From positions 186,001 to 250,000 of the forward strand of contig NZ_NFJQ01000002.1 in the NCBI RefSeq assembly GCF_002159945.1: a stretch of DNA of 64,000 nucleotides, written 5' to 3'. The stretch comes from Cloacibacillus sp. An23 (lineage in GTDB: Bacteria; Synergistota; Synergistia; Synergistales; Synergistaceae). The position numbers and the translations under genes were made by a program. This document shows, one piece after another, positions 1 through 64,000 of the stretch. Under the pieces are notes generated by a model. The model was given only the letters and a program-made list of their open reading frames with translations, was not told where the DNA came from and ran no database searches. Each line of letters opens with the position of its first letter. Position 1 is the first letter of the stretch.

Positions 1-2
1 AC

Positions 3-272
3 CCGGAGATAGACGGCCTTCCCGCAATATTCCCGGACGGCGTTGACGTGATGGACTTCGCGCGGCTGTTTGAGATTGCGACCGCCGCGGTCTCTAAGGT
101 TGCGAAAGTCCACGGCGAGAGGCTGGATTTGTACTGCACCGGGCTGACCCCGGCGGTCTGCGCCGTAGTCAACGCCTGCATCTGGTGTGACGTAGAGCTT
201 ACCTGTTGGCACTACGATAAGGCAGCGGACGGTTACAAGCCGCAGAAGATAACGACGACTGCGGCGTTTTAG
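3..272 (+). CDS. Hypothetical phage protein, 5' end outside window
   Basis: The frame is open from base 3 and ends at TAG 270-272, so this is the C-terminal part of a gene that starts upstream; an internal GTG-ATG at 48-53 is a possible but unproven start. The visible part is about 89 residues with a compact hydrophobic and Cys-containing stretch. I do not recognise a family. GC-rich codon use matches the phage early genes that follow. Confidence 0.55.
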   Translation, partial: PEIDGLPAIFPDGVDVMDFARLFEIATAAVSKVAKVHGERLDLYCTGLTPAVCAVVNACIWCDVELTCWHYDKAADGYKPQKITTTAAF

Positions 273-292
273 GAGTAAGGGGGAATCATACA

Positions 293-457
293 ATGCCCAA
301 AAAGGAAAGTGGCCAGCCGCAAAAACGTAATGTAACTATTAGGTTTTCTGTCGATGAAATCACATGGTTACAAACAGAGGCCGCCAAAAACTATCGAACG
401 ATGGCGCAGTTTGTCAGATGGATAATCGCAAAACACAGAAAAGAACAAGGTGCTTAG
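293..457 (+). CDS. Small ribbon-helix-helix-like DNA-binding protein
   Basis: A 54-residue protein starts at ATG 293 after a GGAGTAAGGGGG purine run. It has a basic N-terminus, then a short beta-type segment (NVTIRFSVDE) and two helices, the pattern of Arc/CopG ribbon-helix-helix proteins. It is convergent with the RHH gene on the other strand and overlaps it by 4 bp at the 3' ends. It probably acts as a small transcriptional regulator; the family call rests on pattern only. The codons are more AT-rich than those of the phage core genes. Confidence 0.6.
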   Translation: MPKKESGQPQKRNVTIRFSVDEITWLQTEAAKNYRTMAQFVRWIIAKHRKEQGA

Positions 458-696
458 AACATATGTCCAAATTTTTTATTGAATTCTTCGTCCGTGAGAA
501 ACTTTCCCTCTTCATGGTCGTAGTAAACGTATCCTAGTTGTTCTCTTGTATCAATGACGTAATTTGTGAGCACACTATAGACTAAGTTTGCAAGAGACCG
601 CATCTCTATATTGGCTAAAAGTTGTAGTTGCTCGCGCAGTTCATCATCAATACGAATGGTTAGGTTCTTTTTGGGTTTTACAGTTTTTCTCGGCAT
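454..696 (-). CDS. Ribbon-helix-helix regulator
   Basis: An 80-residue protein. The third of three in-frame ATGs (696) is chosen because AGGAG lies 8 nt upstream. The N-terminus is basic (PRKTVKPKKN), followed by the strand LTIRIDDELREQL and helices, typical of CopG/Arc-family repressors that bind as dimers of dimers. It is transcribed leftward from a promoter region that also holds the rightward early promoter and three GCAATGCAAA repeats, which suggests it represses one or both. Nothing shows which phage decision it controls. Confidence 0.7.
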   Translation of the reverse strand: MPRKTVKPKKNLTIRIDDELREQLQLLANIEMRSLANLVYSVLTNYVIDTREQLGYVYYDHEEGKFLTDEEFNKKFGHMF

Positions 697-726
697 CGTC
701 ATCACTCCTCTTGCGAATACATTAAG

Positions 727-757
727 AGTATAGCACTTACAAGAAATTGCAATGCAA
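727..757 (-). promoter_or_regulatory. Leftward promoter of the RHH gene
   Basis: On the minus strand, TGCTATACT (extended -10; TATACT at 727-732) has a TTGCAT-like -35 at 752-757, spacing 19. The -35 overlaps the first GCAATGCAAA repeat, so a repressor bound there would block it. Confidence 0.45.
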
Positions 758-817
758 ATACAGCTTTACGCAATGCAAATAAAAACATATAATATAAGCA
801 AGTAAATGCAATGCAAA
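749..817. repeat. Three GCAATGCAAA direct repeats (operator-like)
   Basis: Exact 10-bp copies lie at 749-758, 770-779 and 808-817, at offsets of 21 and 38 bp, across both divergent promoters. Helically phased repeats beside an RHH gene are typical operators. That the RHH protein binds them is inferred. Confidence 0.55.
765..793 (+). promoter_or_regulatory. Rightward early promoter
   Basis: TTTACG (765-770), a 17-bp spacer and TATAAT (788-793) make a good sigma-70 promoter. It reads into the first early gene at 836, which has its own AGGAGG. The second GCAATGCAAA repeat lies between the -35 and -10. Confidence 0.6.
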
Positions 818-835
818 AAGGAGGCATGTTGAGCA

Positions 836-1099
836 ATGACAATCCTTGAACGACTGCAAGACGCACCGAGACAACCGCGCCGGATGGCGACGAACCGCCG
901 CCGCGAGGAATGCTACGAGGCCACGAAAGAGCTTCTCCCTCAAATCATCGAGGCAAAAGAGTACGGCTACACGTGGCACTCAATACGCAACATGGTGGAG
1001 CAGATACTTCGCGAGCGAGGCATCTGGCGCAAGCACTGGGACAACTGGGACATACAGGCCAACTATTACAGGCTGATGAAGGAGGCGAAACAGCAATGA
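836..1099 (+). CDS. Hypothetical early phage protein
   Basis: An 87-residue, Arg-rich and mostly helical protein starting at ATG 836 behind AAGGAGG. It is the first gene after the early promoter. A central segment (YGYTWHSIRNMVEQILRERG) could form a helix-turn-helix. The stop overlaps the next start as ATGA, so translation is coupled. I do not recognise a family. Confidence 0.6.
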   Translation: MTILERLQDAPRQPRRMATNRRREECYEATKELLPQIIEAKEYGYTWHSIRNMVEQILRERGIWRKHWDNWDIQANYYRLMKEAKQQ

Positions 1100-1248
1100 C
1101 CATCGCAGACAAGGCGCGCGAAATCCTTGAGTACGTCTGCTCCGCGGACGCACGCAATACTAACCCGCACGCGAAGGACATCGCGGACGTTATGACGGCA
1201 AAGCAGGCTATGGCGGTGTGTGCCATAGCCGAGGAAGGAGGTAACTGA
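1096..1248 (+). CDS. Small hypothetical phage protein
   Basis: A 50-residue helical protein. ATG 1096 overlaps the preceding TGA (ATGA), which decides the start. It has two Cys and no recognised motif. The gene ends at TGA 1246-1248 and is followed 2 bp later by the next ATG. Confidence 0.5.
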   Translation: MTIADKAREILEYVCSADARNTNPHAKDIADVMTAKQAMAVCAIAEEGGN

Positions 1249-1250
1249 AA

Positions 1251-1433
1251 ATGGGCTTTGAAGGAGTAAAAGAGACGCCCACGGCGGTCACCGTGAGCGG
1301 TCAAAGAACGGGTGTTTTTGCGAGAGACACCACAGATATTTTAACACGGATTCTCACAGAGATGGAGTTCTTCGAGGGCTTCCGCGCGTGGTGCGGATAC
1401 GGGAAAGAGCTCGAATGGAGGCTGACGGCATGA
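1251..1433 (+). CDS. Small hypothetical phage protein
   Basis: A 60-residue protein starting at ATG 1251; GGAGG lies inside the end of the preceding gene. The stop overlaps the next start as ATGA at 1430-1433. The C-terminal half is aromatic-rich. Function is not recognised. Confidence 0.5.
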   Translation: MGFEGVKETPTAVTVSGQRTGVFARDTTDILTRILTEMEFFEGFRAWCGYGKELEWRLTA

Positions 1434-1735
1434 CGGTCAAAGAGATGTACGCGCGTCTCGACGCGATAGAAAACGAGCTGGACGAGCTGAGCGAAAAACT
1501 TGACATGAACGCCTTTTGCCATAAGTGCAGATACGCGGAGGTTAGGAGCGGTACTAAAGAGATATGCGGCTTTGAGCTGCACTATGAATACCTCGATTGC
1601 CCTTCTGGCCTTTGGGTTGACGCAAAATGCCCTCGCTTTGAGGAGTACAGAGAGACAGAGGCTCGTTTCGACGAGCTTAAACGCGAATACTGCGAGATCG
1701 CAGACTCGCCGGTGAGCGCAGAGGTGACGAACTGA
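1430..1735 (+). CDS. Hypothetical Cys-rich phage protein with coiled coil
   Basis: A 101-residue protein. ATG 1430 overlaps the upstream TGA. Residues 1-27 look like a coiled coil, followed by a Cys-rich middle (CHKC, C, C, C), possibly a metal-binding knuckle, and a helical tail. The stop overlaps the next ATG as TGATG, so the gene belongs to the tightly coupled early operon. Confidence 0.55.
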   Translation: MTVKEMYARLDAIENELDELSEKLDMNAFCHKCRYAEVRSGTKEICGFELHYEYLDCPSGLWVDAKCPRFEEYRETEARFDELKREYCEIADSPVSAEVTN

Positions 1736-2100
1736 TGACGCTGGACAAACTGAAATCGAAGATATTAGTCGCCGCGCGTGAAACGGACGGGGCGGCCTTC
1801 GACCTTCTCCGCTTCGGCACGACCGACGCGGAGGCCGATACGTACACAGTACCGGCCGAGTACGTCCGCAAGCTTAGCGAAAGCCGCATGAAACTCCACG
1901 AGGCGATAGATAAGCTCGACATAGAGCGCGACAAAGAGAAGCTGCGCCCTATCGTGAGCAGATATGAACAGCGCGTGCTCGATGAGCAGCTAGGGCTCCG
2001 CGAGCCGCGTCTAACCATACCGCTCGCAGACGATTATGAAATCGACTGGGATTTTGACATGACGGGGCGCCCTGTCTACAGGACGCACATCGGGAATTAA
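1735..2100 (+). CDS. Hypothetical phage protein upstream of recombination ATPase
   Basis: A 121-residue acidic and basic helical protein starting by TGATG overlap with the previous gene. No recognised domain. It lies directly before the Sak4-like ATPase gene, a common place for recombination-associated small proteins, but nothing in the sequence proves such a role. Confidence 0.5.
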   Translation: MTLDKLKSKILVAARETDGAAFDLLRFGTTDAEADTYTVPAEYVRKLSESRMKLHEAIDKLDIERDKEKLRPIVSRYEQRVLDEQLGLREPRLTIPLADDYEIDWDFDMTGRPVYRTHIGN

Positions 2101-2113
2101 GGGAGGAATTGAA

Positions 2114-3046
2114 ATGGCATTCAGGAAAGCGGAACGCAGACAGGCAAAATTACGGCTCGGGCTCATCGGGCCGTCGGGTTCGGGCAAGACATACGGTGCG
2201 CTTCTTATTGCGCAGGGGCTCGGAGGAAAGATCGCCCTTATAGACAGCGAAAACGGGAGCGGCGAGCTTTACGCCGATATGTGCGACTACGACGTGTGTC
2301 AGCTTGCGCCGGAATTTACGCCGCAGAAATACATAGCTGCTATCCACGAAGCGGAGCGCGCGGGTTACGACGTCATCATCATAGACAGCTTGTCGCACGC
2401 TTGGGCGGGCGCAGGCGGCGTGCTTGAAATGGTGGACAAGCGCAAGGGACGCGGCAACGACTTCGCCGCGTGGCGCGATGTGACGCCGCAGCACAACGCC
2501 CTCGTAGACGCAATGCTGCAAAGCCCGTGCCACATAATTGCTACGATGCGCTCTAAGACCGCTTACGACATGGAGAAGGACGAGCGCACCGGCAAAATCA
2601 AACCGGTCAAGATAGGGCTCGCGCCTGTGCAGCGTGAGGGCATGGACTATGAATTTACGGTCGTCCTTGAGATAGACCAGCAGAAGCACATGGCGGAGGC
2701 TACAAAAGACCGTACGTCGCTCTTCGACGGCGAAATTTTCAAAATCACGCCGGAGACTGGGGAAAAGCTCAGGGCATGGCTTGAGACCGGCCTACCGGCA
2801 GAAACTGTGCGCCCGAACAAAACACAGGCCGCGCCGAAGCCGCTCACCGAAGCCCAGCAGGCACAACGCACGCTTATCGGTATGTTGACCGACGACGCGG
2901 GGCTCGGGCTGCGCAAAGACGAGTGCGGCGCGTGGATAAAACAGACGCTCGGACGCGACATCAAGAGCATGAGCGAGCTCGAGCTCGGGGACATAGAGGT
3001 CTGCATACAGGCAGCGCAGGACGCTATAGGGCGTAAGGTTGCGTGA
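2114..3046 (+). CDS. Sak4-like RecA-fold NTPase (phage recombination ATPase)
   Basis: A 310-residue P-loop NTPase with Walker A GPSGSGKT at residues 19-26 and Walker B in DVIIIDSLSHAW near residue 90. The fold and position fit AAA_24/Sak4-type proteins, which support single-strand annealing or strand exchange together with phage SSB; an SSB gene is present at 11915. The C-terminal third after about residue 240 is a helical accessory region. SD GGGAGG lies before ATG 2114. Membership of the Sak4 group rather than a generic P-loop protein is inferred. Confidence 0.75.
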   Translation: MAFRKAERRQAKLRLGLIGPSGSGKTYGALLIAQGLGGKIALIDSENGSGELYADMCDYDVCQLAPEFTPQKYIAAIHEAERAGYDVIIIDSLSHAWAGAGGVLEMVDKRKGRGNDFAAWRDVTPQHNALVDAMLQSPCHIIATMRSKTAYDMEKDERTGKIKPVKIGLAPVQREGMDYEFTVVLEIDQQKHMAEATKDRTSLFDGEIFKITPETGEKLRAWLETGLPAETVRPNKTQAAPKPLTEAQQAQRTLIGMLTDDAGLGLRKDECGAWIKQTLGRDIKSMSELELGDIEVCIQAAQDAIGRKVA

Positions 3047-3053
3047 TTGGACG

Positions 3054-3082
3054 GTGGCTATTTCCATTTTGGAAATAGCCAC
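3054..3082. repeat. Perfect 13-bp hairpin
   Basis: GTGGCTATTTCCA (3054-3066) and its exact complement (3070-3082) are separated by TTT. It stands alone in the 63-bp gap between the ATPase and the next gene. There is no U tract, so a simple terminator is unlikely. It may be an RNA processing or attenuation hairpin or a protein binding site. Confidence 0.6.
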
Positions 3083-3109
3083 TGATGACTAGATAAGGAG
3101 GAATTAAAG

Positions 3110-3529
3110 ATGAAAAGAGAATGGATACCTTTTCCCGAGGGAGAAATATATGACCCGGTGTTTGAAGCCGTAGCCAGGCGCGCCGGAGTATCAAGAGGCA
3201 AGGCGGTTCTCGTCTACATAATGTTGATAAACCATGTAATGAAGAACGGAAATTCCTGCGACGGACATTATGTCTATTTTGATACTGATACATGTGATGC
3301 AGCGTTTGATTTCGCCGAAGGTACGAGCGCGGCAGTCGTTAGAGCCCTTAAAGACAAGGACCTTATCGACATGGAAGATGGCAGCTGCTGTTTGACAAGG
3401 TGGGTAGACTATGCGTACCTTGAGGCGACCGCATTGGCGGAACAGGATACACGGACAAGGGCAAAAATAGAGCTGGAACAGGAAGAAAAAAGCGCGCCTG
3501 TTTGTCCAACAAGCCAAGAAAAGAATTAA
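3110..3529 (+). CDS. Hypothetical replication-region protein
   Basis: A 139-residue protein starting at ATG 3110 behind AAGGAGG. Residues 15-85 look like a winged-helix fold (GVSRGKAVLVYIMLINHV, then a recognition-like helix and LKDKDLIDME), as in N-terminal domains of phage replication organisers. The C-terminus is charged and helical. It sits between the ATPase and the initiator gene. DNA binding is inferred. Confidence 0.55.
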   Translation: MKREWIPFPEGEIYDPVFEAVARRAGVSRGKAVLVYIMLINHVMKNGNSCDGHYVYFDTDTCDAAFDFAEGTSAAVVRALKDKDLIDMEDGSCCLTRWVDYAYLEATALAEQDTRTRAKIELEQEEKSAPVCPTSQEKN

Positions 3530-3547
3530 AGTCCCTGAGGCCCTTCA

Positions 3548-4603
3548 ATGAGATCGCGATATATAAAACCGGGATTTTTTACCAGTGAACAGCTTGCTGA
3601 GTGTAGCTTCGCCGCCCGCATTCTCTTTGAGGGGCTATGGTGCTATGCAGACCGAAGGGGGAGAATGGAAGATCGTCCTAAGAGATTAAAGGCGGCGATT
3701 TTCCCGTATGACAACGTAGATATTTCCTCGCTTCTCAATGAGCTTATAACCAATGAGCTGATTGTCCGTTATGAGGTCGATGGCAAGCATTACATTTGGA
3801 TTCCCAATTTTCTGCTCCATCAACGCCCCCATCAGAATGAAACGGACAGCATTATTCCGCCTTGCGAGCTTGAGCTAGAAATGGTGCGGAATGGCGCTAT
3901 TAAGCCGGAAGAGGGCGAGCCTAAAAATGCGGCAGGACGGCAGAACAACGCCGAACCATGTCAGTGCAAAGAGCCAAGCACTTGTCCCCAGGGCAATACA
4001 GACTTGTTACCAAGGTGCGAAGCCCTTGCCACCAAGGTCGAAAGCACTTGCGACCATGGCAACAAGCACTTCGCCCTTGAGAACTTGAGAACTGGAGAAC
4101 TTGAAAATACAAATACACGTCCCCTGCCGGAGCCGGGGACTGGCGCTAGCGCGCCCAGCGCGTCGGCGAATGATTGCCCTCACGAGGCCATAATCGGGCT
4201 TTACCACGAGATTTTGCCCATGCTCCCGCGTGTCAAGGTCTGGAACGACTCTCGGCGCTCCATGCTGCGAACGCGATGGCGCGAGGACAAGGCGCGACAA
4301 AACCTCGCGTGGTGGCGGCAGTACTTCGAGACCGTCGCGGCGAGTGATTTTCTCTGCGGCCGATGTCCGCCGGGCAAGTCAAGGCGCCCATTCATGGCAG
4401 ATTTGGAATGGCTGATTAGGCCTGGGAATATGCCGAATGTGCTTGAAGGGCGCTACAAGAATCGCGGTTCCACTCTGCCCTCGTCCACGCCCAAGCCGCA
4501 GGCAAGCCGGGGGGAAGAACCGATGACCTACGAGAACTGTGGCGAAGTGTGGGAATGGGCCCCGTGGCCCGAGGACGGAGAACCGGATAAGGCGGTGAGT
4601 TAG
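3548..4603 (+). CDS. Phage replication initiator (replisome organiser-like)
   Basis: A 351-residue protein. The N-terminal 100 residues resemble the winged-helix DNA-binding domain of phage replication proteins (FTSEQLAECSFAARILFEGL, then YDNVDISSLLNEL). A low-complexity, His/Cys/Asn-rich linker at residues 140-190 is encoded by an iteron array. The C-terminal 140 residues form a helical domain with WREDKARQNLAWW. The arrangement parallels lambda O, whose origin lies inside the initiator gene. The helicase gene starts 4 bp after the stop. The initiator role follows from position, iterons and N-terminal pattern. Confidence 0.65.
   Translation: MRSRYIKPGFFTSEQLAECSFAARILFEGLWCYADRRGRMEDRPKRLKAAIFPYDNVDISSLLNELITNELIVRYEVDGKHYIWIPNFLLHQRPHQNETDSIIPPCELELEMVRNGAIKPEEGEPKNAAGRQNNAEPCQCKEPSTCPQGNTDLLPRCEALATKVESTCDHGNKHFALENLRTGELENTNTRPLPEPGTGASAPSASANDCPHEAIIGLYHEILPMLPRVKVWNDSRRSMLRTRWREDKARQNLAWWRQYFETVAASDFLCGRCPPGKSRRPFMADLEWLIRPGNMPNVLEGRYKNRGSTLPSSTPKPQASRGEEPMTYENCGEVWEWAPWPEDGEPDKAVS
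3980..4067 (+). repeat. Four tandem 22-bp iterons (probable replication origin)
   Basis: Four exactly contiguous 22-bp units lie at 3980-4001, 4002-4023, 4024-4045 and 4046-4067, with a partial fifth from 4068. The shared pattern is (A/C)CTTG, 2-3 variable bases, ACCA, then GG and a variable end, mostly AAGC; each unit contains a CTTG/CAAG dyad. AT-richer sequence with GAGAACT repeats follows (4080-4110). This is the layout of a theta-type phage origin bound by its own initiator. Origin function is inferred. Confidence 0.7.
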
Positions 4604-4607
4604 CAGG

Positions 4608-5783
4608 ATGGAAAGGCCAGTATCGCCGTTAAACATCAAGCAGGCGGGGGCGAAGTTCAACAGGCCTGAAGCGGAAACGCTCGAGCAAATGTGCATTGCG
4701 TTGGGCGAAGAGGCTAAGTGGTGGGCGAGCCGGGGCGGCAAGCCGACGGACATAGCGAAACAGCTTATGACTAGCGTTCGGATGTGCGGGGAGCCTCCGT
4801 TCATCTCTGCGGCCGATGTTTCGCAGATGGCGGTCAACGCTTTCAAGGCGCTAGTAGCCGAACGCCGCAGTATGGGCGCGAAAAGCAATGACCCGGCGCT
4901 GACTGAGCCCAACGACATGAGGGCTGAGCTGAAAAACATGGAGGCCATGATCGACTACCGCACGGAGCAGTTTCACTTCGGCGTTCACGAGCTCGACGAC
5001 GCGATGGGAGGCGGTGTGATGAAGGGCCAGATTATGTCAATCATAGGCAACCCGGGCTCAATGAAAACGTCGCTTCTGCTTTCCGGGATTGAAACATGGG
5101 TAGCAGAAAGCCCCACACCAGTCGCGTTTTTTTCGCTGGACATGGATAAGCCCGCTATATTCGAGCGCCTTATGCTTAGGGAAATGCGCTGTGGGCGGCA
5201 CGTGCTCGTAGACAAGTACCGAGCCGGCGCCGAAGAGTACAAAGCGGCGAAAGAACGCATAGGCAGGCGTTTCTCTGGGCGCATGACGGTGCTGGGCAAC
5301 ACAGACGGCCCCCTCTGGACGATAGACACGCTCGCGAGGTACGTGCAGTTCAATGTTCCGGGGCTCCTGGCTATTGATTATCTGACTCTGCTCAAGAAGC
5401 TTGGACAAAGCGACTATGACACCGTGAACGAATCTATGCTCATGCTGAAAGACCTCGCGCGCCAATACCGGACTGCGATAGTTATACTTTCGCAGATGTC
5501 TATGTCCTCGCGACGCGAACAGGCTGCTGGAGGAATGGGCGGTTCGGCCCGCGGCGGCGGCATCGTTAACGAGCTGGCGGACGTAGAAATTGAGCTGTAC
5601 CGCGATATGTCAAACGACCCAAATGACACCATGCCGAAAATAATTGCAACAATCACGAAGACGCGCAGCGGAATAGCAGGCTCAAGTTGGAAGCTTGATT
5701 ATAACGGCCCGATGATGACCTTCCGAGGAACGGCGCAGCGTGTGTTTCGTAAGCGCAAGACCCAGGTATTCGAGGATGCGTAA
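4608..5783 (+). CDS. DnaB-like replicative helicase
   Basis: A 391-residue RecA-fold helicase. Residues 1-100 are a helical N-terminal region. Walker A is GNPGSMKT at residues 147-154, with Met where most DnaB proteins have Gly; the Lys-Thr pair is kept. Walker B is LLAIDYLTLL near residue 250. The motif ILSQMSMSSR with later Arg residues fits DnaB motifs H3/H4. It is placed right after the initiator, which would load it. The C-terminal end is repeated in degenerate form 61 bp downstream. Confidence 0.8.
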   Translation: MERPVSPLNIKQAGAKFNRPEAETLEQMCIALGEEAKWWASRGGKPTDIAKQLMTSVRMCGEPPFISAADVSQMAVNAFKALVAERRSMGAKSNDPALTEPNDMRAELKNMEAMIDYRTEQFHFGVHELDDAMGGGVMKGQIMSIIGNPGSMKTSLLLSGIETWVAESPTPVAFFSLDMDKPAIFERLMLREMRCGRHVLVDKYRAGAEEYKAAKERIGRRFSGRMTVLGNTDGPLWTIDTLARYVQFNVPGLLAIDYLTLLKKLGQSDYDTVNESMLMLKDLARQYRTAIVILSQMSMSSRREQAAGGMGGSARGGGIVNELADVEIELYRDMSNDPNDTMPKIIATITKTRSGIAGSSWKLDYNGPMMTFRGTAQRVFRKRKTQVFEDA

Positions 5784-5847
5784 GAGATGTCGGCGAAATC
5801 GATTTCGTCAACATCGTAAGCCTCAGGCGTTCGAAGATGCGTAGCAG
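5763..5847 (+). repeat. Degenerate duplication of the helicase 3' end
   Basis: The last codons of the helicase with its stop (5763-5786) recur at 5824-5847 with 5 mismatches in 24 bp, in a form that would read Gln-Ala-Phe-Glu-Asp-Ala-stop. Between them is a 14-bp perfect palindrome, CGAAATCGATTTCG (5794-5807). This looks like a recombination scar or an eroded second gene end. Confidence 0.5.
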
Positions 5848-5899
5848 TAAGCTTTTACGGACGACCCGAAAACAGGGCTCACCCTATACGCGCCATATA

Positions 5900-6011
5900 C
5901 CCGTTTTTCGGCCTACCGTCCACGACAAGGTTAGCACTTTTGTAAAGACGATAAACGTTATGCCTAAAACAAGTTACGCACCTTGTCGTGCGAGATAGAG
6001 CCAAAAACGGG
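5900..6011. repeat. Nested inverted repeats forming a long imperfect hairpin
   Basis: The outer arms, CCCGTTTTTCGGC (5900-5912) and GCCAAAAACGGG (6000-6011), differ by one extra C. The inner arms, CACGACAAGGT (5921-5931) and ACCTTGTCGTG (5980-5990), are perfect 11-bp complements. A weaker third stem lies inside. The whole 235-bp gap after the helicase holds no convincing gene. It could be a structured RNA, a second-strand origin or the remnant of an inserted element. Confidence 0.5.
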
Positions 6012-6019
6012 GAAATGGG

Positions 6020-6442
6020 GTGTTGTTGCTGACTGAGTTGCAAAAACTGACACTTGAATTGCCGCGGTACGACGACAGGCTCACGGTCGAGCGCAGCGAG
6101 ATGTTCCCAAAGACGCCATTCGTGATTATGGGCGAGCTTCACGGCGTGAGGTACCCGGAGGGCTTTTACAAGACGGAGCAGGACACGCGAAACGGCTTGA
6201 CCAAATTAGACGTTTATATGAACAGGAGGAGGCGGAGCGGAATGCCGGAAGAGATAAAAGCGTGTAAATGCGGCTGCGAGGATATATGCGTCGCGGACGG
6301 CGTCTCGGGCACTGCGGTATTTTGCCCGCACTGCGGGCGGTTTATCCGGCGTCTGACGCGAAAGCGCGCGGTAGAGGCGTGGAACGAAGGCAAGGCGAGG
6401 GTGAGCAGGGACGAATACCGCGGAAGGAGACGGAGAAGATGA
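6020..6442 (+). CDS. Hypothetical protein with Lar-like zinc ribbon end
   Basis: A 140-residue open frame from GTG 6020. The C-terminal 66 residues (from Met at 6242) contain CKCGCEDICV...CPHCGRF and KRAVEAWNEG, the pattern of Lar-type restriction-alleviation zinc ribbons. A much better ribosome site (AGGAGGAGG) precedes the internal ATG 6242, so translation may start there or at both. The upstream half is unrecognised. The stop overlaps the next start (ATGA). Confidence 0.55.
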   Translation: MLLLTELQKLTLELPRYDDRLTVERSEMFPKTPFVIMGELHGVRYPEGFYKTEQDTRNGLTKLDVYMNRRRRSGMPEEIKACKCGCEDICVADGVSGTAVFCPHCGRFIRRLTRKRAVEAWNEGKARVSRDEYRGRRRRR

Positions 6443-6813
6443 CCGAAACGACGCAAGAAACAATCAAAATCGCGCGGAGTTGGCTGGAAAACGAAGAGAA
6501 GTTCGGAGACCCAAACGCGCCGACGCCCGGCACGATGACAGCGCTGGCTGTGGTGGAGCTTGCGGAGAAGGTCAAAGGGCTGGAAGAAAAATACAGGTGG
6601 AGGAAATATCAAGACGAGCCACTGTCTACTGCGACGGGATATGTGCTGTTGTATTACAAAACATGCGAAGGTAATGAGATTTTTGTTATGGGCGATGCCA
6701 GAGAGGTAGAAGAGCAGTACGCCGGTGTGTGGGGGATAAGCGAAGATAGGCGAGTGTACAAACTGAGTATTTATTGGCATCCGCTGGACTTGCCGGAGGA
6801 GGCCGCGAAATGA
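6439..6813 (+). CDS. Hypothetical phage protein
   Basis: A 124-residue protein. ATG 6439 overlaps the previous TGA and follows GGAGAC. The first half is helical with a coiled-coil-like stretch (LAVVELAEKVKGLEEKY); the second is beta-rich and aromatic. It overlaps the next gene's ATG. The family is not recognised; position in the coupled early operon is the main support. Confidence 0.55.
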   Translation: MTETTQETIKIARSWLENEEKFGDPNAPTPGTMTALAVVELAEKVKGLEEKYRWRKYQDEPLSTATGYVLLYYKTCEGNEIFVMGDAREVEEQYAGVWGISEDRRVYKLSIYWHPLDLPEEAAK

Positions 6814-6974
6814 CGAACTTTGAACGCATCCGCATAATGACCACGGAGGAGATGGCAACTCTATTGGAATCAGAGGCTTGTCAGTGCTGCGCTTACTATA
6901 ATCTCGCCCCTTGTAGTTTTAAGTCCTGCAAAGAGGGCATCAAGAAGTGGCTGGAACAAGAGGTGGAAAACTAA
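6810..6974 (+). CDS. Small Cys-rich protein (paralogue 1)
   Basis: A 54-residue protein with four or five Cys in the pattern CQCCAYY...CSFKSCKEGIKKWLE, probably a small metal-binding fold. The next gene encodes a clear paralogue (CETCAY...C...LCEDGINEWLE), so this is a tandem duplication. The start ATG 6810 overlaps the previous stop region. Confidence 0.55.
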   Translation: MTNFERIRIMTTEEMATLLESEACQCCAYYNLAPCSFKSCKEGIKKWLEQEVEN

Positions 6975-7138
6975 TGACGAACCTCGAACACACAAAAGGG
7001 AAAAAGCACTTATTAGGTGAAACCCCATGCGAGACGTGCGCTTATAGGGGCACGTCTGACTGCGGAACGAAACTTTGCGAAGATGGAATCAATGAGTGGC
7101 TGGAAGGGAGGGTGCAGGACGATGAGCGAGTTGACTAA
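6974..7138 (+). CDS. Small Cys-rich protein (paralogue 2)
   Basis: A 54-residue paralogue of the preceding protein, sharing the Cys spacing and the GI(K/N)(K/E)WLE ending. The start overlaps the previous stop (TAATG). Its 3' end overlaps the following gene by 17 bp in another frame. Function is not recognised. Confidence 0.55.
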   Translation: MTNLEHTKGKKHLLGETPCETCAYRGTSDCGTKLCEDGINEWLEGRVQDDERVD

Positions 7139-7496
7139 AGGGTTTGAAAAATACTTCCCGCTGCCGTGGGGCATATCGTTTTATGGGGACGGCGTTCACT
7201 ACATCGACTCGAAAAACGGTAGCGGCTTCTGGATTATGGAGGACAGGGAGGGCGACGCTACAAAAAAGCAGGACACGGCAGAAGGGCGTGCCGCGATGGA
7301 ATACATGGCGAAATGCGCGAACCTCATGCCGGAGGTCATAAAGGTATTGAAACAAGCACAAGACGGGATAAAAGAAGCGTGCAATTATCACTGTTACTAC
7401 ACTTGCCCTAGTTGCGATTGGTGTGAAGCGCAGTTGGCGGAAGAGCAAATAGGTGCCCTGCTCGCCAAGCTGGAAGGAGACGCGGAAACAAAATGA
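7122..7496 (+). CDS. Hypothetical phage protein
   Basis: A 124-residue protein starting at ATG 7122 behind GGGAGGGTG. It has an aromatic N-terminal half and a Cys-rich stretch near residues 93-105 (CNYHCYYTCPSCDWC), probably metal-binding. It overlaps the next start (ATGA at 7493). The family is not recognised. Confidence 0.55.
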   Translation: MSELTKGFEKYFPLPWGISFYGDGVHYIDSKNGSGFWIMEDREGDATKKQDTAEGRAAMEYMAKCANLMPEVIKVLKQAQDGIKEACNYHCYYTCPSCDWCEAQLAEEQIGALLAKLEGDAETK

Positions 7497-7669
7497 TTGC
7501 ATGTGCATATCTCATAGCGTGGGTAATCTCTGGCGCGTCCCTGCTAGCGCTTGCGATCTATAAGGACGCGAGTTGGGGCGTCTACTTTGCGATACTGCTG
7601 CTCATGCTTATAACGGGTTCAGTCAAAATCAACATAAAGTCTGGAGGCAAGGGAGATGCGAGAGATTAA
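7493..7669 (+). CDS. Small membrane protein
   Basis: A 58-residue protein with two predicted membrane segments (residues 3-23 and 29-44) and a short polar tail. ATG 7493 overlaps the previous TGA, and the 3' end overlaps the YopX gene. Small early membrane proteins are common in phages; no specific role is visible. Confidence 0.5.
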   Translation: MIACAYLIAWVISGASLLALAIYKDASWGVYFAILLLMLITGSVKINIKSGGKGDARD

Positions 7670-8072
7670 ATTCCGCGGCAAAGACGCAGAAAACGGCGAA
7701 TGGGTATACGGAGACCTATGCACTCTGCGCGCGAAAGATGGTGAAGTCACTGTCAACCGCCTTTATAAGCATGAAGTATCTGGGCTACACGTTGTAATAA
7801 GCACTCCCGTTGACCCCACCACCGTAGGCCAGTACACGGGGCTGAAGGACAAGAACGGCGTAGAAGTCTACGAGGGCGACATACTGTCCCGCAACAATGC
7901 CCAGTTCCCAATGCGCGGCCCCGTTAAATACGAAAACGGCGGCTTTTACTTTCACGATGAAGAATCGGGATTTTGCCAATATCTGTTACCTGATATTGCA
8001 AAGCGGGGAGTGCTGAAAGAGTTAGAGGTCGTCGGCAACATACACGACGACGCGGGGCTGCTCAATAATTAG
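7656..8072 (+). CDS. YopX family protein
   Basis: A 138-residue protein with the YopX signature: MREIKFRGKD at the start, then WVYGDL, the core STPVDPTTVGQYTGLKDKNG, VEVYEGDI and the C-terminal VVGNIHDD. YopX proteins are widespread in Gram-positive phages, and their function is not established. SD GGAGGCAAGGG lies before ATG 7656. Confidence 0.85.
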   Translation: MREIKFRGKDAENGEWVYGDLCTLRAKDGEVTVNRLYKHEVSGLHVVISTPVDPTTVGQYTGLKDKNGVEVYEGDILSRNNAQFPMRGPVKYENGGFYFHDEESGFCQYLLPDIAKRGVLKELEVVGNIHDDAGLLNN

Positions 8073-8159
8073 TAAATCGTTTATTCCACACAAACCATTT
8101 TGCGAACCGTAAAACGCGAAATACGAGTAGCAAAAAGTTCAGATAGAAAGGAGCTTATA

Positions 8160-8984
8160 ATGCCAATTTTACGAGTCTTTCCCCGCCGAACGTCCTGCAC
8201 ACCGACGGACGACTACGCCGTTGTAGGCGACGTGCCGCTTTTCCTGCCGGACGACATAGACGAGGTTCACGTCAGCGTTACGTTTTCGTGGGATTTGCCC
8301 GAAGCAGAGCGTCTGGCGCGCGCCTACAGCCGGATTGCGCCGGTCAAGATAGGCGGCCCGGCGACGGGAATGCGCGGCGAGGATTTTACCCCCGGAATGT
8401 ATCTCAAACGCGGATATGTAATCACATCGCGCGGATGCCCAAACCGTTGCTGGTTCTGCTCTGTTCCGACTCGTGAAGGGCCGCTGCGCGAGTTGACAGT
8501 TACCGAGGGGAATAATGTCTTAGACGATAACTTGCTCGCCTGCTCTGACGAACACGTCAAAGCGGTCTTTGCAATGCTTGAGCACCAACCGTCTGTGATG
8601 TTTACGGGCGGGCTTGAGGCTAAAAGGCTCAAGCCGTGGCATGTCGAGGCGTTTGAGCGCATCAAGGCGCAATCAGTGTTTTTCGCATACGACACGCCGG
8701 ACGATCTTGACCCACTGCTCTATGCGCTTGAGCTTTGCCGCGCGTCTGCCTGGTATCACATACACAAAGTACGTTGCTATGTGCTCTGTGGCTATCCGGG
8801 AGACACAATCGACAAAGCGGATGCGCGTTGTATGACGGTACTGAAAAACGGAGCTACGCCTTTTGCAATGTTTTATCGCTCGCCGGATAAGCCAACACTC
8901 AAAACGCGGGATTGGACGCGATTCCAGACAACATGGACGCGCCCCGCGGCTATCAACGCCACAAGAAGGAGGCTGGGGATATGA
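8160..8984 (+). CDS. Radical SAM protein
   Basis: A 274-residue protein with CPNRCWFC at residues 93-100, the CX3CX2C cluster ligand of the radical SAM superfamily, followed by a TIM-barrel-like region (MFTGGLEAK; CYVLCGYPGDT). It is a single compact domain of a type seen in phage early regions; the substrate is unknown. The start ATG 8160 has AAAGGAG 8-9 nt upstream; an in-frame extension to 8100 lacks such a site. Its stop overlaps the next start (ATGA). Confidence 0.75.
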   Translation: MPILRVFPRRTSCTPTDDYAVVGDVPLFLPDDIDEVHVSVTFSWDLPEAERLARAYSRIAPVKIGGPATGMRGEDFTPGMYLKRGYVITSRGCPNRCWFCSVPTREGPLRELTVTEGNNVLDDNLLACSDEHVKAVFAMLEHQPSVMFTGGLEAKRLKPWHVEAFERIKAQSVFFAYDTPDDLDPLLYALELCRASAWYHIHKVRCYVLCGYPGDTIDKADARCMTVLKNGATPFAMFYRSPDKPTLKTRDWTRFQTTWTRPAAINATRRRLGI

Positions 8985-9109
8985 TTATCTGCCACTTTTG
9001 CGGAACCCCGCTCGACACCTGATGCGCCGATTACGTCGTTGTTGACGGCGCTGAAGTACCTTGCTGCGCGGAGTGCGCGGCGGAACACAAGGATAAGGGG
9101 GTTAATTAA
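8981..9109 (+). pseudogene. Zinc-ribbon protein interrupted by an in-frame TGA
   Basis: ATG 8981 overlaps the radical SAM stop (ATGA). The frame reads MIICHFCGTPLDT, then TGA at 9020-9022, and continues in frame with CADYVVVDGAEVPCCAEC to TAA 9107-9109. The two halves together make a plausible 42-residue zinc ribbon with CX2C and CX2C knuckles, so the TGA breaks a recognisable small protein. It may be a fresh nonsense mutation, a readthrough site or, less likely, recoding. I see no SECIS-like element but cannot exclude one. Confidence 0.55.
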
Positions 9110-9111
9110 CA

Positions 9112-9270
9112 ATGGTTGAATATAGAGTAACGCAGAAACAATTACGTGCGCTTGAGGACTTAGCGGATTTTATCAAACAGGCGGAAGCTTGTTTAGACGT
9201 TGAGACTGCATTTTTGAGATATATCGTTGATTGCATTTCAGAGCAGCCATTGGGAGGTGCGAGCAAATGA
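9112..9270 (+). CDS. Small hypothetical protein (VTxKQL family)
   Basis: A 52-residue helical protein from ATG 9112 behind AAGGGGG. Its N-terminus, VEYRVTQKQLRAL, matches that of the next gene (KEYRVTEKQLESL), so the two share a duplicated N-terminal module. The stop overlaps the next start (ATGA). Confidence 0.5.
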   Translation: MVEYRVTQKQLRALEDLADFIKQAEACLDVETAFLRYIVDCISEQPLGGASK

Positions 9271-9740
9271 AAGAATACAGAGTGACGGAGAAACAGCTTG
9301 AATCACTAAAAAAACTATTTGAGGCGCTCAGCCTAAGAAACTGTGAACAGATATTGAACGAATTGCGTGGAGAGGGATTTATAGAGTATGACGATGTCGG
9401 CGAATTTCTGGACAGGCTATGTAACGACCTATTGGAAGAGAGTGCAGAGGAAATAGGGAACTACACCGAGGTAAAGCGCGAGTTGAAATACCTTATAGAG
9501 GACATCGAGGGGCAGGAAGTTGCGCACAAGAGACCAATGACGTTGCTCGAAGTGGTAGAAACATCATTCGTAAGGGTAGGAGGATGCCCCGGGGATGTTA
9601 GATTCAGCGATGCTTTTAGAAAAGCCGGATATAAACAGCCAAATGTTAGTTGTCCGCGGGACGCTGACGGAAATTGCTTGACCTGCTCCGACTGCTGGAA
9701 ACGCCCCGCCGAGCCGCTGGAGGACGACCATGCCCGCTAA
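9267..9740 (+). CDS. Hypothetical protein with Cys cluster
   Basis: A 157-residue protein. Residues 1-85 are helical and acidic, with the N-terminal module shared with the preceding small gene. The C-terminal 45 residues carry CPRDADGNCLTCSDCW, a probable metal site. Start by ATGA overlap; the 3' end overlaps the next gene. Not a recognised family. Confidence 0.55.
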   Translation: MKEYRVTEKQLESLKKLFEALSLRNCEQILNELRGEGFIEYDDVGEFLDRLCNDLLEESAEEIGNYTEVKRELKYLIEDIEGQEVAHKRPMTLLEVVETSFVRVGGCPGDVRFSDAFRKAGYKQPNVSCPRDADGNCLTCSDCWKRPAEPLEDDHAR

Positions 9741-9927
9741 GCTCGAGTCGTGCCCGTTTTGCGGCAATGCCGAGCCGGAGGTCGTGATAACGCATAGCGA
9801 AGGTTGCGGTGACGTGAGATATAAAGTGTTCTGTTTTTCGTGCGGCGCGTCAGGAACAGTAACATTAAGCACCGAAGAAGCGGCTTATTCATGGAACAGG
9901 AGGGCGAACGATGAACGAGACAACTAG
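9730..9927 (+). CDS. Lar-like restriction alleviation zinc ribbon protein
   Basis: A 65-residue protein with ESCPFCGNAEPEV near the start, a second knuckle FCFSCGASG and the closing AAYSWNRRA. This is the Lar/DUF551-type pattern. Lar of the Rac prophage modulates type I restriction; that role here is only inferred from the family. The gene overlaps both neighbours. Confidence 0.75.
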   Translation: MPAKLESCPFCGNAEPEVVITHSEGCGDVRYKVFCFSCGASGTVTLSTEEAAYSWNRRANDERDN

Positions 9928-10669
9928 CACCACCCACGGCGGCACTGCCGCAGACGCGACGCACTACCAGACACTCGCACAGCAGCCCATAGAGATAATG
10001 CAGCGGCTGATGACAAAAGAGCAGTTCCTCGGCTTTTGCCACGGTAACGTAGTCAAATATGCGCTCAGATGTGGGCATAAAGACGACCCCGCGAAAGAGA
10101 TGGAGAAGGTCAGGCAGTACGCGGATTGGTACGTCAGTGCCGCGCGTGGCGAGACGATAGACCCGATGAAGAAGGCGCAAGTTGAAACGATTGGGCCGGG
10201 CTGCTATCTGTATGCCGCCCCAAAAGCACATGGGACGGAGAAATCCGCAGAAGCACCCTCACCCGACCCCGAGCAGAAATCATGGATTGACTGCGTAAAA
10301 GAATTCAACAAAGCCTACGACGTTCCGACTCTTCCCGGCCCGGCGCTCAGGTATGTTGAATACCTCGACACTCTTGCTACGCAGGCAGAACTTATAAATG
10401 AAGAGATTAACGAACTGAACGTTGCTTTTGACGACTGGATGGGAGGGGGAGACGCTAAGGTAGCAATCCTCGACGCCATCTGCGACAGCATCTATGTCCT
10501 AATCGGCCTCGCCCTCAAAATGGGCTTCAACCTCGATGCCGCGTTCAGAGAAGTCCACCGCTCAAACATGAGTAAGCTGGGCGAGGACGGTAAGCCTATC
10601 AAGCGGGACGACGGAAAAGTGTTGAAAGGCCCGAACTTCACGCCGCCCAACCTTGAACCGTATATCTAA
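9911..10669 (+). CDS. DUF3310-MazG-like fusion
   Basis: A 252-residue protein with two parts. Residues 15-85 match DUF3310 (DATHYQTLAQQPIEIMQRL, FCHGNVVKYALRCGHKD, AKEMEKVRQYADWY), seen in phage nucleotide-metabolism genes. Residues 120-252 are an all-alpha NTP pyrophosphohydrolase-like (MazG/PRA-PH) domain with EEINEL...D and the typical C-terminal NMSKLGEDGK...FTPPNL. The fusion suggests a role in nucleotide pool control. Overlaps the Lar-like gene by 17 bp. Confidence 0.75.
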   Translation: MNETTSTTHGGTAADATHYQTLAQQPIEIMQRLMTKEQFLGFCHGNVVKYALRCGHKDDPAKEMEKVRQYADWYVSAARGETIDPMKKAQVETIGPGCYLYAAPKAHGTEKSAEAPSPDPEQKSWIDCVKEFNKAYDVPTLPGPALRYVEYLDTLATQAELINEEINELNVAFDDWMGGGDAKVAILDAICDSIYVLIGLALKMGFNLDAAFREVHRSNMSKLGEDGKPIKRDDGKVLKGPNFTPPNLEPYI

Positions 10670-10696
10670 CGAATAAGAAAAGGAGAAGATGCAGAG

Positions 10697-11338
10697 ATGA
10701 AAACAGTAATTATCAGCGGTCCACACTTCGTGACGGAAGCACTCTTCGGCATAGGGTTAAGCTACGGGCTTACGTCGTGCATTGAAAACGTGAAAGACCT
10801 TGAGCGCGCCGAGTGCTACGACCGGCTTATGCAGATAGCCCGCGGACTCGCACACAAAACAGGCGGCGGACACAACAAGTTTCTTGAGACGATAACGCTC
10901 ACGCTTGACGTGAAGGCTCCGCGCTACTGGTGGCAAGAGTTCGACACATACCGTGTCGGCGTGACGAAGCAGAGCGAAAGCACCATGCACACGATTATGG
11001 CGCGCGAGCTTGAACCCTCAGACTTCGAGCGTGGGGCACGAGCCGATATGCTTCGCGTGCTGAACTTGACGCGCAGTGTTTATGTCAACGAGGCGAACGA
11101 GAAAGAGAAGCAAAGGCTCTTTCTTGACCTTAAAAACGACCTTCCCGAAGGCTTTCTCCAGCGTCGTATAGTCTGTCTCAATGCGAAGACCCTGCAAAAC
11201 ATGTACACACAGCGCAAAAATCACCGTCTGCCGGAGTGGCACGGCTTTTTCGACGCCATCAAAGAGCAGATGCGTGGACGGGAGTACGGCGAGTTTGTGA
11301 GCTTCTGCGTGTTCGGAGGCGCGGACAAATGCGCCTAA
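10697..11338 (+). CDS. Hypothetical protein, possibly ThyX-related
   Basis: A 213-residue protein starting at ATG 10697 behind AAGGAGAAG. The stretch APRYWWQEFDTYRVGVTKQS followed by ESTMH, and the later NMYTQRKNHRLPEW, recall the order of motifs in flavin-dependent thymidylate synthase ThyX and its phage relatives, but the RHR...S signature is not exact. A nucleotide-metabolism neighbour (MazG) fits. Moderate to low confidence in the family. Confidence 0.55.
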   Translation: MKTVIISGPHFVTEALFGIGLSYGLTSCIENVKDLERAECYDRLMQIARGLAHKTGGGHNKFLETITLTLDVKAPRYWWQEFDTYRVGVTKQSESTMHTIMARELEPSDFERGARADMLRVLNLTRSVYVNEANEKEKQRLFLDLKNDLPEGFLQRRIVCLNAKTLQNMYTQRKNHRLPEWHGFFDAIKEQMRGREYGEFVSFCVFGGADKCA

Positions 11339-11535
11339 GAATTACATACACCTATTGGGACGCAAACGGGCGCGAGTACTTCGTCCAGCGCGCGCCCGTC
11401 AGTGGATATGGCGTCTACTCCGCTATCGGACGGCGGACGCCTAAGCCGGAGGTGACGGAGACTTTCGACACGGCAGAAGAAGCACAGGCGCGGCTCGACC
11501 AGCTCGCGATGGAGCTAAAACTATGCGCTGCGTAG
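11329..11535 (+). CDS. Small hypothetical protein
   Basis: A 68-residue protein. ATG 11329 overlaps the end of the preceding gene (TAA 11336-11338) and is preferred to upstream in-frame starts because of that coupling. Beta-rich N-terminus (RITYTYWDANGREYFV) and a helical end with DTAEEAQARLDQL. Not recognised. Confidence 0.5.
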   Translation: MRLRITYTYWDANGREYFVQRAPVSGYGVYSAIGRRTPKPEVTETFDTAEEAQARLDQLAMELKLCAA

Positions 11536-11714
11536 AGTGCCGGTACTTTCACCGTCTCGACCTGCACACGTCGCCCGCGCGCGTCGTATGTGCTAAAAGC
11601 GTTTTAGTCGGCAACGATGTAGACGTGCGGCGCGGTTGCGGGATTGGAAAACTTAAGTCAAGGGGTGCTGCGGTCTGGAAGCCGGGCGGCGGCACGTCGT
11701 GGAACAGAGCATAA
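11523..11714 (+). CDS. Small Cys-rich hypothetical protein
   Basis: A 63-residue protein starting CVECRYF, with further Cys at VVCAK and GCGIG, a probable metal-binding knuckle; similar short Cys-rich proteins occur at 6810, 6974 and 12988. SD GGAG lies just upstream inside the previous gene, which it overlaps by 13 bp. Confidence 0.5.
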   Translation: MRCVECRYFHRLDLHTSPARVVCAKSVLVGNDVDVRRGCGIGKLKSRGAAVWKPGGGTSWNRA

Positions 11715-11723
11715 GGAGGAATC

Positions 11724-11918
11724 ATGATGTTAGAAATTACGCCGGAACTAATAGAAGTTGTAAATAGCACAACTCTTAGGTTGAGAAAGGCCATTCGCTT
11801 AGATAAAGAGCTTTTAACGAAGGAAGAATATGAAGAGTACGCCCCAATTTTAATAGAGCTTGTCGATGTGCTTGTACTTTGTTCGATGGCCAAATTTGTC
11901 CGCGGAGAAACAAAATGA
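11724..11918 (+). CDS. Small hypothetical protein
   Basis: A 64-residue (or 63 from the second ATG) helical acidic protein directly upstream of ssb, behind AAGGAGG. The stop overlaps the ssb start (ATGA), so the two are translationally coupled. Slightly AT-richer than its neighbours. No known domain. Confidence 0.55.
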   Translation: MMLEITPELIEVVNSTTLRLRKAIRLDKELLTKEEYEEYAPILIELVDVLVLCSMAKFVRGETK

Positions 11919-12445
11919 GCAGAGATTTTAACAAAGTCATTTTGACGGGGCGGCTCGCGAGAGACCCGGACGTGCGGACTACGCAGGGAGGGCAAAAGAA
12001 CGCGCGCATATCGCTGGCGTGCGGGCGCGAGCGGAAGGACAAGACAACTGGAGAGAAAAAAGCCGAGGCGGAGTTTCACCCCGTCATGGCGTGGGGGTTC
12101 GCGGCGGATCTGCTCGAAAAGTACTGCCGCAAGGGCAAGCTGATACTTGTAGAGGGACGACTGCACTCTTACGACTACACAGACAAAAACAACGTGCGTA
12201 AATGGGTAACAGAGGTTGTCGCGGACAATATCATTCTTATGCCGGACAGCAAAAACAACGGGCAGGCGGCTGGGGCTTCGGCCTCTTCCACGCCAGCACC
12301 AGCACCCGCGGCTCAGTATTACCCGGGCGGCTCTGATGCGACATCGCTGCGCGGTGAGATGGGCTTCGAGGATGAGTTCGATTCGTTCCCACTAGATTTT
12401 TCTGAAATACATGGAGGCGATAGCGATGTGTCTATCCCATTCTGA
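11915..12445 (+). CDS. ssb: Single-stranded DNA-binding protein
   Basis: A 176-residue SSB. The OB fold spans residues 1-112, with the classic opening FNKVILTGRLARDPDVR and the core VMAWGFAADLLEKYCRKGKL. A Gly/Ala/Pro linker and an acidic tip ending SDVSIPF follow, close to the DDIPF protein-interaction tail. It coats replication intermediates and would work with the Sak4-like ATPase. Starts by ATGA overlap; its 3' end overlaps the HNH gene by 20 bp. Confidence 0.93.
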   Translation: MSRDFNKVILTGRLARDPDVRTTQGGQKNARISLACGRERKDKTTGEKKAEAEFHPVMAWGFAADLLEKYCRKGKLILVEGRLHSYDYTDKNNVRKWVTEVVADNIILMPDSKNNGQAAGASASSTPAPAPAAQYYPGGSDATSLRGEMGFEDEFDSFPLDFSEIHGGDSDVSIPF

Positions 12446-12974
12446 TAAGGTAAACAAAGCACAATTTAGGCATAAGCAACAACGACATGGTTGTGCAAAC
12501 GGCAAGGATGGATATATACGCTTATATCAAATATGGCTCAGCATGCGAAATCGGTGCGATAGTCCTAATAACAAATGTTACTCAAACTATGGCGGTCGTG
12601 GAATCAAAATGTGCGATGAGTGGAAAAGCTATTTGAATTTTAAGGCATGGTCGTTATCTCATGGCTATGCCAACAACTTAACTCTAGACCGTATTGATAC
12701 AGACGGTGGTTATTGTCCTTCCAATTGTCGTTTTCTCCCGATGTCTGAGAACCAAAAACGACGAACGATGAATACGTACATTCTCTGTGAAGGAAAGGTC
12801 TACACTCTAGCTTCGCTAGCACGCCTCTTGGGAATAAAAGAAAAATATTTATATGTTCGAGTTCGCAGACGAGGCATAAAACGAATTTTAGAAGAGCTTA
12901 AACTTCAACATGGCAAAACGTTAGAGCTCACGACTCTACGAGAAGTTGAGCACAACGGCTGGGCCGTCGTGTAA
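12426..12974 (+). CDS. HNH-type homing endonuclease
   Basis: A 182-residue protein with the phage HNH layout: YQIWLSMRNRC, CYSNYGGRGIKMCDEW, LTLDRIDTDGGYCPSNCRF and QKRR, followed by a C-terminal DNA-binding helical region (TLASLARLLGIKEKYLYVRV). ATG 12426 has GGAGG 8 nt upstream. Base composition is clearly more AT-rich than the surrounding genes, and it abuts the ssb 3' end, as expected of a mobile homing gene that has inserted without breaking its neighbour. Confidence 0.8.
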   Translation: MCLSHSDKVNKAQFRHKQQRHGCANGKDGYIRLYQIWLSMRNRCDSPNNKCYSNYGGRGIKMCDEWKSYLNFKAWSLSHGYANNLTLDRIDTDGGYCPSNCRFLPMSENQKRRTMNTYILCEGKVYTLASLARLLGIKEKYLYVRVRRRGIKRILEELKLQHGKTLELTTLREVEHNGWAVV

Positions 12975-12987
12975 GTAATGGGATGAA

Positions 12988-13191
12988 ATGGGCACCATGT
13001 CCCGCCTACCCTGCATTAAAGGCTGCATTTACTTCCGAGGCATTGACGAGCGCCGCAAGGCAATCTGCGCCAGTCCGCATGTGCCGAAGCCACAGAACAT
13101 AGACCCTGATGTCGGCTGCTGGTGGGGCGAGCGCGCCCCTGTTGAAAGGAGGACGGATGATGAGGATAAGGCGCAAGGCATTCTCTTTTGA
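12988..13191 (+). CDS. Small Cys-containing hypothetical protein
   Basis: A 67-residue protein with C..GCIYF, C and GCWW, resembling the other short Cys-rich early proteins. The start may be ATG 12988 or ATG 12997; neither has a strong SD. It overlaps the 5' end of the VRR-NUC gene. Confidence 0.45.
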   Translation: MGTMSRLPCIKGCIYFRGIDERRKAICASPHVPKPQNIDPDVGCWWGERAPVERRTDDEDKAQGILF

Positions 13192-13567
13192 CAGAGACGG
13201 ATATGTTCCAACGGAGCACGAAGAGCAGGCGCAGCTAATCCGCATGGTAAACGCGGCGTTCCCGCGCGATGTGGCGGCTCTGCTTTGGGCTATCCCAAAC
13301 GGCGGCGGACGGCACATCAAAACGGCGGTAGACCTCAAGCGCGAGGGCGTCCGCGCGGGCGTGCCAGACTTGATGTTCGCCTACCCTCACAAGGGGTACG
13401 CCGGGCTTTTCATCGAGATGAAGCGCCGGAAGGGCGGGCGCATCAGTGAAGAGCAGAAACGATATATCGAGCTTCTACGAGCGCAGAGCTACGCCGTCGT
13501 CGTCTGCAAAGGCTGCGACGAAGCTTTCCGCGCGATAACGTCTTACTTGGGGAGGGATGCGGCATGA
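13157..13567 (+). CDS. VRR-NUC domain nuclease
   Basis: A 136-residue single-domain VRR-NUC protein of the PD-(D/E)XK superfamily: EHEEQAQLIRMV, WAIPNGGGR, GVPDLMFAYP (Asp) and FIEMKRRKGGRIS (Glu-X-Lys), then EQKRYIELL. These small phage nucleases are thought to act as junction or flap endonucleases in replication and recombination. ATG 13157/13160 follows AAGGAGG. Length is typical. Confidence 0.88.
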   Translation: MMRIRRKAFSFDRDGYVPTEHEEQAQLIRMVNAAFPRDVAALLWAIPNGGGRHIKTAVDLKREGVRAGVPDLMFAYPHKGYAGLFIEMKRRKGGRISEEQKRYIELLRAQSYAVVVCKGCDEAFRAITSYLGRDAA

Positions 13568-13659
13568 CAAAAGAGATAAACAGGCTTGTGCTTACGGTTT
13601 TAATTGGGCTGACGTGTCCGTTGGTGCTGCCGATGATGGAGGATTTACGCAATGACTGA
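13564..13659 (+). CDS. Very small membrane peptide
   Basis: A 31-residue peptide with one hydrophobic segment (LVLTVLIGLTCPLVLPMM). ATG 13564 overlaps the VRR-NUC stop (ATGA) and its own 3' end overlaps the next gene, so the coupling supports translation. No function can be assigned. Confidence 0.4.
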   Translation: MTKEINRLVLTVLIGLTCPLVLPMMEDLRND

Positions 13660-13906
13660 TAACACCGCAGCCGTACTAATGCTTGCTGCACTTTTTGCGC
13701 TGTGTGGGTTCGTCTGCTGGCTTCACGCGCGATACCCGCGGTCGAGCGGCGAGCGTGAAAGCAGCGTCTACAAGTGGACGATAACGCAGGCCCAACCCGG
13801 GCGTATCGCGCCGAACGGCAACATCGAGTGTGCGCCAACGCGCAAGCCGAAGCCGGTTAAACCACCGCAGCCGAACCGCAGGAAGAAAAAGAAAGCGAGA
13901 AAATGA
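13652..13906 (+). CDS. Small membrane protein with basic tail
   Basis: An 84-residue protein with an N-terminal membrane segment (residues 6-24) and a Pro/Lys/Arg-rich C-terminus ending in a polybasic tail. SD GGAGG lies in the preceding gene. The stop overlaps the next ATG (ATGA). Role unknown. Confidence 0.5.
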   Translation: MTDNTAAVLMLAALFALCGFVCWLHARYPRSSGERESSVYKWTITQAQPGRIAPNGNIECAPTRKPKPVKPPQPNRRKKKKARK

Positions 13907-14103
13907 CGCTCGTGATTTATTACATTGGCGTTGCTACGTGTATCGGTGGCGGCGCGTTGCTCGCAGCAATCAGCATATATACGGGCGTGGCTGTGGCAGT
14001 GTGGAGCATAGCCGAGCCTATCGGTACTATGGGTACTTTAAGCGGCTTCGGGTTACATTTAGAGCAATTCCCGAAGACGAGGCCCAAGATAAGCCCAAGA
14101 TAA
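13903..14103 (+). CDS. Small membrane protein
   Basis: A 66-residue protein with two hydrophobic segments (residues 3-25 and 28-48) and a basic tail, coupled to the previous gene by ATGA. It ends the early gene run before the late-regulator-like gene. Confidence 0.45.
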   Translation: MTLVIYYIGVATCIGGGALLAAISIYTGVAVAVWSIAEPIGTMGTLSGFGLHLEQFPKTRPKISPR

Positions 14104-14170
14104 GGCCCAAGACATAAAAATCTCCCCGCCGCCGGGGCAAACGGCTAACGGGGAACTCCAGTAAAGGTGA

Positions 14171-14212
14171 TATGCGCGTACAGATATTATACATCATGGA
14201 GGTACGCGCATA
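14171..14212. repeat. 11-bp perfect inverted repeat before the regulator gene
   Basis: TATGCGCGTAC (14171-14181) and GTACGCGCATA (14202-14212) are exact complements 20 nt apart. The right arm touches the GGAGG (14198-14202) of the next gene, so the dyad could be an operator or an RNA hairpin limiting that gene's translation. Confidence 0.5.
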
Positions 14213-14213
14213 C

Positions 14214-14726
14214 ATGGGCAGGAAGAAAAAGCTTCTCATACTCCAAACGAAAGTCATTAAAATAATGGATATAATCTCGCTCATGCTCGACTGCCATCCG
14301 GTCGGCTATCTTGTCCTGTGCGGACGCGAAGAGTGGCCGAGCGATGAAGACATCGCGGAAATGCTGCGCCTCCGAAACGGTTCAAGCGAGCCCGTCCATG
14401 TGCAGGGCGGGCCGGAAATCCCGGAGGCGCAGCGCCGCGTCGAAGCGATAGAGGGCGCGCGGCGGTACATGTCGGCGCTCGACCGCTACGGCGGCACGCA
14501 TGCACTCATCTCCGCGGTCAACGACTACCGCCGCCACGATCCGCAGCGGTGCGAGTTGCTGAAACGCATCGGTATGGCTGGGATGCCCGGAGCGAAAAGC
14601 CTTGAAGCCCTTGCTGGGGAGTATTGCATGGACATGAAAACGCTGTACGCGAACAGGCGCGAGGCGGTCAAGGACATCGCGATGATGGTCGTGTACGGCG
14701 GGGAAGATTTTGAGCTGGCTGGGTAA
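14214..14726 (+). CDS. Possible late transcription regulator (RinA/ArpU-like)
   Basis: A 170-residue helical protein. The frame is open from ATG 14172, but ATG 14214 follows GGAGG at a workable 11 nt. Basic N-terminus, a middle with GARRYMSALDRYGGTHALIS, and a C-terminal sigma-region-4-like helix-turn-helix (SLEALAGEYCMDMKTLYANRREAVKDI without a break). Position at the end of the early genes, before terminase, matches RinA/ArpU-type late gene activators. The assignment rests on position and the helix-turn-helix. Confidence 0.5.
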   Translation: MGRKKKLLILQTKVIKIMDIISLMLDCHPVGYLVLCGREEWPSDEDIAEMLRLRNGSSEPVHVQGGPEIPEAQRRVEAIEGARRYMSALDRYGGTHALISAVNDYRRHDPQRCELLKRIGMAGMPGAKSLEALAGEYCMDMKTLYANRREAVKDIAMMVVYGGEDFELAG

Positions 14727-14734
14727 AGCGCATC

Positions 14735-14763
14735 TTGACACGTATAAAAACACGTATTATAAT
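14735..14763 (+). promoter_or_regulatory. Consensus promoter of hicAB
   Basis: TTGACA (14735-14740), a 17-bp spacer and TATAAT (14758-14763). The spacer region contains two direct copies of ACACGTAT (from 14738 and 14750), a likely operator for HicB autoregulation. Confidence 0.8.
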
Positions 14764-14789
14764 TATAAACAACAAGGGGAGCTGATTCA

Positions 14790-14984
14790 ATGAAGAGTTG
14801 GTCTTCACGAGAAGTGATAAAGGTACTTAAAAAAGACGGATGGGTTCAGGTGAGGTCAGAAAGCACACACAAGCAATTCCGTCACCCAACGAAAAAGGGG
14901 ACAGTTACGGTGCCTCACCCTAAAAAAGACCTACCGTATGGGACAGTAAAAAGTATCTTTACACAAGCGGGGATTAAATTTTAA
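14790..14984 (+). CDS. hicA: HicA toxin
   Basis: A 64-residue HicA-family mRNA interferase. It has the double-stranded-RNA-binding-like fold with SSREVIKVLKKDGWVQVR and the active-site His in STHKQFRHP, then VTVPHPKKDLPYGTVKSIF. SD GGGGAG lies before ATG 14790. It is followed by hicB, which encodes the antidote. AT-richer than the phage core, so the module was probably acquired as a cassette. Confidence 0.9.
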   Translation: MKSWSSREVIKVLKKDGWVQVRSESTHKQFRHPTKKGTVTVPHPKKDLPYGTVKSIFTQAGIKF

Positions 14985-15024
14985 TCCCCTTTATCTCCCC
15001 AACATGGAAAGGAGAATGCACAAA

Positions 15025-15423
15025 ATGGCAAAAGATAATTATATCTATCCTGCAATATTAGATTACGCGGATGACGGAATAACGATCACTTTCCCCGATT
15101 TGCCGGGGTGCGTATCGTGCGCGAAAAATGACGAGGAAGCCTATTTTATGGCGCGTGACGCGATGCGTGGCTGGCTGCTCGTCTCCGAGGAATACGGCGA
15201 CGAGATAAAAGAGCCTACGCCGCTAAAGGACGTGGCTCTGGAAAGTAACCAGCGTGCTATGCTTGTCGATGTCAATCTTGCGTTTTACCGAGAGCCGCAC
15301 CGCAATAGAGCCGTGAAGAAAACGTTAACAATCCCCGCGTGGCTGAATGAGCTTGCGGAGAAGGAGAACGTCAATTTTTCGTATGTTTTGCAAAACGCAT
15401 TGAGACAACAGCTCAACGTATAA
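15025..15423 (+). CDS. hicB: HicB antitoxin
   Basis: A 132-residue HicB: N-terminal partial RNase-H-like domain (YPAILDYADDGITITFPDLP, GCV, then AYFMARDAMRGWL) and a C-terminal ribbon-helix-helix (TLTIPAWLNELAEKENVNFS) for operator binding. ATG 15025 is chosen because AAGGAG is about 10 nt upstream. Neutralises HicA and probably represses the promoter at 14735. Confidence 0.88.
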   Translation: MAKDNYIYPAILDYADDGITITFPDLPGCVSCAKNDEEAYFMARDAMRGWLLVSEEYGDEIKEPTPLKDVALESNQRAMLVDVNLAFYREPHRNRAVKKTLTIPAWLNELAEKENVNFSYVLQNALRQQLNV

Positions 15424-15428
15424 GAAGG

Positions 15429-15454
15429 GCCGCCCACGAAGGGGCGGCTTTTTT
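15429..15454 (+). terminator. Rho-independent terminator after hicB
   Basis: GCCGCCC (15429-15435) pairs with GGGCGGC (15442-15448) around a 6-nt loop, followed directly by six T. Confidence 0.9.
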
Positions 15455-15517
15455 ATTGTCTGCGTCTAGCTTTTATCATATCGTTAACGTCACCGATATG
15501 ATAAGAAAAAAATATCG

Positions 15518-15601
15518 CTCCAGGTTTTTCTCCCTAAAATGCTCCAGAAAAACCTCCATAAAACGCTCCATAAAAACCTCCCTGAAAGTCTCCCTAAAAA
15601 A
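15518..15601. repeat. Seven tandem 12-bp units
   Basis: Seven contiguous 12-bp units begin CTCC, followed in most by an A-rich end, for example CTCCATAAAAAC. They start at 15518, 15530, 15542, 15554, 15566, 15578 and 15590. In one frame they would encode a Ser-(Leu/Ile)-Lys-X tetrapeptide repeat with a weak TTG or ATG start and no SD, so coding is doubtful. DNA-binding iterons near the packaging genes are the other option. Confidence 0.55.
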
Positions 15602-15670
15602 TCTGGAAAAAGCCGATACACTAGTATCATCGAATTTCGACGATGAGACCTAAGAACACGGCGCGCCACG

Positions 15671-15821
15671 CCCCGCGGTCTGGCAGCAGAGGAAGAGATT
15701 GCTTCCCGCCATTCCGCGGGGTATCATTTTCGTGACCTCACGAAAATGGTAGAGGTTGACATAGCACACAGACGAACCCCGCACGCGGAGGCACGCGAAA
15801 GCGACCAAAGCGAGGCGGGGT
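15671..15821 (+). ncRNA. Structured region with three hairpins, possible ncRNA or packaging-site element
   Basis: Three stems in series: CCCCGCGG (15671-15678)/CCGCGGGG (15714-15721) enclosing GGAAG/CTTCC; CATTTTCGTG (15725-15734)/CACGAAAATG (15739-15748) with a 4-nt loop; and ACCCCGC (15776-15782)/GCGGGGT (15815-15821). The gap from 15455 to 15841 contains no convincing gene. The element ends 20 bp before the methyltransferase start. Whether it acts as RNA or as DNA (cos/pac or repressor target) is unknown. Confidence 0.45.
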
Positions 15822-15841
15822 AATTTTATGGGGGTGCTAAA

Positions 15842-17080
15842 GTGGATATTAAAAAGGTTAAACTGTCGGAGTTAAAACCCGACAAAAAGAACGCGCGTAA
15901 GCACGACAAGCGCAACATTGAAGAAATTAAGAGAAGCCTACAGAAGAATCCTCAGTACCGTCCCTTTGTTGTGCAGAAAAGCACTGGGCGCATCCTTGTT
16001 GGGAACGGTATGTATCAGGCGATGAAGGAACTCGGCATCACCGAAGGCTGGGTCGAGTATCGAGACCTTAACGATGAAGACGCGACTGTGCTCGCACTCT
16101 CAGACAACCGGACGGCGGAGTTAGCCGACTGGGACACGGCGGTGCTCAAAAATCTATTGGAAGAAATGGGGCCGGATATAGATGTCCCAGGCTGGGATAC
16201 GAGTGAAATTGAAGGGTTATTTAGCTTACCATCTGATGGCGTACGAACTGAAATCATAGAGGATGAAGCACCTGAACCGCAATCTGACACAGTATCGCAG
16301 CTGGGTGATGTATGGCTTCTCGGGCAGCACCGACTTATGTGCGGAGACAGCACAAAAGAGGGTGATGTGGCGGTATTGATGGGCGGGGCTATGGCAGACA
16401 TGGTTTTTACAGACCCGCCGTACAATGTTGATTACTCGTCGAAAAACACATACCTGAATGCGGTTGCCCCTGGCAATCGCATTCAAACACCGATAGAAAA
16501 TGACAATTATGCTGATGACGGCGAAATTGCAGAAAAGATATGGGGACCAGCGTTTGCAAATATGAGGGCATATGCCGCGCCGCATTGCTCTATTTACTGC
16601 ACTATGCCGCAAGGTGGCGCACACATGATGATGATGATGATGATGGCTTCCGCCCATTGGCAGGTAAAGCATGAGCTGATATGGCTAAAAAATAATCATG
16701 TGCTTGGACGTGCCGATTACTTGTATAAACACGAACCTATTTTATTTGGCTGGGCAGAAAAGCATTGTTTTTACGGCAAAGGCGAATTTACAAAAAGCGT
16801 TTGGGAAATACCGAAACCGCAAAAAAGCGACTTGCATCCTACAATGAAACCTGTCAGCTTAATTGTCAACGCTTTATTGAACTCTTCGCAAGTTGGTGAG
16901 TTTGTTCTTGACCTTTTCGGCGGCTCAGGTTCAACACTCATAGCCTGCGAGCAGACTGGACGTGTATGCTACATGATGGAGCTGTCCCCGCATTACGTCG
17001 ATGTTATCATTCGTCGCTGGCAGGCACTGACTGGTGGCAAAGCGATACATGAGAAAACAGGTGAGATATTTCCGGGATAG
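15842..17080 (+). CDS. ParB-like nuclease domain / DNA methyltransferase fusion
   Basis: A 412-residue protein. Residues 1-105 are a ParB/Srx-type domain (KLSELKPDKKNARKHD, VGNGMYQAMKELG). Residues 155-400 are an adenine-type methyltransferase with the catalytic DPPYN at 191-195 and the SAM-binding LDLFGGSGST near residue 360, in the beta-class order. GTG start 15842 behind GGGGGTG. Such fusions usually lie next to phage terminases and modify phage DNA, which may protect it or mark packaging sites. An in-frame (ATG)7 microsatellite encodes seven Met near residue 262. Confidence 0.88.
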   Translation: MDIKKVKLSELKPDKKNARKHDKRNIEEIKRSLQKNPQYRPFVVQKSTGRILVGNGMYQAMKELGITEGWVEYRDLNDEDATVLALSDNRTAELADWDTAVLKNLLEEMGPDIDVPGWDTSEIEGLFSLPSDGVRTEIIEDEAPEPQSDTVSQLGDVWLLGQHRLMCGDSTKEGDVAVLMGGAMADMVFTDPPYNVDYSSKNTYLNAVAPGNRIQTPIENDNYADDGEIAEKIWGPAFANMRAYAAPHCSIYCTMPQGGAHMMMMMMMASAHWQVKHELIWLKNNHVLGRADYLYKHEPILFGWAEKHCFYGKGEFTKSVWEIPKPQKSDLHPTMKPVSLIVNALLNSSQVGEFVLDLFGGSGSTLIACEQTGRVCYMMELSPHYVDVIIRRWQALTGGKAIHEKTGEIFPG

Positions 17081-17101
17081 ACGTAGAAAGGCGGTGATTT
17101 T

Positions 17102-17572
17102 ATGCCGCGAGGCAACCCTGAAAATTTAGTGTCTAACAGCGATAGAACCCCGGAAGAACGCCGCAAGAACGCGCAAAAAGCGGGGCGCGCGTCGGGCAGA
17201 AAACGCCGTAAAATTAAGGCCGCTAAAGAGTACATGAAGATGCTTATCGGACTGCCCCTTGATGCTTCGCAGCGGAACCTCGCGAAATATATGTCGGAGG
17301 CAGGAATCGACGAGCAAGACCAGAATCAACTCTCTCTCATGCTGATGAGTCTTATGAAGCAGGCACAGAAGGGGAACATCAAGAGCGCGGAGCTTGTGCT
17401 GCAGCTTGTCGGCGAAATGCCAGCTAGCAAGACGGAAATAACCGGCGCGGACGGGGCTCCGCTAATCCCCGAGCGACCGCCGCTCTACGACCTCTCTAAA
17501 CTGTCGCATGAAGAACTTACGTCTCTTGCTCGTGACGCATTCAAGGAGGACAAAGGCGGCGAGGAAAATTGA
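17102..17572 (+). CDS. Terminase small subunit-like protein
   Basis: A 156-residue protein directly before the large terminase. It is Arg/Lys-rich at the N-terminus (RTPEERRKNAQKAGRASGRK), then has a helical middle and an acidic C-terminus. The basic, helical build fits a DNA-recognition small subunit. The stop overlaps the TTG start of terL. The assignment is mostly by position. Confidence 0.6.
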   Translation: MPRGNPENLVSNSDRTPEERRKNAQKAGRASGRKRRKIKAAKEYMKMLIGLPLDASQRNLAKYMSEAGIDEQDQNQLSLMLMSLMKQAQKGNIKSAELVLQLVGEMPASKTEITGADGAPLIPERPPLYDLSKLSHEELTSLARDAFKEDKGGEEN

Positions 17573-19038
17573 GCCGCGCCGCACAGCCAAAGTTAGACCG
17601 GGAGACCTTGCGCCGCAGCATTGCGGCTAACTCCATGTCCGGCTTCGTCCGCTATACATATCCGTCATATCTCATGGGCTGGTGCCACGAAGAGATATGC
17701 TTGCGGCTGGATAGGTTTCTCGACGATGTGCGGGCGCGGCGCTCTCCGCGCCTCATTATCTGTATGCCGCCGCGCTCTGGAAAGTCAGAACTGGCCTCGC
17801 GCCGCTTCCCGGCCTATGCGTTCGGACGCGAGCCGAACATCAGCGTTATAGCGGCGTCCTACTCGGCGGACTTGGCGTCGCGTATAAACCGCGACGTGCA
17901 GCGCATAATGGACGATGCTCCATACTTAAGCATCTTCTCTGACACGCGACTCCCAGGGGCTAACGCGAGGACGGGGCGCAGCGGCTACGTCCGCAACAAT
18001 GACATATTCGAGATAGTCGGCCACAACGGCAGTTATCGCAGCGCGGGCGTCGGCGGCGGCATTAACGGAATGGGCGCTGACATTATGATAATCGACGACC
18101 CTTTCAAATCGCGCGCCGAGGCGGACAGCCCGACGATACGGGAAAAGATATGGGACTGGTACACCTCGACGTTTTACACGCGCCTCGCGCCCGGCGGCGG
18201 CATACTCGTCATAGCCACGCGCTGGCACATGGACGACCTTACGGGACGGCTTATCGAGGCCGCGAAGACAGGCGAGGGCGACCAGTGGGAGATAGTGGAC
18301 TATCCCGCCATAGCGACGTGCGACGAAGCGCACCGCAAGAAGGGCGAGGCTCTTCACCCAGAGCGCTACCCGCTCGATCAGCTTATGCGCATCAAGGCCG
18401 CCATAGGCACGCGCGACTGGGAGGCGCTGTATCAGCAGCACCCGACAGTCGAGGGCGGCGCGGTGTTCCGCACTGAGTGGCTGAGGCTGTATAACCCGGC
18501 GGATCTGCCGCAGAGCTTCGACGAAACGATTATCTCATGGGATATGACCTTCAAAGAGGGCGACGACAAGGACTTCGTTGTCGGGCAGGTCTGGGCGCGC
18601 AAGGACGCGCGCTATTTCCTTCTCGACCAGGTGCGGCGGCAGATGGATTTTGTCGCCACTATGGAGGCGTTTGTCGCGTTGTCGCAGAAATACCCGCGCG
18701 CGCTAAAGAAGCTCGTTGAGGACAAGGCCAACGGCCCGGCGGTGATAAGCGCGCTCAAGTCTCACGTGCCGGGAATCGTGCCTATAGAGCCGGACGGTTC
18801 AAAGACGGCGCGGGCTTACGCGGTCACGCCGCTTTTCGAGGCTGGGAACGTATATATCCCCAATCCGTCATGGTGCCAGTGGGCGCGCGAGTATATAGAC
18901 GAGCTGACGCAGTTCCCGACGGCTGCGCACGACGACCAGGTTGACGCTACGACGCAGGCGCTGAGGCAGTTCACGGCGCGCCCGTCTATCCGCATTAACC
19001 CCTCGATACTACAGCCGCGCGGACTATACAGGAGGTAA
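17569..19038 (+). CDS. terL: Terminase large subunit
   Basis: A 489-residue packaging motor. The ATPase domain has Walker A MPPRSGKS at residues 66-73 and Walker B MIIDDP near residue 171. The nuclease domain has its first Asp in ISWDMTF near residue 325 and the DDQVDA motif near residue 455. TTG start 17569 overlaps the upstream stop (TTGA). It cuts concatemeric DNA and pumps it through the portal encoded next. Length is normal. Confidence 0.95.
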   Translation: MSRAAQPKLDRETLRRSIAANSMSGFVRYTYPSYLMGWCHEEICLRLDRFLDDVRARRSPRLIICMPPRSGKSELASRRFPAYAFGREPNISVIAASYSADLASRINRDVQRIMDDAPYLSIFSDTRLPGANARTGRSGYVRNNDIFEIVGHNGSYRSAGVGGGINGMGADIMIIDDPFKSRAEADSPTIREKIWDWYTSTFYTRLAPGGGILVIATRWHMDDLTGRLIEAAKTGEGDQWEIVDYPAIATCDEAHRKKGEALHPERYPLDQLMRIKAAIGTRDWEALYQQHPTVEGGAVFRTEWLRLYNPADLPQSFDETIISWDMTFKEGDDKDFVVGQVWARKDARYFLLDQVRRQMDFVATMEAFVALSQKYPRALKKLVEDKANGPAVISALKSHVPGIVPIEPDGSKTARAYAVTPLFEAGNVYIPNPSWCQWAREYIDELTQFPTAAHDDQVDATTQALRQFTARPSIRINPSILQPRGLYRR

Positions 19039-19041
19039 GGC

Positions 19042-20667
19042 ATGAGCCGAAAACAACGAAAACCAAAGGCGGCATACCGAACGCCGTCGATGAAGATAGC
19101 CGCGGAGGCTTTGTCGTCTCGCGGCGCGGGCGCGGGCGTTCTCACCCCCGGCGCAATCCGCGCCATGTTTCAGCCGTGCGAGACGCTGGGCTTCCGCGGT
19201 GCCGATAACGCCAGGATTGCGCAGGGCGCGGCGCTCGACTCCGCAGGCGTGTACAACCTTTTGCAACACACGCTCTGCAACGGGATGCTCGCCTACGCGT
19301 CGCAGTTTGTGGGCTACGGCGTGCTGTCCAATCTCACGCAGGACGGGCTTATCCGCTCCGGCGTCGAGATGCGTGCCGACGAAATGACGCGCAAGTGGAT
19401 AGAGCTGACGTACAACGGCAAAGACCCGGCGGCGCAGAAAGAGCAGGAGCAGGAAATAGACGGCGGGCTTAACGGCTCGCCTTTTTTGTCGGGCGGCGTT
19501 GTCCCGGTAACGCCGGAGGCAGAGGGCGACAGCATTATCCAGACGCTCAACGGCGAGATGGAGGCGTTCGGGCTGAGGCGGCTGTTCCGCGAGGCCGCCG
19601 CGATGAGCGGCTACTTCGGCGGCTGTCTGGCTTACATTGACGTGGGCGACCTGACCGACGAAGACCTCAAAACCCCGCTGCGTCTTGACGCCGACACGTT
19701 CTCGCAGGGCTCGCTGCGCGGCTTCCGTCTCGTCGAGCCGTTCAACATCGCGCCTGGCTTCTACAACGCGAGCAACCCGGTCTCTGCGAGTTACTTCCGG
19801 CCTGAGACGTGGTACGTGCTTGGCACGGAGATACACGCCTCGCGCTTCCTGTATTTCACCGAGAACCGCCCGCCGACGCTGCTGCTCCCGTCGTACAACT
19901 TCTTCGGCATCCCACTGGCGCAGATTGTGCTCGACGCGGTCACGCACTTCACGAGCTGCCGCGAGGCAGAAGCGAGGCTGCTTACCAAGTTCAGCCTGAC
20001 CGTCCTCAAGACGGATATGCAGGCGGTGCTTGCAGGCGGCGCGAGCGGAGAGATTGACAAGCGCATAAGGTACTTCGTCCAGATGTGCGATAACGACGGC
20101 GTGGCGCTCATAGACAAGGACATGGAAGACATGATAAAGCTCGAAACTCCGCTCTCGGGCGTTACAGACATCGTGCGGCAGGCGATGGAGATAGTCGCGG
20201 CGATGTTCGGAGAGCCGGTCGTCAAGCTCTGGGGCGTCACCCCCGGTGGGCTAAACGCCACAGGCGACGCGGATATGCAGAACCATTACGACCATATCAA
20301 CAGCATACAGGAGAAGATATTCCGTGAGCCGCTGAAACACGCGCTGGACATCTTACAGCTCAACAAGTTCGGCGTTATCGACGACGCTCTGACCTTCACC
20401 TTCCCGCCGCTCGGGGACGACGACGACAAGGCTGTAGCGGACACGCAGCTCGTCAAGGCCAACACTGCGGCGACGCTCTTCGACCGCGGCATCGTGAGCG
20501 GCGAGGAAGTACGCAAGGCGCTCGCGGAAGACCCGAAGAGCCAGTTTACAAACATAGACCCGGGCGCGGAAGTGCCGGAGCCAGACCTCGCGCTCCCGAT
20601 GGAGGGCGCGCAGGAGCCCGGGCGCTCAGACCTTGACGACCGCGACTTCGCCGGACAGGTCTACTAG
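19042..20667 (+). CDS. Portal protein (DUF1073 type)
   Basis: A 541-residue portal of the DUF1073 family, marked by the N-terminal NLLQHTLCNGMLAYASQFVG segment, the central FREAAAMSGYFGGCLAYIDV, and PTLLLPSYNFFGIPLAQ. It forms the dodecameric DNA channel at the capsid vertex and binds the terminase. Starts 4 bp after terL, SD GGAGG. The C-terminus is acidic and variable. Confidence 0.88.
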   Translation: MSRKQRKPKAAYRTPSMKIAAEALSSRGAGAGVLTPGAIRAMFQPCETLGFRGADNARIAQGAALDSAGVYNLLQHTLCNGMLAYASQFVGYGVLSNLTQDGLIRSGVEMRADEMTRKWIELTYNGKDPAAQKEQEQEIDGGLNGSPFLSGGVVPVTPEAEGDSIIQTLNGEMEAFGLRRLFREAAAMSGYFGGCLAYIDVGDLTDEDLKTPLRLDADTFSQGSLRGFRLVEPFNIAPGFYNASNPVSASYFRPETWYVLGTEIHASRFLYFTENRPPTLLLPSYNFFGIPLAQIVLDAVTHFTSCREAEARLLTKFSLTVLKTDMQAVLAGGASGEIDKRIRYFVQMCDNDGVALIDKDMEDMIKLETPLSGVTDIVRQAMEIVAAMFGEPVVKLWGVTPGGLNATGDADMQNHYDHINSIQEKIFREPLKHALDILQLNKFGVIDDALTFTFPPLGDDDDKAVADTQLVKANTAATLFDRGIVSGEEVRKALAEDPKSQFTNIDPGAEVPEPDLALPMEGAQEPGRSDLDDRDFAGQVY

Positions 20668-20678
20668 AAGGAGCGGAG

Positions 20679-22436
20679 ATGGCTGTTAAAAGGACGCTGA
20701 GGGCGGTACGTCCGGCTGCCGCGCTCGAGCGCGAGTACCGCGAGAAGCTGGACAAGCTTATAGACGACATGCAGCGCTCGGTCATCTGGTGGATGCGCGC
20801 TGCTTACCGCAGGCGCGAAAACCAGATAACGCAGGACGCGGGCCCGGCGCGCGACTTGTCGCAGGAGCTGCAGAGCGTCATGCGCGACTGGCTCAAAAAG
20901 TACAACGAGGCCGCTGAGACGCTCGCACAGTGGTTCGCGGATAAGAACTCGCAGCACGTGCGCAACTCCACGCGCGAGGCATTCAAGGCGGCGGGGATAG
21001 CCGAGCTGTTCACGGTCAAATTCCGCTACATGAGCCGCCACGAGCGCGACGTGCTGCAGTCTATCATCATTGAGAACGTCAATCTGATAAAGTCCATACC
21101 TCAGCACTATTTTACGGAGGTGCAGGGGCTTGTGCAGCGGTGCGTGCAGAACGGGCGAGACCTCGGCTATCTGACGGACGAGCTCGGCAAGCGCTACCAG
21201 ATAACGCGCCGCCGCGCTGCAATGATAGCGCGCGACCAGACAAACAAGGCGACGGAGAACCTGTCCCGCGCGCGTATGCAGAGCCTCGGGATAACGAAAG
21301 GCATCTGGATACACACCAGCGCCGGGAAGACGTACCGGCATACGCACGTGGAGATGAACGGCAAGGAGTTCGACCTCTCCAAAGGCATGTACGACAGCGC
21401 GGTGGGGCGCGAGGTGTTCCCGGGGGAGCTGGTGAACTGCTTCCCAGGCAATTCAAAGTTGTATGGACTTCCGTTCGTAGAAAAGCTGTACAGGCGTTTT
21501 TACAGAGGCGAACTGACCGAGCTCGTTACGATAAACGGTGTAGTCCTTAGAGTAACACCGAATCATCCAATACTCACTCTTGAAGGGTGGAAGGCTGCCG
21601 GCCTCGTTGATTGCGGAGATTATATTTTCCAGATAGGCGCTAAGGACAGATACGTCAGAGAACTCAATCGTTATGGGGCTATACCCACATTCGAGAATTT
21701 TTTTGAGGCGTTTGTTGGACATGGTGCTTCTGCCTCGATATTTGGTTGTGCCGAGTGTGACTTCCACGGCGACGTGTCCGATGGCGAAATCGACGTTATA
21801 GATGTCAATAGCTTTTTGACGGACAAAACGAAAACCTCTTTGTTCAAGAAAGGACGCGAGTTCGGTTTCACCAGGTCCGAAGTGAGAGGCATTGCCGGTG
21901 TCCTCTCGGGAGGATGCGTAATGACATCGTTGGCTATGGGGCATTTCTCCGCGACGAGCTTCACGGGCAGCGTGAGTAAGCGCTTGTCTGTATTCCTCGG
22001 TAGTCTCACGATAGCGGAGCTTGTTTGCCTCTTTTCCATTTCTCGGGGTAATCCCAGCTCGCAGAATGCGACGACGAATGACATTGCGGGAACACCCAAA
22101 ATGGCGGGCAATTTCCAGCTCGCTTACGCCGGACTTGTACATGGATATGACCTCATCTTCGGGGACAAGTGTTCTATCATCGGTTCGTCGGTTTCGTGGA
22201 ATGGTGAATCCACGCTTCCTAACATGAATGGAGAGGTTGTCGGGGCAGACCCCCAGCTCTTCAGCAACCGTTTTAAGCATCTTACCTTCGGAGAGACGTT
22301 TTACCGCGTCGTTGATAAGCGCGTCAGTGAATTTTCTGGGCATGTTTATAACCTCCAGACTTCGCTAGGTTGGTATATCGCAGACCATACCGTTGCGCAT
22401 AATTGCCGTTGTACTTATAAACCTATTATATCATAG
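20679..22436 (+). CDS. Mu F-like head morphogenesis protein carrying an intein
   Basis: A 585-residue frame. Extein residues 1-253 and 576-585 make a head minor protein of the phage Mu F/SPP1 gp7 type, with YQITRRRAAMIARDQTNKAT, THVEMNGKEF and the hallmark NCRC, which is exactly where the intein sits. Residues 254-575 are the intein, predicted to splice out and restore PGELVN-CRCTY. The extein after NCRC is short (10 residues), within the variation of the family. Lies between portal and protease/scaffold genes. Confidence 0.88.
   Translation: MAVKRTLRAVRPAAALEREYREKLDKLIDDMQRSVIWWMRAAYRRRENQITQDAGPARDLSQELQSVMRDWLKKYNEAAETLAQWFADKNSQHVRNSTREAFKAAGIAELFTVKFRYMSRHERDVLQSIIIENVNLIKSIPQHYFTEVQGLVQRCVQNGRDLGYLTDELGKRYQITRRRAAMIARDQTNKATENLSRARMQSLGITKGIWIHTSAGKTYRHTHVEMNGKEFDLSKGMYDSAVGREVFPGELVNCFPGNSKLYGLPFVEKLYRRFYRGELTELVTINGVVLRVTPNHPILTLEGWKAAGLVDCGDYIFQIGAKDRYVRELNRYGAIPTFENFFEAFVGHGASASIFGCAECDFHGDVSDGEIDVIDVNSFLTDKTKTSLFKKGREFGFTRSEVRGIAGVLSGGCVMTSLAMGHFSATSFTGSVSKRLSVFLGSLTIAELVCLFSISRGNPSSQNATTNDIAGTPKMAGNFQLAYAGLVHGYDLIFGDKCSIIGSSVSWNGESTLPNMNGEVVGADPQLFSNRFKHLTFGETFYRVVDKRVSEFSGHVYNLQTSLGWYIADHTVAHNCRCTYKPIIS
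21438..22403 (+). mobile_element. Intein (322 residues) in the head morphogenesis gene
   Basis: It starts at Cys (TGC 21438), in CFPGNSKLYG. Block B is LRVTPNHPILT, with the TxxH motif. The C-terminal blocks are HVYNLQTSLGWYIADHTVAH and the final Asn (22401-22403), followed by Cys+1. All four splicing landmarks (Cys1, TxxH, terminal Asn, Cys+1) are present. The loop between the splicing halves is open on the + strand but has no recognisable endonuclease in that frame; an endonuclease gene is encoded on the opposite strand. Splicing is predicted, not shown. Confidence 0.88.
21453..22343 (-). CDS. Antisense homing endonuclease gene inside the intein
   Basis: A 296-residue protein on the strand opposite to the intein. 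The start ATG 22343 has GGAGGT 7 nt upstream on the minus strand. Residues 5-45 and 62-100 are two helix-turn-helix units (MLKTVAEELGVCPDNLSIHV; SELEIARHFGCSRNVIRRRI). Residues 155-230 form a Vsr/EDxHD-like or DUF559-like nuclease core: GETELASFLEQRGF, IYNVDFAIGHVAVEV (Asp, Glu) and KRLKKILECGYSPITIEF. It is a real domain arrangement, not a shadow. It overlaps both splicing halves of the intein. Its job would be to spread the intein. Confidence 0.85.
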   Translation of the reverse strand: MPRKFTDALINDAVKRLSEGKMLKTVAEELGVCPDNLSIHVRKRGFTIPRNRRTDDRTLVPEDEVISMYKSGVSELEIARHFGCSRNVIRRRILRAGITPRNGKEANKLRYRETTEEYRQALTHAAREARRGEMPHSQRCHYASSREDTGNASHFGPGETELASFLEQRGFRFVRQKAIDIYNVDFAIGHVAVEVTLGTTKYRGRSTMSNKRLKKILECGYSPITIEFSDVSVLSAYLENIISAINEAGSLPPFKSEYWMIRCYSKDYTVYRNELGQFASVKTPVQLFYERKSIQL

Positions 22437-22484
22437 TGATTAGCTAGTAAGGCAACGCACGGAAACACACAAAGGAGTGATTGC

Positions 22485-24017
22485 ATGATACGGGACAGAC
22501 CCCGCAGCGACCGCATTGCGTTCGACGCCGCGGCTAGCCGCCGTCATAAGGACGACAACGGCTATCTGCACGTGGACGCGTCGAACATCACCAAGGAGCA
22601 GGTCGCGCCGTACTACGGCAATGAAATCCCCGACTGGCAGGGGCTGGGGCTCGAGCCTGGACGGCTCTACTACATGTACCGCCCCGCGGACGAGCTGGCG
22701 AAGGCTGCGGACAGCTTTAACGGGATGCCGCTGCTTTTCGAGCATCATCAGACTAACGCCGCGTGCCCCGCTAAGGAGTATGTCATAGGCAGTCTCGGCA
22801 CCGACGCGGAGTTCCGCTCGCCTTACGTCGTCAACTCACTGATTATCACGGACGGCGAGGCGATAGACGCGATAGAGCGTGGGGACTACAAGGAGCTTTC
22901 CGCCGCTTATAAGTACACGCCCGTCATGCAGGGCGGCATCTTCGGCGGCGAGCATTACGACGGACGCATGACGGACATCAGGGCCAATCACGTCGCGCTA
23001 GTCAAAGAGGGGCGCGCGGGGCCGGACGTTGCCGTCGCGGACGCGAAACCTAAATCACTGGGGGCGCTGGCCCCTCAAAGGAGGACGCAAAAAGAGATGA
23101 AAAAAACGACCAAGAAGGGCGTGCTTGCCTTCGACGCAGTGCCCGCGATAGAGGGCATGGAAGTCAATCTCGCCGCAATGATGAAGGCCGTGCAGGTTGT
23201 GGAAGCGCAGCGCGAGGGGCTTGACCCGCGCACAATCAACCTCGACATAGACGCGGGGGCAAGCATAGACGAGATCGTCGCCAAGTTCTTCCCCGAAGCG
23301 GACGAGGACGCGAAGGCCGGGATAGCGGCGATGCTCGAAGAGCTTAAATCCGCGCCCGCCACGGACACGGACGTTATTACCCCGGCAAAGGACGACGAGA
23401 AGGGCAGCCGCGAGTTCGCGGAGGGCGTCAAATACGGTGAAGAGCTTGAACGCGACCCGGAAGAGCGCCGGAAACTTGACCGCGAACACGAATCCGAAGG
23501 GATGCGCCGCGCTATGGACGAATGCGGCGTGGACGCGGACGACCCCGGAAGCTCCAAGGCCTTCGCTGAGGGCGTTAAGTACGGCGAGAACCTTATGCGC
23601 AACCGTGCGGAGCGTGAAAAGCTTGACCGCGAGCACGAGTCGGAAGGAATGAAGCGCGAACTGGAACACCAGCGCGAGGCGATGGACGCGGCTATCAAGA
23701 AAGCTAAAGAACAGGTCGCCGCGGACACGAAAGCCCACATCAAGGCGCTTTACGCGGCCGCCAACGACTGCCGCCCAGTGCTCGGGATACTCGCCGACCC
23801 GATGGCGTTCGACAGCGCTGACGACATATACCGCAAGGCCCTGACGGCGGCAGGCGTAGATGTGCGCAACGTCCACCCGTCCGCGTTCCCGCAGATGCTT
23901 AAACTCGTGCGCGGCAACAAGAATAGGGCGGCGGGAGCCCCGCAGATGGCTAACGACTCCGCGGGCGGCGACTTCCTCAAAGGCGCGTTTGACGGGCTCG
24001 CGCGAATCCAGAAGTAA
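22485..24017 (+). CDS. DUF2213 protein (prohead protease/scaffold-like)
   Basis: A 510-residue protein. The N-terminal 190 residues match DUF2213: RIAFDAAASRRHKDDNGYLH, GNEIPDW, PLLFEHH, VIGSLGTDAEF, and the closing DIRANHVALVKEGRAGPDV, the NHxAxV...R pattern of phage head-maturation proteins. The rest is a long charged region with a 40-residue repeat (FAEGVKYGE.L.R...ER.KLDREHESEGM, twice), probably scaffold. ATG 22485. It is followed by cement and capsid genes. Confidence 0.82.
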   Translation: MIRDRPRSDRIAFDAAASRRHKDDNGYLHVDASNITKEQVAPYYGNEIPDWQGLGLEPGRLYYMYRPADELAKAADSFNGMPLLFEHHQTNAACPAKEYVIGSLGTDAEFRSPYVVNSLIITDGEAIDAIERGDYKELSAAYKYTPVMQGGIFGGEHYDGRMTDIRANHVALVKEGRAGPDVAVADAKPKSLGALAPQRRTQKEMKKTTKKGVLAFDAVPAIEGMEVNLAAMMKAVQVVEAQREGLDPRTINLDIDAGASIDEIVAKFFPEADEDAKAGIAAMLEELKSAPATDTDVITPAKDDEKGSREFAEGVKYGEELERDPEERRKLDREHESEGMRRAMDECGVDADDPGSSKAFAEGVKYGENLMRNRAEREKLDREHESEGMKRELEHQREAMDAAIKKAKEQVAADTKAHIKALYAAANDCRPVLGILADPMAFDSADDIYRKALTAAGVDVRNVHPSAFPQMLKLVRGNKNRAAGAPQMANDSAGGDFLKGAFDGLARIQK

Positions 24018-24031
24018 GGAGGCTGTGAACT

Positions 24032-24706
24032 ATGGCACTACAGAAATCGGTAAATCTTTATCAGGCTGCGGCGGTGCAGGGGGATAGGGCTTCGCAGAAC
24101 CCGTTCGTCTACACTCCGCAGAACTACACCGCAGGGGCGGACATCACTGTCGGCTCGTTCGTCTGGGAGTCCGCCGAGGCTACAGACCCGAAGCAGGTAC
24201 TCAACACCGGTACGGGCGCTCCGCTCGGTTTCGTCGAGCGCATTCTGGCGGTCTATAACTACGACCTGACCTCGGAAGGCACGCTGATAATCCCCAAAGG
24301 CCAGAACGTGACCGCCGTCGCGCTTCGTGGCGACTTCTATATTCCGGCAAATACGACAGTAACCGTCGGCATGGCGGTCTTCGCAAACACGACTACCGGC
24401 GCGGCCACTTTCGCGGAAGCGGGCAGCTCGCAGAGCGGCGCGGTCGAAACGTCGTGGCGCGCTATGACTGCAGGCAATGAGGGCGACATGATAATCATTT
24501 CCAACGAGGCCCCGGTTGTAGCTTCTTCCGGCGGCAGTTCGCCAGACCTCAGCTCTTACGCCAAGGCCGACCTCTCCAACGTGACTGGACAGCTCCCGAT
24601 AGCCAACGGCGGCACCGGCGTGACCGCGGTAGGTACGGCGGGGCAGGTGCTTACCGTCAACAGCGGCGCGGACGGCACGGAGTGGACGACCCCGACCGGA
24701 GCATAA
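24032..24706 (+). CDS. Capsid decoration/cement-like protein
   Basis: A 224-residue protein between scaffold and capsid genes. The N-terminal 150 residues are beta-rich with GSFVWES and ALRGDFYIPANTTVTVG, as in phage structural cement proteins. The C-terminal 40 residues carry a tail-fibre-like repeat, LPIANGGTGVTAVGTAGQVL, seen at the ends of many virion surface proteins. It is likely surface-exposed on the capsid. SD AAGGAGG precedes ATG 24032. Confidence 0.65.
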   Translation: MALQKSVNLYQAAAVQGDRASQNPFVYTPQNYTAGADITVGSFVWESAEATDPKQVLNTGTGAPLGFVERILAVYNYDLTSEGTLIIPKGQNVTAVALRGDFYIPANTTVTVGMAVFANTTTGAATFAEAGSSQSGAVETSWRAMTAGNEGDMIIISNEAPVVASSGGSSPDLSSYAKADLSNVTGQLPIANGGTGVTAVGTAGQVLTVNSGADGTEWTTPTGA

Positions 24707-24730
24707 CGAGAGACAAGGAGTGATAACGAT

Positions 24731-25759
24731 ATGATTAACGTTTCCTTTGAGGCCGCCCGCGAGGGCGGTTTTATTTTCCCGCAGGCGCGCGCGTGGATGA
24801 ACATCAAAGACCACGCCTATATGGAGCAGCTCGCACAGGACGCGGCGCTCATCACCACGCCGAACACCGCCGTCCCTGCTGAAATCCTCGCCTATATTGA
24901 CCCGATGGTCGTCGAGATTCTGACCGCCCCGAGGAACGCGAAGAAGATATTCCCCGAAGTCAAGAAAGGCGACTGGACGACCCCGTACTTCAAGTTCCGC
25001 GTGCAGGAGTACACGGGCGTGACGACGCCGTACAGCGACTATGCCGACGGCGGCGTTGCCGGAGTCAACGAGAACTGGCCGTCCCGCGAGCAGTATATAT
25101 TCCAGACGACCATCAAGTACGGCGACCTCGAGTCCGACATGGCCTCCGTCGCGAAGATGAATCTCGCTTCGGAGAAACAGAAGGCGGCGGCGCGTATTAT
25201 CGAGATAGACTCTAACCGTTTCTATCTCTTCGGCGTGCAGGGACGCGAAATATACGGACTGCTCAACGACCCGAACCTCAACGCCTCGATAACGGCGGGC
25301 ACAGCCGCAACCGGCGGCGGCACGGAGTGGGCGGACAAGACCGCCGACGAGATATATAACGACGTGCTCGCGCTCGCGGCCTCGCTGCGTCAGAACTCGC
25401 AGGGCAACATCACCGAGGACACGCCGCTCGTGCTCGTACTCTCGCCGCAGAGCAATTCCCAGCTCGGCAAGATTAACCAGTTCGGGCTCTCCGTCCGCCA
25501 GATGCTCAAGAACGAGTACGGGGACAGGCTCGACTTCGTAGAGCTGCCGGAACTCTACAACGCGACGAGCGGCAACACGATAATGCTCATCGCGAAGGAA
25601 ATCCTCGGTATACCGACGGCGCAGCTCGCTTTCGGCGAGAAGTACCGCGCGCTCCCGGTCGTCCGCGAGCTGTCCAGCTACAAGCAGAAGGTCACGGCGA
25701 CGACCTACGGCGCGATAGTCTATTACCCGTTCGCGATAGCGACGATGGAAGGGCTCTAA
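24731..25759 (+). CDS. Major capsid protein (DUF2184)
   Basis: A 342-residue major capsid protein of the DUF2184 (gpE-type) group, recognisable by the central YGDLESDMASVAKMNLASEK, RFYLFGVQGREIYGLLNDP, and the C-terminal LVLVLSPQSNSQL...REL. Shell subunit with HK97-like fold expected. ATG 24731 behind AAGGAG. Position after cement and before neck genes is standard. Confidence 0.85.
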   Translation: MINVSFEAAREGGFIFPQARAWMNIKDHAYMEQLAQDAALITTPNTAVPAEILAYIDPMVVEILTAPRNAKKIFPEVKKGDWTTPYFKFRVQEYTGVTTPYSDYADGGVAGVNENWPSREQYIFQTTIKYGDLESDMASVAKMNLASEKQKAAARIIEIDSNRFYLFGVQGREIYGLLNDPNLNASITAGTAATGGGTEWADKTADEIYNDVLALAASLRQNSQGNITEDTPLVLVLSPQSNSQLGKINQFGLSVRQMLKNEYGDRLDFVELPELYNATSGNTIMLIAKEILGIPTAQLAFGEKYRALPVVRELSSYKQKVTATTYGAIVYYPFAIATMEGL

Positions 25760-25792
25760 TAGAGCCTTGATACAACAGGGGGTGCGCACACT

Positions 25793-26287
25793 ATGGCAAC
25801 GGTAAAACGAAAAACATCAGCGGCAAAAATAAACACGACATCCTCAATCACCTCCCCTCCTTCTGTTGAGGCGGCAGAGCCTAAAAACTCCGCCGCCTCT
25901 TTTATTTCCGCACCGTCGCGGAAATATCAGGGGCGCGTGACCGTGTTTTACAACTCGCCGCGCAGCATCATCTTCTCTGTGCTCGACTCTCACGGCGTCG
26001 AGCAGAAGCTGCTCATCAACGGCAACGCGACGAACCTGCGCGGGCTGCCGAAGGGCATACTGCCCGCGGCGGGGACTTTCGGGCGCACGCCGGACGTGGA
26101 CGGAGGGCTATGGGAGGCCGTCGAGACGAAATACGCGAAGATGCCAGCTTTCCGCAACGGGCTGATTTTCGCGGTCTCGACCGAAGACGCGGCGAAGTCT
26201 GAGCTCAACGACAGGCGCGGGCTGCGCAACGGCTACGAGCCTATAGACCCGAAACGCGCGCGCACTGAGCCCAAGACCGACGACTAA
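25793..26287 (+). CDS. Hypothetical virion-region protein
   Basis: A 164-residue protein with a Thr/Ser/Lys-rich N-terminus and a central domain (YQGRVTVFYNSPRSIIFSVL) followed by basic C-terminal residues. It lies between major capsid and neck genes. Not recognised; a head-completion or minor virion role is possible by position. Confidence 0.55.
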   Translation: MATVKRKTSAAKINTTSSITSPPSVEAAEPKNSAASFISAPSRKYQGRVTVFYNSPRSIIFSVLDSHGVEQKLLINGNATNLRGLPKGILPAAGTFGRTPDVDGGLWEAVETKYAKMPAFRNGLIFAVSTEDAAKSELNDRRGLRNGYEPIDPKRARTEPKTDD

Positions 26288-26304
26288 GAAAGGAGGCGCG
26301 CCGC

Positions 26305-26691
26305 ATGGCTGTTATCTCTTTCGACATCGCGGCGTTTCGCGCCGCCTATCCGCAGTTTGCGGACATATCGGACGAGCAGCTTCAAGGCTTCTGGGATGTA
26401 GCCTGCATTATCAGCGGGCTTAACCGCGACGGCTCCGTAATCAGCGACCTCGACGCGCGTCAGGTCATACTCTTCATGCTCGTCTGCCACCTCGCGACGC
26501 TCTATCAGCGCGGGGCGGTAGTCGGGCCGCTCACGAGCGCGACCGAGGGCAGCGTGTCCTCCGGCTTCGCCGCACCGCCGTACACGCTCCAAAACTGGTG
26601 GTACTTGCAGACCCCTTGCGGGGCTGCGTACTGGGAGGCCATGAGGCCGTACAGAGTGGGGGTGCGTTACTATGCCTACAAAGGTTGTTAA
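26305..26691 (+). CDS. DUF4054 head-tail connector protein
   Basis: A 128-residue protein with FDIAAFRAAYPQFADISDEQ at the start and LVCHLATLYQRG in the middle, the DUF4054 pattern of neck adaptor proteins that dock under the portal. SD AAGGAGG. The 3' end overlaps the next gene. Confidence 0.8.
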   Translation: MAVISFDIAAFRAAYPQFADISDEQLQGFWDVACIISGLNRDGSVISDLDARQVILFMLVCHLATLYQRGAVVGPLTSATEGSVSSGFAAPPYTLQNWWYLQTPCGAAYWEAMRPYRVGVRYYAYKGC

Positions 26692-27271
26692 AGTCACGGG
26701 CGGCGAGAAGTATAAAGCGCTGCTCGCGAAGATAGCCGCGCAGAAGGTCGGCGTTAAAGTCGGGATATTGCAGGGCTCGACGACGACGGAGGGGCAGTCT
26801 ATAGTCCAGTACGCCGCCGCCCATGAGTTCGGCATGACTATCCCAATCCCAGAGCATACGCAGCTCATGCCTTTCCGTGAGGATAAAAAAACGGGCAAGC
26901 TGAAAATGGTAAAGCGTAAAAAGGCGACTATCTTACTTGAAGGACACGTAAAAAAATCGTCATTTACAATGCCGACACGCCCGTTCTTGCGGCAAACGGT
27001 CGAACACCGCCAGGAGGAATGGTGCAAGGAGCTTGCGCAGATGTTAAAGGGAGAAATCACCAAGGGAACGGCAAAACCCGCGATGCACAAAATCGGCGAG
27101 GCAATGAAAGCCGACGTTAAGAGGGAAATTGAATCCGGCAACTTTAAGGCATTAAAGCCCGCAACTATCAAGGCCAAACTCAAGAGGGGCAAAACCTCCA
27201 ACCCTGAACACCCGCTCATTGACACGGGCCAAATGATGGAAGCCGTCGATTACGAGGTAGTCGAAGGATGA
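26672..27271 (+). CDS. Neck/virion morphogenesis protein (HK97 gp10-like)
   Basis: A 199-residue protein with VGVKVGILQGSTTTEGQSIV, YAAAHEFG and MPTRPFLRQTVE, then LIDTGQMMEAVDYEV at the end. This is the order of motifs in HK97 gp10/phage virion morphogenesis proteins acting at the tail terminus or neck. The second half is more AT-rich and Lys-rich than its neighbours. It overlaps DUF4054 upstream and the next gene by ATGA. Confidence 0.75.
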   Translation: MPTKVVKVTGGEKYKALLAKIAAQKVGVKVGILQGSTTTEGQSIVQYAAAHEFGMTIPIPEHTQLMPFREDKKTGKLKMVKRKKATILLEGHVKKSSFTMPTRPFLRQTVEHRQEEWCKELAQMLKGEITKGTAKPAMHKIGEAMKADVKREIESGNFKALKPATIKAKLKRGKTSNPEHPLIDTGQMMEAVDYEVVEG

Positions 27272-27723
27272 GCGGCGGCCTCAACCTCCACAACATCGTG
27301 CGCGGCGCAATAACGGCGGTACACCCGGACGAGACGGTGACTCTCTACCAGTCTACAGGACAGGTCAACAGCTACGGAGTTGTAACTGCACAATACGCCG
27401 CACCGCAGACGGTCAAAGCACAGGTGCAGAGCGCTAACAACGCAGACCTTGAGCTTGTCGAGCGGACGAGCCAAAACACCGTCATTATGCGGTTCTATCT
27501 CTACGCGAGCGCGGCAATGCCGCCCGCTCCGATAGATCGCCCGTTCGCACGAAACGGCGACATGATAAAGCGCGCTGACGGTACATGGTGGCTCGTGACC
27601 GCATCGCCGGACGATTTCGCAGGCGTCGGCTGGGTGTGCGTCCTCGGTACATTGCAGGAGCTTCCGCCCGCCGGTATAGACGAGGGAGGCGGCGACGATG
27701 GCGACTTTCCCCCCGCCGCTTAA
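27268..27723 (+). CDS. Head-tail joining-like protein
   Basis: A 151-residue, beta-rich protein with a Pro/Gly-rich acidic tail, coupled to the previous gene by ATGA and overlapping the next by 26 bp. The core (TVTLYQSTGQVNSYGVVTAQ and IKRADGTWWLVTASPDDFAG) fits a small neck protein by position. Family not certain. Confidence 0.6.
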   Translation: MSGGLNLHNIVRGAITAVHPDETVTLYQSTGQVNSYGVVTAQYAAPQTVKAQVQSANNADLELVERTSQNTVIMRFYLYASAAMPPAPIDRPFARNGDMIKRADGTWWLVTASPDDFAGVGWVCVLGTLQELPPAGIDEGGGDDGDFPPAA

Positions 27724-28300
27724 CTTCAAGGCCGTAGACGAGCCGGACGTGTACCGCGCCGTCTATGACTTCATCGAGACCTTCGGGCTTCCGGCAATGG
27801 CGGACGCCTCCAAGACTGGGCGCATCTTCCGCGGCTGGTCGAACCGTATGAGCCTGCCGCACGACAACGAATACGCCGTCATGTCTATCATCAGCCATTT
27901 TAGGCGCGGCACGAACGTCGAGACCTTCGACGCTTCACAGGCCGCCATAGACGAGGACGGCGTACTCACTACCTCGGAGCTGATACTCTGCGACGTGCAG
28001 ATAGATTTCTGCTCCGACCCGCACACAGGGCGCGACTTCGCGCGGCGGCGCGCGCAGTCTATCGAGACTGTAGCGCGTTCGTCTTTCGGCCCGCAGTTCT
28101 TCGCGCAATATGACATGGGATGCTTATACGCGACGGACGCGCAGGATTTGAGCTTCATCGGTGACGCAAAGCAGTACGTCAGCCGTTGGATGACCACCGT
28201 ACGGCTCTCCTTCTGGACGGCGGTCTCGGCTGAATTGCCGTGGTTCGACGCCGTGAACCTCAAGCGGCTTGAAAACGTGGACGCACACCACAAGCCCTAA
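27698..28300 (+). CDS. Neck terminator-like protein
   Basis: A 200-residue protein. DNEYAVMSIISHFRRGTN, VQIDFCSDPHTGRDFARRRA and VRLSFWTAVSAELPWFDAV resemble phage gp12-like neck/tail terminator proteins just upstream of the sheath gene. Such proteins cap the tail and join it to the head. Followed by a 76-bp gap with ACACG-rich repeats and a small AACGCAC/GTGCGTT hairpin. Confidence 0.65.
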   Translation: MATFPPPLNFKAVDEPDVYRAVYDFIETFGLPAMADASKTGRIFRGWSNRMSLPHDNEYAVMSIISHFRRGTNVETFDASQAAIDEDGVLTTSELILCDVQIDFCSDPHTGRDFARRRAQSIETVARSSFGPQFFAQYDMGCLYATDAQDLSFIGDAKQYVSRWMTTVRLSFWTAVSAELPWFDAVNLKRLENVDAHHKP

Positions 28301-28376
28301 CACACGCGAAACACACGAAAAAACGCACGGCGTGCGTTGCAAACACACGCCAAACGCACAAAAAGGAGTGATAAAT

Positions 28377-29879
28377 ATGCCTATACCGGCATCATGGATT
28401 GTGTCGATAAATCCGAGGCTGATACAGCCCGGAGGCACAGACCTAGAGTTTAACGGGCTAATACTGACAGAGAACACGCTCATGCCGCTTTCGTCGATGG
28501 TCATGGAGTTTACGACCGCCGACGCGGTAGGCTCGTACTTCGGCCTCGACAGCGCGGAGTACGCACAGGCGACGCAGTATTTCCTTGGTTATAACAACTC
28601 TTTCGCGAAGCCGAAGCGTCTCATGTTCGGCGCGCGAGTAAGCGAAGCCCGCGCTGCGTTTTTACGCGGCGGCAAGTTCACGGGCACGCTCGCCTCGTTG
28701 CAGGCGGTCACTGACGGAGCGATGAAAGTCACCATCAACGGCACAGTCTACACCGTGACGGGGCTTGATTTCAACGCAGACACGAGCTATTCAGACGTGG
28801 CGGAGACGATACAGACCGCGCTCGCGGGGGAACTACCCTCTACGACCGTCACCTATTCGAGCCTCACGGGCGCGTTCCAAATCAACAGCCCGACGACCGG
28901 CGCGGAGTCGACGATAGGCTACGCTTCGGCGGGCGACAGCGGCACGGACGTGTCCGCCTTGCTCTGCCTAACGGAAGCCACCGGCGCGGTGCTCTCCCAG
29001 GGCAGCGATGTGCTGTCAGAGACCGCAAACATGGCGGCTATCAAGCAGCAGACGCAGAACTGGGTAACGTTTACGACGCTCTACGAAGCGGAGGACGACG
29101 AGATACTTGCACTCGCAGAGTGGGCGTCCGGACAGGGCGTGGATTATCTCTATGTCCCGTGGAGCGTAGACCCGCAGCTCACGACGCAGGGCTCTACGTC
29201 GAGCATAGCAGACCAGATAGAGGCGGCGGAGTACGGCGCTACGGCGCTCGTCTACGCTAACGTGGACACGGCGGTATTCGTTCTCGGTACGGTCGCGTCC
29301 ATCGATTGGAACCGGAACCAGGGCGTTATCACGACAGCATTCAAGCACGTTGACGGGCTCGCTGCGACTGTGACGGACGAGACCACCGCCAACCTGCTTG
29401 AAAATAAGAAGTGCAGCTATATCGGCACCTACGCCACTCGTAACGACGACTTCACGTTCTTCTATCCGGGGGCGATGTTCGGAGATTACAACTGGATTGA
29501 CACGTATATCAATTCAATCTGGCTGAAGAACGTCATGCAGGTCGCGATTATGAACGGACTCAACAGCGCGGGGCGCGTCCCGTACAACGAGCGCGGCTAT
29601 ACGCTTATCCGCTCGTGGCTGCAAGACCCCATCAACCGAGCTATCAAGAACGGCTGCATAGACACGGGCGTAACGCTCTCCGAGTCGCAGAAAGCTCAGG
29701 TCATGAACGAGGCCGGCCTCGACATCAGCAACGAGTTGTGGATTAACGGCTACTACATACAGGTTGAGGACGCGGGCGCTCAGGTGCGCGTGACGCGCGA
29801 CAGCCCGAACGTAAGCGTCTGGTACACGTATGCGGGCAGCGTCCAGCGCATTGTCGTAGCGAGCACTGCGCTTGTGTAG
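28377..29879 (+). CDS. Tail sheath protein (DUF3383)
   Basis: A 500-residue contractile tail sheath of the DUF3383 type. N-terminal IPASWIVSINPRLIQPGG, the insertion domain with YSDVAETIQTALAGELPSTT, and the conserved C-terminal core (DYLYVPWSVDP, YIGTYATRNDDFTFFYPGAM, INGYYIQVED) are visible. ATG 28377 is chosen because AAAGGAGTGAT lies just upstream; the frame runs further 5' without an SD. Defines the phage as a myovirus. Confidence 0.88.
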   Translation: MPIPASWIVSINPRLIQPGGTDLEFNGLILTENTLMPLSSMVMEFTTADAVGSYFGLDSAEYAQATQYFLGYNNSFAKPKRLMFGARVSEARAAFLRGGKFTGTLASLQAVTDGAMKVTINGTVYTVTGLDFNADTSYSDVAETIQTALAGELPSTTVTYSSLTGAFQINSPTTGAESTIGYASAGDSGTDVSALLCLTEATGAVLSQGSDVLSETANMAAIKQQTQNWVTFTTLYEAEDDEILALAEWASGQGVDYLYVPWSVDPQLTTQGSTSSIADQIEAAEYGATALVYANVDTAVFVLGTVASIDWNRNQGVITTAFKHVDGLAATVTDETTANLLENKKCSYIGTYATRNDDFTFFYPGAMFGDYNWIDTYINSIWLKNVMQVAIMNGLNSAGRVPYNERGYTLIRSWLQDPINRAIKNGCIDTGVTLSESQKAQVMNEAGLDISNELWINGYYIQVEDAGAQVRVTRDSPNVSVWYTYAGSVQRIVVASTALV

Positions 29880-29892
29880 GAGGTGAAGCACA

Positions 29893-30342
29893 ATGTCAGT
29901 ATCCGCTTTTGGCAACGACATAACTTCCGCAAATATCGAGCTTGTTTTCTCGGCTGAAGAGATATGCCCGAACGGCATCACGGTGCAGCAGTTCTCTGCC
30001 GATCAGATGTACTCGTCGGAGGACGAGCAGTTCGCTGAGACTCGCATGGGCGTGGACGGCTACCTCGCCGCGGGGCAGACGCCGAACATCAAGACGCTGA
30101 CCATATCGCTTGAAGCGTCCAGCCCGCTCTACGAAACGTTCAAGAATCTAGCGATGGCGCAGACGCGAAACCGCAGGCCGTACAACTGCACGATAGTCGC
30201 GCGCGTTCCGTCTATCGGACAGGTGTTCACGTGGAGCGAGGGCGTGCTGCATAACGCGACGTGGGTCCCGAACGCCGCGCGCGTGCTCGACCCGACGCAG
30301 TGGACATTCCACTTCCAGAACCTAGACGTGAGCACGATATAA
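29893..30342 (+). CDS. Tail tube protein (DUF3277)
   Basis: A 149-residue inner tube subunit with ITSANIELVFSAEEICPNGI, GVDGYLAAGQTP, LTISLEASSPLYETFKNL and the closing WTFHFQNLD, typical of DUF3277. SD TAGGAGG. Directly after the sheath gene, as usual. Confidence 0.85.
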   Translation: MSVSAFGNDITSANIELVFSAEEICPNGITVQQFSADQMYSSEDEQFAETRMGVDGYLAAGQTPNIKTLTISLEASSPLYETFKNLAMAQTRNRRPYNCTIVARVPSIGQVFTWSEGVLHNATWVPNAARVLDPTQWTFHFQNLDVSTI

Positions 30343-30365
30343 AGCGGTAATCAGGGGGTACAACA

Positions 30366-30857
30366 ATGAGACGAATAAAACGTATAGAGCTTATGGACGG
30401 TGACGCGCCGCTCACGTTTGAAATAACGCAGATGTCGGCGACGCAGCAGTACAACTGGGTGCTGCGTGCCGGGCTTCTGCTTGCCGCGAGTGCGGGCGAG
30501 GCCGGAATCACAGTAGACACAAAGACGGACTTCTCTATGGCGTGGGTTGGCAAAATGTTCCGCGAGCACGGGCTGGGGCTTTTCAAGGGGCTTGCGCCGG
30601 AGAAGGTTCAGCCGCTGCTCGACGAGCTTCTGTCCTGCTGCTCGCGCGTCGTGGACAACGCGAAATATCCATGCACGCGAGAATCCATAGACGGCTATGT
30701 CTCCAACTTCACGACCATCGTGCGGCTGCAAATGGAGGCGTTGTCGGTGTGCTTCGGCGGTTTTTTTACGCAGAAGAGCACGGACGGGAACGGCAAGCAA
30801 TCCCCGCTCAAATCCTCAAAGGCGGAAACGACCCTCAAAATCCCGCGCCGCGCTTAG
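30366..30857 (+). CDS. Tail assembly chaperone, short form (G-like)
   Basis: A 163-residue helical protein between tube and tape-measure genes, the place of the G chaperone. Its frame is overlapped by a -1 frame that continues to 31036, giving a longer GT-like product. SD GGGGG lies upstream of ATG 30366. It would coat the tape measure protein during tail assembly. Confidence 0.75.
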   Translation: MRRIKRIELMDGDAPLTFEITQMSATQQYNWVLRAGLLLAASAGEAGITVDTKTDFSMAWVGKMFREHGLGLFKGLAPEKVQPLLDELLSCCSRVVDNAKYPCTRESIDGYVSNFTTIVRLQMEALSVCFGGFFTQKSTDGNGKQSPLKSSKAETTLKIPRRA

Positions 30858-31036
30858 CGGACTACCCCAACGTCAGCGGGCTTATAGGGACGATAGTCTC
30901 TCATAAGCTCGCGACGCTCCACGAACTCCAGACCATATACAGCTATGATGACGCGCTTGATATGTATGAGGTGATTTGCGTCAACAACTACAACGAGCGC
31001 CAGATATTGAAAACGCAGAAGCCGCGGGGGAGGTGA
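30366..31036 (+). CDS. Tail assembly chaperone, frameshifted long form (GT-like)
   Basis: A -1 frameshift at 30761-30767 would fuse the first 134 codons of the G-like protein to a downstream -1 frame that reads YAEEHGRERQAIPAQ and ends YNERQILKTQKPRGR. The T domain has a folded-looking core (LIGTIVSHKLATLHELQTIY) and no good start of its own, which supports frameshifting. It stops 5 bp before the tape-measure gene. Confidence 0.7.
30761..30767 (+). promoter_or_regulatory. Slippery heptamer T TTT TTT
   Basis: In the G frame the codons are GGT TTT TTT ACG, giving a perfect XXXYYYZ-type site for -1 slippage. The frame then continues without stops into the T domain. Confidence 0.7.
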
Positions 31037-31040
31037 GACC

Positions 31041-32831
31041 GTGACAATAGACGAACTTGTAATCTCGCTTGGGCTTGACCCCAGAGGCGTAAAAGACGGC
31101 ATGAACAAGGCCGAAGGCATGATACAGTCCGGCTTGTCTAAAATCGGCAATCTCGTCAAAAACATTGCCGCGCCGATAGCAGGAGCGTTCGCCGCAAGCG
31201 AGCTGTTTAACAGCTACGTCAACGGCGCGACGGCGCTTGACCGTCTCTCGCAGAGCCTCGGCATGGACATAGAGCGCTTGCAGGAGTGGCAGGGCGCGGC
31301 GCGCACGGCAGGCGTCGAAGCGGAGGAGGTAGGCAACATCTTCCGCGACATGAACGACTATATCACGGACGCGACTCGCTTTGACTCCGGCCCGCTCAAA
31401 GAGATAGCGGCACAGCTTGGCATATCTCTGACCGACGTAAACGGAGCCGCGCGGAACTCGGAGGCCGTGCTGCTTGACCTTGCTGACGCTTTTCAGACGG
31501 TCGGCGCGCAGGAGGCTACCGGCTACGGTATGCAGCTATCCTTCGACCCCGGCATGATTGCTCTCTTACAGCAGGGACGCGACGCGCTCGAAGAGCTCTT
31601 CCGCGAACAGCGCGAGCTCGGCGTCTACACAAAGCGCGACGCGGAGATAGCGAAGACCTTTAACCGCGAGCTCGGGGACTTGTGGCAGAGCATGAAGGCC
31701 GGGAGCGCAGTCATTTTGCGCATGATAGTCCCGGCTATGACGAAGATGGTCGACTGGATAGACAAAGCCGTGAAGTTCATGCGGCAGCATGAAGATTCCG
31801 TAGAAATATTTTTCAAAATGTTCGCCGCAGCGATTACAGCGGTAGCGCTCCCGGCTCTTGCCCGCCTAGCAAAGGCGACGTTGACAAATCCGTTCACGCT
31901 GTTAATAGCGGGAGCCGTCGCGCTGGCGCTGGCGCTGGAAGACTTATTCGGCTGGATGAACGGGAAAGAAGCAGCCTTCGGCGATTTTTGGAGTAAGTTC
32001 GGCACGCCGGAGGAAGTCAAGGCGAGTGTAGAAAATTTTATCGCTACTCTCAAAAACATTCTTCCGACAGTGCTAAGCGTCGGAAAGGTCATCGCTACGC
32101 TCGTCGCAGGACTTTGGACATTACGCGGCGCATTCGGAGCAGTCAAACTCATTGGCGGCGTAATGTCACCTTTGATAAAAGTTTTTACTCTTGTCGGCAA
32201 TGTCGGGGGCGCGGTGATAGCTGTTTTAAAGCTTCTCGGATTGCAGCTTGTCAAAGTCGCAGCCGTCATTATTTCGACGGTAATCCCCGCCGTCGTGAGC
32301 TTCACAGCCGCGTTGCTCGCCAACCCTATAACATGGGTAGTTGCCGCGATAATGGCTCTCATTGGCGCGTTGTATTTGCTTTACAAGAACTGGGATACGG
32401 TCAAGGAGGGCGCGCAAGCACTCTGGGACGGACTTGTCTCTATCTTCTCCGGCGCAGTTGACTGGTTTAAGGGGATATTCGACGGCATAGTTGACGCCAT
32501 CGCAGGGCCGTTTATGACAGCTTTTGAGAAGGTTAAATCGGGATGGAACGCCGTCAAGGGGTTCTTCGGTTTTGACGAGGCGGCAGGCACGACCGGCGGC
32601 CTGAATCACATCGGCCCGCTCGGCGGCGGAGCCGGACAGGCTATATCTCCGGCGCGAGTGGCGGCGGGCGGCAACAGCTACACGAGCGACACGAGCGTCA
32701 ATATCGGGAAAATCGAAGTGCAGACGCAGGCGACAGACGCGGAGGGCATAAGCCGCGACATCGGTAAAGGGCTGCAAAAGAATGTGGCGAAGTTCACCGT
32801 TAATCAGGTAAACGCGGGGGTGGTGCAGTAG
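31041..32831 (+). CDS. Tape measure protein
   Basis: A 596-residue protein, short for its class, which implies a short tail. N-terminal IDELVISLGLDPRGVKDGMN and LSQSLGMDIERLQEWQGAAR, then three or four hydrophobic stretches between residues 260 and 470, then a Gly-rich C-terminus with VNIGKIEVQTQATDAEGISR and DIGKG. These are typical of tape-measure proteins that set tail length and pass into the host envelope. GTG start 31041 follows GGGGGAGG. Confidence 0.85.
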   Translation: MTIDELVISLGLDPRGVKDGMNKAEGMIQSGLSKIGNLVKNIAAPIAGAFAASELFNSYVNGATALDRLSQSLGMDIERLQEWQGAARTAGVEAEEVGNIFRDMNDYITDATRFDSGPLKEIAAQLGISLTDVNGAARNSEAVLLDLADAFQTVGAQEATGYGMQLSFDPGMIALLQQGRDALEELFREQRELGVYTKRDAEIAKTFNRELGDLWQSMKAGSAVILRMIVPAMTKMVDWIDKAVKFMRQHEDSVEIFFKMFAAAITAVALPALARLAKATLTNPFTLLIAGAVALALALEDLFGWMNGKEAAFGDFWSKFGTPEEVKASVENFIATLKNILPTVLSVGKVIATLVAGLWTLRGAFGAVKLIGGVMSPLIKVFTLVGNVGGAVIAVLKLLGLQLVKVAAVIISTVIPAVVSFTAALLANPITWVVAAIMALIGALYLLYKNWDTVKEGAQALWDGLVSIFSGAVDWFKGIFDGIVDAIAGPFMTAFEKVKSGWNAVKGFFGFDEAAGTTGGLNHIGPLGGGAGQAISPARVAAGGNSYTSDTSVNIGKIEVQTQATDAEGISRDIGKGLQKNVAKFTVNQVNAGVVQ

Positions 32832-32836
32832 TTAGC

Positions 32837-32864
32837 TTGACGTTGTAATCTTTGGTGTTAAAAT
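32837..32864 (+). promoter_or_regulatory. Promoter of the antisense RNA
   Basis: TTGACG (32837-32842), a 16-bp spacer and TAAAAT (32859-32864) directly after the tape-measure stop. It would start a transcript near 32871 that ends at the hairpin at 32902-32928. Confidence 0.6.
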
Positions 32865-32870
32865 ATAGCT

Positions 32871-32930
32871 AACCAAGAGATGAGTATCACAGATACACCA
32901 AAACGCCCCGGGTGAGCACCGGGGCGTTCT
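32871..32930 (+). ncRNA. Putative type I antitoxin RNA (par RNAII-like)
   Basis: A transcript of about 60 nt is predicted between the promoter at 32837 and the terminator at 32902-32928. Its segment 32876-32899 is a direct repeat of 33018-33042, with one extra base and one substitution. On the opposite strand the second copy is the ribosome site and start region of the small hydrophobic peptide, so the RNA can pair with that mRNA over about 23 positions. This matches the geometry of the pAD1 par locus: convergent RNAs, shared terminator and direct repeats. Confidence 0.6.
32902..32928. terminator. Bidirectional terminator shared by both small RNAs
   Basis: AACGCCCCGG (32902-32911) and CCGGGGCGTT (32919-32928) form a perfect 10-bp stem with a 7-nt loop. 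It is followed by TTCTTGTT on the + side and a TTTT run on the - side, so it can end transcripts from both directions. Confidence 0.75.
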
Positions 32931-32954
32931 TGTTGCTGGCTGATTGCTGCTAGC

Positions 32955-33032
32955 CTACTTGTCCAGCCATTTGCAAATGTAGTAACCGGCTACACTTGCC
33001 GCGACAGAGACCAAAAAAGAGATGAATATCAC
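32955..33032 (-). CDS. Small hydrophobic peptide, putative type I toxin
   Basis: A 25-residue peptide (GTG 33032) consisting of one membrane helix, FISFLVSVAASVAGYYIC, and a charged end KWLDK. This start is preferred over GTG 33041 because a GGGGG SD lies 8 nt upstream. Size, single helix and charged tail match Fst-type toxins, and the RNA layout around it matches the par locus. It is the only minus-strand gene among the tail genes. Toxicity is inferred. Confidence 0.6.
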   Translation of the reverse strand: MIFISFLVSVAASVAGYYICKWLDK

Positions 33033-33079
33033 AAGATACACCCCCTTTCCGTTGCCGGATTGGGAGCAGCAACCCGCAT

Positions 33080-33109
33080 AGTATAACTTTAAGGGAGGTG
33101 GTTTGCCAA
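33080..33109 (-). promoter_or_regulatory. Promoter of the putative toxin RNA
   Basis: On the minus strand, TTGGCA (33104-33109), an 18-bp spacer and TATACT (33080-33085). It overlaps the SD and start codon of the baseplate gene at 33109, so the two transcription units are divergent and interleaved. Confidence 0.55.
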
Positions 33110-33669
33110 TGCCGGACAACACCCGCGAACAGTGGACGCTGATGCAGGAGGGACGGACGCTTATCACGTTCACCTCCATGCTCGAGACTCACGTCCAGAG
33201 CGACAGCGTTGTACCCGAAGAAGCGCTCGAACAGGGCTCATTCGCGGCCTACAACCGCACGCAGTATTCCGACGTGTTCCGCGTGCGGCTCGCCATCGAG
33301 GGCGACGCCTCGGAGCTCCAGCAGGCGCAGGAAACGCTCAAGAAGCTCAAGAGCGGCACGGACACGTTCTCGCTCGTCACGCCGGACTATGAGCACGAAA
33401 ACCTCACGCTCGAATCCTACGACTACATGCGCAACCAGAGGCAAGGCAACGGGCTGCTCATCGTCGATATGCGTATCAAGGAGATACGCGAGGTGCAGAC
33501 CGGCACGGCGACGCTCACGACGACACAGTGCAAAAACGCCTCGAACGCGAGCAAGCAGAAGACGGGGCGCACTCAGCCAAAGGAGCCAAGTGATAAGACA
33601 AAAGAGTCCGTAGACAACAGGACGATGGCGAGGGCTCTGGAGGACGCATTGACTGGAGGCGGTGCGTAA
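33109..33669 (+). CDS. Baseplate/tail hub-associated protein
   Basis: A 186-residue protein after the tape measure, the usual place for a small tail protein linking tape measure and baseplate. Core MQEGRTLITFTSMLETHV and LKSGTDTFSLVTPDYEHENL; the C-terminal 50 residues are Lys/Thr/Ser-rich and probably disordered. ATG 33109 has GGGAGGTGG upstream. The stop overlaps the next ATG (TAATG). Confidence 0.65.
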   Translation: MPDNTREQWTLMQEGRTLITFTSMLETHVQSDSVVPEEALEQGSFAAYNRTQYSDVFRVRLAIEGDASELQQAQETLKKLKSGTDTFSLVTPDYEHENLTLESYDYMRNQRQGNGLLIVDMRIKEIREVQTGTATLTTTQCKNASNASKQKTGRTQPKEPSDKTKESVDNRTMARALEDALTGGGA

Positions 33670-33992
33670 TGCTTCAGATACCGCTCAAAAACCTTCCGTC
33701 GCAGGAGTTTCAGGTCGTCCTCGATAACCAGAACTGTACGATATTCGTCTACTGGCGCTTCGGGCTGATGTTCCTCGACCTTACCGTCGGGGATAACGTT
33801 GTATGCCGCGGCGCTATCTGCCGCAACGGCGCGAGCATCACGCAGTTCCCGTCGCTCTACTTCCGCGGCTCGCTGCACTTCTGGGACACGCAGGGTAACC
33901 AGAAATCGCCGCAGTGGGACGGGCTCGCAGACCGCTACGTACTGCTCTATCTCTCCGAGGGCGAGGAAGTACCGCTCGCCTTGCAGTACTAG
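33669..33992 (+). CDS. Small baseplate plug-like protein
   Basis: A 107-residue protein with IPLKNLPSQEFQVVLDNQNC, MFLDLTVGDNVVCRGAIC and RYVLLYLSEGEE. It matches the short phage protein usually found before the hub gene in this type of myovirus (cytosine-free name DUF6983-like). The function is inferred from position. Confidence 0.7.
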   Translation: MLQIPLKNLPSQEFQVVLDNQNCTIFVYWRFGLMFLDLTVGDNVVCRGAICRNGASITQFPSLYFRGSLHFWDTQGNQKSPQWDGLADRYVLLYLSEGEEVPLALQY

Positions 33993-34003
33993 GAGGCGCG
34001 GAG

Positions 34004-34879
34004 ATGCCGCAGTCGTTCTCACTAAAAACCATTCGCACGACGATAACGCTCGGGCAAGGTACGTTCTCGTCGGGCGGCAACACAAAGATAATCGAAGGGC
34101 TTGCCACTGAGGTCGAAGTCTCAAAGCCCGGACTGCCGGAGAAAAACAGCGCGACGGTCAAGATTGCGAACATTAGGCTTGACGACATGGAGCAGATGAC
34201 CTTCCTCGCGTTCCAGCCGCTTCAATCGCTCAAAAACACGATTACGATAGAGGCCGGGATTCAGGGACAGGAGCTGGACGTCGTTTTCAAAGGCGAGATA
34301 ACAAGCGCCTTCGCGGACTTCTCCGGTGCGCCGGAGGTGTGGTTCAAAATCGAGGCTATATCCGGCGGCTACGCGGCGCAGATAGGCGCGAAGCCTATGA
34401 GCGTCAACGGCGAAGCTCTCGCTGCCGACCTTATCAAACAGTTCGCTACGGAGATAGGCTACAGCTTCCGCAATGAGGGCGTGACGGCGAGCGTCCGCAA
34501 CGCCACGTTCAACGGCTCGCCCATCGAGAAAGCCAAAGCCGTTGCCGACGAGGTAGGCGCGGAGCTGCTTATAGACGACGACACGATGGTGCTCATGGAG
34601 TATGACAAACCGCGCGGCGACAACGTGCCGCTTTCGGTCGAGACGGGGCTCGTCGGCTATCCGAGCTTTACGTCGGACGGCATCGCATGCTCGTGTTTTT
34701 ACGACCCGAACCTCAAGCAGGGCGGCGCAATAGAGCTGCAAAGCATCGTGCCGCGCGCGTCCGGGCGCTGGAAGATAACGAAGCTCACGCACAAGCTCTC
34801 GGCCTACGTGACGGGTGGCGGCTCGTGGAACACCGCCATCGAGGCGGCCTACATAGGAGGCGGGAATAATGCCAAGTAA
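34004..34879 (+). CDS. Baseplate hub protein
   Basis: A 291-residue protein with SFSLKTIRTTITLGQGTF, VKIANIRLDDMEQMTFLAF and KITKLTHKLSAYVTGGGSWN, fitting gp44/XkdQ-type hub proteins that trimerise around the spike. ATG 34004 after GGAGGCGCGGAG. The 3' end overlaps the spike gene. Confidence 0.75.
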   Translation: MPQSFSLKTIRTTITLGQGTFSSGGNTKIIEGLATEVEVSKPGLPEKNSATVKIANIRLDDMEQMTFLAFQPLQSLKNTITIEAGIQGQELDVVFKGEITSAFADFSGAPEVWFKIEAISGGYAAQIGAKPMSVNGEALAADLIKQFATEIGYSFRNEGVTASVRNATFNGSPIEKAKAVADEVGAELLIDDDTMVLMEYDKPRGDNVPLSVETGLVGYPSFTSDGIACSCFYDPNLKQGGAIELQSIVPRASGRWKITKLTHKLSAYVTGGGSWNTAIEAAYIGGGNNAK

Positions 34880-35486
34880 CGGCGCTGTCAAGGGCAACAA
34901 GCGGCTCACGTCCGGCTCGTCGGAGTTCAACGCGATGGAGTTCCTCATACGTAACACGATTCTCGGGCTCGTGAACACCGCCATCCCGGTAATCGTGACG
35001 GCGGTAGACGCGGGCGGCGCGGGCGCGGCGACGGGCTACGTCACGGTCAAACCGCTCGTCTGCCAGGTGGACGGCTTCGGCGAGACGTTAGACCCCGCCG
35101 AGCTGTTCCGAGTGCCTTACGCGCGCGTGCAGGGCGGCGTCGCGGCTCTGGTAATCGACCCAGTTGTCGGGGATGTCGGCCTCGCGGTCTTTGCGAAGTC
35201 CGACTGCTCCAACGTCGCGCAGATGCAGGACAAGCCGGTGCAGCCCGGGTCGTTCCGCAAGTTCTCGATGTCCGACGGCTTTTACATCGGCGGCTTCCTC
35301 AACCGCGCGCCGTCGGTCTACATCGAGGTCAAGCAAGACCAAAGCATAGTCATAACGGCATCGGGCGGCGTGACGGTCAACGCGCCTACGGTGACGGTGC
35401 CGAGCGGCGACGTGATAGCGTCGGGAAAATCGTTAGTCAACCACACCCATATGGGGGTGCATGGCGAGACGTCGCCGCCGCTATAA
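34869..35486 (+). CDS. Baseplate spike protein (Gp138 N-terminal type)
   Basis: A 205-residue protein. Residues 20-120 are an OB-like Gp138_N domain (MEFLIRNTILGLVNTAIPVI, VIDPVVGDVGLAVFAKSD). The C-terminus has beta-helical IVITASGGVTVNAPTVTVPS and ends with NHTHMGVHG, a His cluster typical of an iron-binding spike tip. It pierces the outer membrane, which fits a diderm host. Confidence 0.85.
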   Translation: MPSNGAVKGNKRLTSGSSEFNAMEFLIRNTILGLVNTAIPVIVTAVDAGGAGAATGYVTVKPLVCQVDGFGETLDPAELFRVPYARVQGGVAALVIDPVVGDVGLAVFAKSDCSNVAQMQDKPVQPGSFRKFSMSDGFYIGGFLNRAPSVYIEVKQDQSIVITASGGVTVNAPTVTVPSGDVIASGKSLVNHTHMGVHGETSPPL

Positions 35487-35505
35487 GGAGGCAGGCCATG
35501 AAAAC

Positions 35506-35862
35506 ATGAAAAAACGCTCTCTCTTACTCAACGACAAATGGGACATCTTTCTAAGCCCGTCCGGGGACATAGCTCTCACGGACGGGCTTTATTGTGACGC
35601 GCAAAACATCGCGAACGCGGTACGGCTCTTCACCAACGACGCATATCTCGCTAAGGACAAGGGAGTGCCGCACTTCGCGATTGACCTCGGGCTCATGCCC
35701 TCCGCGTCGGTCGTCCGCTCGCGCTTCCGCAAAGCGGCGAACGAAGTCGAGAATATCGCGGACTCCGAAGTGACGATAACAGACATAACGCCGGGGCGCG
35801 TGCTTGAGGGCTACATAGACGCGATAACGGACGAGGGCGAAGCCCTCCGCGTGGAGCTGTGA
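35506..35862 (+). CDS. Baseplate wedge protein (gp25/DUF2634-like)
   Basis: A 118-residue protein: LLNDKWDIFLSPSGDIALTD, DAQNIANAVRLFTNDAYLAK, FRKAANEVENIADSEVTITD. This is the DUF2634/gp25 wedge layout. ATG 35506 is preceded by a three-codon ORF (ATG at 35499) whose TGA overlaps it, so it may be translated by reinitiation from AGGAGG at 35487. Confidence 0.75.
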   Translation: MKKRSLLLNDKWDIFLSPSGDIALTDGLYCDAQNIANAVRLFTNDAYLAKDKGVPHFAIDLGLMPSASVVRSRFRKAANEVENIADSEVTITDITPGRVLEGYIDAITDEGEALRVEL

Positions 35863-35877
35863 CGGGGAGGTGAGCGA

Positions 35878-37086
35878 ATGGCAATAACTTTCGACCCGCA
35901 GACGGGGCTGTCCGCAGAGGACAGCGAGACGATACGCGCCGCGATAGTCGCGGACTGGCAGGCGATATTTGACGACGAAGACGCGACGCTCAACACCGAG
36001 CCGGAGTCTCCGGCGGGGCAGATAATCGACTCTCTGACCGCCTTCGTCACGGCTAAGGATACCGAGCTGCTCAACATCGCAAATCAGTTCAATCCGCTTG
36101 TTGCGGACGGACGCTTTCAGGACGCGATTGCGAAGATATATTTCATCACGCGAAAGACCGCCGAACCGACGGTCGTCACGTGCCAGTGTACGGGCTTGCA
36201 GGGTACCGTTATCCCGCAGGGCGCGATAATCCAGAACACGGACGGATACAGGCTTTCCTCGGTCGGCGAGGCCACAATCCCGGACACCGGCGTCGCGAAC
36301 GTCGAGTTTGCGCTCGAGGAGACAGGGCCTATCGACGTCGGCGCGAACACTTGCACGACGATAGTCACGGTCATACCCGGCTGGGACACCGTGAACAACG
36401 CCGTCGCAGGAGTACCTGGGCGCGACGAGGAAAGCCGCGCGGAGTTCGAGGCGCGGCGCTACGCGAGCGTGGCAAACAACGCGCACGGCTCGGTTGCGGC
36501 GGTCTACGGGACGCTGGCTAACATCAACGGCGTGCTCGACGTGGAAGTGCTCGAAAACAGGGGTGACTCGCCCACGACGCTGTGGAGCGTGGAAATACCG
36601 GGGCATTCCGTCGCCATCTGCATTTACGGCGGCGACAACGACGAGATAGCCGAAGCCATCTACATGAAGCTCGGAAACGGCTGCGGCACGACCGGGAACA
36701 CCGAGGTTACGTACACCAACGAGACTGGCGGAGTCTACAACTATTACATTCTGCGCCCCACGCCCCAGCCGGTGCAGGTGCAGGTGACGATACGCGCGAC
36801 GGAGCGCACGCCCGCAACGATAGTCAACGACCTCAAGGCAGCGATAGTCAACGACTTCTACGGCAACGACGAAAATAGCGGCAACACGCGCGTCGGGCTT
36901 GCGGAGGTCGTTTACTCGTCCCGCTTCTCGATAGCCGCCATCAAGACCGCCGGAGTCGTTGACCTAGTGGACATACAGATAGGGCTTAACAACGGCGCTC
37001 TGTCCAATTACATCACGATACCGGGCAACGTCGAGCCGGTGCTTACGGAGGACGACGTGACCGTCGTAATCGAGAACGATGATTGA
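35878..37086 (+). CDS. Baseplate J-like protein
   Basis: A 402-residue wedge protein with FDPQTGLSAEDSETIRAAIV, EPESPAGQIIDSLTAFVTAK, TGLQGTVIPQGAIIQNTDGY and AGVPGRDEESRAEFEARRYA, the standard Baseplate_J/XkdT signature. Builds the baseplate periphery. Its 3' end overlaps the next gene by 8 bp. Confidence 0.88.
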   Translation: MAITFDPQTGLSAEDSETIRAAIVADWQAIFDDEDATLNTEPESPAGQIIDSLTAFVTAKDTELLNIANQFNPLVADGRFQDAIAKIYFITRKTAEPTVVTCQCTGLQGTVIPQGAIIQNTDGYRLSSVGEATIPDTGVANVEFALEETGPIDVGANTCTTIVTVIPGWDTVNNAVAGVPGRDEESRAEFEARRYASVANNAHGSVAAVYGTLANINGVLDVEVLENRGDSPTTLWSVEIPGHSVAICIYGGDNDEIAEAIYMKLGNGCGTTGNTEVTYTNETGGVYNYYILRPTPQPVQVQVTIRATERTPATIVNDLKAAIVNDFYGNDENSGNTRVGLAEVVYSSRFSIAAIKTAGVVDLVDIQIGLNNGALSNYITIPGNVEPVLTEDDVTVVIENDD

Positions 37087-37750
37087 TTTTCACGAGCTCA
37101 ACCTTGAGACGATACAGTCTCAGTACGGCGCGAGCCCGCACCTCCGCGGAATCATCGAGGCGGCGGCGAAGCGTATAGACCCTAACAGCGACATCAACAC
37201 GTTTTACGAGAAGATTTTCAATCTCGACACGGCGGAAGGCATAGGACTCGACATCTGGGGGCAGATAGTCGCCGTTCCGCGCCGCATGTTGGTGCCGAGC
37301 GGCGAATACTTCGGCTTCGACGGCTCACAGCTCAACCCGTTCAACCAAGCGCCGTTTTACAACTCCGCGACCCTGGGCGAGTTCTACGAGCTAGCCGACG
37401 AGGCTTACAGAAAACTCATCTACTACAAGGCTATGGCGAACATCTCCGAGGACACAGCGGAGGCGCAGAACCGGCTGCTGTCGCTGCTCTTCGGCGACGT
37501 GGTAACGTCCATCGGCCTTGAGGGCATCGTCCCAAACGGGATTATGAAGATACGAGTTATCTTCTACTTCTACCTTTCGAGCTACGAAATCGAGATTTTT
37601 AAGAACTACGGCCTGCTCAACCGCGGCGCGGGCGTCGGCTGGGAATACTACCAGATCGACCCCGACCGTACTTTTGGCTTCGACGGCTCAGGCTTACAGC
37701 CGTTTAACCAGGGGACGTTTGACGGCTACGGCATTGTGCAGGGCGCATGA
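37079..37750 (+). CDS. DUF2612 tail protein
   Basis: A 223-residue protein: LNLETIQSQYGASPHLRGII, IFNLDTAEGIGLDIWGQIVA, YRKLIYYKAMANISEDTAEA and two copies of FGFDGS.L.PFNQ. It occupies the gpI/YmfQ position between J and the fibre genes and probably attaches fibres to the baseplate. Confidence 0.78.
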   Translation: MIDFHELNLETIQSQYGASPHLRGIIEAAAKRIDPNSDINTFYEKIFNLDTAEGIGLDIWGQIVAVPRRMLVPSGEYFGFDGSQLNPFNQAPFYNSATLGEFYELADEAYRKLIYYKAMANISEDTAEAQNRLLSLLFGDVVTSIGLEGIVPNGIMKIRVIFYFYLSSYEIEIFKNYGLLNRGAGVGWEYYQIDPDRTFGFDGSGLQPFNQGTFDGYGIVQGA

Positions 37751-37763
37751 AGGAGTGTGAGAC

Positions 37764-38513
37764 ATGGCACAGCCGAATTTTATACCTGAGCCGTTTGCAA
37801 TAAACGGCGATAAGAACACTATCCCGGAGAGCACGACGGCGGGCGCGGCGAGCTGGCAGTTGGGCTTCCCGCCGATAACCGCGCTTCCGCTCGGGGCCGG
37901 AGGCGTGGCCCCCGACCGCAAGGACTTCAACGCCGTCCTTTACGCGCTTTCGGCGCACGCGGTGTTCATGCAGACCGGCGGCGTCTGGACATACGACGCG
38001 CAGCAGAGCTACGCGCCTCCCGCGCTGGTCTACGACGATTCCGACGACAATCTGTATTTCTGCGTCGGAGCCAACGGCCCGAATGGCACGGTGATGGCTC
38101 CGCACTCGGACACGACGGGGCAATACTGGCAAAAAATGCCGTGGGGAGATATGACGTGGCTGTTTGAGCCTATCCCTACGCGGACGGGCGACACTACTTT
38201 CACCGTGGCGGGCGACGCCACAGGCAAGTTCCCGATGGGCAAGCTGCTGCGCTTCAACTCGTCCGACGCTTATCTCTGCCGCGTCTTCGGTTCGCCGGTC
38301 TACGGCAGCGGGCTGACGACGGTCACGGTGTGGTTCGACAACGCTAATAACGTCATACCGTCGCCGATAACGAGGCTCGAGCGCAGCAGGCTTATCCCAG
38401 AGGCTACCGCGCGCGGCGTGGCGCTCGTCACGACGACGCAGTACAGCCAAGACCAGATTACAAAGCTGCTGCAAAGCTACTGCTACAGCTCGGTCACTAT
38501 AAAGGGGGCGTAA
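37764..38513 (+). CDS. Tail fibre stem protein
   Basis: A 249-residue protein with an N-terminal virion-attachment region (PEPFAINGDKNTIPES, FPPITALPLGAGGVAPDRKD, FNAVLYALSAHAV), a carbohydrate-binding-like YFCVGANGPNGTV segment and a helical end. It lies directly before the fibre-tip genes. Probably the invariable stem on which tip proteins act. The next gene starts 4 bp after its stop region. Confidence 0.72.
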   Translation: MAQPNFIPEPFAINGDKNTIPESTTAGAASWQLGFPPITALPLGAGGVAPDRKDFNAVLYALSAHAVFMQTGGVWTYDAQQSYAPPALVYDDSDDNLYFCVGANGPNGTVMAPHSDTTGQYWQKMPWGDMTWLFEPIPTRTGDTTFTVAGDATGKFPMGKLLRFNSSDAYLCRVFGSPVYGSGLTTVTVWFDNANNVIPSPITRLERSRLIPEATARGVALVTTTQYSQDQITKLLQSYCYSSVTIKGA

Positions 38514-38516
38514 GAC

Positions 38517-39086
38517 ATGAGCATACCGATGGACGTTGTTTATGTGCCGGACGAGTACGGCAATCTAATCCAGACCAGGGTCCCGACCGCAATCGGCTTC
38601 CCGACGTGGTTCGCTGGCCCGGAAATCCCGGAGGGCTATCTCTACTGCGACGGCAGCGAGGTCAACCGCAACGTGTACAAGGAGCTCTTTGCCGCCATAG
38701 GCACCACGTGGGGAGCCGGGGATGGTGCGGATACGTTCAACATCCCTGACCTCAGAGGCATCTTTGTGCGCGGCGACGGCGGGGAGAACAATGCGGATTT
38801 GGGAGTGAGGCAGGGTGATGCAATACGGAACATTAAGGGACGGTTGTTTGATTATCTATGGCAAGATGTAAACGGTGGTGATGTACCGATATTATCAGCA
38901 TCTAACAATGGTTGCTTTGGCAACAATACAACTGACACGAATGAAGCGCGAAGTGTAGCGAACCCAAATACAATCAAATTAACCGGTTATGACGGAATTT
39001 TGTTTGACGCTTCGCGTGTTGTCCCCACCGCCGCCGAGAACCGCCCCGTAAATGTCGCGTTAAGACCCTGCATCAGATACGTATAG
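38517..39086 (+). CDS. Tail collar fibre-tip protein A (no poly-G leader)
   Basis: A 189-residue phage tail-collar (PF07484-type) protein: PTWFAGPEIPEGYLYCDGSE, ELFAAIGTTWGAGDGADTFN, IPDLRGIFVRG, and the terminal PVNVALRPCIRYV. The middle (codons 100-165) is more AT-rich and variable, as expected for a receptor-binding part. Unlike the five other tip genes it is coupled tightly to the stem gene and has no G-tract leader, so it should be made always. Confidence 0.85.
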   Translation: MSIPMDVVYVPDEYGNLIQTRVPTAIGFPTWFAGPEIPEGYLYCDGSEVNRNVYKELFAAIGTTWGAGDGADTFNIPDLRGIFVRGDGGENNADLGVRQGDAIRNIKGRLFDYLWQDVNGGDVPILSASNNGCFGNNTTDTNEARSVANPNTIKLTGYDGILFDASRVVPTAAENRPVNVALRPCIRYV

Positions 39087-39100
39087 GAGGAAACAAAACA

Positions 39101-39192
39101 ATGACAGTTAGTATATGCAAACGGGGGGGGGGCGCTCCTCCATAGGACGCAACATATAGTTAACATATCCCGCGCGCGGAGGGCGGACTGAG
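39101..39192 (+). promoter_or_regulatory. Poly-G leader 1 (10 G, out of phase)
   Basis: A leader ORF with SD AGGAGG (39085-39090) and ATG 39101 reads MTVSICKRGGGAPP and stops at TAG 39143-39145. The tract is G10 (39123-39132). With 9 G the same frame would stay open to TGA 39189-39191, one base before the fibre ATG 39193. CGCTCCTCC after the tract can pair, with one bulge, with GGAGGGCG, the fibre gene's SD. Present state: coupling off. Confidence 0.75.
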
Positions 39193-39783
39193 ATGCCGGA
39201 CATCGAGAGCTACGGCGTTGACGAATATGGCCAGTCCTCGGGCGTCAGATCCAGATCGCGCGTGGGTGACATCGTTTTCTCGCCGCGAGCCACCCCGCGC
39301 GCTGGCACGCTGGTCTGCGACGGCTCTGCTGTGTCTCGACAGACGTATAAGGAGCTGTTTGACTTCCTCGGCGTTTCCTGCGGCGCAGGAGATGGCGAGA
39401 CTACGTTTAACTTGCCCGACCTACGCGACGTATGGATACTCTGCGCTGGGACGGAGCACGAGGCGGGGGACCGTGTCGCGGAGGGGCTGCCAAATTTGAC
39501 AGGACAAATACAAGCACGTAATTATTCCAACAACTCAGGCTCGCCAATGCCGCCCAATAACATTGTGGATAGTGGAGTTTATAATGGCGCAGGGTTAATA
39601 TCCACAGAATTCCAATCAGGGGATGAATGGGGAGACGTTTTGAGCACGGGCACCAGCAACACAACCGGGCAAAGGACTACTGTGTTGAGGTTTAACGCAC
39701 AAAACGACAATGACATCTACGGCGCATCCGACCACGTAACGCCCAAAAGCGTGGTGTTGACGCCGTGCATAATCTACGAGTAG
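39193..39783 (+). CDS. Tail collar fibre-tip protein B
   Basis: A 196-residue tail-collar protein: RATPRAGTLVCDGSAVSRQT, ELFDFLGVSCGAGDGETTFN, LPDLRDVWILCAG and the terminal SVVLTPCIIYE. The end (YGASDHVTPKSVVLTPCI) is shared with C and G, while the middle differs. Its own SD is GGAGGG (39177-39183). Preceded by poly-G leader 1, at present out of phase, so expression is predicted to be low. Confidence 0.85.
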   Translation: MPDIESYGVDEYGQSSGVRSRSRVGDIVFSPRATPRAGTLVCDGSAVSRQTYKELFDFLGVSCGAGDGETTFNLPDLRDVWILCAGTEHEAGDRVAEGLPNLTGQIQARNYSNNSGSPMPPNNIVDSGVYNGAGLISTEFQSGDEWGDVLSTGTSNTTGQRTTVLRFNAQNDNDIYGASDHVTPKSVVLTPCIIYE

Positions 39784-39800
39784 ATAGGAGATATTGAACA

Positions 39801-39902
39801 ATGATACAGCATACACGCAGAAAGTGTACACGGGGGGGGGCAATCCTCCCTAGTTAGTAGTCATATAGTAGCCATTTCGCCGCTCTCAGGGAGTGCTGCA
39901 TG
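39801..39902 (+). promoter_or_regulatory. Poly-G leader 2 (9 G, out of phase)
   Basis: SD TAGGAG and ATG 39801; tract G9 (39832-39840). The present frame stops at TAG 39855-39857. With 8 G it stays open to TGA 39901-39903, overlapping the fibre ATG 39903 (TGATG; ATG 39900 gives ATGA). CTCCCT (39846-39851) complements AGGGAG (39888-39893), the fibre SD. Present state: coupling off. Nearly identical to leader 5. Confidence 0.75.
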
Positions 39903-40433
39903 ATGGCCCGCGTCAGAGAGTACGGCGTCGACGAGACCGGCGCGCCGAGCAGCGTACTGCTGGGCTGCGCGATAGGCGACATCATCCCGCACTTCGGCAG
40001 CACGCCGCCGCCTGGGACGCTCGTTTGCGACGGCTCGGAAATCTCGCGCGAGACCTACCACGAGCTTTATGAGGAGATAGGCGCGCTCTGCGGGCCGGGC
40101 GACGGCTCTACGACGTTTAATTTGCCAGACCTGCGCGGGCGGTGGATGGTGGGCGCTGACACAGAACGCGGTGCGGGCGAAGAGGTAGCGGAGGGGCTGC
40201 CGGACATCGTTGGTACAGTTGGATGGGTCAACGACAATTTGTTTACCGTGGCAAGTGGCGCTTTTTCTGGCGTGCCAGGCAAAAACGACTACGGAGTTAT
40301 TGCGCAACCGACTTCGAACACGACTCTGTCTAGAGTGAACTTCAACGCTTCAGCGTCTAACCCTACCTACGGTGCATCCAACCACGTCACGCCCGCGAGC
40401 GTGGCAATTTTGCCATGCATCGTTTACGAGTAA
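39903..40433 (+). CDS. Tail collar fibre-tip protein C
   Basis: A 176-residue (177 from ATG 39900) tail-collar protein: GSTPPPGTLVCDGSEISRET, LYEEIGALCGPGDGSTTFNL, PDLRGRWMVGAD, end YGASNHVTPASVAILPCIVY. N- and C-terminal parts match B and G, with a distinct middle. Controlled by poly-G leader 2, at present out of phase. Confidence 0.85.
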   Translation: MARVREYGVDETGAPSSVLLGCAIGDIIPHFGSTPPPGTLVCDGSEISRETYHELYEEIGALCGPGDGSTTFNLPDLRGRWMVGADTERGAGEEVAEGLPDIVGTVGWVNDNLFTVASGAFSGVPGKNDYGVIAQPTSNTTLSRVNFNASASNPTYGASNHVTPASVAILPCIVYE

Positions 40434-40455
40434 TAATCACAGGAGGACACATACA

Positions 40456-40534
40456 ATGTTAGCATACTGTAAGTATATACGGGGGGGGTAGTCCTCCCCA
40501 GTAGTCATCTCTTTGTTGCCGCGGAGGACGCAAG
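40456..40534 (+). promoter_or_regulatory. Poly-G leader 3 (8 G, out of phase)
   Basis: SD AGGAGG (40441-40446), ATG 40456, tract G8 (40481-40488), stop TAG 40489-40491 right after the tract. With 9 G the frame runs to TGA 40536-40538, overlapping the fibre start 40535 as ATGA. GTCCTCC (40491-40497) is a perfect complement of GGAGGAC (40523-40529), the fibre SD. Present state: coupling off. Confidence 0.75.
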
Positions 40535-41041
40535 ATGATTGGCGTCAGGAGTGGCATCAATGAGTATGGCCAGCCATCGAAGTTCATACTCTCTGGCTAT
40601 GTTGGCGAGTTCAAGTATTTCGGTTTCGAGAGCGTTCCGCCGCACTGCCTTGCCTGTGACGGCAGCGAGGTAAGTCGTGAGACGTACAGCGAGCTTTTCG
40701 CGGTGTTCGGCACGATGTATGGGGCCGGTAACGGGACTACGACGTTCAACTTGCCGGATTTCCGTGGCGCGTTTTTGCGTTGTGTCGGCGGCAATGCAGC
40801 TAATTTAGGAGTATTGCAAGATGCTACTCTCGTTGGTCAATATTGTCTTGGCAACAATGGTTCCCAAATTGCACTTGCTGTGTACCAACGAGATAGCGAA
40901 GGGACGCTTCCAAGGGCAAATACATCATACTCATATACACCAATGGGGTATATACCACAAAGTGAAATTGTAAGCGGAAATATTGGGTGGACATCTCGGC
41001 CACTCAACTATGCAGTCAACATCTGCGTAGTCTACGAATAA
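40535..41041 (+). CDS. Tail collar fibre-tip protein D
   Basis: A 168-residue tail-collar protein: ESVPPHCLACDGSEVSRETY, ELFAVFGTMYGAGNGTTTFN, LPDFRGAFLRCVG, end PLNYAVNICVVYE. The middle and C-terminal coding part (from about 40790) is clearly AT-rich, pointing to a separately acquired receptor-binding module. Controlled by poly-G leader 3, now out of phase. Confidence 0.85.
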   Translation: MIGVRSGINEYGQPSKFILSGYVGEFKYFGFESVPPHCLACDGSEVSRETYSELFAVFGTMYGAGNGTTTFNLPDFRGAFLRCVGGNAANLGVLQDATLVGQYCLGNNGSQIALAVYQRDSEGTLPRANTSYSYTPMGYIPQSEIVSGNIGWTSRPLNYAVNICVVYE

Positions 41042-41071
41042 TCTAAAAATCCCGAAAGGAGCAAATTGAAT

Positions 41072-41941
41072 ATGAGCAACAATCAGCAGGCGGAGAGACC
41101 CGCCGCACCAGTCATATACACCTACGACAAGACCACCGGCGAGTACAAGCCGGAGGCAAAGGCCACGTGCCAGTGGTCACCTCGCGAAAATAAGTGGCTT
41201 ATCCCCGCAGCGGCCACGACCACAGAGCCGCCGACCGCGGGCGAGAAGCAGGCCGCGTGCTTTGACGCAGCCTCCAAAGCGTGGACGCTCATGCCCGACC
41301 ACCGCGGCGAGAAGTGGTACGACAAGGCCACGCGCGAGCTGCACGAAATCAAGGACATCGGCGTCGAGCCTGACGAAACCGTATGGACACAGACCGAACC
41401 GAAAGACGGTGAATCCGTCTGGGACGAGGAAACCGGCGGCTGGGTAATCCCGCCCGAAGTGCAGGAGCGCCGCAACCTCGCAGAGGCACAGCGGCAGGCC
41501 AACGACATAATCACAGCCGCCATGCAGCGCAGCGCCGTGCAGACGATGTCATTTTCCGCCGCTGAATTTAAGACCTTTGCCAAGGCTAGACTCTTTGACG
41601 AGTGGCAGGCGGGCGAGACCTACGAGGCCGGATACCGCCTCGTCCACGAGGGCGTCGTCTATGAGGTAATCCAGCAGGTCACGGCAATCGAGACGCAGCC
41701 GCCGAGCGCGGAGGGTATGCTCGCGATATATCGCCCGCTCTCGGTAGACAGCGAGACCGGCGATGAGCCGGACGGCACGCTCGAAAATCCGTACACCTAT
41801 CTGGACGGCATGGACGTGTACAACGGCAAATATTACAGCTACAACGGCAAAATCTACTTAGCCAAAGCAGACATGCTACCGTGTACATGGGCACCGGGCA
41901 CGGCAGGCCTCTGGCAGTGGGAAGAGGTCACGGAGGCATAA
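41072..41941 (+). CDS. Tail fibre assembly-like protein with carbohydrate-binding end
   Basis: A 289-residue protein (ATG 41072; SD AAGGAG, no G-tract leader). The N-terminal half has repeated short fibre-assembly-like motifs (YDKTTGEYKPEAKATCQWSP, WVIPPEVQERRNLAEAQRQA). The C-terminal half carries two carbohydrate-binding-like units of the CBM5/12 kind (EWQAGETYEAGYRLVHEGVV and YYSYNGKIYLAK...W.P). It is probably a chaperone or accessory fibre shared by the tip proteins. Confidence 0.68.
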   Translation: MSNNQQAERPAAPVIYTYDKTTGEYKPEAKATCQWSPRENKWLIPAAATTTEPPTAGEKQAACFDAASKAWTLMPDHRGEKWYDKATRELHEIKDIGVEPDETVWTQTEPKDGESVWDEETGGWVIPPEVQERRNLAEAQRQANDIITAAMQRSAVQTMSFSAAEFKTFAKARLFDEWQAGETYEAGYRLVHEGVVYEVIQQVTAIETQPPSAEGMLAIYRPLSVDSETGDEPDGTLENPYTYLDGMDVYNGKYYSYNGKIYLAKADMLPCTWAPGTAGLWQWEEVTEA

Positions 41942-41944
41942 ATA

Positions 41945-42049
41945 ATGACATTACGTAATGTATACGGGGGGGCGCTCTGTGGTAAACACTATCGCAGAGT
42001 ATGCAACCTAAGACAACATAGAGCAGTTTCAGCAAGGGAGGCGCGATAG
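41945..42049 (+). promoter_or_regulatory. Poly-G leader 4 (7 G, in phase)
   Basis: SD GGAGG (41932-41936), ATG 41945, tract G7 (41966-41972). The 34-codon leader is open to TAG 42047-42049, directly followed by the fibre ATG 42050 (TAGATG). Either 6 or 8 G would stop early. The fibre SD lies in a perfect 9-bp stem, AAGGGAGGC (42034-42042)/GCCTCCCTT (42053-42061), with the start codon in the loop; a ribosome finishing the leader would melt it. Present state: coupling on, the only one of five. Confidence 0.8.
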
Positions 42050-42580
42050 ATGGCCTCCCTTATTTCTTCCGGCATTGACGAGTACGGCAATGCGAACGAA
42101 GTCCATCTGCCTGACTTCACCGGCTGCTTACTCTTGGCCACGACACCGACGCCACCCGCTGGCACACTTGTAGCGGATGGCAGCGAGGTCTCGCGCGAGG
42201 CCTACGCCAAGCTCTTCGCCATCTTCGGCACACAGTACGGCGCGGGGGACGGTGTGAGCACGTTTGCGCTGCCGGACTGGAGAGACGAGTTCCCGCGCTT
42301 CAACGGGACGAGCCGGACGGTGGGGAGTACGCAGGGGGACGCGATAAGGGATATGTCCGGTTTATTCGGAGCTGATTCAAATGGTATATTTACCCGGGCC
42401 ACAGGGTGTTTTACTGGCATTCCGCGACTAACGGACACATCTATGGCGACACAACCCGACACAAGTGTGGGAGGACAGTATCGACAGGTAACATTAAGTC
42501 TTGCCAATGCCGGTATTCCGACCGCCGACGAAAACCGCCCGCGGAACGTGGCGTTCCTGCCATGCGTAATATATGTGTGA
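42050..42580 (+). CDS. Tail collar fibre-tip protein F (predicted expressed)
   Basis: A 176-residue tail-collar protein: TPTPPAGTLVADGSEVSREA, KLFAIFGTQYGAGDGVSTFA, LPDWRDEFPRFNG, end PRNVAFLPCVIYV. The middle is AT-richer and variable. Its leader is in phase in this sequence, so besides protein A this should be the tip protein made by the sampled population. Its first codons form one arm of the SD-sequestering stem. Confidence 0.85.
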   Translation: MASLISSGIDEYGNANEVHLPDFTGCLLLATTPTPPAGTLVADGSEVSREAYAKLFAIFGTQYGAGDGVSTFALPDWRDEFPRFNGTSRTVGSTQGDAIRDMSGLFGADSNGIFTRATGCFTGIPRLTDTSMATQPDTSVGGQYRQVTLSLANAGIPTADENRPRNVAFLPCVIYV

Positions 42581-42598
42581 TAAGGAGAATAATAAACC

Positions 42599-42701
42599 AT
42601 GATACAGATAACAATTAGAAAGTGTACACGGGGGGGGGGCAACCCTCCCTAGTTAGCAGTCAAATAGTAGTCATTTCGCCGCTCTCCGGGAGGGCTGCGT
42701 G
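42599..42701 (+). promoter_or_regulatory. Poly-G leader 5 (10 G, out of phase)
   Basis: SD AAGGAG, ATG 42599, tract G10 (42630-42639), stop TAG 42650-42652. With 8 or 11 G the frame runs to TGA 42700-42702, overlapping ATG 42702 (TGATG). CCCTCCC (42643-42649) is a perfect complement of GGGAGGG (42688-42694), the fibre SD. Present state: coupling off. Confidence 0.75.
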
Positions 42702-43301
42702 ATGGCTTACTACTCGACCTACATGCAGAACGAGAACGGAGAGATGCAGAAAGTAGTCATCAACGCGGGCGTGGGCTTCGTCCTCCCATACTATGGCGAG
42801 ACGGCCCCGCCCGGCACTCTGGCGTGTGACGGCTCGGAGGTAAGCCGCGAGGCGTACAAGGAGCTTTTCGCCGTTCTCGGCACCAAGGCGGGCGCTGGGG
42901 ACGGTGTATCGACATTCAATCTGCCTGACATGCGCGGGCGGTGGCTGGCGGGTGCAGATGCAGAGCGTACAGCGGGGGCATCGATAGCAGAAGGATTGCC
43001 GGATTTATACGGTTCTCTAATATTTAGACCATTAGCGTCTGGTACTTATCCTAACATTGTATATGCGGCGTTAGTTAATCTTGGCTCATCAGGCGTTTTT
43101 ACCAAAAGCGATGCAGCAGAGAATCCCGGCTGCTGGTCTTCTGCAGTTGCGATAGGACTATCTGCCCCTTCATCTGCCGGTAATGCTATCGGTGGAGAAG
43201 TTGTGCGATTTCACGCGCAAAATGCTAACCCTATCTATGGTGCTTCCCAGAACGTCACGCCTGCGAGCGTGGCGGTGCTCTGGTGCATCATCTACGAGTA
43301 G
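42702..43301 (+). CDS. Tail collar fibre-tip protein G
   Basis: A 199-residue tail-collar protein (ATG 42702; GTG 42699 is also possible): GETAPPGTLACDGSEVSREA, ELFAVLGTKAGAGDGVSTFN, LPDMRGRWLAGAD, end YGASQNVTPASVAVLWCIIY. The C-terminal sequence matches B and C except for Trp in place of Pro before the last Cys. Last gene of the fibre array, under poly-G leader 5. Confidence 0.85.
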   Translation: MAYYSTYMQNENGEMQKVVINAGVGFVLPYYGETAPPGTLACDGSEVSREAYKELFAVLGTKAGAGDGVSTFNLPDMRGRWLAGADAERTAGASIAEGLPDLYGSLIFRPLASGTYPNIVYAALVNLGSSGVFTKSDAAENPGCWSSAVAIGLSAPSSAGNAIGGEVVRFHAQNANPIYGASQNVTPASVAVLWCIIYE

Positions 43302-43321
43302 TGCGACAACAGTATCAGCCG

Positions 43322-43351
43322 AAAGAGCCTCTTCAGAGGCTCTTTATTTTT
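43322..43351 (+). terminator. Terminator after the fibre array
   Basis: AAAGAGCCTCT (43322-43332) pairs with AGAGGCTCTTT (43335-43345), followed by TTTATTTTT. Ends the structural operon. Confidence 0.85.
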
Positions 43352-43358
43352 GTCATGC

Positions 43359-43376
43359 GGAGCCCTTCGGGGCTCC
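43359..43376 (+). terminator. Second hairpin with UUCG tetraloop
   Basis: GGAGCCC, TTCG, GGGCTCC: a C(UUCG)G tetraloop hairpin followed by GTTGCTTTTT. It sits 25 bp before the endolysin start and could be a second terminator or an mRNA stabiliser for the lysis genes. Confidence 0.6.
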
Positions 43377-43400
43377 GTTGCTTTTTGAGAGGTGATAACT

Positions 43401-43970
43401 TTGGACGAAAAATATTCATCCGCGCTCTCGTTCGTGCTCTCTAACGAGGGCGGCTACGTAGACGATCCGCACGACCGAGGCGGCGAGACCAACATGGGCA
43501 TAACCGCCTCCACAATGCGACGAGCCTACAATGACGGCCTGGTCAAGCATACCGACGTTAAGACGCTCACGCGAGACGAGGCCGCCGTCATATACGAGCG
43601 CTATTACTGGCAGCCGTCACACGCCTGCGACATGGATTCTCCGCTCTGCACGCTGCACTTCGACGCGGCGGTCAACCACGGGCTCGGCGGGGCTGCGAAG
43701 CTCTTGCAGAGAACCATCAACAACTACGCCGCGAAGGCCGGTATCGGCGTGCGCGTAGACGTAGACGGAGCCGTCGGGACGAAGACGCTTTCGGCACTCT
43801 GCCAGTGTCTCGACCTCAAGGGCAACGTGTCGCTGATATGCGAAATCTACTGCAACGAGCGTGAAAAATACTATCGCGCCATCGTCGAAAGCAACCCGTC
43901 GCAGGCGAAGTTCCTGCGCGGCTGGCTGAACAGGCTGGCGCGCAACCGCGAACTCATAGGCGAGAGATAG
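43401..43970 (+). CDS. Endolysin, glycosyl hydrolase family 108
   Basis: A 189-residue muramidase with the GH108 N-terminus: FVLSNEGGYVDDPHDRGGET (catalytic Glu in NEGGY), NMGIT, YERYYWQP, FDAAVNHG, then the peptidoglycan-binding end with DVDGAVGTKTL and FLRGWLNRL. Start TTG 43401 is chosen over GTG 43392 because GAGAGGTGA is then correctly spaced. No signal peptide, so export depends on a holin. Cuts the glycan strand at lysis. Confidence 0.9.
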   Translation: MDEKYSSALSFVLSNEGGYVDDPHDRGGETNMGITASTMRRAYNDGLVKHTDVKTLTRDEAAVIYERYYWQPSHACDMDSPLCTLHFDAAVNHGLGGAAKLLQRTINNYAAKAGIGVRVDVDGAVGTKTLSALCQCLDLKGNVSLICEIYCNEREKYYRAIVESNPSQAKFLRGWLNRLARNRELIGER

Positions 43971-43981
43971 GAGGCGGACGC

Positions 43982-44329
43982 ATGGGCGATGAAGACCTTC
44001 GCGCGTGGGTGACGGCTCAGGGCGCGCAGCTGCGAAAAATAGAGAGCACCGTAGAAGCCATGCGCATCGAGCTGCAATCCAGGAGCAGCCAAGCCCATGC
44101 GGACATATATACGCGCATAAACTCAATGGAAAAAGAAATCTCAGAGATAAAAGCGCAGCAAGCGCAGATAATGCCGCTTATAGAATCCATAAAACATCAC
44201 ATAGAGACCGACGTGCCCGTAGACGCTGCGCGTGACAAGGCCATCGCTCACGGAGTCATATACGTGCTCGGGCTAGGTGTAAGCGGCTTCATCGGCTGGC
44301 TTTTCTCCCATCTCGGAGGAGGAAAATGA
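43982..44329 (+). CDS. XhlA-like membrane-anchored coiled-coil protein
   Basis: A 115-residue protein: long coiled coil (residues 10-75, IESTVEAMRIEL, INSMEKEISEIKAQQAQIMP) and a C-terminal membrane segment GVIYVLGLGVSGFIGWLFSH. Resembles hemolysin XhlA-type proteins in lysis cassettes. Starts after GGAGG; overlaps the next start (ATGATG). Confidence 0.65.
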   Translation: MGDEDLRAWVTAQGAQLRKIESTVEAMRIELQSRSSQAHADIYTRINSMEKEISEIKAQQAQIMPLIESIKHHIETDVPVDAARDKAIAHGVIYVLGLGVSGFIGWLFSHLGGGK

Positions 44330-44667
44330 TGACACTGAAAGCTATCGCGCGCGCGGCTCTCAAGCCCTTTCGCGACCTCGCCTCGATACTCTACGACGAC
44401 TTAGAGTTCCGAGCTATGTCCCTGCCTCGCGTCGCGGCGGCTGTGCTCACTGGCATGATAGTCTGGTGCGTTGCCGTCTGGGTGCGCGCAGACCGCATGT
44501 TCCCGGGGTTCTCGGAACTATGCGCCCTCACAGGCGGCATCTGGGGCGCGTATCTTTTCAAGCGCCGCGCCAACCCGCCGGAAGCGGGAAAGTGTGAAGG
44601 AGGCGAACTACCTCAACATGACGAAGATAATGACGGCAGTCAAGACGACGCTCAAAAAAGCGGCTGA
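44326..44667 (+). CDS. Holin-like membrane protein
   Basis: A 113-residue protein with two membrane segments (residues 33-51 and 60-80, AAVLTGMIVWCVAVWV; LCALTGGIWGAYLF) and a charged C-terminal tail, the form of a class II holin. Located between endolysin and the spanin-like genes. ATGATG start coupled to the previous gene. Confidence 0.65.
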   Translation: MMTLKAIARAALKPFRDLASILYDDLEFRAMSLPRVAAAVLTGMIVWCVAVWVRADRMFPGFSELCALTGGIWGAYLFKRRANPPEAGKCEGGELPQHDEDNDGSQDDAQKSG

Positions 44668-45046
44668 CTGGCTCGCCTCGCACAAATGGCATCTCGTCGG
44701 CTTGGCGCTCATAGCCCTGCTCGTCTTAGGGATATATGCAAGAGACTTGTCGCTCAAGCGCGAGCTCTCGTCACTAAGCTCGGCCTACGCACAAAGCGTT
44801 GAGCAGGTCAAAGCGCTTGAGGACAAGGTGACGGGCCTCCAAACCGAGCTCGACCGCAAGCAGGAGGAGATCTACCGGCTCCAGCAGGAGCATGACCGCG
44901 CCATCGAGGAGGTGACCGCCGATGCGTACCGCAAAGCTCGCACTCTATCTGACAACGAGCTGCTTGCTGCTTATAATCGCCTCATCGACGGCGCTCGCAA
45001 GCGCAACGCTGACAGAGAGCGGCGAGATAGCAGCACCGAAGAGTGA
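44618..45046 (+). CDS. Rz-like inner-membrane spanin
   Basis: A 142-residue protein from ATG 44618 (overlapping the holin-like gene). An N-terminal membrane anchor (HLVGLALIALLVLGIYARDL) is followed by a long periplasmic coiled coil (LEDKVTGLQTELDRKQEEIY). This is the form of Rz i-spanins, which with the outer-membrane partner fuse the two membranes of a Gram-negative host. The next gene starts inside it in another frame, the typical Rz/Rz1 overlap. Confidence 0.72.
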   Translation: MTKIMTAVKTTLKKAADWLASHKWHLVGLALIALLVLGIYARDLSLKRELSSLSSAYAQSVEQVKALEDKVTGLQTELDRKQEEIYRLQQEHDRAIEEVTADAYRKARTLSDNELLAAYNRLIDGARKRNADRERRDSSTEE

Positions 45047-45332
45047 TATACGCGAGGTTGTAGCCGACAACGCCGCGCTCGTCGCCGAGGTTGAGGCCAT
45101 ACGGCAGGCGCTCTCGGAAGAGCGCAAGAGCACGCAAGAGCTCATCAACGAGCTCAACGCCTACACGACGGCGAGCGCGGAAGAGCGGACGCTCCTGCGC
45201 GAGCAGAACGAAATACTTAAGGCGATGTCCGACGCTTACAAGCGCAAGGCGGAGGCGGAGCGCCAGAAAGGCTGGGGCAAGCTGATACTCGGCCTCGTCA
45301 TCGGCGGGGCGGTAGGGGCGATTGCAAATTAA
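44922..45332 (+). CDS. Rz1-like partner spanin, overlapping Rz
   Basis: A 136-residue protein starting at ATG 44922 inside the Rz-like gene. It has a signal sequence with a possible lipobox-like Cys (YLTTSC) or a type I site near ALA-SA, then a coiled coil and a C-terminal Gly-rich hydrophobic stretch, LILGLVIGGAVGAIAN. Larger than classical Rz1 and with a second membrane-like segment, so it could also be a different envelope protein. Overlap and position support the spanin call. Confidence 0.6.
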   Translation: MRTAKLALYLTTSCLLLIIASSTALASATLTESGEIAAPKSDIREVVADNAALVAEVEAIRQALSEERKSTQELINELNAYTTASAEERTLLREQNEILKAMSDAYKRKAEAERQKGWGKLILGLVIGGAVGAIAN

Positions 45333-45407
45333 GTTTGCCACTGCGGCACGGACAAAAATCTAAAATTCAAATGCAAAGGGAGCAGCCGTGTCGCGGCGGT
45401 ATTATAT

Positions 45408-45436
45408 GGGGCGGAGAAATCCGCCCCTCTTTTTTT
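45408..45436 (+). terminator. Terminator after the lysis genes
   Basis: GGGGCGGA (45408-45415), GAAA tetraloop, TCCGCCCC (45420-45427), then TCTTTTTTT. A near-ideal intrinsic terminator. Confidence 0.93.
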
Positions 45437-45460
45437 GTGCCCGAACACAGAGAAAAATAC

Positions 45461-45510
45461 ATCATAATATGATTGTTTTTGCTTTACAAAACGTCATAAA
45501 ATGATATAAT
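45461..45510 (+). promoter_or_regulatory. Promoter with two operator-like palindromes
   Basis: TTTACA (45483-45488), a 16-bp spacer and TATAAT (45505-45510). The palindrome ATCATAATATGAT (45461-45473) and the similar TCATAAAATGA (45494-45504), centred 32 bp apart (about three helical turns), flank and overlap the promoter. Likely operators for the XRE regulator encoded downstream. Confidence 0.65.
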
Positions 45511-45534
45511 AATAGTCACAGAGGAGGTGATGAA

Positions 45535-45672
45535 GTGTTAGATAAAGAAGAAAGGGAACTTCTCGCCCTTGCAATCGCGACTCTGAACTTGATAGTCGGA
45601 ATATTACAGCTTAGAGAAGCAAAGAAGGACGAGAAGAAGAAAAACCGCAAACGTCGCAAGCGGAAGCGGTAA
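45535..45672 (+). CDS. Small basic protein
   Basis: A 45-residue protein (GTG 45535, SD GAGGAGGTGAT). A hydrophobic helix (LLALAIATLNLIVGILQL) is followed by a tail almost entirely Lys/Arg/Glu. It could be a small membrane-associated or RNA-binding peptide. Directly behind the operator-bearing promoter and ended by its own hairpin, so it is expressed from that promoter. Confidence 0.55.
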   Translation: MLDKEERELLALAIATLNLIVGILQLREAKKDEKKKNRKRRKRKR

Positions 45673-45678
45673 TCCCGG

Positions 45679-45704
45679 GGAGGGGAAACTCCCCTCCTTC
45701 TTCT
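45679..45704 (+). terminator. Hairpin/terminator after the small basic gene
   Basis: GGAGGGG (45679-45685), a 5-nt loop and CCCCTCC (45691-45697), followed by TTCTTCTT. Probably a partial terminator or attenuator between the small gene and the regulator operon. Confidence 0.7.
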
Positions 45705-45724
45705 TAATTCTATCACACAGAACA

Positions 45725-45880
45725 ATGAGAAAATTAAAATTTAAGTATATCTGTCCTGTGGTGGTCTTTTTAGCGGTCTGCTATCTCATAGACTGGGACA
45801 TGAATTCCTTCATCGCATTGGTCAACGGGTTAGGCGGCGGGGTAGTCGCGGCATGGATAATATCGGATTGGAGAGACTAA
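45725..45880 (+). CDS. Small membrane protein upstream of XRE regulator
   Basis: A 51-residue protein with a basic start and two hydrophobic segments (YICPVVVFLAVCYLI; IALVNGLGGGVVAAWII). There is no clear SD. The stop is one base before the XRE gene start, which suggests coupling. Confidence 0.45.
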   Translation: MRKLKFKYICPVVVFLAVCYLIDWDMNSFIALVNGLGGGVVAAWIISDWRD

Positions 45881-45881
45881 A

Positions 45882-46790
45882 ATGAATAATTATGTTCCCG
45901 GCCTTAAAAACGCTCTGAAAAAAGCAGGCGTCACACAAAACGAACTCGCATCTGAGATGGGGGTAGCTCTCGTAACCGTCTCCCGCTGGGTGCGCGGCGA
46001 AGTGGAGCCGCCGGTATCCACCATAAAAGAAATTGCGCAAATTCTCGGCTGCTCGCTCTATGAGCTTCTCGGCTTGGTTCCTACCATAGCCGGATGTCAC
46101 ATATCCGAGGTGCGTGAAAAAGAGGGACAGAGAATTATAACTGTGGTAATCGACGAAAAAGAAAGGAGAAAAAACACAATGACGAGACCCTTAGCCGGCG
46201 AACTGATAAACAAGACCTTAAACGACATTTCCCCTGAAGCGTTCAAGACCGCCCGTGCAAGCACGAAGCAGGAGGAGCAACAGATTCTTGAAATCATTGA
46301 TATAAAGCGGGGGCGTATCAAAAAACGCATCGCGGACGAGAATATATGCGAAGACAGCGACCGATTCATGGATCGTGAAGAAGAGTTGCTAAAAGAGACC
46401 GGAATCAACGCGCTCCGTAAAGACTGGGAACAGGCGTCAAACGCCTATTCGGAACTCTGCCGCCCGATAAAATACTGGAAACGCCACGCATTGGCGCTCA
46501 CCGGACGGACACGCAATCTCTATGAGCAAAGAGACGTGACTCTGAATGACATCAACGCCATGCTCGATGGCTCGGAGGATTACGAAAAAGAAACGGTCAC
46601 TCTCGAAGACGGACGCATATTCCGCTTGATACGCGACGACAACGGATACTATTATGGCGACGACGGCAGCGTTATCTCGGCGATAGACCTTATCCGCACC
46701 GACGAAAACGGCGAACCTCTCAAGGTTGTGGCTCGCCTGGGCTATGTCCCCATCGGCGGTTGCGGAACATACGAAGCAACGTCGTGTTAG
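45882..46790 (+). CDS. XRE-family regulator with long C-terminal region
   Basis: A 302-residue protein. Residues 5-65 are a Cro/CI-type helix-turn-helix (LKNALKKAGVTQNELASEMG, VTVSRWVRGE, IAQILGCSLYELL). The remaining 230 residues are helical and acidic and not a peptidase-type LexA tail. A strong internal SD (AAAGGAG) and ATG 46179 could start a separate 203-residue protein without the HTH. Probably the lysogeny regulator acting at the palindromes near 45461-45504. Confidence 0.68.
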   Translation: MNNYVPGLKNALKKAGVTQNELASEMGVALVTVSRWVRGEVEPPVSTIKEIAQILGCSLYELLGLVPTIAGCHISEVREKEGQRIITVVIDEKERRKNTMTRPLAGELINKTLNDISPEAFKTARASTKQEEQQILEIIDIKRGRIKKRIADENICEDSDRFMDREEELLKETGINALRKDWEQASNAYSELCRPIKYWKRHALALTGRTRNLYEQRDVTLNDINAMLDGSEDYEKETVTLEDGRIFRLIRDDNGYYYGDDGSVISAIDLIRTDENGEPLKVVARLGYVPIGGCGTYEATSC

Positions 46791-46805
46791 TGTTGGAGAA
46801 CGCTA

Positions 46806-48089
46806 ATGGCTAAATACACTATCACCTTTTCCTGCGGTCACGAGGGCGTAGTCAACCTCTTCGGCAAATCAGCCGATAGAGAGGACAAAATCCGCTGGTA
46901 CGAAGAACACGCTCTGTGCCCCGCGTGTTACGAAAAATCTCTGAAAGAGGCGCGTGAAAAACAGCAGGCTCAACTCAAGGAGCGCGCCGAAGAACTCGGG
47001 CTCCCGGAGCTTACGGGGACGGAGAAGCAGATAAAATGGGCGACGGAAATCCGAGGAAATTTCTCGGACGGCATCACGAAAAATCTCGGCTACTACTCGA
47101 AAAAGCCAAAAGCGCAGCGCGCCATAAACGCATGGGCGTCTTTCTGCTACTCGCACGACAAAGCGAGTTGGTGGATAGAACACAGGGAGATGGCGGAATC
47201 CACCGTCGAGCTTGTCGGCAATATAATGAGCGGCATCGCGGCGCTAATAAAAAGCGGCACGCCCGGAACTGTCCTTGACGGCCTGACCGACGAAGAGCTC
47301 GGCATCTTTGCGGACAGGGCCGCGCGGGGCGAAGAGATAAAGATAGGCGTCACTCCCGTCACCAAAGACGAGATAGACGCTCTCGAAGAGACCGAGGCCG
47401 AAAGGCGCGCATCCTGCACCGTCAAGCCCGAAGAGGTCAAATCTCAGATACACGCGGAAATCAGCATCCGCAAGCTCGAGGGCGGCAGGCAGATCGTCGT
47501 CTCGACGCCCGAGCGCATAGAAGAAGTCGTCGAGCTCGTGAAGGGCCGCCTCGGCTACAAGTGGGCCTCCGGCGCGTGGCGCGGAAACTACGATGAAGAC
47601 AACCCCGTCATCGACGACAGAGTATGCGAGATAGCCGCGAAGATACTCAAATGCGGCTACGCGGTCGAGCTGCCGAAAAAAGAGCTCGTCGCGCGCGTCA
47701 TAAACGGAGAATATAAGCCGTATAACCCGCGCAGGATTTTTAAGTTAGGCGAGGATAAGTTCATCGTCTACTGGGGCAAAGACGAAGACTGGTACCGCGG
47801 AGCTAAACGTCTCCCCGGTGCGAAGTGGAACAGTGAAAAAGGGGGCGTCGTCGTCCCCGGCAAAAGCTGGGCGCTCGTCGAAGACTTCGCCGAGCGCAAC
47901 AAGTTCGACCTCTCGCCCGGCGCGCAGGAGCTTATCGCCGTCTCCAAAGAGGCCGACCGTAAGGCCCTCGTCTGCGAAGACATAAAAACGCCTGAAACGG
48001 AAACGCATCCGGTCCCCGGCAGAATCCCGAAGCTCGAGGCGAAAGAAGAAGCGGTCGACGCGAGTCTCGTAGACGATGAGGCAGATTAA
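46806..48089 (+). CDS. Zinc-finger protein with HARP-like C-terminus, helicase partner
   Basis: A 427-residue protein. The N-terminus has FSCGHEG and CPACYEK, a zinc knuckle. The middle is helical. The C-terminal 130 residues contain two segments of the kind seen in HARP/SMARCAL1-type modules (GRLGYKWASGAWRG; KRLPGAKWNSEKGGVVVPGK, then ALVEDFAERN). It overlaps the SNF2 helicase gene by 14 bp, suggesting a HARP plus SNF2 pair split over two genes. The HARP assignment is by eye. Confidence 0.6.
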   Translation: MAKYTITFSCGHEGVVNLFGKSADREDKIRWYEEHALCPACYEKSLKEAREKQQAQLKERAEELGLPELTGTEKQIKWATEIRGNFSDGITKNLGYYSKKPKAQRAINAWASFCYSHDKASWWIEHREMAESTVELVGNIMSGIAALIKSGTPGTVLDGLTDEELGIFADRAARGEEIKIGVTPVTKDEIDALEETEAERRASCTVKPEEVKSQIHAEISIRKLEGGRQIVVSTPERIEEVVELVKGRLGYKWASGAWRGNYDEDNPVIDDRVCEIAAKILKCGYAVELPKKELVARVINGEYKPYNPRRIFKLGEDKFIVYWGKDEDWYRGAKRLPGAKWNSEKGGVVVPGKSWALVEDFAERNKFDLSPGAQELIAVSKEADRKALVCEDIKTPETETHPVPGRIPKLEAKEEAVDASLVDDEAD

Positions 48090-49581
48090 CACAACGACAC
48101 AGCTCTTACCGCACCAGCAGGCGGCGGTCGATAAGGTCAGAGGTATAAAGGTCTCCGGGCTTTTCATGGACATGGGCACGGGTAAGACGCGCACGGTCAT
48201 AGAGCTCGCCAAGCTCCGCGCGCCGCGCATAGACCATGTGCTCTGGATATGCCCTGTGTCTCTTAAAGAGACGGTTCGGCGCGAGATAATGAAACACACG
48301 GACTGCACGCCGGAGGATATATACGTCTTCGGCGACAAGACCGACTCCGCTCTGCCGAAAGACAAGCTCTGGTATATAGTCGGCATAGAGAGCTTTTCGT
48401 CGTCCTCGCGCGTCACGATGGCGGCGAACGCGATAATCACCGACAAGACATTCGTAGTCATGGACGAGAGCAGCTACATCAAGGGACACAACGCCATCCG
48501 CACGCGGCGCGTCACGCTGCTCGCGGAAAAGGCGAAATACCGCACGATACTCACCGGCACGCCGCTCACACAGGGCATCGTTGACCTCTTCTCACAGATG
48601 TACTTCCTCTCGCCGAAGATACTCGGCTACAAGAGCTTTTACTCCTTCGAGGCCAACCATCTCGAATACCATCCGAAGCGTCCTGGGCTCGTAGTCAGAG
48701 CGCACAACGTCCCGTATCTTGCCGAGAAGATAAAGCCCTACGTCTACCAGTGTACGAAAGACGAGTGCATGGAGATCCCCGACAAGCTCTACAAAACGCG
48801 CTGGGTACGCCTCACGGACGAGCAGGAAGAGGCATACGAGGCGGCAAAAGAAAAATTCGAGCACGACATGGACGAACTCGAAAGCCGCTACACCATAAGC
48901 TATATGAGCGACGACTACCCGGATTCCTTCTGGCGTAGAAGCTCCATGCTCATATTCCGTCTCTTTACGAGCCTCCAGACCATAGTCTGCGGCTTCGAGC
49001 GCGTAAGAACGGGCAGGGACAGCTTCGAGCTCAGGCGGTACGACAGCCGCAGGACGGAGGCCCTTCTCGACGTCGTCCGCTCACTGCCGGAAGATAAGGT
49101 CATCGTCTGGGCGAAATATCTCAACTCGATAGAAGACATTTCAGAAGCCCTTTGCGAAGAATACGGGAAGGAAAAGGTCTGCCTCTATCACGGCGGGCTC
49201 AACGCGAAGCAGCGCGACGCCGAGCTTGACCGCTTCGAGGCGAAGGACGGGGCTCGCTTTCTAGTGGCGACTCAAAGCTGCGGCGGCCACGGGCTCAACC
49301 TCCAGTTCTGCCGCTGGCAGATATTCTTCGCAAACGGCTTCAAGTACTCCGAGCGGCTGCAGGCCGAAGACCGCTGTCACAGACACGGACAAAGGCGGCA
49401 CGTTACTTACATAGACCTCTGCGCCTCAGACACGATAGACGAGAAAATAGATGAAGCGCTTACGAAAAAGGGCAGCCTTCTCGACGCCTTCCGGCGCGAG
49501 GTGAAGCGGATAAAAGACGACAAGGACACAGGCAAGGCTGATAAAGTGAAAAAGCTGAAGGAGATGGTGAGGAAGCTGTGA
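48076..49581 (+). CDS. SNF2-family helicase
   Basis: A 501-residue SF2/SNF2 ATPase: LLPHQQAAVDKV (Q-like), Walker A MDMGTGKT near residue 33, motif II VVMDESSY, motif III LTGTPLTQ, HGG..A..R (motif IV), VATQSCGGHGLNLQ (motif V) and QAEDRCHRHGQ (motif VI). The helicase core is complete. It probably remodels or anneals DNA with the preceding protein. Overlaps the IbrA-like gene by ATGA-type coupling (GTG start 49578). Confidence 0.9.
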   Translation: MRQINTTTQLLPHQQAAVDKVRGIKVSGLFMDMGTGKTRTVIELAKLRAPRIDHVLWICPVSLKETVRREIMKHTDCTPEDIYVFGDKTDSALPKDKLWYIVGIESFSSSSRVTMAANAIITDKTFVVMDESSYIKGHNAIRTRRVTLLAEKAKYRTILTGTPLTQGIVDLFSQMYFLSPKILGYKSFYSFEANHLEYHPKRPGLVVRAHNVPYLAEKIKPYVYQCTKDECMEIPDKLYKTRWVRLTDEQEEAYEAAKEKFEHDMDELESRYTISYMSDDYPDSFWRRSSMLIFRLFTSLQTIVCGFERVRTGRDSFELRRYDSRRTEALLDVVRSLPEDKVIVWAKYLNSIEDISEALCEEYGKEKVCLYHGGLNAKQRDAELDRFEAKDGARFLVATQSCGGHGLNLQFCRWQIFFANGFKYSERLQAEDRCHRHGQRRHVTYIDLCASDTIDEKIDEALTKKGSLLDAFRREVKRIKDDKDTGKADKVKKLKEMVRKL

Positions 49582-50879
49582 AGACGGGAAAAACTTATAC
49601 GAACATAAACGTATACGAGGCGGCGCAGAAGAGGCTCGACTACATCTTCGGCGAGTTCGACCGCGTGCTCGTCGCCTTCTCCGGCGGCAAGGACTCGGGC
49701 GTCTGCCTCAACCTCTGCTACGAGTACGCGAAAGAGCGCGGCCTGCTGGGCAAGCTCGCCATGTACCACATCGACTACGAGGCTCAGTACAGAGCCACGA
49801 CCGAGTTCGTTGAAAAGACCTTCGCGGCGTTCCCCGGCATAGAAAAATACTGGTGCTGTATGCCGGTAGGCGCAAGCTGCGCCTGCAGCATGACCGGGGC
49901 GTACTGGTATCCCTGGGAGAAGGCGAAAAAAGAGATCTGGGTGCGCCCGATGCCCGACAACGAGTTCGTCGTCAACGAGGACAACTGCAAGGCCCCTTTT
50001 ACCCCGGGAGACAGCGATTACGTCTTTCAGGAAAACTTCTCGAAGTGGTACGCGAAGGAGAACGGACGCACCGCGGTCGTCGTCGGCATACGCGCGACGG
50101 AGAGCCTCAGCCGCTACAGCGCGGTGGCAAGGATAGACAAAACGACCGGCTATAAGGGGAAGAGCTGGCTCACCGAGGTAGACGGCTCCACCGTCAACGC
50201 TTACCCGATATACGACTGGGAGACGGCGGATGTATGGATAGCAAACGCGAAATTCGGATGGGACTATAACAAGCTCTATGACCTCTACTACATGGCGGGC
50301 GTCCCGGTCGAGCAGATGCGCGTCGCATCTCCGTTCCACCAGTGCGGCGCGGCGAGCCTCCGGCTGTATAAGGTCATTGACCCGTCTACTTGGGCGAAGA
50401 TGGTCGGGCGCGTCAACGGCGTCAACTTCACCGCGATATACGGGGACACGATAGCTATGGGCTGGAAGGATATAAAACTTCCGGCGGGCCACACGTGGAA
50501 GTCGTATTACGAGTTCCTGCTCACGACGATGGACAAGGCCACAGCGGAACACTATGACGACGTGCTCCGGCGCAGCAAGAAATACTGGATGGAGAAGGGC
50601 GGCGGAGTCAGGAAAGAGACGGTCAAGGAAATAATGCAGACAATACCGGGCGTCGAGCACGTCGGTCCCTCGAAGCAGTACGAGGGTCGCGAGATACTGC
50701 GCTTTTCGGAGTACCCGGACGACATAGACTGCTCCGAGTTCACTGTCGTGCCGTCCTACAAGCGTATGTGTATTTGCATAATGAAAAACGACTATTACTG
50801 TAAATACGCCGGCTTCGGCCCGACGAAGGAAGCGACGGTCAAGCGCCGCAAGGCGATGGAGAAATACAAGAATTTATAA
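49578..50879 (+). CDS. PAPS reductase-like protein (IbrA/DUF3440 type)
   Basis: A 433-residue protein with the PP-loop SGGKDSGVCLNL near residue 32, GIRATESLSRYS near residue 170, DWETADVWIANAKFGWDYNK, FHQCGAASLRL and DUF3440-like C-terminal helices. IbrA proteins are adenine-nucleotide alpha-hydrolases encoded next to ParB-like IbrB, as here. In E. coli prophages IbrA/IbrB activate expression of other genes; the biochemical reaction is not settled. GTG start overlaps the helicase stop. Confidence 0.82.
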   Translation: MKTGKTYTNINVYEAAQKRLDYIFGEFDRVLVAFSGGKDSGVCLNLCYEYAKERGLLGKLAMYHIDYEAQYRATTEFVEKTFAAFPGIEKYWCCMPVGASCACSMTGAYWYPWEKAKKEIWVRPMPDNEFVVNEDNCKAPFTPGDSDYVFQENFSKWYAKENGRTAVVVGIRATESLSRYSAVARIDKTTGYKGKSWLTEVDGSTVNAYPIYDWETADVWIANAKFGWDYNKLYDLYYMAGVPVEQMRVASPFHQCGAASLRLYKVIDPSTWAKMVGRVNGVNFTAIYGDTIAMGWKDIKLPAGHTWKSYYEFLLTTMDKATAEHYDDVLRRSKKYWMEKGGGVRKETVKEIMQTIPGVEHVGPSKQYEGREILRFSEYPDDIDCSEFTVVPSYKRMCICIMKNDYYCKYAGFGPTKEATVKRRKAMEKYKNL

Positions 50880-50912
50880 CAGAGATAAGAGGGAACGGAA
50901 GGAAGGATATAA

Positions 50913-51446
50913 ATGTTCAGAAGCCCGGCTTATGATGTGAGACCCGTCCCGGTGGAACGGATACGCGCGAACGAGTATAACCCGAACTCCGTCGCGCCGC
51001 CTGAGATGAAGCTGCTTTATAAATCCATACTCGAGGACGGCTATACTATGCCCATCGTCTGCTACTACATCCCCGAGGAGGACGTCTACGAGATAGTAGA
51101 CGGGTTTCACCGCTGGATGACGATGCTTAAGCACAAGGACATTTACGAGCGCGAGCACGGAATGATACCAGTGACTGTCATTGACAAGGACATATCAAAC
51201 CGCATGGCGAGCACAATACGGCACAACCGCGCGCGCGGCACGCACGACGTGGAGCTGATGAAAAACATCGTCGCGGAGCTCGTCGAGGCGGGGATGTCCG
51301 ACGCGTGGATAATGAAAAACATCGGCATGGACGCCGAAGAGCTGCTCCGGCTGAAACAGATCTCCGGTCTTGCGGCGCTTTTCAAAGACAAAGAGTTCTC
51401 TCGCTCATGGGAGGCCGACAATGCCGAAGAAGACGATAACCTATAG
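50913..51446 (+). CDS. ParB-like nuclease domain protein (IbrB type)
   Basis: A 177-residue ParB/Srx-fold protein: PVPVERIRANEYNPNSVAPP, YTMPIVCYYIPEEDVYEIVD, GFHRW and IRHNRARGTHD, then a helix-turn-helix (MSDAWIMKNIGMDAEELLRL). Directly after the IbrA-like gene, it completes an IbrA/IbrB pair. AAGGAAGG precedes ATG 50913. Its 3' end overlaps the GNAT gene. Confidence 0.82.
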   Translation: MFRSPAYDVRPVPVERIRANEYNPNSVAPPEMKLLYKSILEDGYTMPIVCYYIPEEDVYEIVDGFHRWMTMLKHKDIYEREHGMIPVTVIDKDISNRMASTIRHNRARGTHDVELMKNIVAELVEAGMSDAWIMKNIGMDAEELLRLKQISGLAALFKDKEFSRSWEADNAEEDDNL

Positions 51447-51858
51447 GCTCATGTGCGCCGACGAGGACGAGCGCGAGTTCTACGGGGTGATGGGGAAGTT
51501 CTTCGCGCTGCTCAAATACAGGCGGGAGATAGGCTATCGCATATCCAACGCGGCGGGGCGCATGTGGGTGGTCGCGCTGCTCACAGACGAGGTGATAGGC
51601 TTCGGCTCTTTCGGCGTGGACAGGCACGGCGTCGGCCATCTCTATGACGCATGGGTCACGGAAAAGTACCGCAAGAAGGATGTCTACCGGACGATTCTCA
51701 ACCTCCAGATGAACTGGTTCAAAGACCACGGCGTCACAGAGATATGGGCCGTCGTGCCTCCGTACCTACAGGAGCGTTTCGCCGGGCTTGGCTTTGAGGC
51801 GGAGACGTATCGCGGGAAGTACGCTTATATGAAAGGAGAGCCAAGAGAGTGGCTGTAG
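51421..51858 (+). CDS. GNAT-like acetyltransferase
   Basis: A 145-residue protein, ATG 51421 inside the end of the IbrB-like gene. The pattern VVALLTDEVIGFGSFGVDRH, HLYDAWVTEKYRKKDVYRTI and GVTEIWAVVPPYLQERFAGL follows the GNAT strand-helix order, with the acetyl-CoA loop region around YRKKDV. The substrate is unknown. Part of the helicase-IbrAB operon. Confidence 0.7.
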   Translation: MPKKTITYRLMCADEDEREFYGVMGKFFALLKYRREIGYRISNAAGRMWVVALLTDEVIGFGSFGVDRHGVGHLYDAWVTEKYRKKDVYRTILNLQMNWFKDHGVTEIWAVVPPYLQERFAGLGFEAETYRGKYAYMKGEPREWL

Positions 51859-52172
51859 AAAAAAAATATATATCCACGGCGGAAGCTGTACGAATGACTG
51901 GGCTGTCTCAGGGGCACATCTCGAAGATGTGTCGGAACGGGAAAATCCCTGGCGCTATATTGATAGGTAACTCTTACGCCATCCCACTGGAATGGGCTGA
52001 TGCCGCCGTCAGGCTGAAAGAGACGACCGTCTCAATAAACGAAGCCGCGGAGCTTGCCGGAGTAACACGAGGGGCAATAATGCTCGCTGCCAAAGAGGGG
52101 CGGCTTGTAAAAATACAGCATAGGATAACTAGAGATTCGTTGGCCAGATACATAGAACGAAGGATAGGATAA
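51849..52172 (+). CDS. Excisionase-like helix-turn-helix protein
   Basis: A 107-residue protein (GTG 51849) with two MerR/Xis-type helix-turn-helix units: ISTAEAVRMTGLSQGHISKM, CRNGKIPGAI, and SINEAAELAGVTRGAIMLAA, KEGRLVKIQ. Last gene of the operon and 650 bp before the integrase gene, so it may assist excision or regulate integration. Confidence 0.7.
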   Translation: MAVEKKYISTAEAVRMTGLSQGHISKMCRNGKIPGAILIGNSYAIPLEWADAAVRLKETTVSINEAAELAGVTRGAIMLAAKEGRLVKIQHRITRDSLARYIERRIG

Positions 52173-52201
52173 GGCGGCGTTAGAAATTACCCCGCCGCCT
52201 T
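52171..52201 (+). terminator. Hairpin ending the prophage-type operon
   Basis: AAGGCGGCG (52171-52179) and CGCCGCCTT (52193-52201) form a perfect 9-bp stem; the following sequence is A/T-rich but not a clean U tract. Confidence 0.6.
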
Positions 52202-52745
52202 AAAAAATGTTTTCCCGAATTTAAACACGGCACAAGAGCGGCACAAAGAAAAATAATGAACATATAAGACTAGGTACAATCAGCTATTATGCAAATTTTT
52301 ATGGTGTGCCTTTCCCGCACCAATTTTCTACATTCAGGCAACATTTCCAACTTATTAAACAAAATCAGTGTCTATCATAAATTCTGAAAAAGTTAGTAAT
52401 AGAGCGGCTTCGTAGAGTGTTAGTTGGATTTTTAAAAAGATTACTTTATGTAAATATAGAACAACTAGCGTTAACTAAGATGTCATGCTTTTAGTCAAAC
52501 AGTAGTAAGAAAATCGCAGTAGAAAAGTAGTTTTTAATGTGTTACTAAATTCCTGGGAAATGTTGGTATGAGTGAGTTTTTCCATGAAATAGTAGAAAGA
52601 AAATCAGACACCCTTAAATTATGTGCCATACTGACTTTTATGCTGAATTTAGACGGTTTATGAATGCGGAATTTCAAAAAGACAAGATGAGATAAATCGC
52701 TATAGCTTAATATAAGTTTATTTTTTAATATTTTATAAAAAATAG
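52202..52745. other. AT-rich intergenic region, possible attachment region
   Basis: No convincing gene in this stretch. Composition drops sharply from GC-rich to AT-rich near 52200. The direct repeats CGGCACAAG (52228-52236) and CGGCACAAAG (52239-52248) look like integrase arm-type or attachment repeats. One edge of the prophage is likely here or just after the integrase, but no second attachment copy is visible in the window. Confidence 0.4.
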
Positions 52746-52774
52746 TTGACAAATATAAAATGTGTAGATATAAT
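52746..52774 (+). promoter_or_regulatory. Consensus promoter of the integrase gene
   Basis: TTGACA (52746-52751), a 17-bp spacer and TATAAT (52769-52774): a full sigma-70 consensus 48 bp before the integrase start. Confidence 0.85.
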
Positions 52775-52821
52775 ACTTACAAGTTTGAAAAATTCTGAAA
52801 TACATAAAGGAGCATGAAATA

Positions 52822-54075
52822 ATGAATTTGACAGACAAGGAAATAAAAGCGATAAAACCAGTGAACAAACCGAAATATAAAAGTGACGGTAATGGACTGT
52901 ATATTTATGTTTCCCCTATTAAAGTAGGTGGAAGGGTTTCGTACCACTATAAGTGGATGTATCGTTATACAAGCCCTGTTACAGGACAACAAGTTTGGTA
53001 TAAAGGGAAGATTGGTGATTATCCTAATGTGTCCTTAAAAGAAGCAAGGCAAATAAGGGGAGAATTGGCTAGGAGTAGTGACCCTAATGCGGAATTGGAA
53101 AGGAAAAAAAAAGAGGTAATTTTAGAACGTATAAAGTCATTTGAAGATGTTTTTGATATATGGTATGAATATTGGCGCAAAACTGTAGCACCAACTACAG
53201 AAGAAAAAATCATGTCCCGATATAACTGCCACATAAAGACCAGTAAAAACAATAAAAAGCTAATATGTGACATAACCACTTTAGATATTTCAACAGATTT
53301 AAACAAGCTAAGTGCCCCTAGTGCCGAAAAGGTCAAGGGAATATACAATATGGTTTTTACGTTTGCTATCAATGAGGGGTATGGTATAGATAGAGAGGGA
53401 AAGACTATTATTAATCCAGTGCCCAAAGGAACACTGCTTTCACATCGTACATATACAGAAAAGAAGCACCCTGGTATCACAGATAAAGAAAAGTTGCCTA
53501 ATCTCATAAAAAATATCTATGGCTATAGTGGTAATCCTATTGTTAGAGGGGCGTTGATTTTTCTTTTGCATTGTGCAACGAGGAGTAGTGAGATGCGTCA
53601 TATCAAGTGGAGGGATATAGATTGGGAAAATAAGATAATTACAGTACAAAATACAAAAAACAAACATAGTTTGAAAGTTCCTATGAGCTGTCAAGTTGAA
53701 GATATGCTTAACGAACTGAAAGTCATTAGGGGCAATTCTCTGAAAATTGATGATTATATTTTTCATAAACGTGGAGATTTTAAGACACCAATAAGCAATG
53801 TAACGACAAATGCGGCTTTACAGTTGATGGGATACGATACACATAAAGAGCATACTACTCATGGCTTTAGAACGACATTCTCAACGTTTGCTCATGAAAT
53901 GTGGGATTCAAAATATGGGCGTGAAATTATAGAGAAACAGTTAGACCACGTAGTTGGAACAGGTGTTGCTCGAATATATGACGAATCGGAACATTTGGAA
54001 TGTCGAAGGGCGTTATTACAAGATTGGAGTAATTTTCTTGATGAGATAGGATATAGTAAAAAAGCAGTTGCTTAA
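52822..54075 (+). CDS. Tyrosine integrase (P4 type)
   Basis: A 417-residue integrase: N-terminal DUF4102 arm-binding domain (NLTDKEIKAIKPVNKPKYKS, IGDYPNVSLKEARQ), a core-binding domain, and the catalytic domain with Arg in ATRSSEMRHIKW, HTTHGFRTTFST (His-x-x-Arg) and the nucleophile Tyr in GVARIYDES. All catalytic residues except an unassigned Lys are seen. AAAGGAG lies before ATG 52822. AT-rich unlike the phage genes, so it may belong to the neighbouring island rather than the prophage. Contains an A9 run near 53104. Confidence 0.92.
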   Translation: MNLTDKEIKAIKPVNKPKYKSDGNGLYIYVSPIKVGGRVSYHYKWMYRYTSPVTGQQVWYKGKIGDYPNVSLKEARQIRGELARSSDPNAELERKKKEVILERIKSFEDVFDIWYEYWRKTVAPTTEEKIMSRYNCHIKTSKNNKKLICDITTLDISTDLNKLSAPSAEKVKGIYNMVFTFAINEGYGIDREGKTIINPVPKGTLLSHRTYTEKKHPGITDKEKLPNLIKNIYGYSGNPIVRGALIFLLHCATRSSEMRHIKWRDIDWENKIITVQNTKNKHSLKVPMSCQVEDMLNELKVIRGNSLKIDDYIFHKRGDFKTPISNVTTNAALQLMGYDTHKEHTTHGFRTTFSTFAHEMWDSKYGREIIEKQLDHVVGTGVARIYDESEHLECRRALLQDWSNFLDEIGYSKKAVA

Positions 54076-54111
54076 TTTTTTATATTATAGGTAATTAAAT
54101 AAAAAATACGA

Positions 54112-54175
54112 GGGATATATCGTTATTTGTGTTCATTATAAAAGTTATTGTTATCGATATATCCCCCTATCTTTT
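54112..54175. terminator. Inverted repeat after the integrase
   Basis: GGGATATATCG (54112-54122) and CGATATATCCC (54155-54165) are perfect complements 32 nt apart, followed by CCTATCTTTTTT. Either a long-loop terminator or a recombinase binding dyad between the two recombinase genes. Confidence 0.5.
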
Positions 54176-54202
54176 TTAGAAAGGAGACTACTTGGTTATT
54201 TA

Positions 54203-54889
54203 ATGTATAAAGCATTAGATAATAAGGATAGAAACTCTATATTTACTTCTTCTGACCTTGATGCGATTTTTGCTAATCAAAACTATAGGAATAAAATATA
54301 TGATAAAAGATATGCGTTGTGGCTGTCTCTATTGGCTTTATACACAGGGGCAACATTGCATGAACTGTATAATTTGCGTTTTAATGATGTTGTTATCGTT
54401 GATAATGTTTTGTGTCTAAAACTTACCAATAAAAATAAATCATGTAGAGTTATTCCATTGCATCGTTTTGTTATAAAATTTGGCTTTTTGTATTATGTAA
54501 AAGATATAATGTCTATATTTGATACTAATGGTTTTTTATTTGAAAAATATAGTTTATTAAATGATAATGTTGATTTTAATAATGAATATAAAACATTTAA
54601 TCGTTGGTTTAATGAAAGATTTTTAGTCACAATAAGAATTAAAAGGCCAGGTTTATGCTTTTCTAGCTTTAGAAAGACGTTTATGAATGCAGCATTATCT
54701 TCTATTTCTGAGACAAATAGAATGCAAAATAAAGACTATATAACTTTAATAAATCAATATATGGGAATAACCAGAATATGCTTCACATCTCATGCAAATT
54801 TCGTTAAACAGTATCCTCCTTTTGTTTTTAAGAGTATTTTGTCTAATATCTGTTTCAATTTGCCGCTAAACATTAAAAATATCATATAA
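54203..54889 (+). CDS. Degenerate tyrosine-recombinase-like protein
   Basis: A 228-residue protein resembling only a recombinase catalytic domain: LALYTGATLHELYNLRFNDV matches the TG.R..EL..LRW.D box but with Thr in place of the catalytic Arg, and FSSFRKTFMNAAL matches the HxxR box without the His. No clear Tyr nucleophile. Very AT-rich. Probably inactive as a recombinase; a DNA-binding accessory or decaying gene. Confidence 0.6.
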   Translation: MYKALDNKDRNSIFTSSDLDAIFANQNYRNKIYDKRYALWLSLLALYTGATLHELYNLRFNDVVIVDNVLCLKLTNKNKSCRVIPLHRFVIKFGFLYYVKDIMSIFDTNGFLFEKYSLLNDNVDFNNEYKTFNRWFNERFLVTIRIKRPGLCFSSFRKTFMNAALSSISETNRMQNKDYITLINQYMGITRICFTSHANFVKQYPPFVFKSILSNICFNLPLNIKNII

Positions 54890-54960
54890 TAATATTATTG
54901 AATTAACGTTATATAACTATTGTTTAAATTTTAAAAATTTAGTAAAACAAAGAACACACA

Positions 54961-55000
54961 TAATAAAAAGCGGAATAAATTGCTATTCCACTTTTTATTA
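54961..55000. terminator. Bidirectional terminator
   Basis: AATAAAAAG-c-GGAATA and TATTCC-a-CTTTTTATT pair with one opposed mismatch, with A and T runs on the two sides. It separates the convergent genes ending at 54889 and 55070. Confidence 0.85.
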
Positions 55001-55069
55001 TATAGATATATGAAGTTTCTTGGTTATAAATTTTCAGATTCTAACGGTATTACGCTATTCTGATTTACA

Positions 55070-55762
55070 TTATAGTATTGTTATTATTTCCATTTCATCT
55101 GCATCTTCACACTTCTTTCGTATCTTTTCAGCCTCTTCTTGCAATATTCCGAGAACGCAGTCTCTTAATTCGCCGTATTCTTTCATCGAGAGAGTAGGAA
55201 ATTTATCTTTATTGCCTTCGCTGAATGCATCTCTGACGGCGCTACTTACACCTTTACCGGAGCTTCCTGTTACATATCCTGGCTTGGCCTTAATATCTGC
55301 ATCAAATCGATATAACATTATATAGTCATCTTCTGTTTCCTCTTCGCCTGTTAGTATTTTTCTGGCTGTAACAGATATTATTTCCTCATTGCCCAGTATC
55401 TTGTCGAACTGCTCTTCTAGTTCATCAATGGTAGTTTCGTCAGGCGCTATGCTGAATATTGCTTTAGATGTACTACAGTGTGGCATAAATTCGTCAAATT
55501 CTTGCGGGTAGTCCCCTATTCTTACAACTACATTCTTATACATGTCGTTCTCCGCCAAATTCACAAACTCGACATCATAATAGGCCGTGTTGTTTGAACG
55601 GCTGCGGATGCTTGTATTGAGCTTATAGGTTATCTCACCTGCATATTTTGTATCAAGCAGCCGTTCCAAATCTTGGGCGTTCTGTTTAACAAATATCTTG
55701 TTTGAGTAATATCTTTCTTTCCCTTCTATAGACTGCAATAGGAGGGTGTTTGTTAGGGACAT
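55070..55762 (-). CDS. Hypothetical protein of the AT-rich island
   Basis: A 230-residue protein (ATG 55762, SD AAAGGAAG). Mixed alpha/beta N-terminal part, an acidic middle and a helical C-terminus (YGELRDCVLGILQEEAEKIR). No signal peptide or membrane segment. I do not recognise a family. The first of a run of minus-strand genes from 55.1 to 59.1 kb. Confidence 0.6.
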   Translation of the reverse strand: MSLTNTLLLQSIEGKERYYSNKIFVKQNAQDLERLLDTKYAGEITYKLNTSIRSRSNNTAYYDVEFVNLAENDMYKNVVVRIGDYPQEFDEFMPHCSTSKAIFSIAPDETTIDELEEQFDKILGNEEIISVTARKILTGEEETEDDYIMLYRFDADIKAKPGYVTGSSGKGVSSAVRDAFSEGNKDKFPTLSMKEYGELRDCVLGILQEEAEKIRKKCEDADEMEIITIL

Positions 55763-55931
55763 AGCTTTCTTCCTTTCTTCAGTTGCTTGTCAAAAACACA
55801 TAAATTAACGATGATTTCTGTTGCTTTTTAGCCTGTTTTCGCACAAAATTAGGCGTTTCTAGGCACTTATTTTATCAAGAGGATAAATGATGCCTCTCTG
55901 GAAAAAGACATGCCTTATTTTTGATTTTCTG

Positions 55932-56552
55932 CTACTCAAGCATTGTATCTTTTTCGGCGGACTTCTTTTCTTCCAACCATTCGAGATATTCGCAGTATTC
56001 ACTGGCGAAGGCGAAGTCAAATCCGGAGCCGTCGCTTAAATTCTCCCAATCGAAGTCATAACGTTTATCTGGAGATGCTTTGAGCTTTAGCACTATATGT
56101 CCTTCTTCGTCGTCTTCTGCGACACAATCATGTATTCCGATGAGTACAGTATCGTCATGTGCATATGTCCTATAGCTGAAACAAACTGGGGCGTTTAGTA
56201 TATCCGACGAAAATATCATGCTTCTGCTGATACTCGTCAAAAGAGAATGAATAAGCAAATATTCGTACTGGAATCCCTCTAATACTATTTTTGCATCCAT
56301 CAAGTCGTTTATACAGTATTCAATCCTGAATACCCTGTCTTTTGTCTGATGATACGCACCGTCATAGAGATAACCGCCTCCGCACCTTCTGGGCTTTACG
56401 TTATGCTCTTTGCCGTCTGTCCCCATATAGCTGAACACTACATAGGGCATAAGCCCTTTAGCCTGTAATTCATCTTTTGGGATTGCATTTATCACTTCTG
56501 GAATACGGGCTTTTAGTTCTTTGACTGTCATGATTTTCTTGGTATTGTCCAA
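55932..56552 (-). CDS. Hypothetical protein of the AT-rich island
   Basis: A 206-residue soluble protein; TTG 56552 with AAGGGG about 9 nt upstream, or ATG 56532. It begins with a short helix-rich TVKELKARIPEVINAIPK, then a beta-rich middle with RRCGGGYLYDGAYH, and ends with a Glu/Lys-rich helix. No recognised domain. Confidence 0.58.
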   Translation of the reverse strand: MDNTKKIMTVKELKARIPEVINAIPKDELQAKGLMPYVVFSYMGTDGKEHNVKPRRCGGGYLYDGAYHQTKDRVFRIEYCINDLMDAKIVLEGFQYEYLLIHSLLTSISRSMIFSSDILNAPVCFSYRTYAHDDTVLIGIHDCVAEDDEEGHIVLKLKASPDKRYDFDWENLSDGSGFDFAFASEYCEYLEWLEEKKSAEKDTMLE

Positions 56553-56611
56553 TGTACATAGCCCCTTTCTGAATGTGTCTAATGTTCAAAGCCTATATAG
56601 TCTCTCGTTAT

Positions 56612-57088
56612 CTATCGGATTACGCCTCTGTCCTGATATTCAGCTATTATTCTGCCTATAGACCTGTACATCTTCGTATTCATATACATGCCCATCTCAG
56701 CAGCCGTGACGTATTTGTAGCCGTCGTTCTCCGGCTTCCTCATGCCGTCTTTATCAAGAAACGTTGATACGCATGTCACGGGAAGTTCGTCGTCTACGAT
56801 GTAGAGATAGACATACAGGTCTTTGTCTGCTTTATATTGGAATCTGCCTACCTCAATCATTTTATCCGCATCGGCGTCGATGTCGGTTTCTTCTTTCAAT
56901 TCCCTCAAGGCCGCGGCGAGATAGTCTTCGCCGTCTTCATGAATGCCTTTCGGAAGCCCCCATATTTTGCTTGGCACTTTTATATTAGTCTCATGGTCTG
57001 TTTCGTAAAATGGGCTGTTGGTAGGATGGACTATTAGAAATCTCTTTGTGTTCCTGCAATAAATAAGTGTGGCGCAGCTTAGCTGCAT
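56612..57088 (-). CDS. NUDIX hydrolase
   Basis: A 158-residue NUDIX protein. The NUDIX box lies around residues 48-70 (GIHEDGEDYLAAALRELKEE), with the Gly-x5-Glu-x7-Arg-Glu-x2-Glu-Glu core intact and Asp in place of the late Gly. Preceded by IWGLPKG as in diadenosine/nucleotide hydrolases. Hydrolyses a nucleoside diphosphate linked to another group; the substrate is not visible. Confidence 0.9.
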   Translation of the reverse strand: MQLSCATLIYCRNTKRFLIVHPTNSPFYETDHETNIKVPSKIWGLPKGIHEDGEDYLAAALRELKEETDIDADADKMIEVGRFQYKADKDLYVYLYIVDDELPVTCVSTFLDKDGMRKPENDGYKYVTAAEMGMYMNTKMYRSIGRIIAEYQDRGVIR

Positions 57089-57158
57089 TATTATGCACGA
57101 CCCCTTCTATTTTTTTCTATACATTCCAAAATGTTTTGTTTTTGTAAATTCTTTGAGG

Positions 57159-57731
57159 TCACTGGCTGAGTATATCTAAAATCGTCTTTTCTACCTCGCC
57201 TGTAATATGAATATCATGAAACGTATCGACCTCGTGCCAGTTCTTGAAGTTGTACGGCATAAGTGGAACGGTCTCAATCTTGTGATTGATTCTTTCATCT
57301 TTACTGCCATATACGATATGAACTGTTCTATTTATAAATTTATCTTCTCCATCATCCCAATCATAAAAATATTTTTCAAATTGCTTGACATAATCTTTTA
57401 ACACAAATTCTTTTCTATCGTCGCCGCTTAGGTGCAGAAACGGCAAAAAACAGGGATTTAGAAAAATAGCTTTATCAAAACCATAATTCGTATGAAGAAT
57501 ATATCCGGCAAAACAGCCCATACTTGTCGCAATGAGGATTTTCTTCGTGCCGTCTTTCATATCATATCCGTGCATGAACATCTCATATTTCAGCTTTGAC
57601 AGGGACGGAGTAATGCCGCCGCCATGATTCAAAGTAGGGGAAATAATAGTTTCTGCCGGAAAGTGTTCTTTCAGCCATTCATATTTTGAATTGTTTCCTT
57701 TACCATTGTAGCCGTGGATATTGATTATCAT
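57159..57731 (-). CDS. YqiA-like alpha/beta hydrolase
   Basis: A 190-residue esterase-like protein: IINIHGYNGKGNNSKYEWL, nucleophile Ser in IATSMGCFAG, Asp in YGSKDERINH and His in FHDIHITG, a full catalytic triad. Size and layout match the YqiA/UPF0227 group of small alpha/beta hydrolases. The substrate is unknown. ATG 57731 is preceded by GAAGGGGGG. Confidence 0.85.
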   Translation of the reverse strand: MIINIHGYNGKGNNSKYEWLKEHFPAETIISPTLNHGGGITPSLSKLKYEMFMHGYDMKDGTKKILIATSMGCFAGYILHTNYGFDKAIFLNPCFLPFLHLSGDDRKEFVLKDYVKQFEKYFYDWDDGEDKFINRTVHIVYGSKDERINHKIETVPLMPYNFKNWHEVDTFHDIHITGEVEKTILDILSQ

Positions 57732-57779
57732 ACGGAACCCCCCTTCTATCTTGTGTTTGTTGTATCCGGTTCCTGTATG

Positions 57780-58523
57780 TCACCACTTGACCTTTATGTT
57801 GTAAAACGTGAGCGGGATCATATTGCGCGGGAAAACTCCGCCGACAAAGGGAAATAGGGACGGCAATATTCTAAGGTATGCATAATAATGCCCATCGACG
57901 TTGAGATGAATCTCGTCATATTTACCAAATTCATCCTTTTCCAACGTCTGCATATCGTGTGATACCGATATGTATTCGTCTATAAGGTGTTTTAATGCAT
58001 CGCGCAGATACAAGTTATATATGGAGGCCGAGTATATCAGGTGCTTATCGTTTATAGGCATCATATCGGCCTCTGTGTCGTATATGTCGTATCGTATGGA
58101 CATATCCGACTTATCTTTAGCTTCCAGACGATAGAGAATCATATGGGAGCTTCTTATCAGCTCTTTGTTTATCATCTCAGCAATAACCGGCACAATTTTT
58201 TGAAGCCCATCTTCGTCATACACGGCATATTCGGCAAAGGCCATGAGGTATAAAACGTTTCTGTTCGCCTTCATAGCCTTATAGCCTTTAATCCTCATAT
58301 CCTTCCAAGCGCAGCTTAATTTTATGTACTGCATACGGTTGGCTTTTATGAAGTCGAGAAGCTCAGACTCTTTGCTGAGATTGACATCCGCAAGGACGAA
58401 GGGGATATGGCTGTACAGCATGACCAGCAGCTTGGAATGGTCTATTTCGTGTATCTCTTTCTTGGGGTATTCGTTGTTGATGATACGCTCTTTTACGATT
58501 TTGTCTTTATCCAGCATGTTCAT
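57780..58523 (-). CDS. Hypothetical protein of the AT-rich island
   Basis: A 247-residue soluble alpha/beta protein. ATG 58523 directly follows the upstream gene's stop (TAAGATG), with GAGGAG upstream. No known motif; features include DHSKLLVMLYSHIPFVLADV and a C-terminal HYYAYLRILPSLFPFVGG. Coupled to the paralogous-family member at 58525, so the two proteins are likely made together. Confidence 0.6.
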   Translation of the reverse strand: MNMLDKDKIVKERIINNEYPKKEIHEIDHSKLLVMLYSHIPFVLADVNLSKESELLDFIKANRMQYIKLSCAWKDMRIKGYKAMKANRNVLYLMAFAEYAVYDEDGLQKIVPVIAEMINKELIRSSHMILYRLEAKDKSDMSIRYDIYDTEADMMPINDKHLIYSASIYNLYLRDALKHLIDEYISVSHDMQTLEKDEFGKYDEIHLNVDGHYYAYLRILPSLFPFVGGVFPRNMIPLTFYNIKVKW

Positions 58524-58524
58524 C

Positions 58525-59118
58525 TTACTCCTCTGCCACAAGGTCTCTATGCAGAACAAAACTGGCCTCTTCCAACGAAGAAAAGCCAATAGTCAGGTAG
58601 GCTGAATCGCCTTCTTTTTCAATCTCTGCATCTCTAAAGTATAATTTCTCGCCGTCTCTGGGGATGTACAAGCCGCTGACGAATGTGTCCTTGAGTATCA
58701 TACGCCCTTCTAACTGATTTGTAGGTATTGTTACGAATATGCAGTTTCTTGATTTATAGAAGAACCTCTTATCGTTAATGTCTATGCCTCTGATGGCATT
58801 GTAAAAGTTCTCAGGTTTATAAAACCTACCCTGCCATTCACTTTCATAATATACTTTGAAGTTCAGCATGTTTTTATATTTTTTCTCTATCAATATGTTG
58901 CTGAATAAGTATTTATGTCCATTTTTTAACATAAAAGTATAGTTTAAGCGTTCAGAGCAAAATCTTAAATGACGCTCTTTTGACACAATTTGAGCCGCAA
59001 TCTCTTTCTCGTCAACACAGAAATAGTCCCCTGCCGGAGAATAGTCGCAGTTGATGCCGTCAAAAAGTATTTTTGCTGTCATAAAATCAGAGTACATAGC
59101 AGCTTTCATTCTTTGCAT
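58525..59118 (-). CDS. Island paralogous family, member 1
   Basis: A 197-residue protein made of two similar modules of the form aromatic-x-x-x-G-x-(K/E)-x-Y/L-F-S/R followed by two beta strands: YTFMLKNGHKYLFSNILIEK and FVSGLYIPRDGEKLYFRDAE. The same two-module plan is seen in the proteins at 59663 and 60529. No catalytic motif is visible. Divergent from member 2, with a 540-bp gap between. Confidence 0.6.
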   Translation of the reverse strand: MQRMKAAMYSDFMTAKILFDGINCDYSPAGDYFCVDEKEIAAQIVSKERHLRFCSERLNYTFMLKNGHKYLFSNILIEKKYKNMLNFKVYYESEWQGRFYKPENFYNAIRGIDINDKRFFYKSRNCIFVTIPTNQLEGRMILKDTFVSGLYIPRDGEKLYFRDAEIEKEGDSAYLTIGFSSLEEASFVLHRDLVAEE

Positions 59119-59662
59119 TTCTATATCACTCTTTCTTGTTGAAAATTTTTATTTTATGTTTTCGGTAAAGCATAAAAAGTACATGGGGCAAGAAAACTAT
59201 TTTTTACGCGGCGGCAGTTACACATAACATAGATTCATGCCATACACTGCCGATTTTTCTCTTTTAAGCCGACGGCAGAAGCCGTACACTTACAAAACAG
59301 ACAACCATTTAACCTTGATAAGTTGAAAAGAATGCGCCGATTAACGACAAGGACATATTATATAGACATAAACAACAAATGTCAATGGTTTTTCAAGAAA
59401 TACATGTATTTTGTATTGATATTAGTTAAAGGAACGTGTATAATAGCCAAGCCAAGAAATTTATTGGTCGCTTATCTAACGCAGGGAAACACCTATTATC
59501 GAACTGAATAGCGAGTAATCTGTATTTTATATATAACGCTCAAAAAAAAAGCACAACGCCGCTTGGTAGGTAAATATAGCTATTCTATATCTTTTATGAT
59601 AATAAAACGGTCGTGCCTACAACTGTCAAAGCCTGATACAAGTAAAAAGGAGAATGATATAT
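59119..59662. other. Divergent intergenic region with rightward promoter
   Basis: The 544 bp between the divergent family members hold no convincing gene. A good promoter lies at 59416-59444: TTGATA, 17 bp, TATAAT. The 219 nt from there to the ATG at 59663 would be an unusually long leader, possibly regulatory. Confidence 0.5.
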
Positions 59663-60223
59663 ATGCCGAGACCGAAAGTGAATGTTTATGTCAGCTACGA
59701 TAAAGCTCCTGTAGTGAAAGGTGCGAAGTGTGATTATTGCCCAGAGGCGGATTGTTACTTTATCGACGTTGATGAGCTTAGGGGAAAAATGCGGGTAAGC
59801 AGCGTATTCATGGAAAGAGCCTTCTTCGACAGGCAAGGTGAGAAATACTTTTTCAGCAATCTCCATGTGATGAAAGGCCGCAAGGGGATAACTATAGAGG
59901 CCGTTTTTGAAAAAGATGGCTGCGACGAATTTATCACGATTGACGAGCTTGATAACGTCATAGCAAATGTTGAAACTACAGATTTTGAGATTATAGAAAA
60001 TGGGGGAGACTTCCTCAGTAATTGTAACTGTTCCCAGTTCTGCATAAACAGAATACCCAGTAAGGATTTTTTGAAAGACGCCTTTATGCGCGGGGTGTAT
60101 GTCGTAAAAAGGGGAAAAAGGCGTTACTTCTCACGTTTTCATGTGGATAAAGATAAAGAATGCGACATTACGGTAATCTTTGATGTCGACGATGACAATG
60201 CGTTGATTAAAAAGAGAGGATAG
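59663..60223 (+). CDS. Island paralogous family, member 2
   Basis: A 186-residue protein; ATG 59663 with AAAAAGGAG 10 nt upstream. Opens with PRPKVNVYVSYDKAPVVKGA and CDYCPEADCYF, then module 1 (AFFDRQGEKYFFSNLHVMKG) and module 2 (FMRGVYVVKRGKRRYFSRFH). Several Cys in NCNCSQFC between the modules could bind metal. Paralogue of the proteins at 58525 and 60529. Function unknown. Confidence 0.62.
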   Translation: MPRPKVNVYVSYDKAPVVKGAKCDYCPEADCYFIDVDELRGKMRVSSVFMERAFFDRQGEKYFFSNLHVMKGRKGITIEAVFEKDGCDEFITIDELDNVIANVETTDFEIIENGGDFLSNCNCSQFCINRIPSKDFLKDAFMRGVYVVKRGKRRYFSRFHVDKDKECDITVIFDVDDDNALIKKRG

Positions 60224-60237
60224 CGACAGAGCGGATT

Positions 60238-60483
60238 ATGAAACATAAACACTTGACGGACATAGAACAAAGACATCTTAAAAAAGTAAGAAGAAAATTA
60301 CGGGGATATGAAAGAGTGATGCTTCGCAGCGGCTTTGTCGCCTCTAGGGCTGAAATTGAATGGTCGGTGAAAGAAATTACAAACAGCCCAGCCGATAAGT
60401 ATTTGGGAATAGAGGACGCCATCGTCATTAAGCGTGGGCTAGAACAATTTAAACAGGGGAAATATAAGGGCAACTGGCAATAG
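60238..60483 (+). CDS. Small hypothetical protein
   Basis: An 81-residue basic helical protein 14 bp downstream of member 2, with HLTDIEQRHLKKVRRKLRGY at the N-terminus. There is only a weak SD before ATG 60238. It sits between two members of the family and may be its partner. Not recognised. Confidence 0.5.
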   Translation: MKHKHLTDIEQRHLKKVRRKLRGYERVMLRSGFVASRAEIEWSVKEITNSPADKYLGIEDAIVIKRGLEQFKQGKYKGNWQ

Positions 60484-60528
60484 GACAACTCAAACTTGCC
60501 AATAATAGCTTTTGAAAGGACTGATTTG

Positions 60529-61165
60529 TTGAGTCCGCTTCCGAAAATAGACCTATACATATATTTTTCAGGCGATGAAGATGAATTATTGGCAAAAGGT
60601 GTAAACGCCTACTATAACAGGAACAATGATTATTACTCAATAAAAGTTGATGATTTGATTGGAAAAACATATTTACCGCCACATAAGGTTTTTATAGATA
60701 ATGATGATGAGTATAGTTTTGAGAATATGGTAGATATAGTAATATTCTTAAACATAAATGTATATTTTATGAAAAACGGCATAGAATATAATTATTCAAA
60801 CATCTATCTTGAAAAGACTAAAAACAAAATTAACATCAAACTGATATTTGAGAGATACGCCCATAACAAATTCATCCAAATGCAAAATGCAAAATACAGA
60901 ATCAGTGTTTAAAGAAATATCTGCTCCTAGGTATGTCAATACAAGGTTTAACAGGCAATATTTTGAACTTCAAGAGTTATGTAATGAAAACCTATTAAAA
61001 AGCACCTATATGAATGGCCTCTATATACAAAGCGGCGATAAACGGCTGTATTTCAAAGGCGGTTATATTCATGAGAACATCAAAGAAGAGATAGCAAACA
61101 CATTATTACATAATCCTCTTGATATAATCGTTAGTTTTGAAGAGCGAAAAGAATATAGGATATAG
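60529..61165 (+). pseudogene. Island paralogous family, member 3, frameshifted
   Basis: It starts at TTG 60529 (AAAGGA upstream) as MSPLPKIDLYIYFSGDED, with module 1 (VYFMKNGIEYNYSNIYLEKT). The frame then stops at TAA 60910-60912, while module 2 (YMNGLYIQSGDKRLYFKGGY) continues in another frame to 61165. A tandem 7-bp duplication ATGCAAA-ATGCAAA (60880-60893) lies at the join. Removing one copy restores a continuous protein of about 210 residues like its paralogues. A broken or slipped-strand-switchable gene. Confidence 0.7.
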
Positions 61166-61270
61166 TAAATAATTTTTTTGAGATAAATAAAATCTGCCGA
61201 CAAAGAAATTGCTGATTAGAGATGTATTGAGGTAATGATTTATTTTATGCGTCAGTGCTTGAAAAATAAA

Positions 61271-61305
61271 CAAAGAGGCGGAATTTTTTATATTCGGCCT
61301 CTTTG
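61271..61305. terminator. Bidirectional terminator
   Basis: CAAAGAGGC (61271-61279) and GCCTCTTTG (61297-61305) with inner GAAT/ATTC. Lies between the convergent genes ending at 61165 and 61322. Confidence 0.85.
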
Positions 61306-61321
61306 TTTATTAATAATTTCT

Positions 61322-61582
61322 CTATTTTATATTTTCGGCAATCTGCCTGACAAGAGCTTTTCCTGCATCGTTTTTCTGTTCAATATCAGTTTTCTGTTCG
61401 TCTGTTAATTTTGAAACATCATAACTTGCCATCCGGCAGAGCAAATATCCAATATCTGTATAGACTTTTGAATGTTTTTTGGCTATACGCTCCTGTACTT
61501 TTTGTAATTTCTCTAAAAGCGTCTGCTCAATTTCTTCATCCGTGCGCCGCGGCCTTTTTGTTGTTGTTTGAGTTTTTGCCAT
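61322..61582 (-). CDS. Small basic helical protein
   Basis: An 86-residue protein; ATG 61582 with GGAGGA 7 nt upstream. Lys/Thr/Arg-rich N-terminus (AKTQTTTKRPRRTDEEIEQT) followed by two amphipathic helices, suggesting a nucleic-acid-binding accessory protein. No family recognised. An AAATGC/GCATTT dyad lies just upstream of its SD. Confidence 0.55.
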   Translation of the reverse strand: MAKTQTTTKRPRRTDEEIEQTLLEKLQKVQERIAKKHSKVYTDIGYLLCRMASYDVSKLTDEQKTDIEQKNDAGKALVRQIAENIK

Positions 61583-61791
61583 GTATATTTCCTCCTTCAA
61601 AAATGCTTTATAATCCTTATTATTATAATAGCATTTTATTTCCAAGAAGGCAAAAATTTATTTCTCAAATGAGATATTTACGCCGTTATATTACGATAAG
61701 TGTAACATGTTGAGCATAATATTCTAGTCCTTTATTTATGCTGTCATTTCATTTATTATACATATTATCTCCTTTACAACACAATAAATAG

Positions 61792-61825
61792 GGCCGAGCC
61801 ATTAATTTGTTATAACAACCCGGCC
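61792..61825 (-). terminator. Probable terminator of the secreted protein gene
   Basis: GGCCG (61792-61796) and CGGCC (61821-61825) flank the palindrome TTGTTATAACAA; on the minus strand the stem is followed by CTATTTATT. Weak but placed just after the stop at 61852. Confidence 0.4.
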
Positions 61826-61851
61826 TCTAACAAAATAAATAGTATATCTGT

Positions 61852-63381
61852 CTATCTCAAGGCATAATCAAACCATTCATCCTCTTTACCTAGAGCGTAT
61901 TCAACTTTTATACTTTGCTCTCCATTTGTCTGAAGAACACGAAAAAACAACATTCCATGCACCATTGTATTAAGGGCGGATTCATAGTATCCATCCACTG
62001 CAATAGTTTTTGACATTATGATTGTACCTTGGCTTTTTGGGTTGCATTCTACTAAAATTTCTCTAAACTGCCAATTGGGTTTCTCCAGAGCGAAATCTAT
62101 GGCTTCGCCTATAGTTCTGCCACCGTCATATACTCTTTGCTCACTTATTATTTCTTTTAAACGGCTATTGGGAATACTTGCAAAAGAATGATAAGCAGCA
62201 GCAACCCTGGCATAATATTCACAGCAGTCCTTCACTTTGACATACGCAGTTTTTCTTTTATTAGCATCTTCAACCCAATCAAACACTTTTTCTTTGGTAA
62301 GTTTATTGTAGATATTTGTATAGTATGCGGTGTCTTTTGCCTCCCCTGCACGGATGTCGTCAAGACATTTACGTAAAGTGTCAACTACATATTGTAATTT
62401 CCCGTGGCGGTCTTTGTAATGTTTATACAGCGCTGGACTTGTTTTTAATACGTTTTCTGATAGCCTCCACGGCGCTTTCCCGTCAGAGGCTACTATACCA
62501 TCTAGTTTTATAGCGTCATCTTCGAGGGAATAGAAGGCTTCATCTGCATCTTTTTTTTGCTCATCTGTAAGATATTTTACGTCAAAACCTCGAAGAGTAT
62601 CCCCAGATGCAGCTTTTCCGCCTGTTGATGATGGATTAGAAGACATATTCGTAGCGGCGCTATTATTTTGAGTATTTTGCTGAGGTGTTTCTGCAAAAGA
62701 GCGCCCCATTTCTTGCAGACGCAACTTAGCAATATCAGAACAATTTTTACCCCAATCAATAAAATTTGCATTGATTACCATTTCGTAGAATGTTGCAGCC
62801 GCACCAAGCCTTTGTTCATCAGGTAAATCGAATACAAATGGACAATAATCTCTTCCATGAGTTAATGTCTCAGCTACGATAAATGCTGCAAGGAGATTTC
62901 CTTTTTGAGCCATCTCATATAGTACATTAAAATCGTTGACGCTTCCTCCATACGGGCCATGCATTTTACAGTAATAATAAAGCACTGTGCCTTCTTCAGA
63001 ACCAAGTTGACTTGCCTTTAAAAAACATTGCATAGGTGTATCTGGCCTGGATACAACAGCCCATTTTGCTTTCCCGTATAGTATCCATGCGTTTGGGTCT
63101 TTGGAATTTTGCTGTACATATGCTTCTATCATTAACATATCCTTACCTGTCAAACGTTTCCCATAGTCGCTTTCTATATAAATATTTTTTAATTCTTCAA
63201 AACTTGGCAACTTTTGTGAATTGTTCAGGTTATTCATCAAAACTGATGGCAATTCATTGACTAAATTCTGTGGCACAGGTATGCCTTGTGGAGCTGGAAA
63301 TGCGTTGGCTGTTGATACATATACGCATATTACAACTAATGCTAGTGTCGATATAATTAACAATAGTGATTTTTTGTTCAT
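61852..63381 (-). CDS. Exported protein with Sel1-like N-terminal half
   Basis: A 509-residue protein. Residues 1-28 are a signal peptide (KKSLLLIISTLALVVICVYV, cleavage near ANA-FP). Residues 60-220 have a helical-repeat pattern (PNAWILYGKAKWAV, CFLKASQLGSEEGTVLYYYC, YEMAQKGNLLAAFIVAETL) like Sel1/TPR proteins. A Ser/Asn/Gln-rich linker lies near residues 226-255 and a distinct C-terminal domain follows. ATG 63381, SD AGGAG. Exported or periplasmic; no function recognised. Confidence 0.65.
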   Translation of the reverse strand: MNKKSLLLIISTLALVVICVYVSTANAFPAPQGIPVPQNLVNELPSVLMNNLNNSQKLPSFEELKNIYIESDYGKRLTGKDMLMIEAYVQQNSKDPNAWILYGKAKWAVVSRPDTPMQCFLKASQLGSEEGTVLYYYCKMHGPYGGSVNDFNVLYEMAQKGNLLAAFIVAETLTHGRDYCPFVFDLPDEQRLGAAATFYEMVINANFIDWGKNCSDIAKLRLQEMGRSFAETPQQNTQNNSAATNMSSNPSSTGGKAASGDTLRGFDVKYLTDEQKKDADEAFYSLEDDAIKLDGIVASDGKAPWRLSENVLKTSPALYKHYKDRHGKLQYVVDTLRKCLDDIRAGEAKDTAYYTNIYNKLTKEKVFDWVEDANKRKTAYVKVKDCCEYYARVAAAYHSFASIPNSRLKEIISEQRVYDGGRTIGEAIDFALEKPNWQFREILVECNPKSQGTIIMSKTIAVDGYYESALNTMVHGMLFFRVLQTNGEQSIKVEYALGKEDEWFDYALR

Positions 63382-63425
63382 CCGTTCTATCTCCTGATAT
63401 AATGTTTTTTCTATTATTTATACCT

Positions 63426-64000
63426 TTAGTAACACTCTTTCATTGTGCGTGGTCTAAACTCTATTCCAAGTTTTTCTTTTAAGTATGTTTTCAAAACAAA
63501 TACTTCAATTTTTCGTGGTAATGTTTCATTATCCAAAAAATAACGTGTATGGTCTAGCCTATTATCTTCAGATGGCTTAACAACACGAAGGATGCGTTTT
63601 TTAGCGTTATCCTGAGTAATATCTAGCACTTCATCTCCATCATGTAGGGTATCGTCACTCTTTTTCTTTGCTAAATCCCAACAAATAATACTATTCAATT
63701 TCTCAAAAGAATGATTAAACCTTTTATCAAGGAGGTTTTTAAATTCGACATATGATTTATAACATTCTTTTAATGGCTTATTTAAATCTGCATTGTCTAC
63801 TACGATAGCATCAATACCAGATTTTGTATCGTAATCAAGAATGGTAAAAGGGAATAAGTTTGGCTCTATTTGAGATAACTGCATAAACAATGTGTAGACA
63901 CCAATCTCTTGCCTTGGCTCGACAAGCCTTATTCCTTTATAATCTGCTATCTTTGACTTATCGATATATTTTGTCCTTCTGTCAAAATCACGAATTTCTT
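63426..64000 (-). CDS. C-terminal part of an unrecognised protein (5' end outside window)
   Basis: The frame is open from the window edge to the stop at 63426, about 190 residues. YVEFKNLLDKRFNHSFEKLN followed by SIICWDL resembles C-terminal segments I associate with large GHKL-ATPase-type bacterial proteins, but the ATPase part would lie outside the window, so this is weak. An in-frame TTG/ATG near 63890 is unlikely to be the true start because upstream codons look coding. Confidence 0.5.
   Translation of the reverse strand, partial: EIRDFDRRTKYIDKSKIADYKGIRLVEPRQEIGVYTLFMQLSQIEPNLFPFTILDYDTKSGIDAIVVDNADLNKPLKECYKSYVEFKNLLDKRFNHSFEKLNSIICWDLAKKKSDDTLHDGDEVLDITQDNAKKRILRVVKPSEDNRLDHTRYFLDNETLPRKIEVFVLKTYLKEKLGIEFRPRTMKECY

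Follow-up and report, generated by a model that had tools for sequence, protein, structure and literature searches.

The window analysed here is a stretch of 64,000 nucleotides from Cloacibacillus sp. An23, in which a MuF-like head morphogenesis gene is interrupted in frame by an intein, and a second gene, predicted to encode an endonuclease, lies on the opposite strand within the intein DNA (Table 1). The intein interrupts MuF between VN and CRC and has the complete set of splicing residues, i.e. Cys1, the TxxH motif (TPNH), block F, a C-terminal His-Asn and Cys+1 in CRC. Pfam Intein_splicing matches it at 1.4e-5, which is below the curated cut-off of Pfam, and a profile of the intein family searched against solved inteins found the KlbA intein (2jmz) as its best match (2.6e-10, in two stretches). 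No in-frame endonuclease was recognised by domain profile search in the + frame loop of the window intein, and the MuF frame is continuous, with host gene and intein unsplit, in the window and in the loci examined. Among 35 MuF inteins the N-terminal splicing half is short, with TxxH at residues 38-41, and the residue preceding the terminal Asn is Ser in 21/35 and His in 11/35, the window intein having His. Elsewhere in the window, in the part from ~52000 to 64000, G+C drops from ~0.56 to ~0.35 near 52 kb, which resembles the edge of a prophage or island.

Table 1. Features of the interrupted MuF gene and of the gene antisense to its intein (positions in the window)
Feature	Position	Strand	Basis or remark
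MuF-like head morphogenesis gene with in-frame intein, 585 codons	20679..22436	+	Phage_Mu_F 8.5e-7; phrog_324 3.5e-67; phrog_15127 2.4e-96
N-extein, 253 codons, last residues GELVN	20679..21437	+	insertion site common to all relatives
Intein, 322 aa, Cys1 to Asn322	21438..22403	+	conserved catalytic residues; matches to solved inteins
Block B TPNH, intein residues 40-43	21555..21566	+	T40 and H43 invariant
Intein loop facing the endonuclease core, behaving as an open spacer on +	21636..22271	+	codon-position pattern follows - strand
Block F GHVYNL; its reverse complement contains most of the endonuclease Shine-Dalgarno, and the ATG	22338..22355	+	
C-extein CRCTYKPIIS and stop	22404..22436	+	
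Antisense endonuclease gene, 296 codons and stop	21453..22343	-	fully within the intein
Endonuclease Shine-Dalgarno GGAGG	22352..22356	-	8 nt before ATG; conserved in relatives
First helix-turn-helix unit, residues 7-43	22215..22325	-	HTH_Tnp_1; structure model
Second helix-turn-helix unit, residues 62-95	22059..22160	-	HTH_7; structure model
Nuclease core, residues 157-238, with E159, D185, E194, R212	21630..21875	-	I-Bth0305I by profile and fold; conservation
C-terminal beta hairpin, residues 257-295, facing intein blocks A-B	21459..21575	-	model, block pLDDT ~90 or more

In the antisense pairing of the two genes, codon positions meet as 1-3, 2-2 and 3-1, and residue i of the endonuclease faces residue 303-i of the intein. 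Profile search of the minus-strand protein gave HTH_7 (8.4e-6), HTH_Tnp_1 and DUF559. A single-sequence model of the protein was poor (pLDDT 51), and a model based on an alignment of 25 sequences was used instead (mean pLDDT 87.7), which has a pair of helix-turn-helix units at its N terminus, joined through a helical linker to an alpha/beta nuclease core, and a beta hairpin at the C terminus. The best solved relative of the core is the catalytic domain of I-Bth0305I, both by profile (1.9e-7) and by Foldseek comparison of the core model (E 3.3e-4, probability 1.00). E159, D185 and E194 are conserved in the endonuclease family, with the sole exception of Thr at 159 in Gordonia phage Malisha, while the His of the EDxHD motif is present only in some clades. 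A defence-system search with PADLOC gave only a marginal match, to a helix-turn-helix stretch (0.0073), and a defence-system identity was rejected on that ground. Nothing above chance was found in a search for an antisense promoter. In 27/35 loci the translation start lies exactly 60 nt inward of the intein end, and the Leu of block F is encoded by CTC in 26/32 cases versus 92/558 in exteins, a preference by which GAGG is favoured in the antisense RNA.

The first-pass annotation had described a head morphogenesis gene with an intein on the + strand and a 296-codon gene on the - strand, and both open reading frames (585 and 296 aa) are present exactly as claimed; the complete intein at NCRC, with Cys1, TxxH, terminal Asn and Cys+1, was likewise confirmed. 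Its proposal that the antisense gene has a Shine-Dalgarno sequence of its own and two helix-turn-helix units agrees with the GGAGG, with the HTH_7 and HTH_Tnp_1 matches and with the model, and the nuclease it had read from the letters found its counterparts in DUF559 and I-Bth0305I. The EDxHD label held in part: the sequence data fit EDxHD as the nearest relative, with the Glu/Asp/Glu core conserved, while membership is not proven, the His being absent from the window's clade.

Antisense open reading frame length was considered as evidence for the second gene and set aside as too weak. Open antisense frames are common in this GC-rich phage, and the antisense frame stays open in 15% of inteins resampled with phage codon usage, against 0.5% on permutation of the codons of the intein itself; hence length alone says little. 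Two other long antisense frames, of 583 aa (24038-25789, -) and 307 aa (19024-19947, -), lie opposite other phage genes in the window, and are probably due to codon usage.

Comparative tests were made with 35 non-redundant loci having the intein/antisense arrangement, in which the codons TTA, CTA and TCA form stops on the antisense strand. Among Leu/Ser codons of these loci, such antisense-stop codons number 0/1,510 in the loop (0/1,388 in its middle and 0/122 just before block F) versus 208/992 in the N-exteins, a contrast with a Fisher p of ~1e-90, related loci not being fully independent. In the non-overlapped final 20 codons of the intein the count is 35/121, and in the block A-B zone it is 16/292, which fits with the endonuclease genes' own ends being located there. 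Substitutions were counted in five separate pairs. Changes at codon positions 1, 2 and 3 number 335, 218 and 637 in the exteins, versus 360, 123 and 224 in the intein loop by + strand positions (p ~3e-25 over the five pairs for the reversed pattern); loop changes fall mostly at + position 1 because this is the third position of the endonuclease codons. Blocks A-B and the non-overlapped tail retain the codon-position order of the + strand.

When the intein protein was kept and its synonymous codons were randomised, the score against an endonuclease profile built without the window sequence fell from 333 to at most 161 bits, and when the endonuclease was kept and its synonymous codons were randomised, the intein score fell from 273 to at most 186. 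Thus, neither protein is a mere shadow of the other. Each strand nevertheless casts a partial shadow: the conserved FHGD of the intein is the reverse complement of the endonuclease VAVE, and TPNH stands opposite MIRC. Computation establishes both genes, and constraint on both strands.

By tblastn, the intein query found 120 phage records and the antisense protein query 125, which are nearly the same set; in about 120 phage records the matches to the two proteins coincide in position but lie on opposite strands. Moreover, 41 further locus records fetched by the endonuclease alone, with narrower endonuclease alignments as queries and some of them duplicating each other or loci obtained earlier, all face an open frame with an N/C junction. 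The intein-bearing loci belong to phages of Enterobacterales, Pasteurellales, Vibrio, Pseudomonas and Gordonia, and also to a Zixiibacteriota MAG and a Chloroflexota plasmid record. Other Synergistota genomes (the host phylum) gave matches to short helix-turn-helix or nuclease stretches and not to the intein/antisense arrangement. None of the intein-bearing phage records inspected carries an annotation of the antisense gene, including those in which the intein is annotated. As judged by sequence comparison, the predicted double coding recurs, mostly unannotated, in phages and prophages whose hosts span several bacterial phyla. A different intein occupies the same MuF site in Gordonia phage Nordenberg (L088, MuF gene 1502-4609), with TxxH ~70 residues after Cys1; it has a more usual N-terminal length and no match to the antisense endonuclease family. 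A single MuF site would seem to have received inteins of two different kinds.

In Acinetobacter phages IME285 (L010) and P1068 (L014) the endonuclease is free-standing, on the opposite strand beside an uninterrupted MuF gene. It is convergent with MuF and ends within the last MuF codons with an overlap of a few bases, and the frame antisense to it contains 12 stops. This is the only annotated form of the endonuclease family that we met. In a midpoint-rooted tree the Acinetobacter endonuclease falls within a group of intein-borne relatives (97/86 with L037), and for this reason it most likely left an intein, i.e. the free-standing form would be derived. The resemblance of its tail to the overprinted tails is suggestive only of homology, as 104/2,000 shuffles scored as high.

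Intein-bearing and intein-free phages with an exact in-frame junction were found as the pairs KpTDp1/BUCT_49532, PST-H1/S106 and Snoke/Bas74; for the phage of the window itself, the closest relatives yielded no such empty site. The inteins of Snoke (E. coli) and PST-H1 (Salmonella) are 97.7% identical, and the N-exteins differ at 52% of third positions. For KpTDp1/BUCT_49532, similarity is 74-90% over the first 200 bp upstream of the site versus 92-98% in the more distant flank, and this lower similarity near the site is expected from co-conversion. The intein is sporadic, as 58/407 related MuF records cover the intein-bearing query, and 8/74 in the Klebsiella group. The exact empty sites and the near-identical inteins in diverged hosts indicate mobility of the related elements, and the homing-like behaviour (sporadic occurrence, horizontal spread, flank co-conversion) was observed in relatives of the window element. 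In another pair of loci, L002 and L003, the inteins are one nucleotide apart, and the upstream flank stays similar over ~350 bp, beyond which it is unrelated.

Three other explanations were weighed. The antisense frame could be a by-product of an intein with few TTA, CTA and TCA codons, its similarity across phages mirroring the conservation of the intein, as the chance long antisense frames of the window phage, the 15% of resampled inteins that stay open and the part of each profile score shared by the other strand would allow. However, the stop-forming codons are missing from the loop and yet common in the exteins and the non-overlapped tail, the substitutions follow the - strand, synonymous randomisation halves the endonuclease profile score, and the product has a nuclease fold and a free-standing homologue; we regard this explanation as refuted by the codon counts, the substitution pattern and the randomisation, and give it practically no credence. 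Constraint on both strands was found where the first-pass annotation had proposed a two-strand substitution check, and profile, fold and substitution data all support its picture, in which one strand codes for predicted splicing and the other for a Vsr/EDxHD-like nuclease. Neither of the outcomes that it had named as refuting, homologous inteins with the same loop but with no antisense gene and no constraint on it, or a minus-strand protein matching no nuclease, was seen.

If the antisense gene is a real nuclease, its main role may still be other than homing, e.g. exclusion of co-infecting phages or regulation of late genes. The protein is rich in helix-turn-helix units, a rival phage would also be excluded if one of its essential genes were cut, and the free-standing copy persists without an intein in Acinetobacter phages. 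Nevertheless, the endonuclease is nearly exclusive to one intein at one site, its distribution is sporadic with transfer between diverged phages, the nearest solved relative is a homing endonuclease, and the PADLOC match is weak, which leaves such a role improbable. Less probable again is a reading of the arrangement as an intermediate stage, or a derivative, of the fractured genes in which a free-standing endonuclease lies between split-intein halves. The nuclease type is related and is associated with an intein, but the MuF frame is unbroken in the loci examined, the antisense arrangement is widespread and stable, and the one free-standing case, beside an uninterrupted MuF, is nested in intein-borne ones. 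The suggestion of the first-pass annotation that the locus is an intermediate towards the split-intein arrangement is not supported: the arrangement is stable across many phages and the free-standing relative looks derived.

The best explanation, to which we give a probability of about 0.87, is a mobile homing intein whose endonuclease is encoded antisense in its own DNA, and for which we infer splicing, antisense transcription, cleavage and homing. The + strand would give a MuF precursor, from which the intein would splice out to leave a capsid protein of 263 aa, and the - strand would give the 296-aa endonuclease as a separate protein, whose own start site lies within the block F codons. The helix-turn-helix units would bind an uninterrupted MuF gene, e.g. 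in a co-infecting phage, the EDxHD/Vsr-like core would cut the NCRC site of the intein-free MuF, and repair off the intein-bearing copy would install the intein and the endonuclease gene together. The DNA is partitioned such that the endonuclease core faces the dispensable intein loop and the N-terminal splicing half faces the C-terminal hairpin of the endonuclease, with the last 20 intein codons free of overlap. Head-gene transcription runs in the direction opposite to that of the endonuclease gene, so that, speculatively, the latter could be expressed only at another infection stage.

More tentatively, and with somewhat more doubt than belief, we propose a widespread class of intein with the endonuclease fully antisense to the splicing domain, in which the ribosome-binding site and start lie in block F, the C-terminal hairpin is overprinted on the N-terminal splicing half, and the endonuclease has left the intein in Acinetobacter phages. 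If true, overprinting of an intein would have supplied part of a new independent protein, the Acinetobacter phage endonuclease.

Antisense genes that overlap completely, and of which both products are conserved, are rare and often a matter of dispute. At this locus both products belong to recognised families and constraint is measurable for each strand; natural controls are at hand in the free-standing endonuclease, the empty sites and the same-site intein that lacks the antisense gene, and E. coli is a host of related phages. The arrangement separates endonuclease expression from splicing and adds a way to organise a homing element, and it brings to light a gene family missed by annotation.

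No published intein with an antisense endonuclease was found in the accessible literature, the scope of which ends short of a 2025 preprint on actinophage inteins. The title of that preprint, by Gosselin et al. on actinobacteriophage inteins, bioRxiv 10.1101/2025.01.02.630785, reportedly announces a non-canonical architecture. It is cited for overlapping reading frames in actinobacteriophages (PMC11855218), and its survey may cover the element of the Gordonia phages and so describe part of the present finding already.

Dassa et al. are said to have reported in 2009 fractured genes with split inteins and free-standing endonucleases. Like those, the window element has a nuclease of a related type that is associated with an intein but unfused to it; unlike those, its host gene and intein are unsplit and the endonuclease overlaps the intein fully in antisense. 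The ShiLan insertion in a phage methylase hides an HNH endonuclease out of frame on the same strand (PMC11855218). Both ShiLan and the window element place a homing endonuclease in a frame other than that of the host gene and keep the host frame open, whereas ShiLan uses the same strand, is of HNH type, and has no splicing domain and no ribosome-binding site found (PMC11855218). With I-Bth0305I and the EDxHD/Vsr-like homing endonucleases (PDB 3r3p; PMC3943268), the window endonuclease shares the core and its joining to DNA-binding modules, but its helix-turn-helix units are N-terminal to the core, it is antisense to an intein, and the His is unconserved in its clade. As in canonical inteins with a nested endonuclease, blocks A, B, F and G surround an endonuclease-coding region between B and F, the insertion falls at a conserved site of the protein and the distribution is that of homing; in contrast to them, the window endonuclease is a separate protein of the opposite strand, whose gene extends across blocks A and B.

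Follow-up and report, generated by a model that had tools for sequence, protein, structure and literature searches.

Putative phase variation of prophage tail-fibre genes through G tracts in upstream leader ORFs

Introduction

Changes in phage host range are usually credited to point mutation, recombination, inversion or retroelements. The purpose of Mu gin, P1 cin, the shufflons and diversity-generating retroelements is to vary the receptor-binding tip. In bacteria, the contingency-locus family is characterized by homopolymeric G or C tracts, a reading frame set by tract length, surface products and random states. Among phages, the accessible part of one report describes a G stretch of 6–13 G in Illumina reads of KIL-like Pseudomonas phages and a host-range mutant distinguished from its parent by homopolymer lengths alone, and also names tracts in PB1-like baseplate and Bordetella phage methylase genes (PMC4791379). 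The short leader ORFs of iraD and of a Salmonella Mg2+ transporter respond, according to the available portions of the sources, to regulators or stress (PMC5574718, PMC8092293). A literature search found no description of a leader-coupled G-tract switch design, the arrangement that we propose here for a prophage fibre array of Cloacibacillus sp. An23.

Results

The window, meaning the whole 64-kb stretch of DNA analysed, contains an array of tail-collar fibre genes (Table 1). A tail collar domain was found in all five of the genes preceded by a G tract, and the fibre genes are alike in their N-terminal parts and diverge towards the tip. A sixth gene of this kind, absent from the earlier note, heads the array and is presumed to be always on. 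A Tfa-like gene, also not included in that note, separates collar genes 3 and 4. The consensus scan that detected the terminator-like hairpins 3' of the array was overall no better than shuffles (8 versus 6.5).

Table 1. Features of the fibre array, with window positions
Feature	Position	Strand	Basis
First fibre gene with collar domain, not preceded by G tract	38517..39086	+	PF07484 2e-20; no G7 run upstream
Leader ORF 1, current reading, stops just past tract	39101..39145	+	SD AGGAGG, ATG, frame open into tract
G10 tract 1	39123..39132	+	G-run search, phase analysis
Collar fibre gene 1, TGA-G-ATG at end of open phase, OFF in assembly	39193..39783	+	PF07484 1.4e-15; phases
Leader ORF 2 through end of G9 tract 39832-39840	39801..39840	+	Phase analysis
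Collar fibre gene 2, ATG 39900 or 39903, OFF	39900..40433	+	PF07484 1.2e-17; stop at +1 of 39900
Leader ORF 3 through end of G8 tract 40481-40488	40456..40488	+	Phase analysis
Collar fibre gene 3, junction ATGA, OFF	40535..41041	+	PF07484 4.3e-20; phases
Tail fibre assembly (Tfa-like) gene	41066..41941	+	phrog_105 2e-28
Leader ORF 4, G7 tract 41966-41972, in phase, 34 codons	41945..42049	+	ORF list, phase analysis
Collar fibre gene 4, leader in open phase	42050..42580	+	PF07484 3.7e-17; phases
Leader ORF 5 through end of G10 tract 42630-42639	42599..42639	+	Phase analysis
Collar fibre gene 5, GTG 42699 or ATG 42702, OFF	42699..43301	+	PF07484 5.5e-19; phases
Two terminator-like hairpins 3' of array	43322..43378	+	Consensus scan, 10 and 9 pairs

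The earlier note had described a short ORF with its own SD and ATG and a run of 7–10 G before each of five collar genes, and both tracts and leaders were confirmed. The tracts of leaders 1–5 are G10, G9, G8, G7 and G10, each with an SD-led leader ATG located 21–31 nt 5' and a frame open into the tract. No other runs of at least seven G or C are present in the window; all 14 GGGGGGG matches on its two strands fall inside the five tracts, compared with a mean of 4.9 matches in the shuffled window, where 14 was reached in one of 100 shuffles. The homopolymer rarity that marks a slipped-strand phase-variable locus is met by these five G7–10 tracts. Leaders 2 and 5 share 91% identity across 76 nt and are paralogues or duplicates, and are not independent cases.

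For all five leaders, one of the three phases is open as far as the fibre start. The stop of this phase lies at −4, +1, +1, −3 and +1 relative to the starts of genes 1–5, where the value for gene 2 refers to ATG 39900 (−2 if ATG 39903) and that for gene 5 to GTG 42699 (−2 if ATG 42702), while the two remaining phases encounter a stop 33–67 nt ahead of the fibre start. These positions match the single open phase and the junctions TGA-G-ATG, TGATG, ATGA, TAGATG and TGATG reported previously. A change in tract length would toggle each of the five leaders between open and closed, a property established at the level of sequence only, and in the open phase the stop codon of the leader overlaps or adjoins the fibre start in 5/5, as translational coupling demands. 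In the assembly, leader 4, whose TAG abuts the fibre ATG, is in its open phase and the other four are not; the phase currently read in leader 1 is closed.

The earlier assertion that five such junctions cannot easily be chance was overstated. Dinucleotide-keeping shuffles of the spacers of leaders 1–5 gave probabilities of 0.18, 0.31, 0.66, 0.13 and 0.40 (product 0.0019), or approximately 0.005 when the duplicate leaders 2 and 5 were counted once, and these values (0.002 and approximately 0.005) are those before the choice of feature to look at. The five junctions by themselves are modest evidence, and the weight of the case rests on relatives rather than on the window junctions. Shuffle probabilities of this size leave some room for chance, with accidental short ORFs arising in G-rich intergenic DNA, an explanation that is nonetheless scarcely credible given that the 64 kb hold no further G7 or C7 run and that the design recurs in other species and phages.

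Within the same genome the design is repeated on two contigs, C24 and C25, before another, fibre-like gene. The C24 tract is G10 with the open phase read and the C25 tract G11 with a closed phase; their flanks are alike, and the pair is not independent. Tract-switched host genes are likely also present in the source genome. The design is also present in G150 and G015, two further species of the family. In G150 two fibre loci, counted as non-independent, match exactly over 514 bp upstream and 644 bp downstream, the tract length (G10 versus G11) being their sole difference, whilst G015 has one interrupted and one lost tract. Phage contigs L381 and L423 (98.3% identity over 4.8 kb) have G12 and G10, respectively, with the leader (from the ATG) and spacer unchanged; one derives from a metagenome and the other, judged by its number, from an isolate. 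One-G differences could be homopolymer errors, above all those of G150, for which the sequencing method is unknown. Invariant tract lengths among relatives had been named as an observation that would refute a switch, and the lengths are not invariant (G10/G11 in G150, G12/G10 in the contig pair). The only second copy of the prophage, in IMG/VR and identical across 16.6 kb, is probably the same assembly, and tract-length variation is accordingly documented for relatives and not for the window itself. An order-wide pattern search, in which tracts were classified only within the loci retrieved, identified three flagellin genes of other species with leader, tract and ATGA junction among the loci classified (Pfam run on two). 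A fourth flagellin-like case, L256, was rejected as it is cut short at 50 codons, and the model hits in G010, G139 and G140 are unresolved.

A long G run can in principle cause slippage, and slippage of polymerase or ribosome could mix frames in all cells, producing fibres at part level with no heritable switch. The strong fibre SDs described below point to some basal expression, as this explanation would have it, but genomic tract lengths differ between identical copies and the interrupted and lost tracts of G015 are expected if the DNA itself drifts, and slippage during expression is accordingly regarded as improbable.

In IMG/VR phages the design occurs ahead of short tail genes, of which some have a collar domain. 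UViG_3300018479_000107 has three tandem genes with G9, G9 and G11 in the states on, off and on, and UViG_3300006204_000008 has six units, with an SD-led leader ATG detected before five. Of two tracts in UViG_2636415739_000001, one has another phase open for 326 codons and thus also fits the in-frame kind. A wider IMG/VR sample was chosen by SD-ATG-G10 only and comprised at least 118 loci; those set aside among the loci listed were 69 with an in-frame tract, 14 lacking a gene and 11 too near an end. An open phase was present in 24 of the 28 listed non-fusion cases with an SD-led gene, where shuffling expects 9.5. The corresponding shuffle-based enrichment (P 4e-10, among loci listed) was discarded as it overstates the effect, the fair control being natural polyG-free gaps. 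Before small real genes were excluded this control was itself high (58/91 and 90/144). With the same exclusion applied to both sets, which removed four of the 28 tract cases and 70 of the 144 gaps in the control, the open phase was found in 20/24 tract cases and 20/74 polyG-free gaps among the loci listed (Fisher p 1.4e-6). Seven of the 24 listed open-phase cases are currently in phase, suggesting that spacer phase is preserved despite tract drift.

These data also bear on whether the leader-tract units are mere homologous joints for the shuffling of fibre cassettes, with reading phase incidental. Duplication of leaders 2 and 5 and the shared N-terminal parts of fibre genes that differ tipward would fit such joints; however, leaders of unlike proteins (collar fibres, flagellin and other short genes) share design and not sequence, and open phases are commoner at tracts than in polyG-free gaps, making this explanation very unlikely.

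Several searches for relatives gave little. The neighbouring DUF2612 protein led to 33 IMG/VR loci, one of them the prophage, and to one of 178 genomes, its own; none of the 33 loci besides the prophage itself passed the leader scan. The pattern ACG7..CCTCC, sought in 180 genomes, had six sites in the own genome against none for the reversed-pattern control, with no excess in the remaining genomes (about 54 matches versus about 68 in the control). The 74 IMG/VR stretches from this search included only the own prophage as passing the leader scan, and the genome locus L077 passed it without such a junction and was rejected. Pattern scanning of genome contigs gave 46 stretches with one coupled case (L283), the others being rejected as in-frame tracts, unclear or without leader. 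With the C24-type fibre piece, the pattern was matched in three IMG/VR stretches and no relatives were found. No INPHARED record is close to the window locus (26 records, 1–2% query coverage among the 20 listed), and none matched the G181 protein, the G180 region or L476, while L423 and L388 gave weak tail-gene matches.

The window fibre SDs are strong (−7.7 to −11.3 kcal/mol), with predicted mean unpaired probabilities from 0.08 (gene 4) to 0.67 (gene 1). Dependence of fibre translation on the leader is inferred; SDs of this strength make initiation without the leader possible, and the OFF state may leak. A variable tract might instead work via RNA structure, the G run pairing with a downstream CCTCC so that its length would modulate the accessibility of the leader SD or fibre SD and not the frame. 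CCTCC is present 3' of the tract in leaders 1, 2, 3 and 5 and in C24 and C25, and in predicted folds of leaders 1, 3 and 5 the G run and a CCTCC-like stretch make a short hairpin. In leaders 1, 2, 3 and 5 the post-tract stretch shows more complementarity to the fibre SD than most shuffles do (p 0.05, 0.04, 0.01 and 0.006), and partial pairing of this stretch with the leader SD or gene SD occurs in the folds of some relatives (0.77 and 0.34 in G150b). The action of RepG on the G repeat of H. pylori tlpB mRNA, as far as the accessible part of the source describes it, indicates that such tracts can work as RNA (PMC8295292). However, CCTCC is missing after the tract in leader 4 and the flagellin leaders, and lies within 18 nt of the tract in only one of the 24 coupled IMG/VR leaders among the loci listed. 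Sequestration of the fibre SD by post-tract CCTCC is attractive by eye but was rejected because the predicted fold disagrees, with a pairing probability of 0.00 in the five window leaders. An RNA-structure mechanism also leaves the open phase up to the start codon unexplained and is considered unlikely.

No inverted repeat pairs of at least 20 nt were found in positions 36500–44500. The genome has one resolvase-family match, on contig C12, and the 30 window proteins run on Pfam include one tyrosine-type recombinase, an integrase at 52822–54075; DNA inversion, for which inverted repeats and an invertase at the locus would be expected, is not supported. Reverse transcriptase PF00078 had no match in the own genome (assembly estimated 99% complete), and the criterion for a diversity-generating retroelement is not met. 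The earlier proposal of variation without invertase or reverse transcriptase is consistent with these data.

Discussion

We interpret the array as independent slipped-strand switches acting via leader-to-fibre translational coupling, with a probability of about 0.77. Tracts, leaders, junctions, enrichment of the open phase, differences in tract length between copies otherwise identical and recurrence in other phages are observed; coupling, switching in a population and change of receptor are inferred. The inference in the earlier note that gain or loss of G toggles leader-fibre coupling draws support from the tract differences and the recurrence, with the same inferred steps. Under this proposal a ribosome would begin at the leader ORF, where the G tract would fix its reading frame. 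In one phase of three it would cross the 46–77 nt spacer and terminate on or beside the fibre start codon, followed by re-initiation and production of the fibre tip, whilst in the two closed phases it would stop shortly past the tract and coupling would be lost. Replication slippage would alter the tract by one or a few G, and a virion would carry a lineage-specific on/off set of five variable tips together with one always-on collar fibre.

If this is true, one lysogen line could release virions with differing tip sets with no dedicated enzyme, and a prophage assembly shows one of many expression states, here with one of five switchable tips in phase. Such a switch is easily overlooked by gene callers, as leader 4 in phase has 34 codons and the others fewer as read, and the hypothesis makes predictions that can be checked with plain short reads. 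More broadly, leader-coupled G-tract switching is probably, though less securely than the switch itself, a third widespread route to variation of receptor-binding tips, enzyme-free, recurrent in phages sharing little sequence and of a design common to bacterial surface genes such as flagellin. This common design suggests that phage and host may vary attachment alike.

The KIL-like phages resemble the window array, as far as the accessible part of their description goes, in having a variable G tract in a phage genome. The KIL3 record contains a single G tract of at least seven (G13), and as this follows the DNA polymerase gene and is not in a leader before a fibre gene, KIL3 was rejected as a precedent. 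In iraD and the Salmonella Mg2+ transporter ORF, as is inferred for the window leaders, translation of a short ORF controls the gene behind it, but in the window leaders an unstable tract sets the frame. Contingency loci of Campylobacter, Neisseria and Helicobacter, in the portions of the literature available, are alike in their G or C runs, length-set frame, surface-exposed products and random on/off states. They differ in that the tract lies within the gene and the frame decides the protein itself, whereas in the window array the tract is in a separate leader ORF, re-initiation is inferred and the genes are those of phage fibre tips. Invertase switching (Mu gin, P1 cin, shufflons) and diversity-generating retroelements are alike in purpose, namely variation of the receptor-binding tip, but in the window array whole tips would be switched rather than rearranged or mutated.

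Fibre gene array of the window prophage

The window belongs to a prophage whose genes include those for a terminase, a Mu F-like head protein, baseplate J, DUF2612 and an integrase. A row of six short genes, each encoding a tail collar domain (PF07484), lies 3' of the baseplate genes and is followed by a lysin gene; a gene for tail fibre assembly separates the fourth collar gene from the fifth. The first collar gene has no preceding tract. The leaders of the last five follow one plan, namely a ribosome-binding site (SD), an ATG, 21-31 nt, a G run and a spacer of 46-77 nt, and the window's 14 G7 matches, counted over both strands, all fall inside these five tracts. As the earlier note had proposed, a single phase past the tract remains open to the fibre start in 5/5 cases, with stops at -4, +1, +1, -3 and +1 relative to the start for leaders 1-5, the remaining two phases closing 33-67 nt before it. 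At present tract lengths only leader 4 is in the open phase. The further claim that five such junctions could hardly be chance was upheld only in part: junction probabilities in shuffled spacers were 0.18, 0.31, 0.66, 0.13 and 0.40, and their product (0.0019) is suggestive, but given that leaders 2 and 5 are duplicates it is not conclusive. Promoter-like sites in the array region were not above chance, and the array is followed by two terminator-like hairpins, in a terminator scan that overall was likewise not above chance. Elsewhere in the window, a weak match within the head protein and a cargo-like block were observed (see table), the latter resembling IbrA/IbrB gene pairs.

Features of the window and tract-bearing host loci of the Cloacibacillus sp. 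An23 genome
Sequence	Position	Feature
Window	20679-22436	Mu F-like head protein; C-terminal half a weak intein splicing domain match, below curated cut-off
Window	45882-51446	Cargo-like block: HTH regulator, unknown 427-aa protein, SNF2 helicase, DUF3440 with PAPS reductase, ParB-like protein
Window	52822-54075	Integrase
L049 (C6:47009)	1510-1519	G10 tract in long ORF with type I specificity domain (PF01420)
L048	1596-1604	C9 tract just 3' of start of large surface-like protein (by eye)
L051	1574-1584	C11 tract just 3' of start of large surface-like protein (by eye)
L047 (contig C4)	1505-1700	SD-led leader with C9-C10 upstream of YadA-like gene
L052 (contig C8)	1942-2140 (reverse)	SD-led leader with C9-C10 upstream of YadA-like gene
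L045 (contig C1)	1505-1700	SD-led leader with C9-C10 upstream of YadA-like gene

Tract-bearing leaders elsewhere in the genome and order

Near-identical leaders were present on two small contigs of the same genome, C24 and C25, before a fibre-like gene unlike those of the window. This gene is truncated on both contigs, and its designation as fibre-like rests on resemblance to neighbouring tip pieces alone. On C24, whose tract is G10, the leader reads through in the open phase to an ATGA junction, and on C25 a G11 tract closes it. The fibre end pieces on these contigs (loci L055 and L056) have opposite orientations and GSNANG motifs in common; they suggest that a second prophage with G-tract leaders also has an invertible fibre array.

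With a piece of this type as query, matches turned up in 6 of the 178 genomes searched within the order and led to G150 and G015, two genomes of one other genus of the same family, where other short fibre genes stand behind the leaders; the single one tested matched phrog_2712 (tail fiber). Two places in G150 have the same 514 bp upstream of the tract and the same 644 bp beyond it, the sole difference being G10 versus G11. One interrupted tract and one leader with a tract reduced to G4 were found in G015, as expected for decaying switches. A sequence-only leader model built from nine such leaders matched 7/178 genomes, with seven places in the An23 genome, four in G150, three in G015 and one or two weaker matches in each of four further genomes. 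Among the weaker matches was a G13 leader with an ATGA junction before a flagellin gene (PF00669) in G078, and a pattern search across this genome set, with a match in 34/178, yielded two more flagellin genes of the same design (L262 and L269, the second Pfam-tested). A fourth case, L256, has a flagellin-like beginning and is cut short at 50 codons. The flagellin leaders of other genomes of the order (L231, L262, L269 and L256) carry G9-G13 and the ATGA junction. Flagellin expression may be phase-variable by the same leader design.

Host genes of the An23 genome also bear tracts. The L049 gene is likely a phase-variable restriction-modification gene, and the L048 and L051 genes, whose proteins have signal-peptide-like starts, are likely phase-variable in frame. 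YadA_head was detected in both YadA-like proteins tested (L047 and L045), L052 being assigned by eye; at L045 another gene intervenes between leader and YadA-like gene. In these leaders one phase is open for 131-140 nt past the tract, the peptide ending MQYxxxxDD(S/G) in 3/3, and at L047 a strong hairpin followed by a T run lies inside that phase. This looks like possible switching through transcription attenuation, separate from the fibre-leader design.

Leaders in other phages

Pattern searches of IMG/VR identified the same design on further phage contigs. UViG_3300018479_000107 has three genes of 109-124 aa behind leaders with G9, G9 and G11 (on, off and on), with a tail module before them (by eye) and an endolysin-like gene after. 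Six tract-and-spacer units precede fibre-like genes in UViG_3300006204_000008, an SD-led leader ATG being found by script in five; these units (L354, L356-L360) are about 6-21 kb apart on one 79-kb contig and not in tandem. On UViG_2636415739_000001 the two tracts both have ATGA junctions; one has an SD-led ATG before it and the other none, and in the latter case a phase is also open for 326 codons. In UViG_2501651219_000001 and UViG_2513237299_000003 tracts precede collar-domain genes with, as in the window, an apparent collar gene without a tract and an apparent gene for fibre assembly nearby (by eye), and these two may be distantly related to the phage of the window.

A wider sample was collected by SD, ATG and G10 alone, and at least 122 distinct tracts (118 loci among the matches listed) passed the leader test. 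Among these listed matches, 69 of the 122 continue in frame into a long ORF, 14 lack a nearby gene, 11 are too near an end and 28 are followed by a separate SD-led gene. One phase ended at the gene start in 24 of these 28, against 9.5 expected from shuffles. Natural gaps free of poly-G also scored high (58/91 and 90/144), since genuine small genes terminate where the next gene starts. When cases whose open phase extends at least 25 codons upstream were excluded, 20/24 tract cases remained against 20/74 control gaps (odds ratio 13.5, p 1.4e-6, among the matches listed). Before exclusion, 7 of the 24 coupled cases listed are now in the open phase and 17 are not, near one in three; such retention of an open phase that only a minority of the sampled genomes read is expected of a switch. 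One contig pair, 98.3% identical over 4.8 kb, differs as G12 versus G10, with no change in the entire spacer or in the leader from its ATG on. Comparison of relatives, put forward earlier as a check on switching, thus finds tract length variable both here and in G150.

When ten proteins from downstream genes in the wider sample were compared with PHROGs, six matched a tail-labelled family, a seventh matched unknown-function and virion-structure families with one weak tail (baseplate) match, one matched an unknown-function family and two had no match (all among the matches listed). The G180 protein, the G181 protein and one G182 protein gave no PHROG match, and their tip role therefore rests on position and size.

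Proposed mechanism and relation to known systems

At the level of sequence, leader, tract, open phase, junction and variable length in relatives are demonstrated. The G-tract switch from leader to fibre that the earlier note inferred is well supported by comparison, coupling and switching being inferred without bench data. Ribosomes finishing at the fibre start would re-initiate there. The SDs of the window fibre genes are strong (-7.7 to -11.3 kcal/mol) and those behind the C24, C25, G150 and G015 leaders weaker (-5.1 to -6.8), so that the inferred coupling is likely tighter in the latter. In predicted folds of the window the G run pairs with pyrimidines directly behind it and not with the fibre SD; such a hairpin is not general, since CCTCC occurs within 18 nt of the tract in only 1/24 coupled IMG/VR leaders among the matches listed.

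A search limited to open-licence PubMed Central papers (including PMC7882524, PMC10877375, PMC4546147, PMC3711429, PMC4791379 and PMC6286511) gave no description of leader ORFs with a tract ahead of phage fibre genes. PMC4791379 reports phage read sets with tracts of 6-13 G and a host-range mutant differing in homopolymer lengths only. The G tract of the KIL3 record lies 3' of the polymerase gene, and that work is therefore a precedent for unstable phage tracts and not for the leader design. The leader design would be a new form of slipped-strand phase variation, and switching by leader tracts is probably common in phages.

Follow-up and report, generated by a model that had tools for sequence, protein, structure and literature searches.

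A probable array of five poly-G leader switches at the tail tip genes of a Cloacibacillus prophage

Tail tip genes and G-tract leaders of the prophage

The sequence analysed, referred to throughout as the window, was a stretch of 64,000 nucleotides from Cloacibacillus sp. An23 (contig NZ_NFJQ01000002.1, positions 186,001 to 250,000), whose genome comprises 2.9 Mb in 31 contigs. The window contains a prophage, with an integrase at 52822-54075 together with terminase, portal, baseplate wedge and baseplate hub genes. Elsewhere in the window, a Mu F-like head protein (20679-22436) exhibited a match to an intein splicing domain in its C-terminal half, and at 49578-51446 a PAPS reductase/DUF3440 gene was found with a further ORF behind it; we take the two to resemble an IbrAB-like pair.

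On the 3' side of the baseplate genes, and all on the forward strand, the gene order was a tail-fibre protein, tips A, B, C and D, gene E, and then tips F and G. The tail-fibre protein (37764-38513) matched the PHROG tail fibre families phrog_12796 and phrog_1396 over residues 1-85 and is the candidate shaft. The six tips all matched the Pfam Collar domain, namely tip A (38517-39086, E=2e-20), tip B (39193-39783, E=1.4e-15), tip C (39900-40433, E=1.2e-17), tip D (40535-41041, E=4.3e-20), tip F (42050-42580, E=3.7e-17, also matching phrog_1858, tail fiber) and tip G (42699-43301, E=5.5e-19). Gene E (41066-41941) was of the tail-fibre assembly type (phrog_105, E=1.2e-28), and a weak match to CBM5/12 (PF02839, E=4.7e-5) fell below the cut-off. 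The N-terminal half containing the collar was common to the tip proteins and the C-terminal half was divergent, a pattern that alternative tips sharing one attachment site would be expected to show. The tips would be assembled at the fibre tip, presumably on the same fibre for all. An AlphaFold prediction for tip G (six window sequences) gave a pLDDT of 47, with the collar region alone folded.

Five tracts of 10, 9, 8, 7 and 10 G were located upstream of tips B, C, D, F and G, respectively, each positioned after 7-10 codons of a leader, that is, a short ORF of 27-34 aa with its own SD and ATG. From the ATG to the end of the tract, leader B occupies 39101-39132 (G10 at 39123-39132), leader C 39801-39840 (G9 at 39832-39840), leader D 40456-40488 (G8 at 40481-40488), leader F 41945-41972 (G7 at 41966-41972) and leader G 42599-42639 (G10 at 42630-42639). 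The tracts therefore sit in separate leaders, 46-77 nt to the 5' side of intact tip ORFs, and not inside the tip ORFs. A G tract was also sought upstream of tip A and none was found; this tip has no leader and is presumed to be unswitched. Gene E is likewise without a tract. No other G or C run of at least 7 was present in the whole 64 kb window. Seven-G matches numbered 14, compared to an average of 4.9 in shuffled sequence, and one of 100 shuffles attained 14. All five tracts of at least seven G adjoin tail collar-domain tip genes (five tracts, five genes), for which receptor binding is putative.

To relate tract length to reading frame, each SD-preceded ATG leader was read through its tract at n-1, n and n+1. 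For every leader, only one of the three phases led to coupling with the tip gene, corresponding to 9 or 12 G for B, 8 or 11 for C, 9 for D, 7 or 10 for F and 8 or 11 for G. In the coupling phase, the end of the leader stop lay at -1, +4, +4, 0 and +4 relative to the tip start (B, C, D, F and G), so that stop and start overlap or abut. The overlap takes the form ATGA at tips C and D and GTGA at tip G, and at tip F the leader TAG is immediately 5' of the ATG. At the tract lengths present, leaders B, C, D and G were out of phase (OFF), with stops 13, 17, 3 and 13 nt past the tract, respectively, and the OFF-state stops fell roughly 40-50 nt upstream of the tip starts. Leader F was the sole leader in phase (ON). 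A first-pass annotation had reported these tract lengths and coordinates, the phases needed (9, 8, 9, 7 and 8 or 11), the leader of F as the only one in phase and stops within about six codons of the tract in the other four. Re-reading found the lengths and coordinates correct, the phases were reproduced exactly, and both statements on the leaders held.

The spacers between leader and tip were then permuted, with leader and tip retained. The probability of obtaining one coupling phase and two early-stop phases was 0.017, 0.146, 0.061, 0.055 and 0.134 for B, C, D, F and G, respectively, with a product of 1.1e-6. The five-leader architecture is unlikely to have arisen by chance.

The lengths of the tracts are a separate matter, being homopolymers, which are error-prone, and resting on one assembly. 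The one other copy of the provirus, in IMG/VR, was identical over 12.6 kb; it is probably the same assembly and so provides no independent reading of tract lengths. If the lengths were assembly or consensus errors, the state with F on and the others off would be unreal. Against this, the coupling geometry does not hinge on the precise lengths, and tracts of 8-12 G like these were present in contigs of many other projects. Assembly error was considered unlikely.

Leader coupling and the tip ribosome-binding sites

The locus is very probably a slippage-driven phase-variation array of five switches for phage tail tips, operating through translational coupling from the leaders. A ribosome would enter the short leader at its own SD and ATG and encounter the G tract 7-10 codons later. 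Slippage during replication, as postulated for this locus, would alter the tract by one G and shift the reading frame of the leader. In one frame, the ribosome would run to a stop overlapping or adjoining the tip start, and termination-reinitiation coupling would then lead to translation of the tip; in the other two frames an earlier stop would be encountered and little of the tip would be made. Since the tract is outside its coding sequence, the tip protein would never be altered. The five tracts would form a register capable of up to 32 states alongside the unswitched tip A, and the assembly would have captured the state in which B, C, D and G are off and F is on. Because an SD-like site of its own precedes every tip gene, the presumed silencing in the OFF phase may mean reduced rather than absent expression. 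Switching of the tips may play a role in host range. The host keeps MutS, which might slow the slippage of single-base loops.

Alternatively, the leaders could be real but exert no gating, with the tips translated from their own SD and the tract length either tuning expression or being neutral. The SD-like sequence at every tip gene is compatible with this, and the predicted accessibility of the tip RBS spans the range of the other genes in the window. A neutral tract, however, would not be expected to close two frames early and to place the stop of the third at the start codon, as is the case in all five leaders. Furthermore, among the phage matches listed (see below), coupling was seen for 27 of 35 tracts in short leaders that had an SD-started ORF downstream, against 11.5 expected, and in 15 of the 27 the overlap was exactly 4 nt. 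Leaders that do not gate their tips are therefore improbable.

For the gating reading, a possible role of RNA structure was assessed. Complementarity between the tip RBS and the sequence after the tract was observed for B, C, D and G (p=0.036, 0.032, 0.016 and 0.008, respectively) and not for F (p=0.84), where a 9-bp hairpin was found between the SD and the gene's own first codons. Over 32 leaders, many of which are orthologous, the complementarity gave a Stouffer z of -5.2. When 40 nt of coding sequence were included in the folding, other structures were obtained for B and D. Predicted RBS accessibility of the five tips was 0.77, 0.22, 0.80, 0.00 and 0.39, compared to a mean of 0.49 for the other window genes, and by full folding and accessibility the tip RBS was not consistently more buried than in control genes of the window. 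An anti-SD hairpin that would be melted by the leader ribosome is unproven as a model, with complementarity in four of five tips and ambiguous folding.

Related leaders in other genomes and phages

A search with the leader-plus-tract pattern identified two additional leaders in the An23 genome, on the small contigs C24 and C25, both in front of a different tail protein. The leaders and downstream starts of the two were near-identical, with the tract of C24 (G10) in phase and that of C25 (G11) out of phase, which suggested natural variation of tract length within the same genome. A locus of another genus in the family (G029) exhibited two such leaders, a G11 out of phase and a G10 in phase.

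These loci were combined with two IMG/VR pattern scans into one set of phage tracts. Tracts were classified automatically, and the set includes near-duplicate contigs and perhaps chance in-ORF cases; on this basis at least 107 phage tracts could be classified, at least 42 as leader-coupled and at least 65 as inside an ORF. Where the genes behind coupled leaders could be assigned to a family, most encoded tail or virion proteins; several genes had no match. The genes were also non-homologous, including another collar protein (L095), a Laminin-G-like lectin fold (L091, L107), a glycine-rich domain (L091) and tail-fibre C-termini (L055). One leader-like tract (L056 in G015, G9) was rejected as a switch and not counted, the ORF at its coupling start being only 9 aa. 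Repeated small ORFs, beginning with MAFLLSPK or a close variant and each bearing a G9 tract in frame, were seen in two metagenomic phage contigs (L089 and L102).

The bacterial genome contigs, which were mostly from Gastranaerophilales and were scanned with a pattern similar but not identical to that used for phages, contained at least 80 in-ORF tracts and at least three coupled tracts, two of the three belonging to one array in a Gemmiger MAG. Among the matches listed, the coupled fraction was 42/107 in phages and 3/83 in bacteria (Fisher p=1e-9), which suggests that leader-coupled tracts are largely a phage speciality.

Several tracts inside or close to bacterial genes were also recorded. 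Other G or C tracts in the chromosome of the An23 host suggest that it may phase-vary its own genes too. On contig C6 (47009 region; L076:232-2025), a gene resembling type I restriction specificity genes (PF01420) was found to contain an in-frame G10, which makes it a candidate for a phase-variable restriction system of the host. On contig C5 (213095; L074 near 1501), an SD-preceded short ORF with a C9 tract lies just 5' of a chromosomal ORF of 474 aa and is possibly another frame switch. Prepilin-like proteins (FTLAEVLITLGIIGVVAAMTLP motif) of many Gastranaerophilales genomes (L229, L230, L233, L237, L245 and others) had G10-G15 tracts at their N-terminus, suggesting that pilin phase variation may occur there on a large scale. 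In rumen Synergistaceae MAGs (L268:5858 and L270), in-ORF G tracts were located in surface genes that by eye looked to be of the glycosyltransferase and LicD types.

Tract variation and independence of switch states

Near-identical loci from different sources allowed tract lengths to be compared directly. The contigs L096 and L106, from two metagenomes, gave an alignment of 6,920 bp free of mismatches and with a single gap, and carried the same leader, with a predicted state of OFF (G10) in the former and ON (G9) in the latter. Similarly, the 2,322-bp alignment of L154 and L190 showed one gap and not a single mismatch, the predicted states being OFF (G10) and ON (G11), respectively. In both pairs, tract length was the sole difference. 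Four isolate proviruses (L091, L097, L103 and L109) were ~93-99% alike over most aligned parts and differed in their tract lengths. Compared to L097, leader 1 of L103 (near 12093) was directly 5' of the second tip gene, as if one tip cassette had been removed by recombination between cassettes.

Runs of 7-10 identical bases are generally slippery for polymerases. Programmed slippage of RNA polymerase or the ribosome on the G runs of 7-10 could thus mix the frames, so that each tip is made as a fixed fraction regardless of the length of the tract in DNA. The computed results are compatible with it. The one-G difference in otherwise near-identical DNA (L096/L106 and L154/L190) nevertheless indicates that the DNA tract length itself varies, and the phases across phages, at 45, 32 and 30 tracts for -1, 0 and +1 among the 107 matches listed, were near-random rather than fixed. 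Programmed slippage was accordingly judged highly unlikely, and replication slippage is retained as the preferred source of frame changes.

The finding of one switch ON in five had been interpreted in the first-pass annotation in two ways: as a plausible outcome if each switch is independent with about a one-in-three chance of being on, or as the result of selection for a single active tip. Among the phage matches listed, 32 of 107 tracts (30%) were in phase (binomial p=0.47 versus 1/3), and for five switches at 1/3 each the probability of one or fewer being ON is 0.46, in support of the first interpretation. The second supposes that the tips are mutually exclusive, with one useful at a time and exactly one switch held ON by selection. 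Consistent with this are the one-in-five state of the array itself and an orthologous two-switch array in which the ON tip was the second in L091 and L109 and the first in L097. Against it, within the 21 arrays of two or more tracts among the matches listed, 17 of 51 switches were ON and exactly one was ON in 9 arrays, compared to 9.0 expected under independence. Arrays with both switches ON (L089 and L204; in L090, two of three) and arrays with none ON were common. Selection for a single active tip was thus unsupported, and mutually exclusive tips are highly unlikely. Among the matches listed, the switch states are statistically independent, and the one-of-five state is uninformative about selection.

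Tip F, whose leader is the sole one ON, has the shortest of the five tracts (G7). Less frequent switching is expected for tracts of 6-7 than for longer ones (PMC8540345), so that leader F probably switches least, and its tip, encoded beside gene E, may be a default that changes slowly and not the outcome of chance.

Comparison with known systems

Tail tips or fibres are also diversified in phages with other tropism switches, namely the diversity-generating retroelement of Bordetella phage BPP-1 and the invertible tail-fibre segments of Mu and P1. Unlike BPP-1, the genome studied here lacks a reverse transcriptase (PF00078, whole genome searched). Unlike Mu and P1, the window contains no serine recombinase, the only PF00239 gene of the genome being on contig C12, and the inverted repeats around the array are not long, just 19-21 nt and imperfect. 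A diversity-generating retroelement or an inversion system was therefore unsupported as an explanation of the array.

Translational coupling through overlapping stop and start codons (ATGA, TGATG) has been described for ABC-transporter gene pairs, with a distance within 10 nt as the coupling criterion (PMC3711429). The leaders conform to that description, with stops at -1 to +4 nt from the start and a downstream RBS present. They differ in that the upstream ORF is a leader of 27-34 aa and a variable tract determines its frame, making the coupling switchable; in PMC3711429, phase variation and coupling are kept as separate classes. No description of leader-coupled tip arrays was found in the literature on these topics, of which coverage was incomplete. 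Whether the array represents a distinct class of contingency locus was considered evenly balanced. Such a class would consist of a serial leader-coupled poly-G register that independently and combinatorially gates the intact tips of one phage, with a short-tract tip as a near-permanent default, and it would occur in phages of several bacterial groups, largely as a phage speciality.

In practical terms, one prophage clone would be predicted to give rise to mixed virions, with a tip composition that could be read from the five G-run lengths. Tail genes annotated as intact may also be silent, and a consensus assembly represents a single arbitrary state.

The closest comparison is with the Fletchervirus phages of Campylobacter, for which poly-G phase variation of receptor-binding proteins is experimentally known (Sorensen et al. 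2021, as cited in PMC10877375, PMC8540345 and PMC11868660). The likenesses are G tracts of similar length beside phage receptor-binding genes (here candidates), several such genes per phage, and stochastic ON/OFF switching by slippage, which is presumed here. In Campylobacter phage NCTC12673 (GU296433), the two G tracts, G11 and G9, were found inside ORFs, in the ORF 115-117 region. Slippage there truncates the protein, whereas in the prophage a separate leader peptide would gate an intact gene by coupling, five times in series. What would be new relative to the Campylobacter phages is a switch located outside the protein, arranged serially and recurring in unrelated phages in front of unrelated tip domains. 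With leader gating, the N-terminus of each tip would stay exact while the tip is switched, and several tips could be combined.
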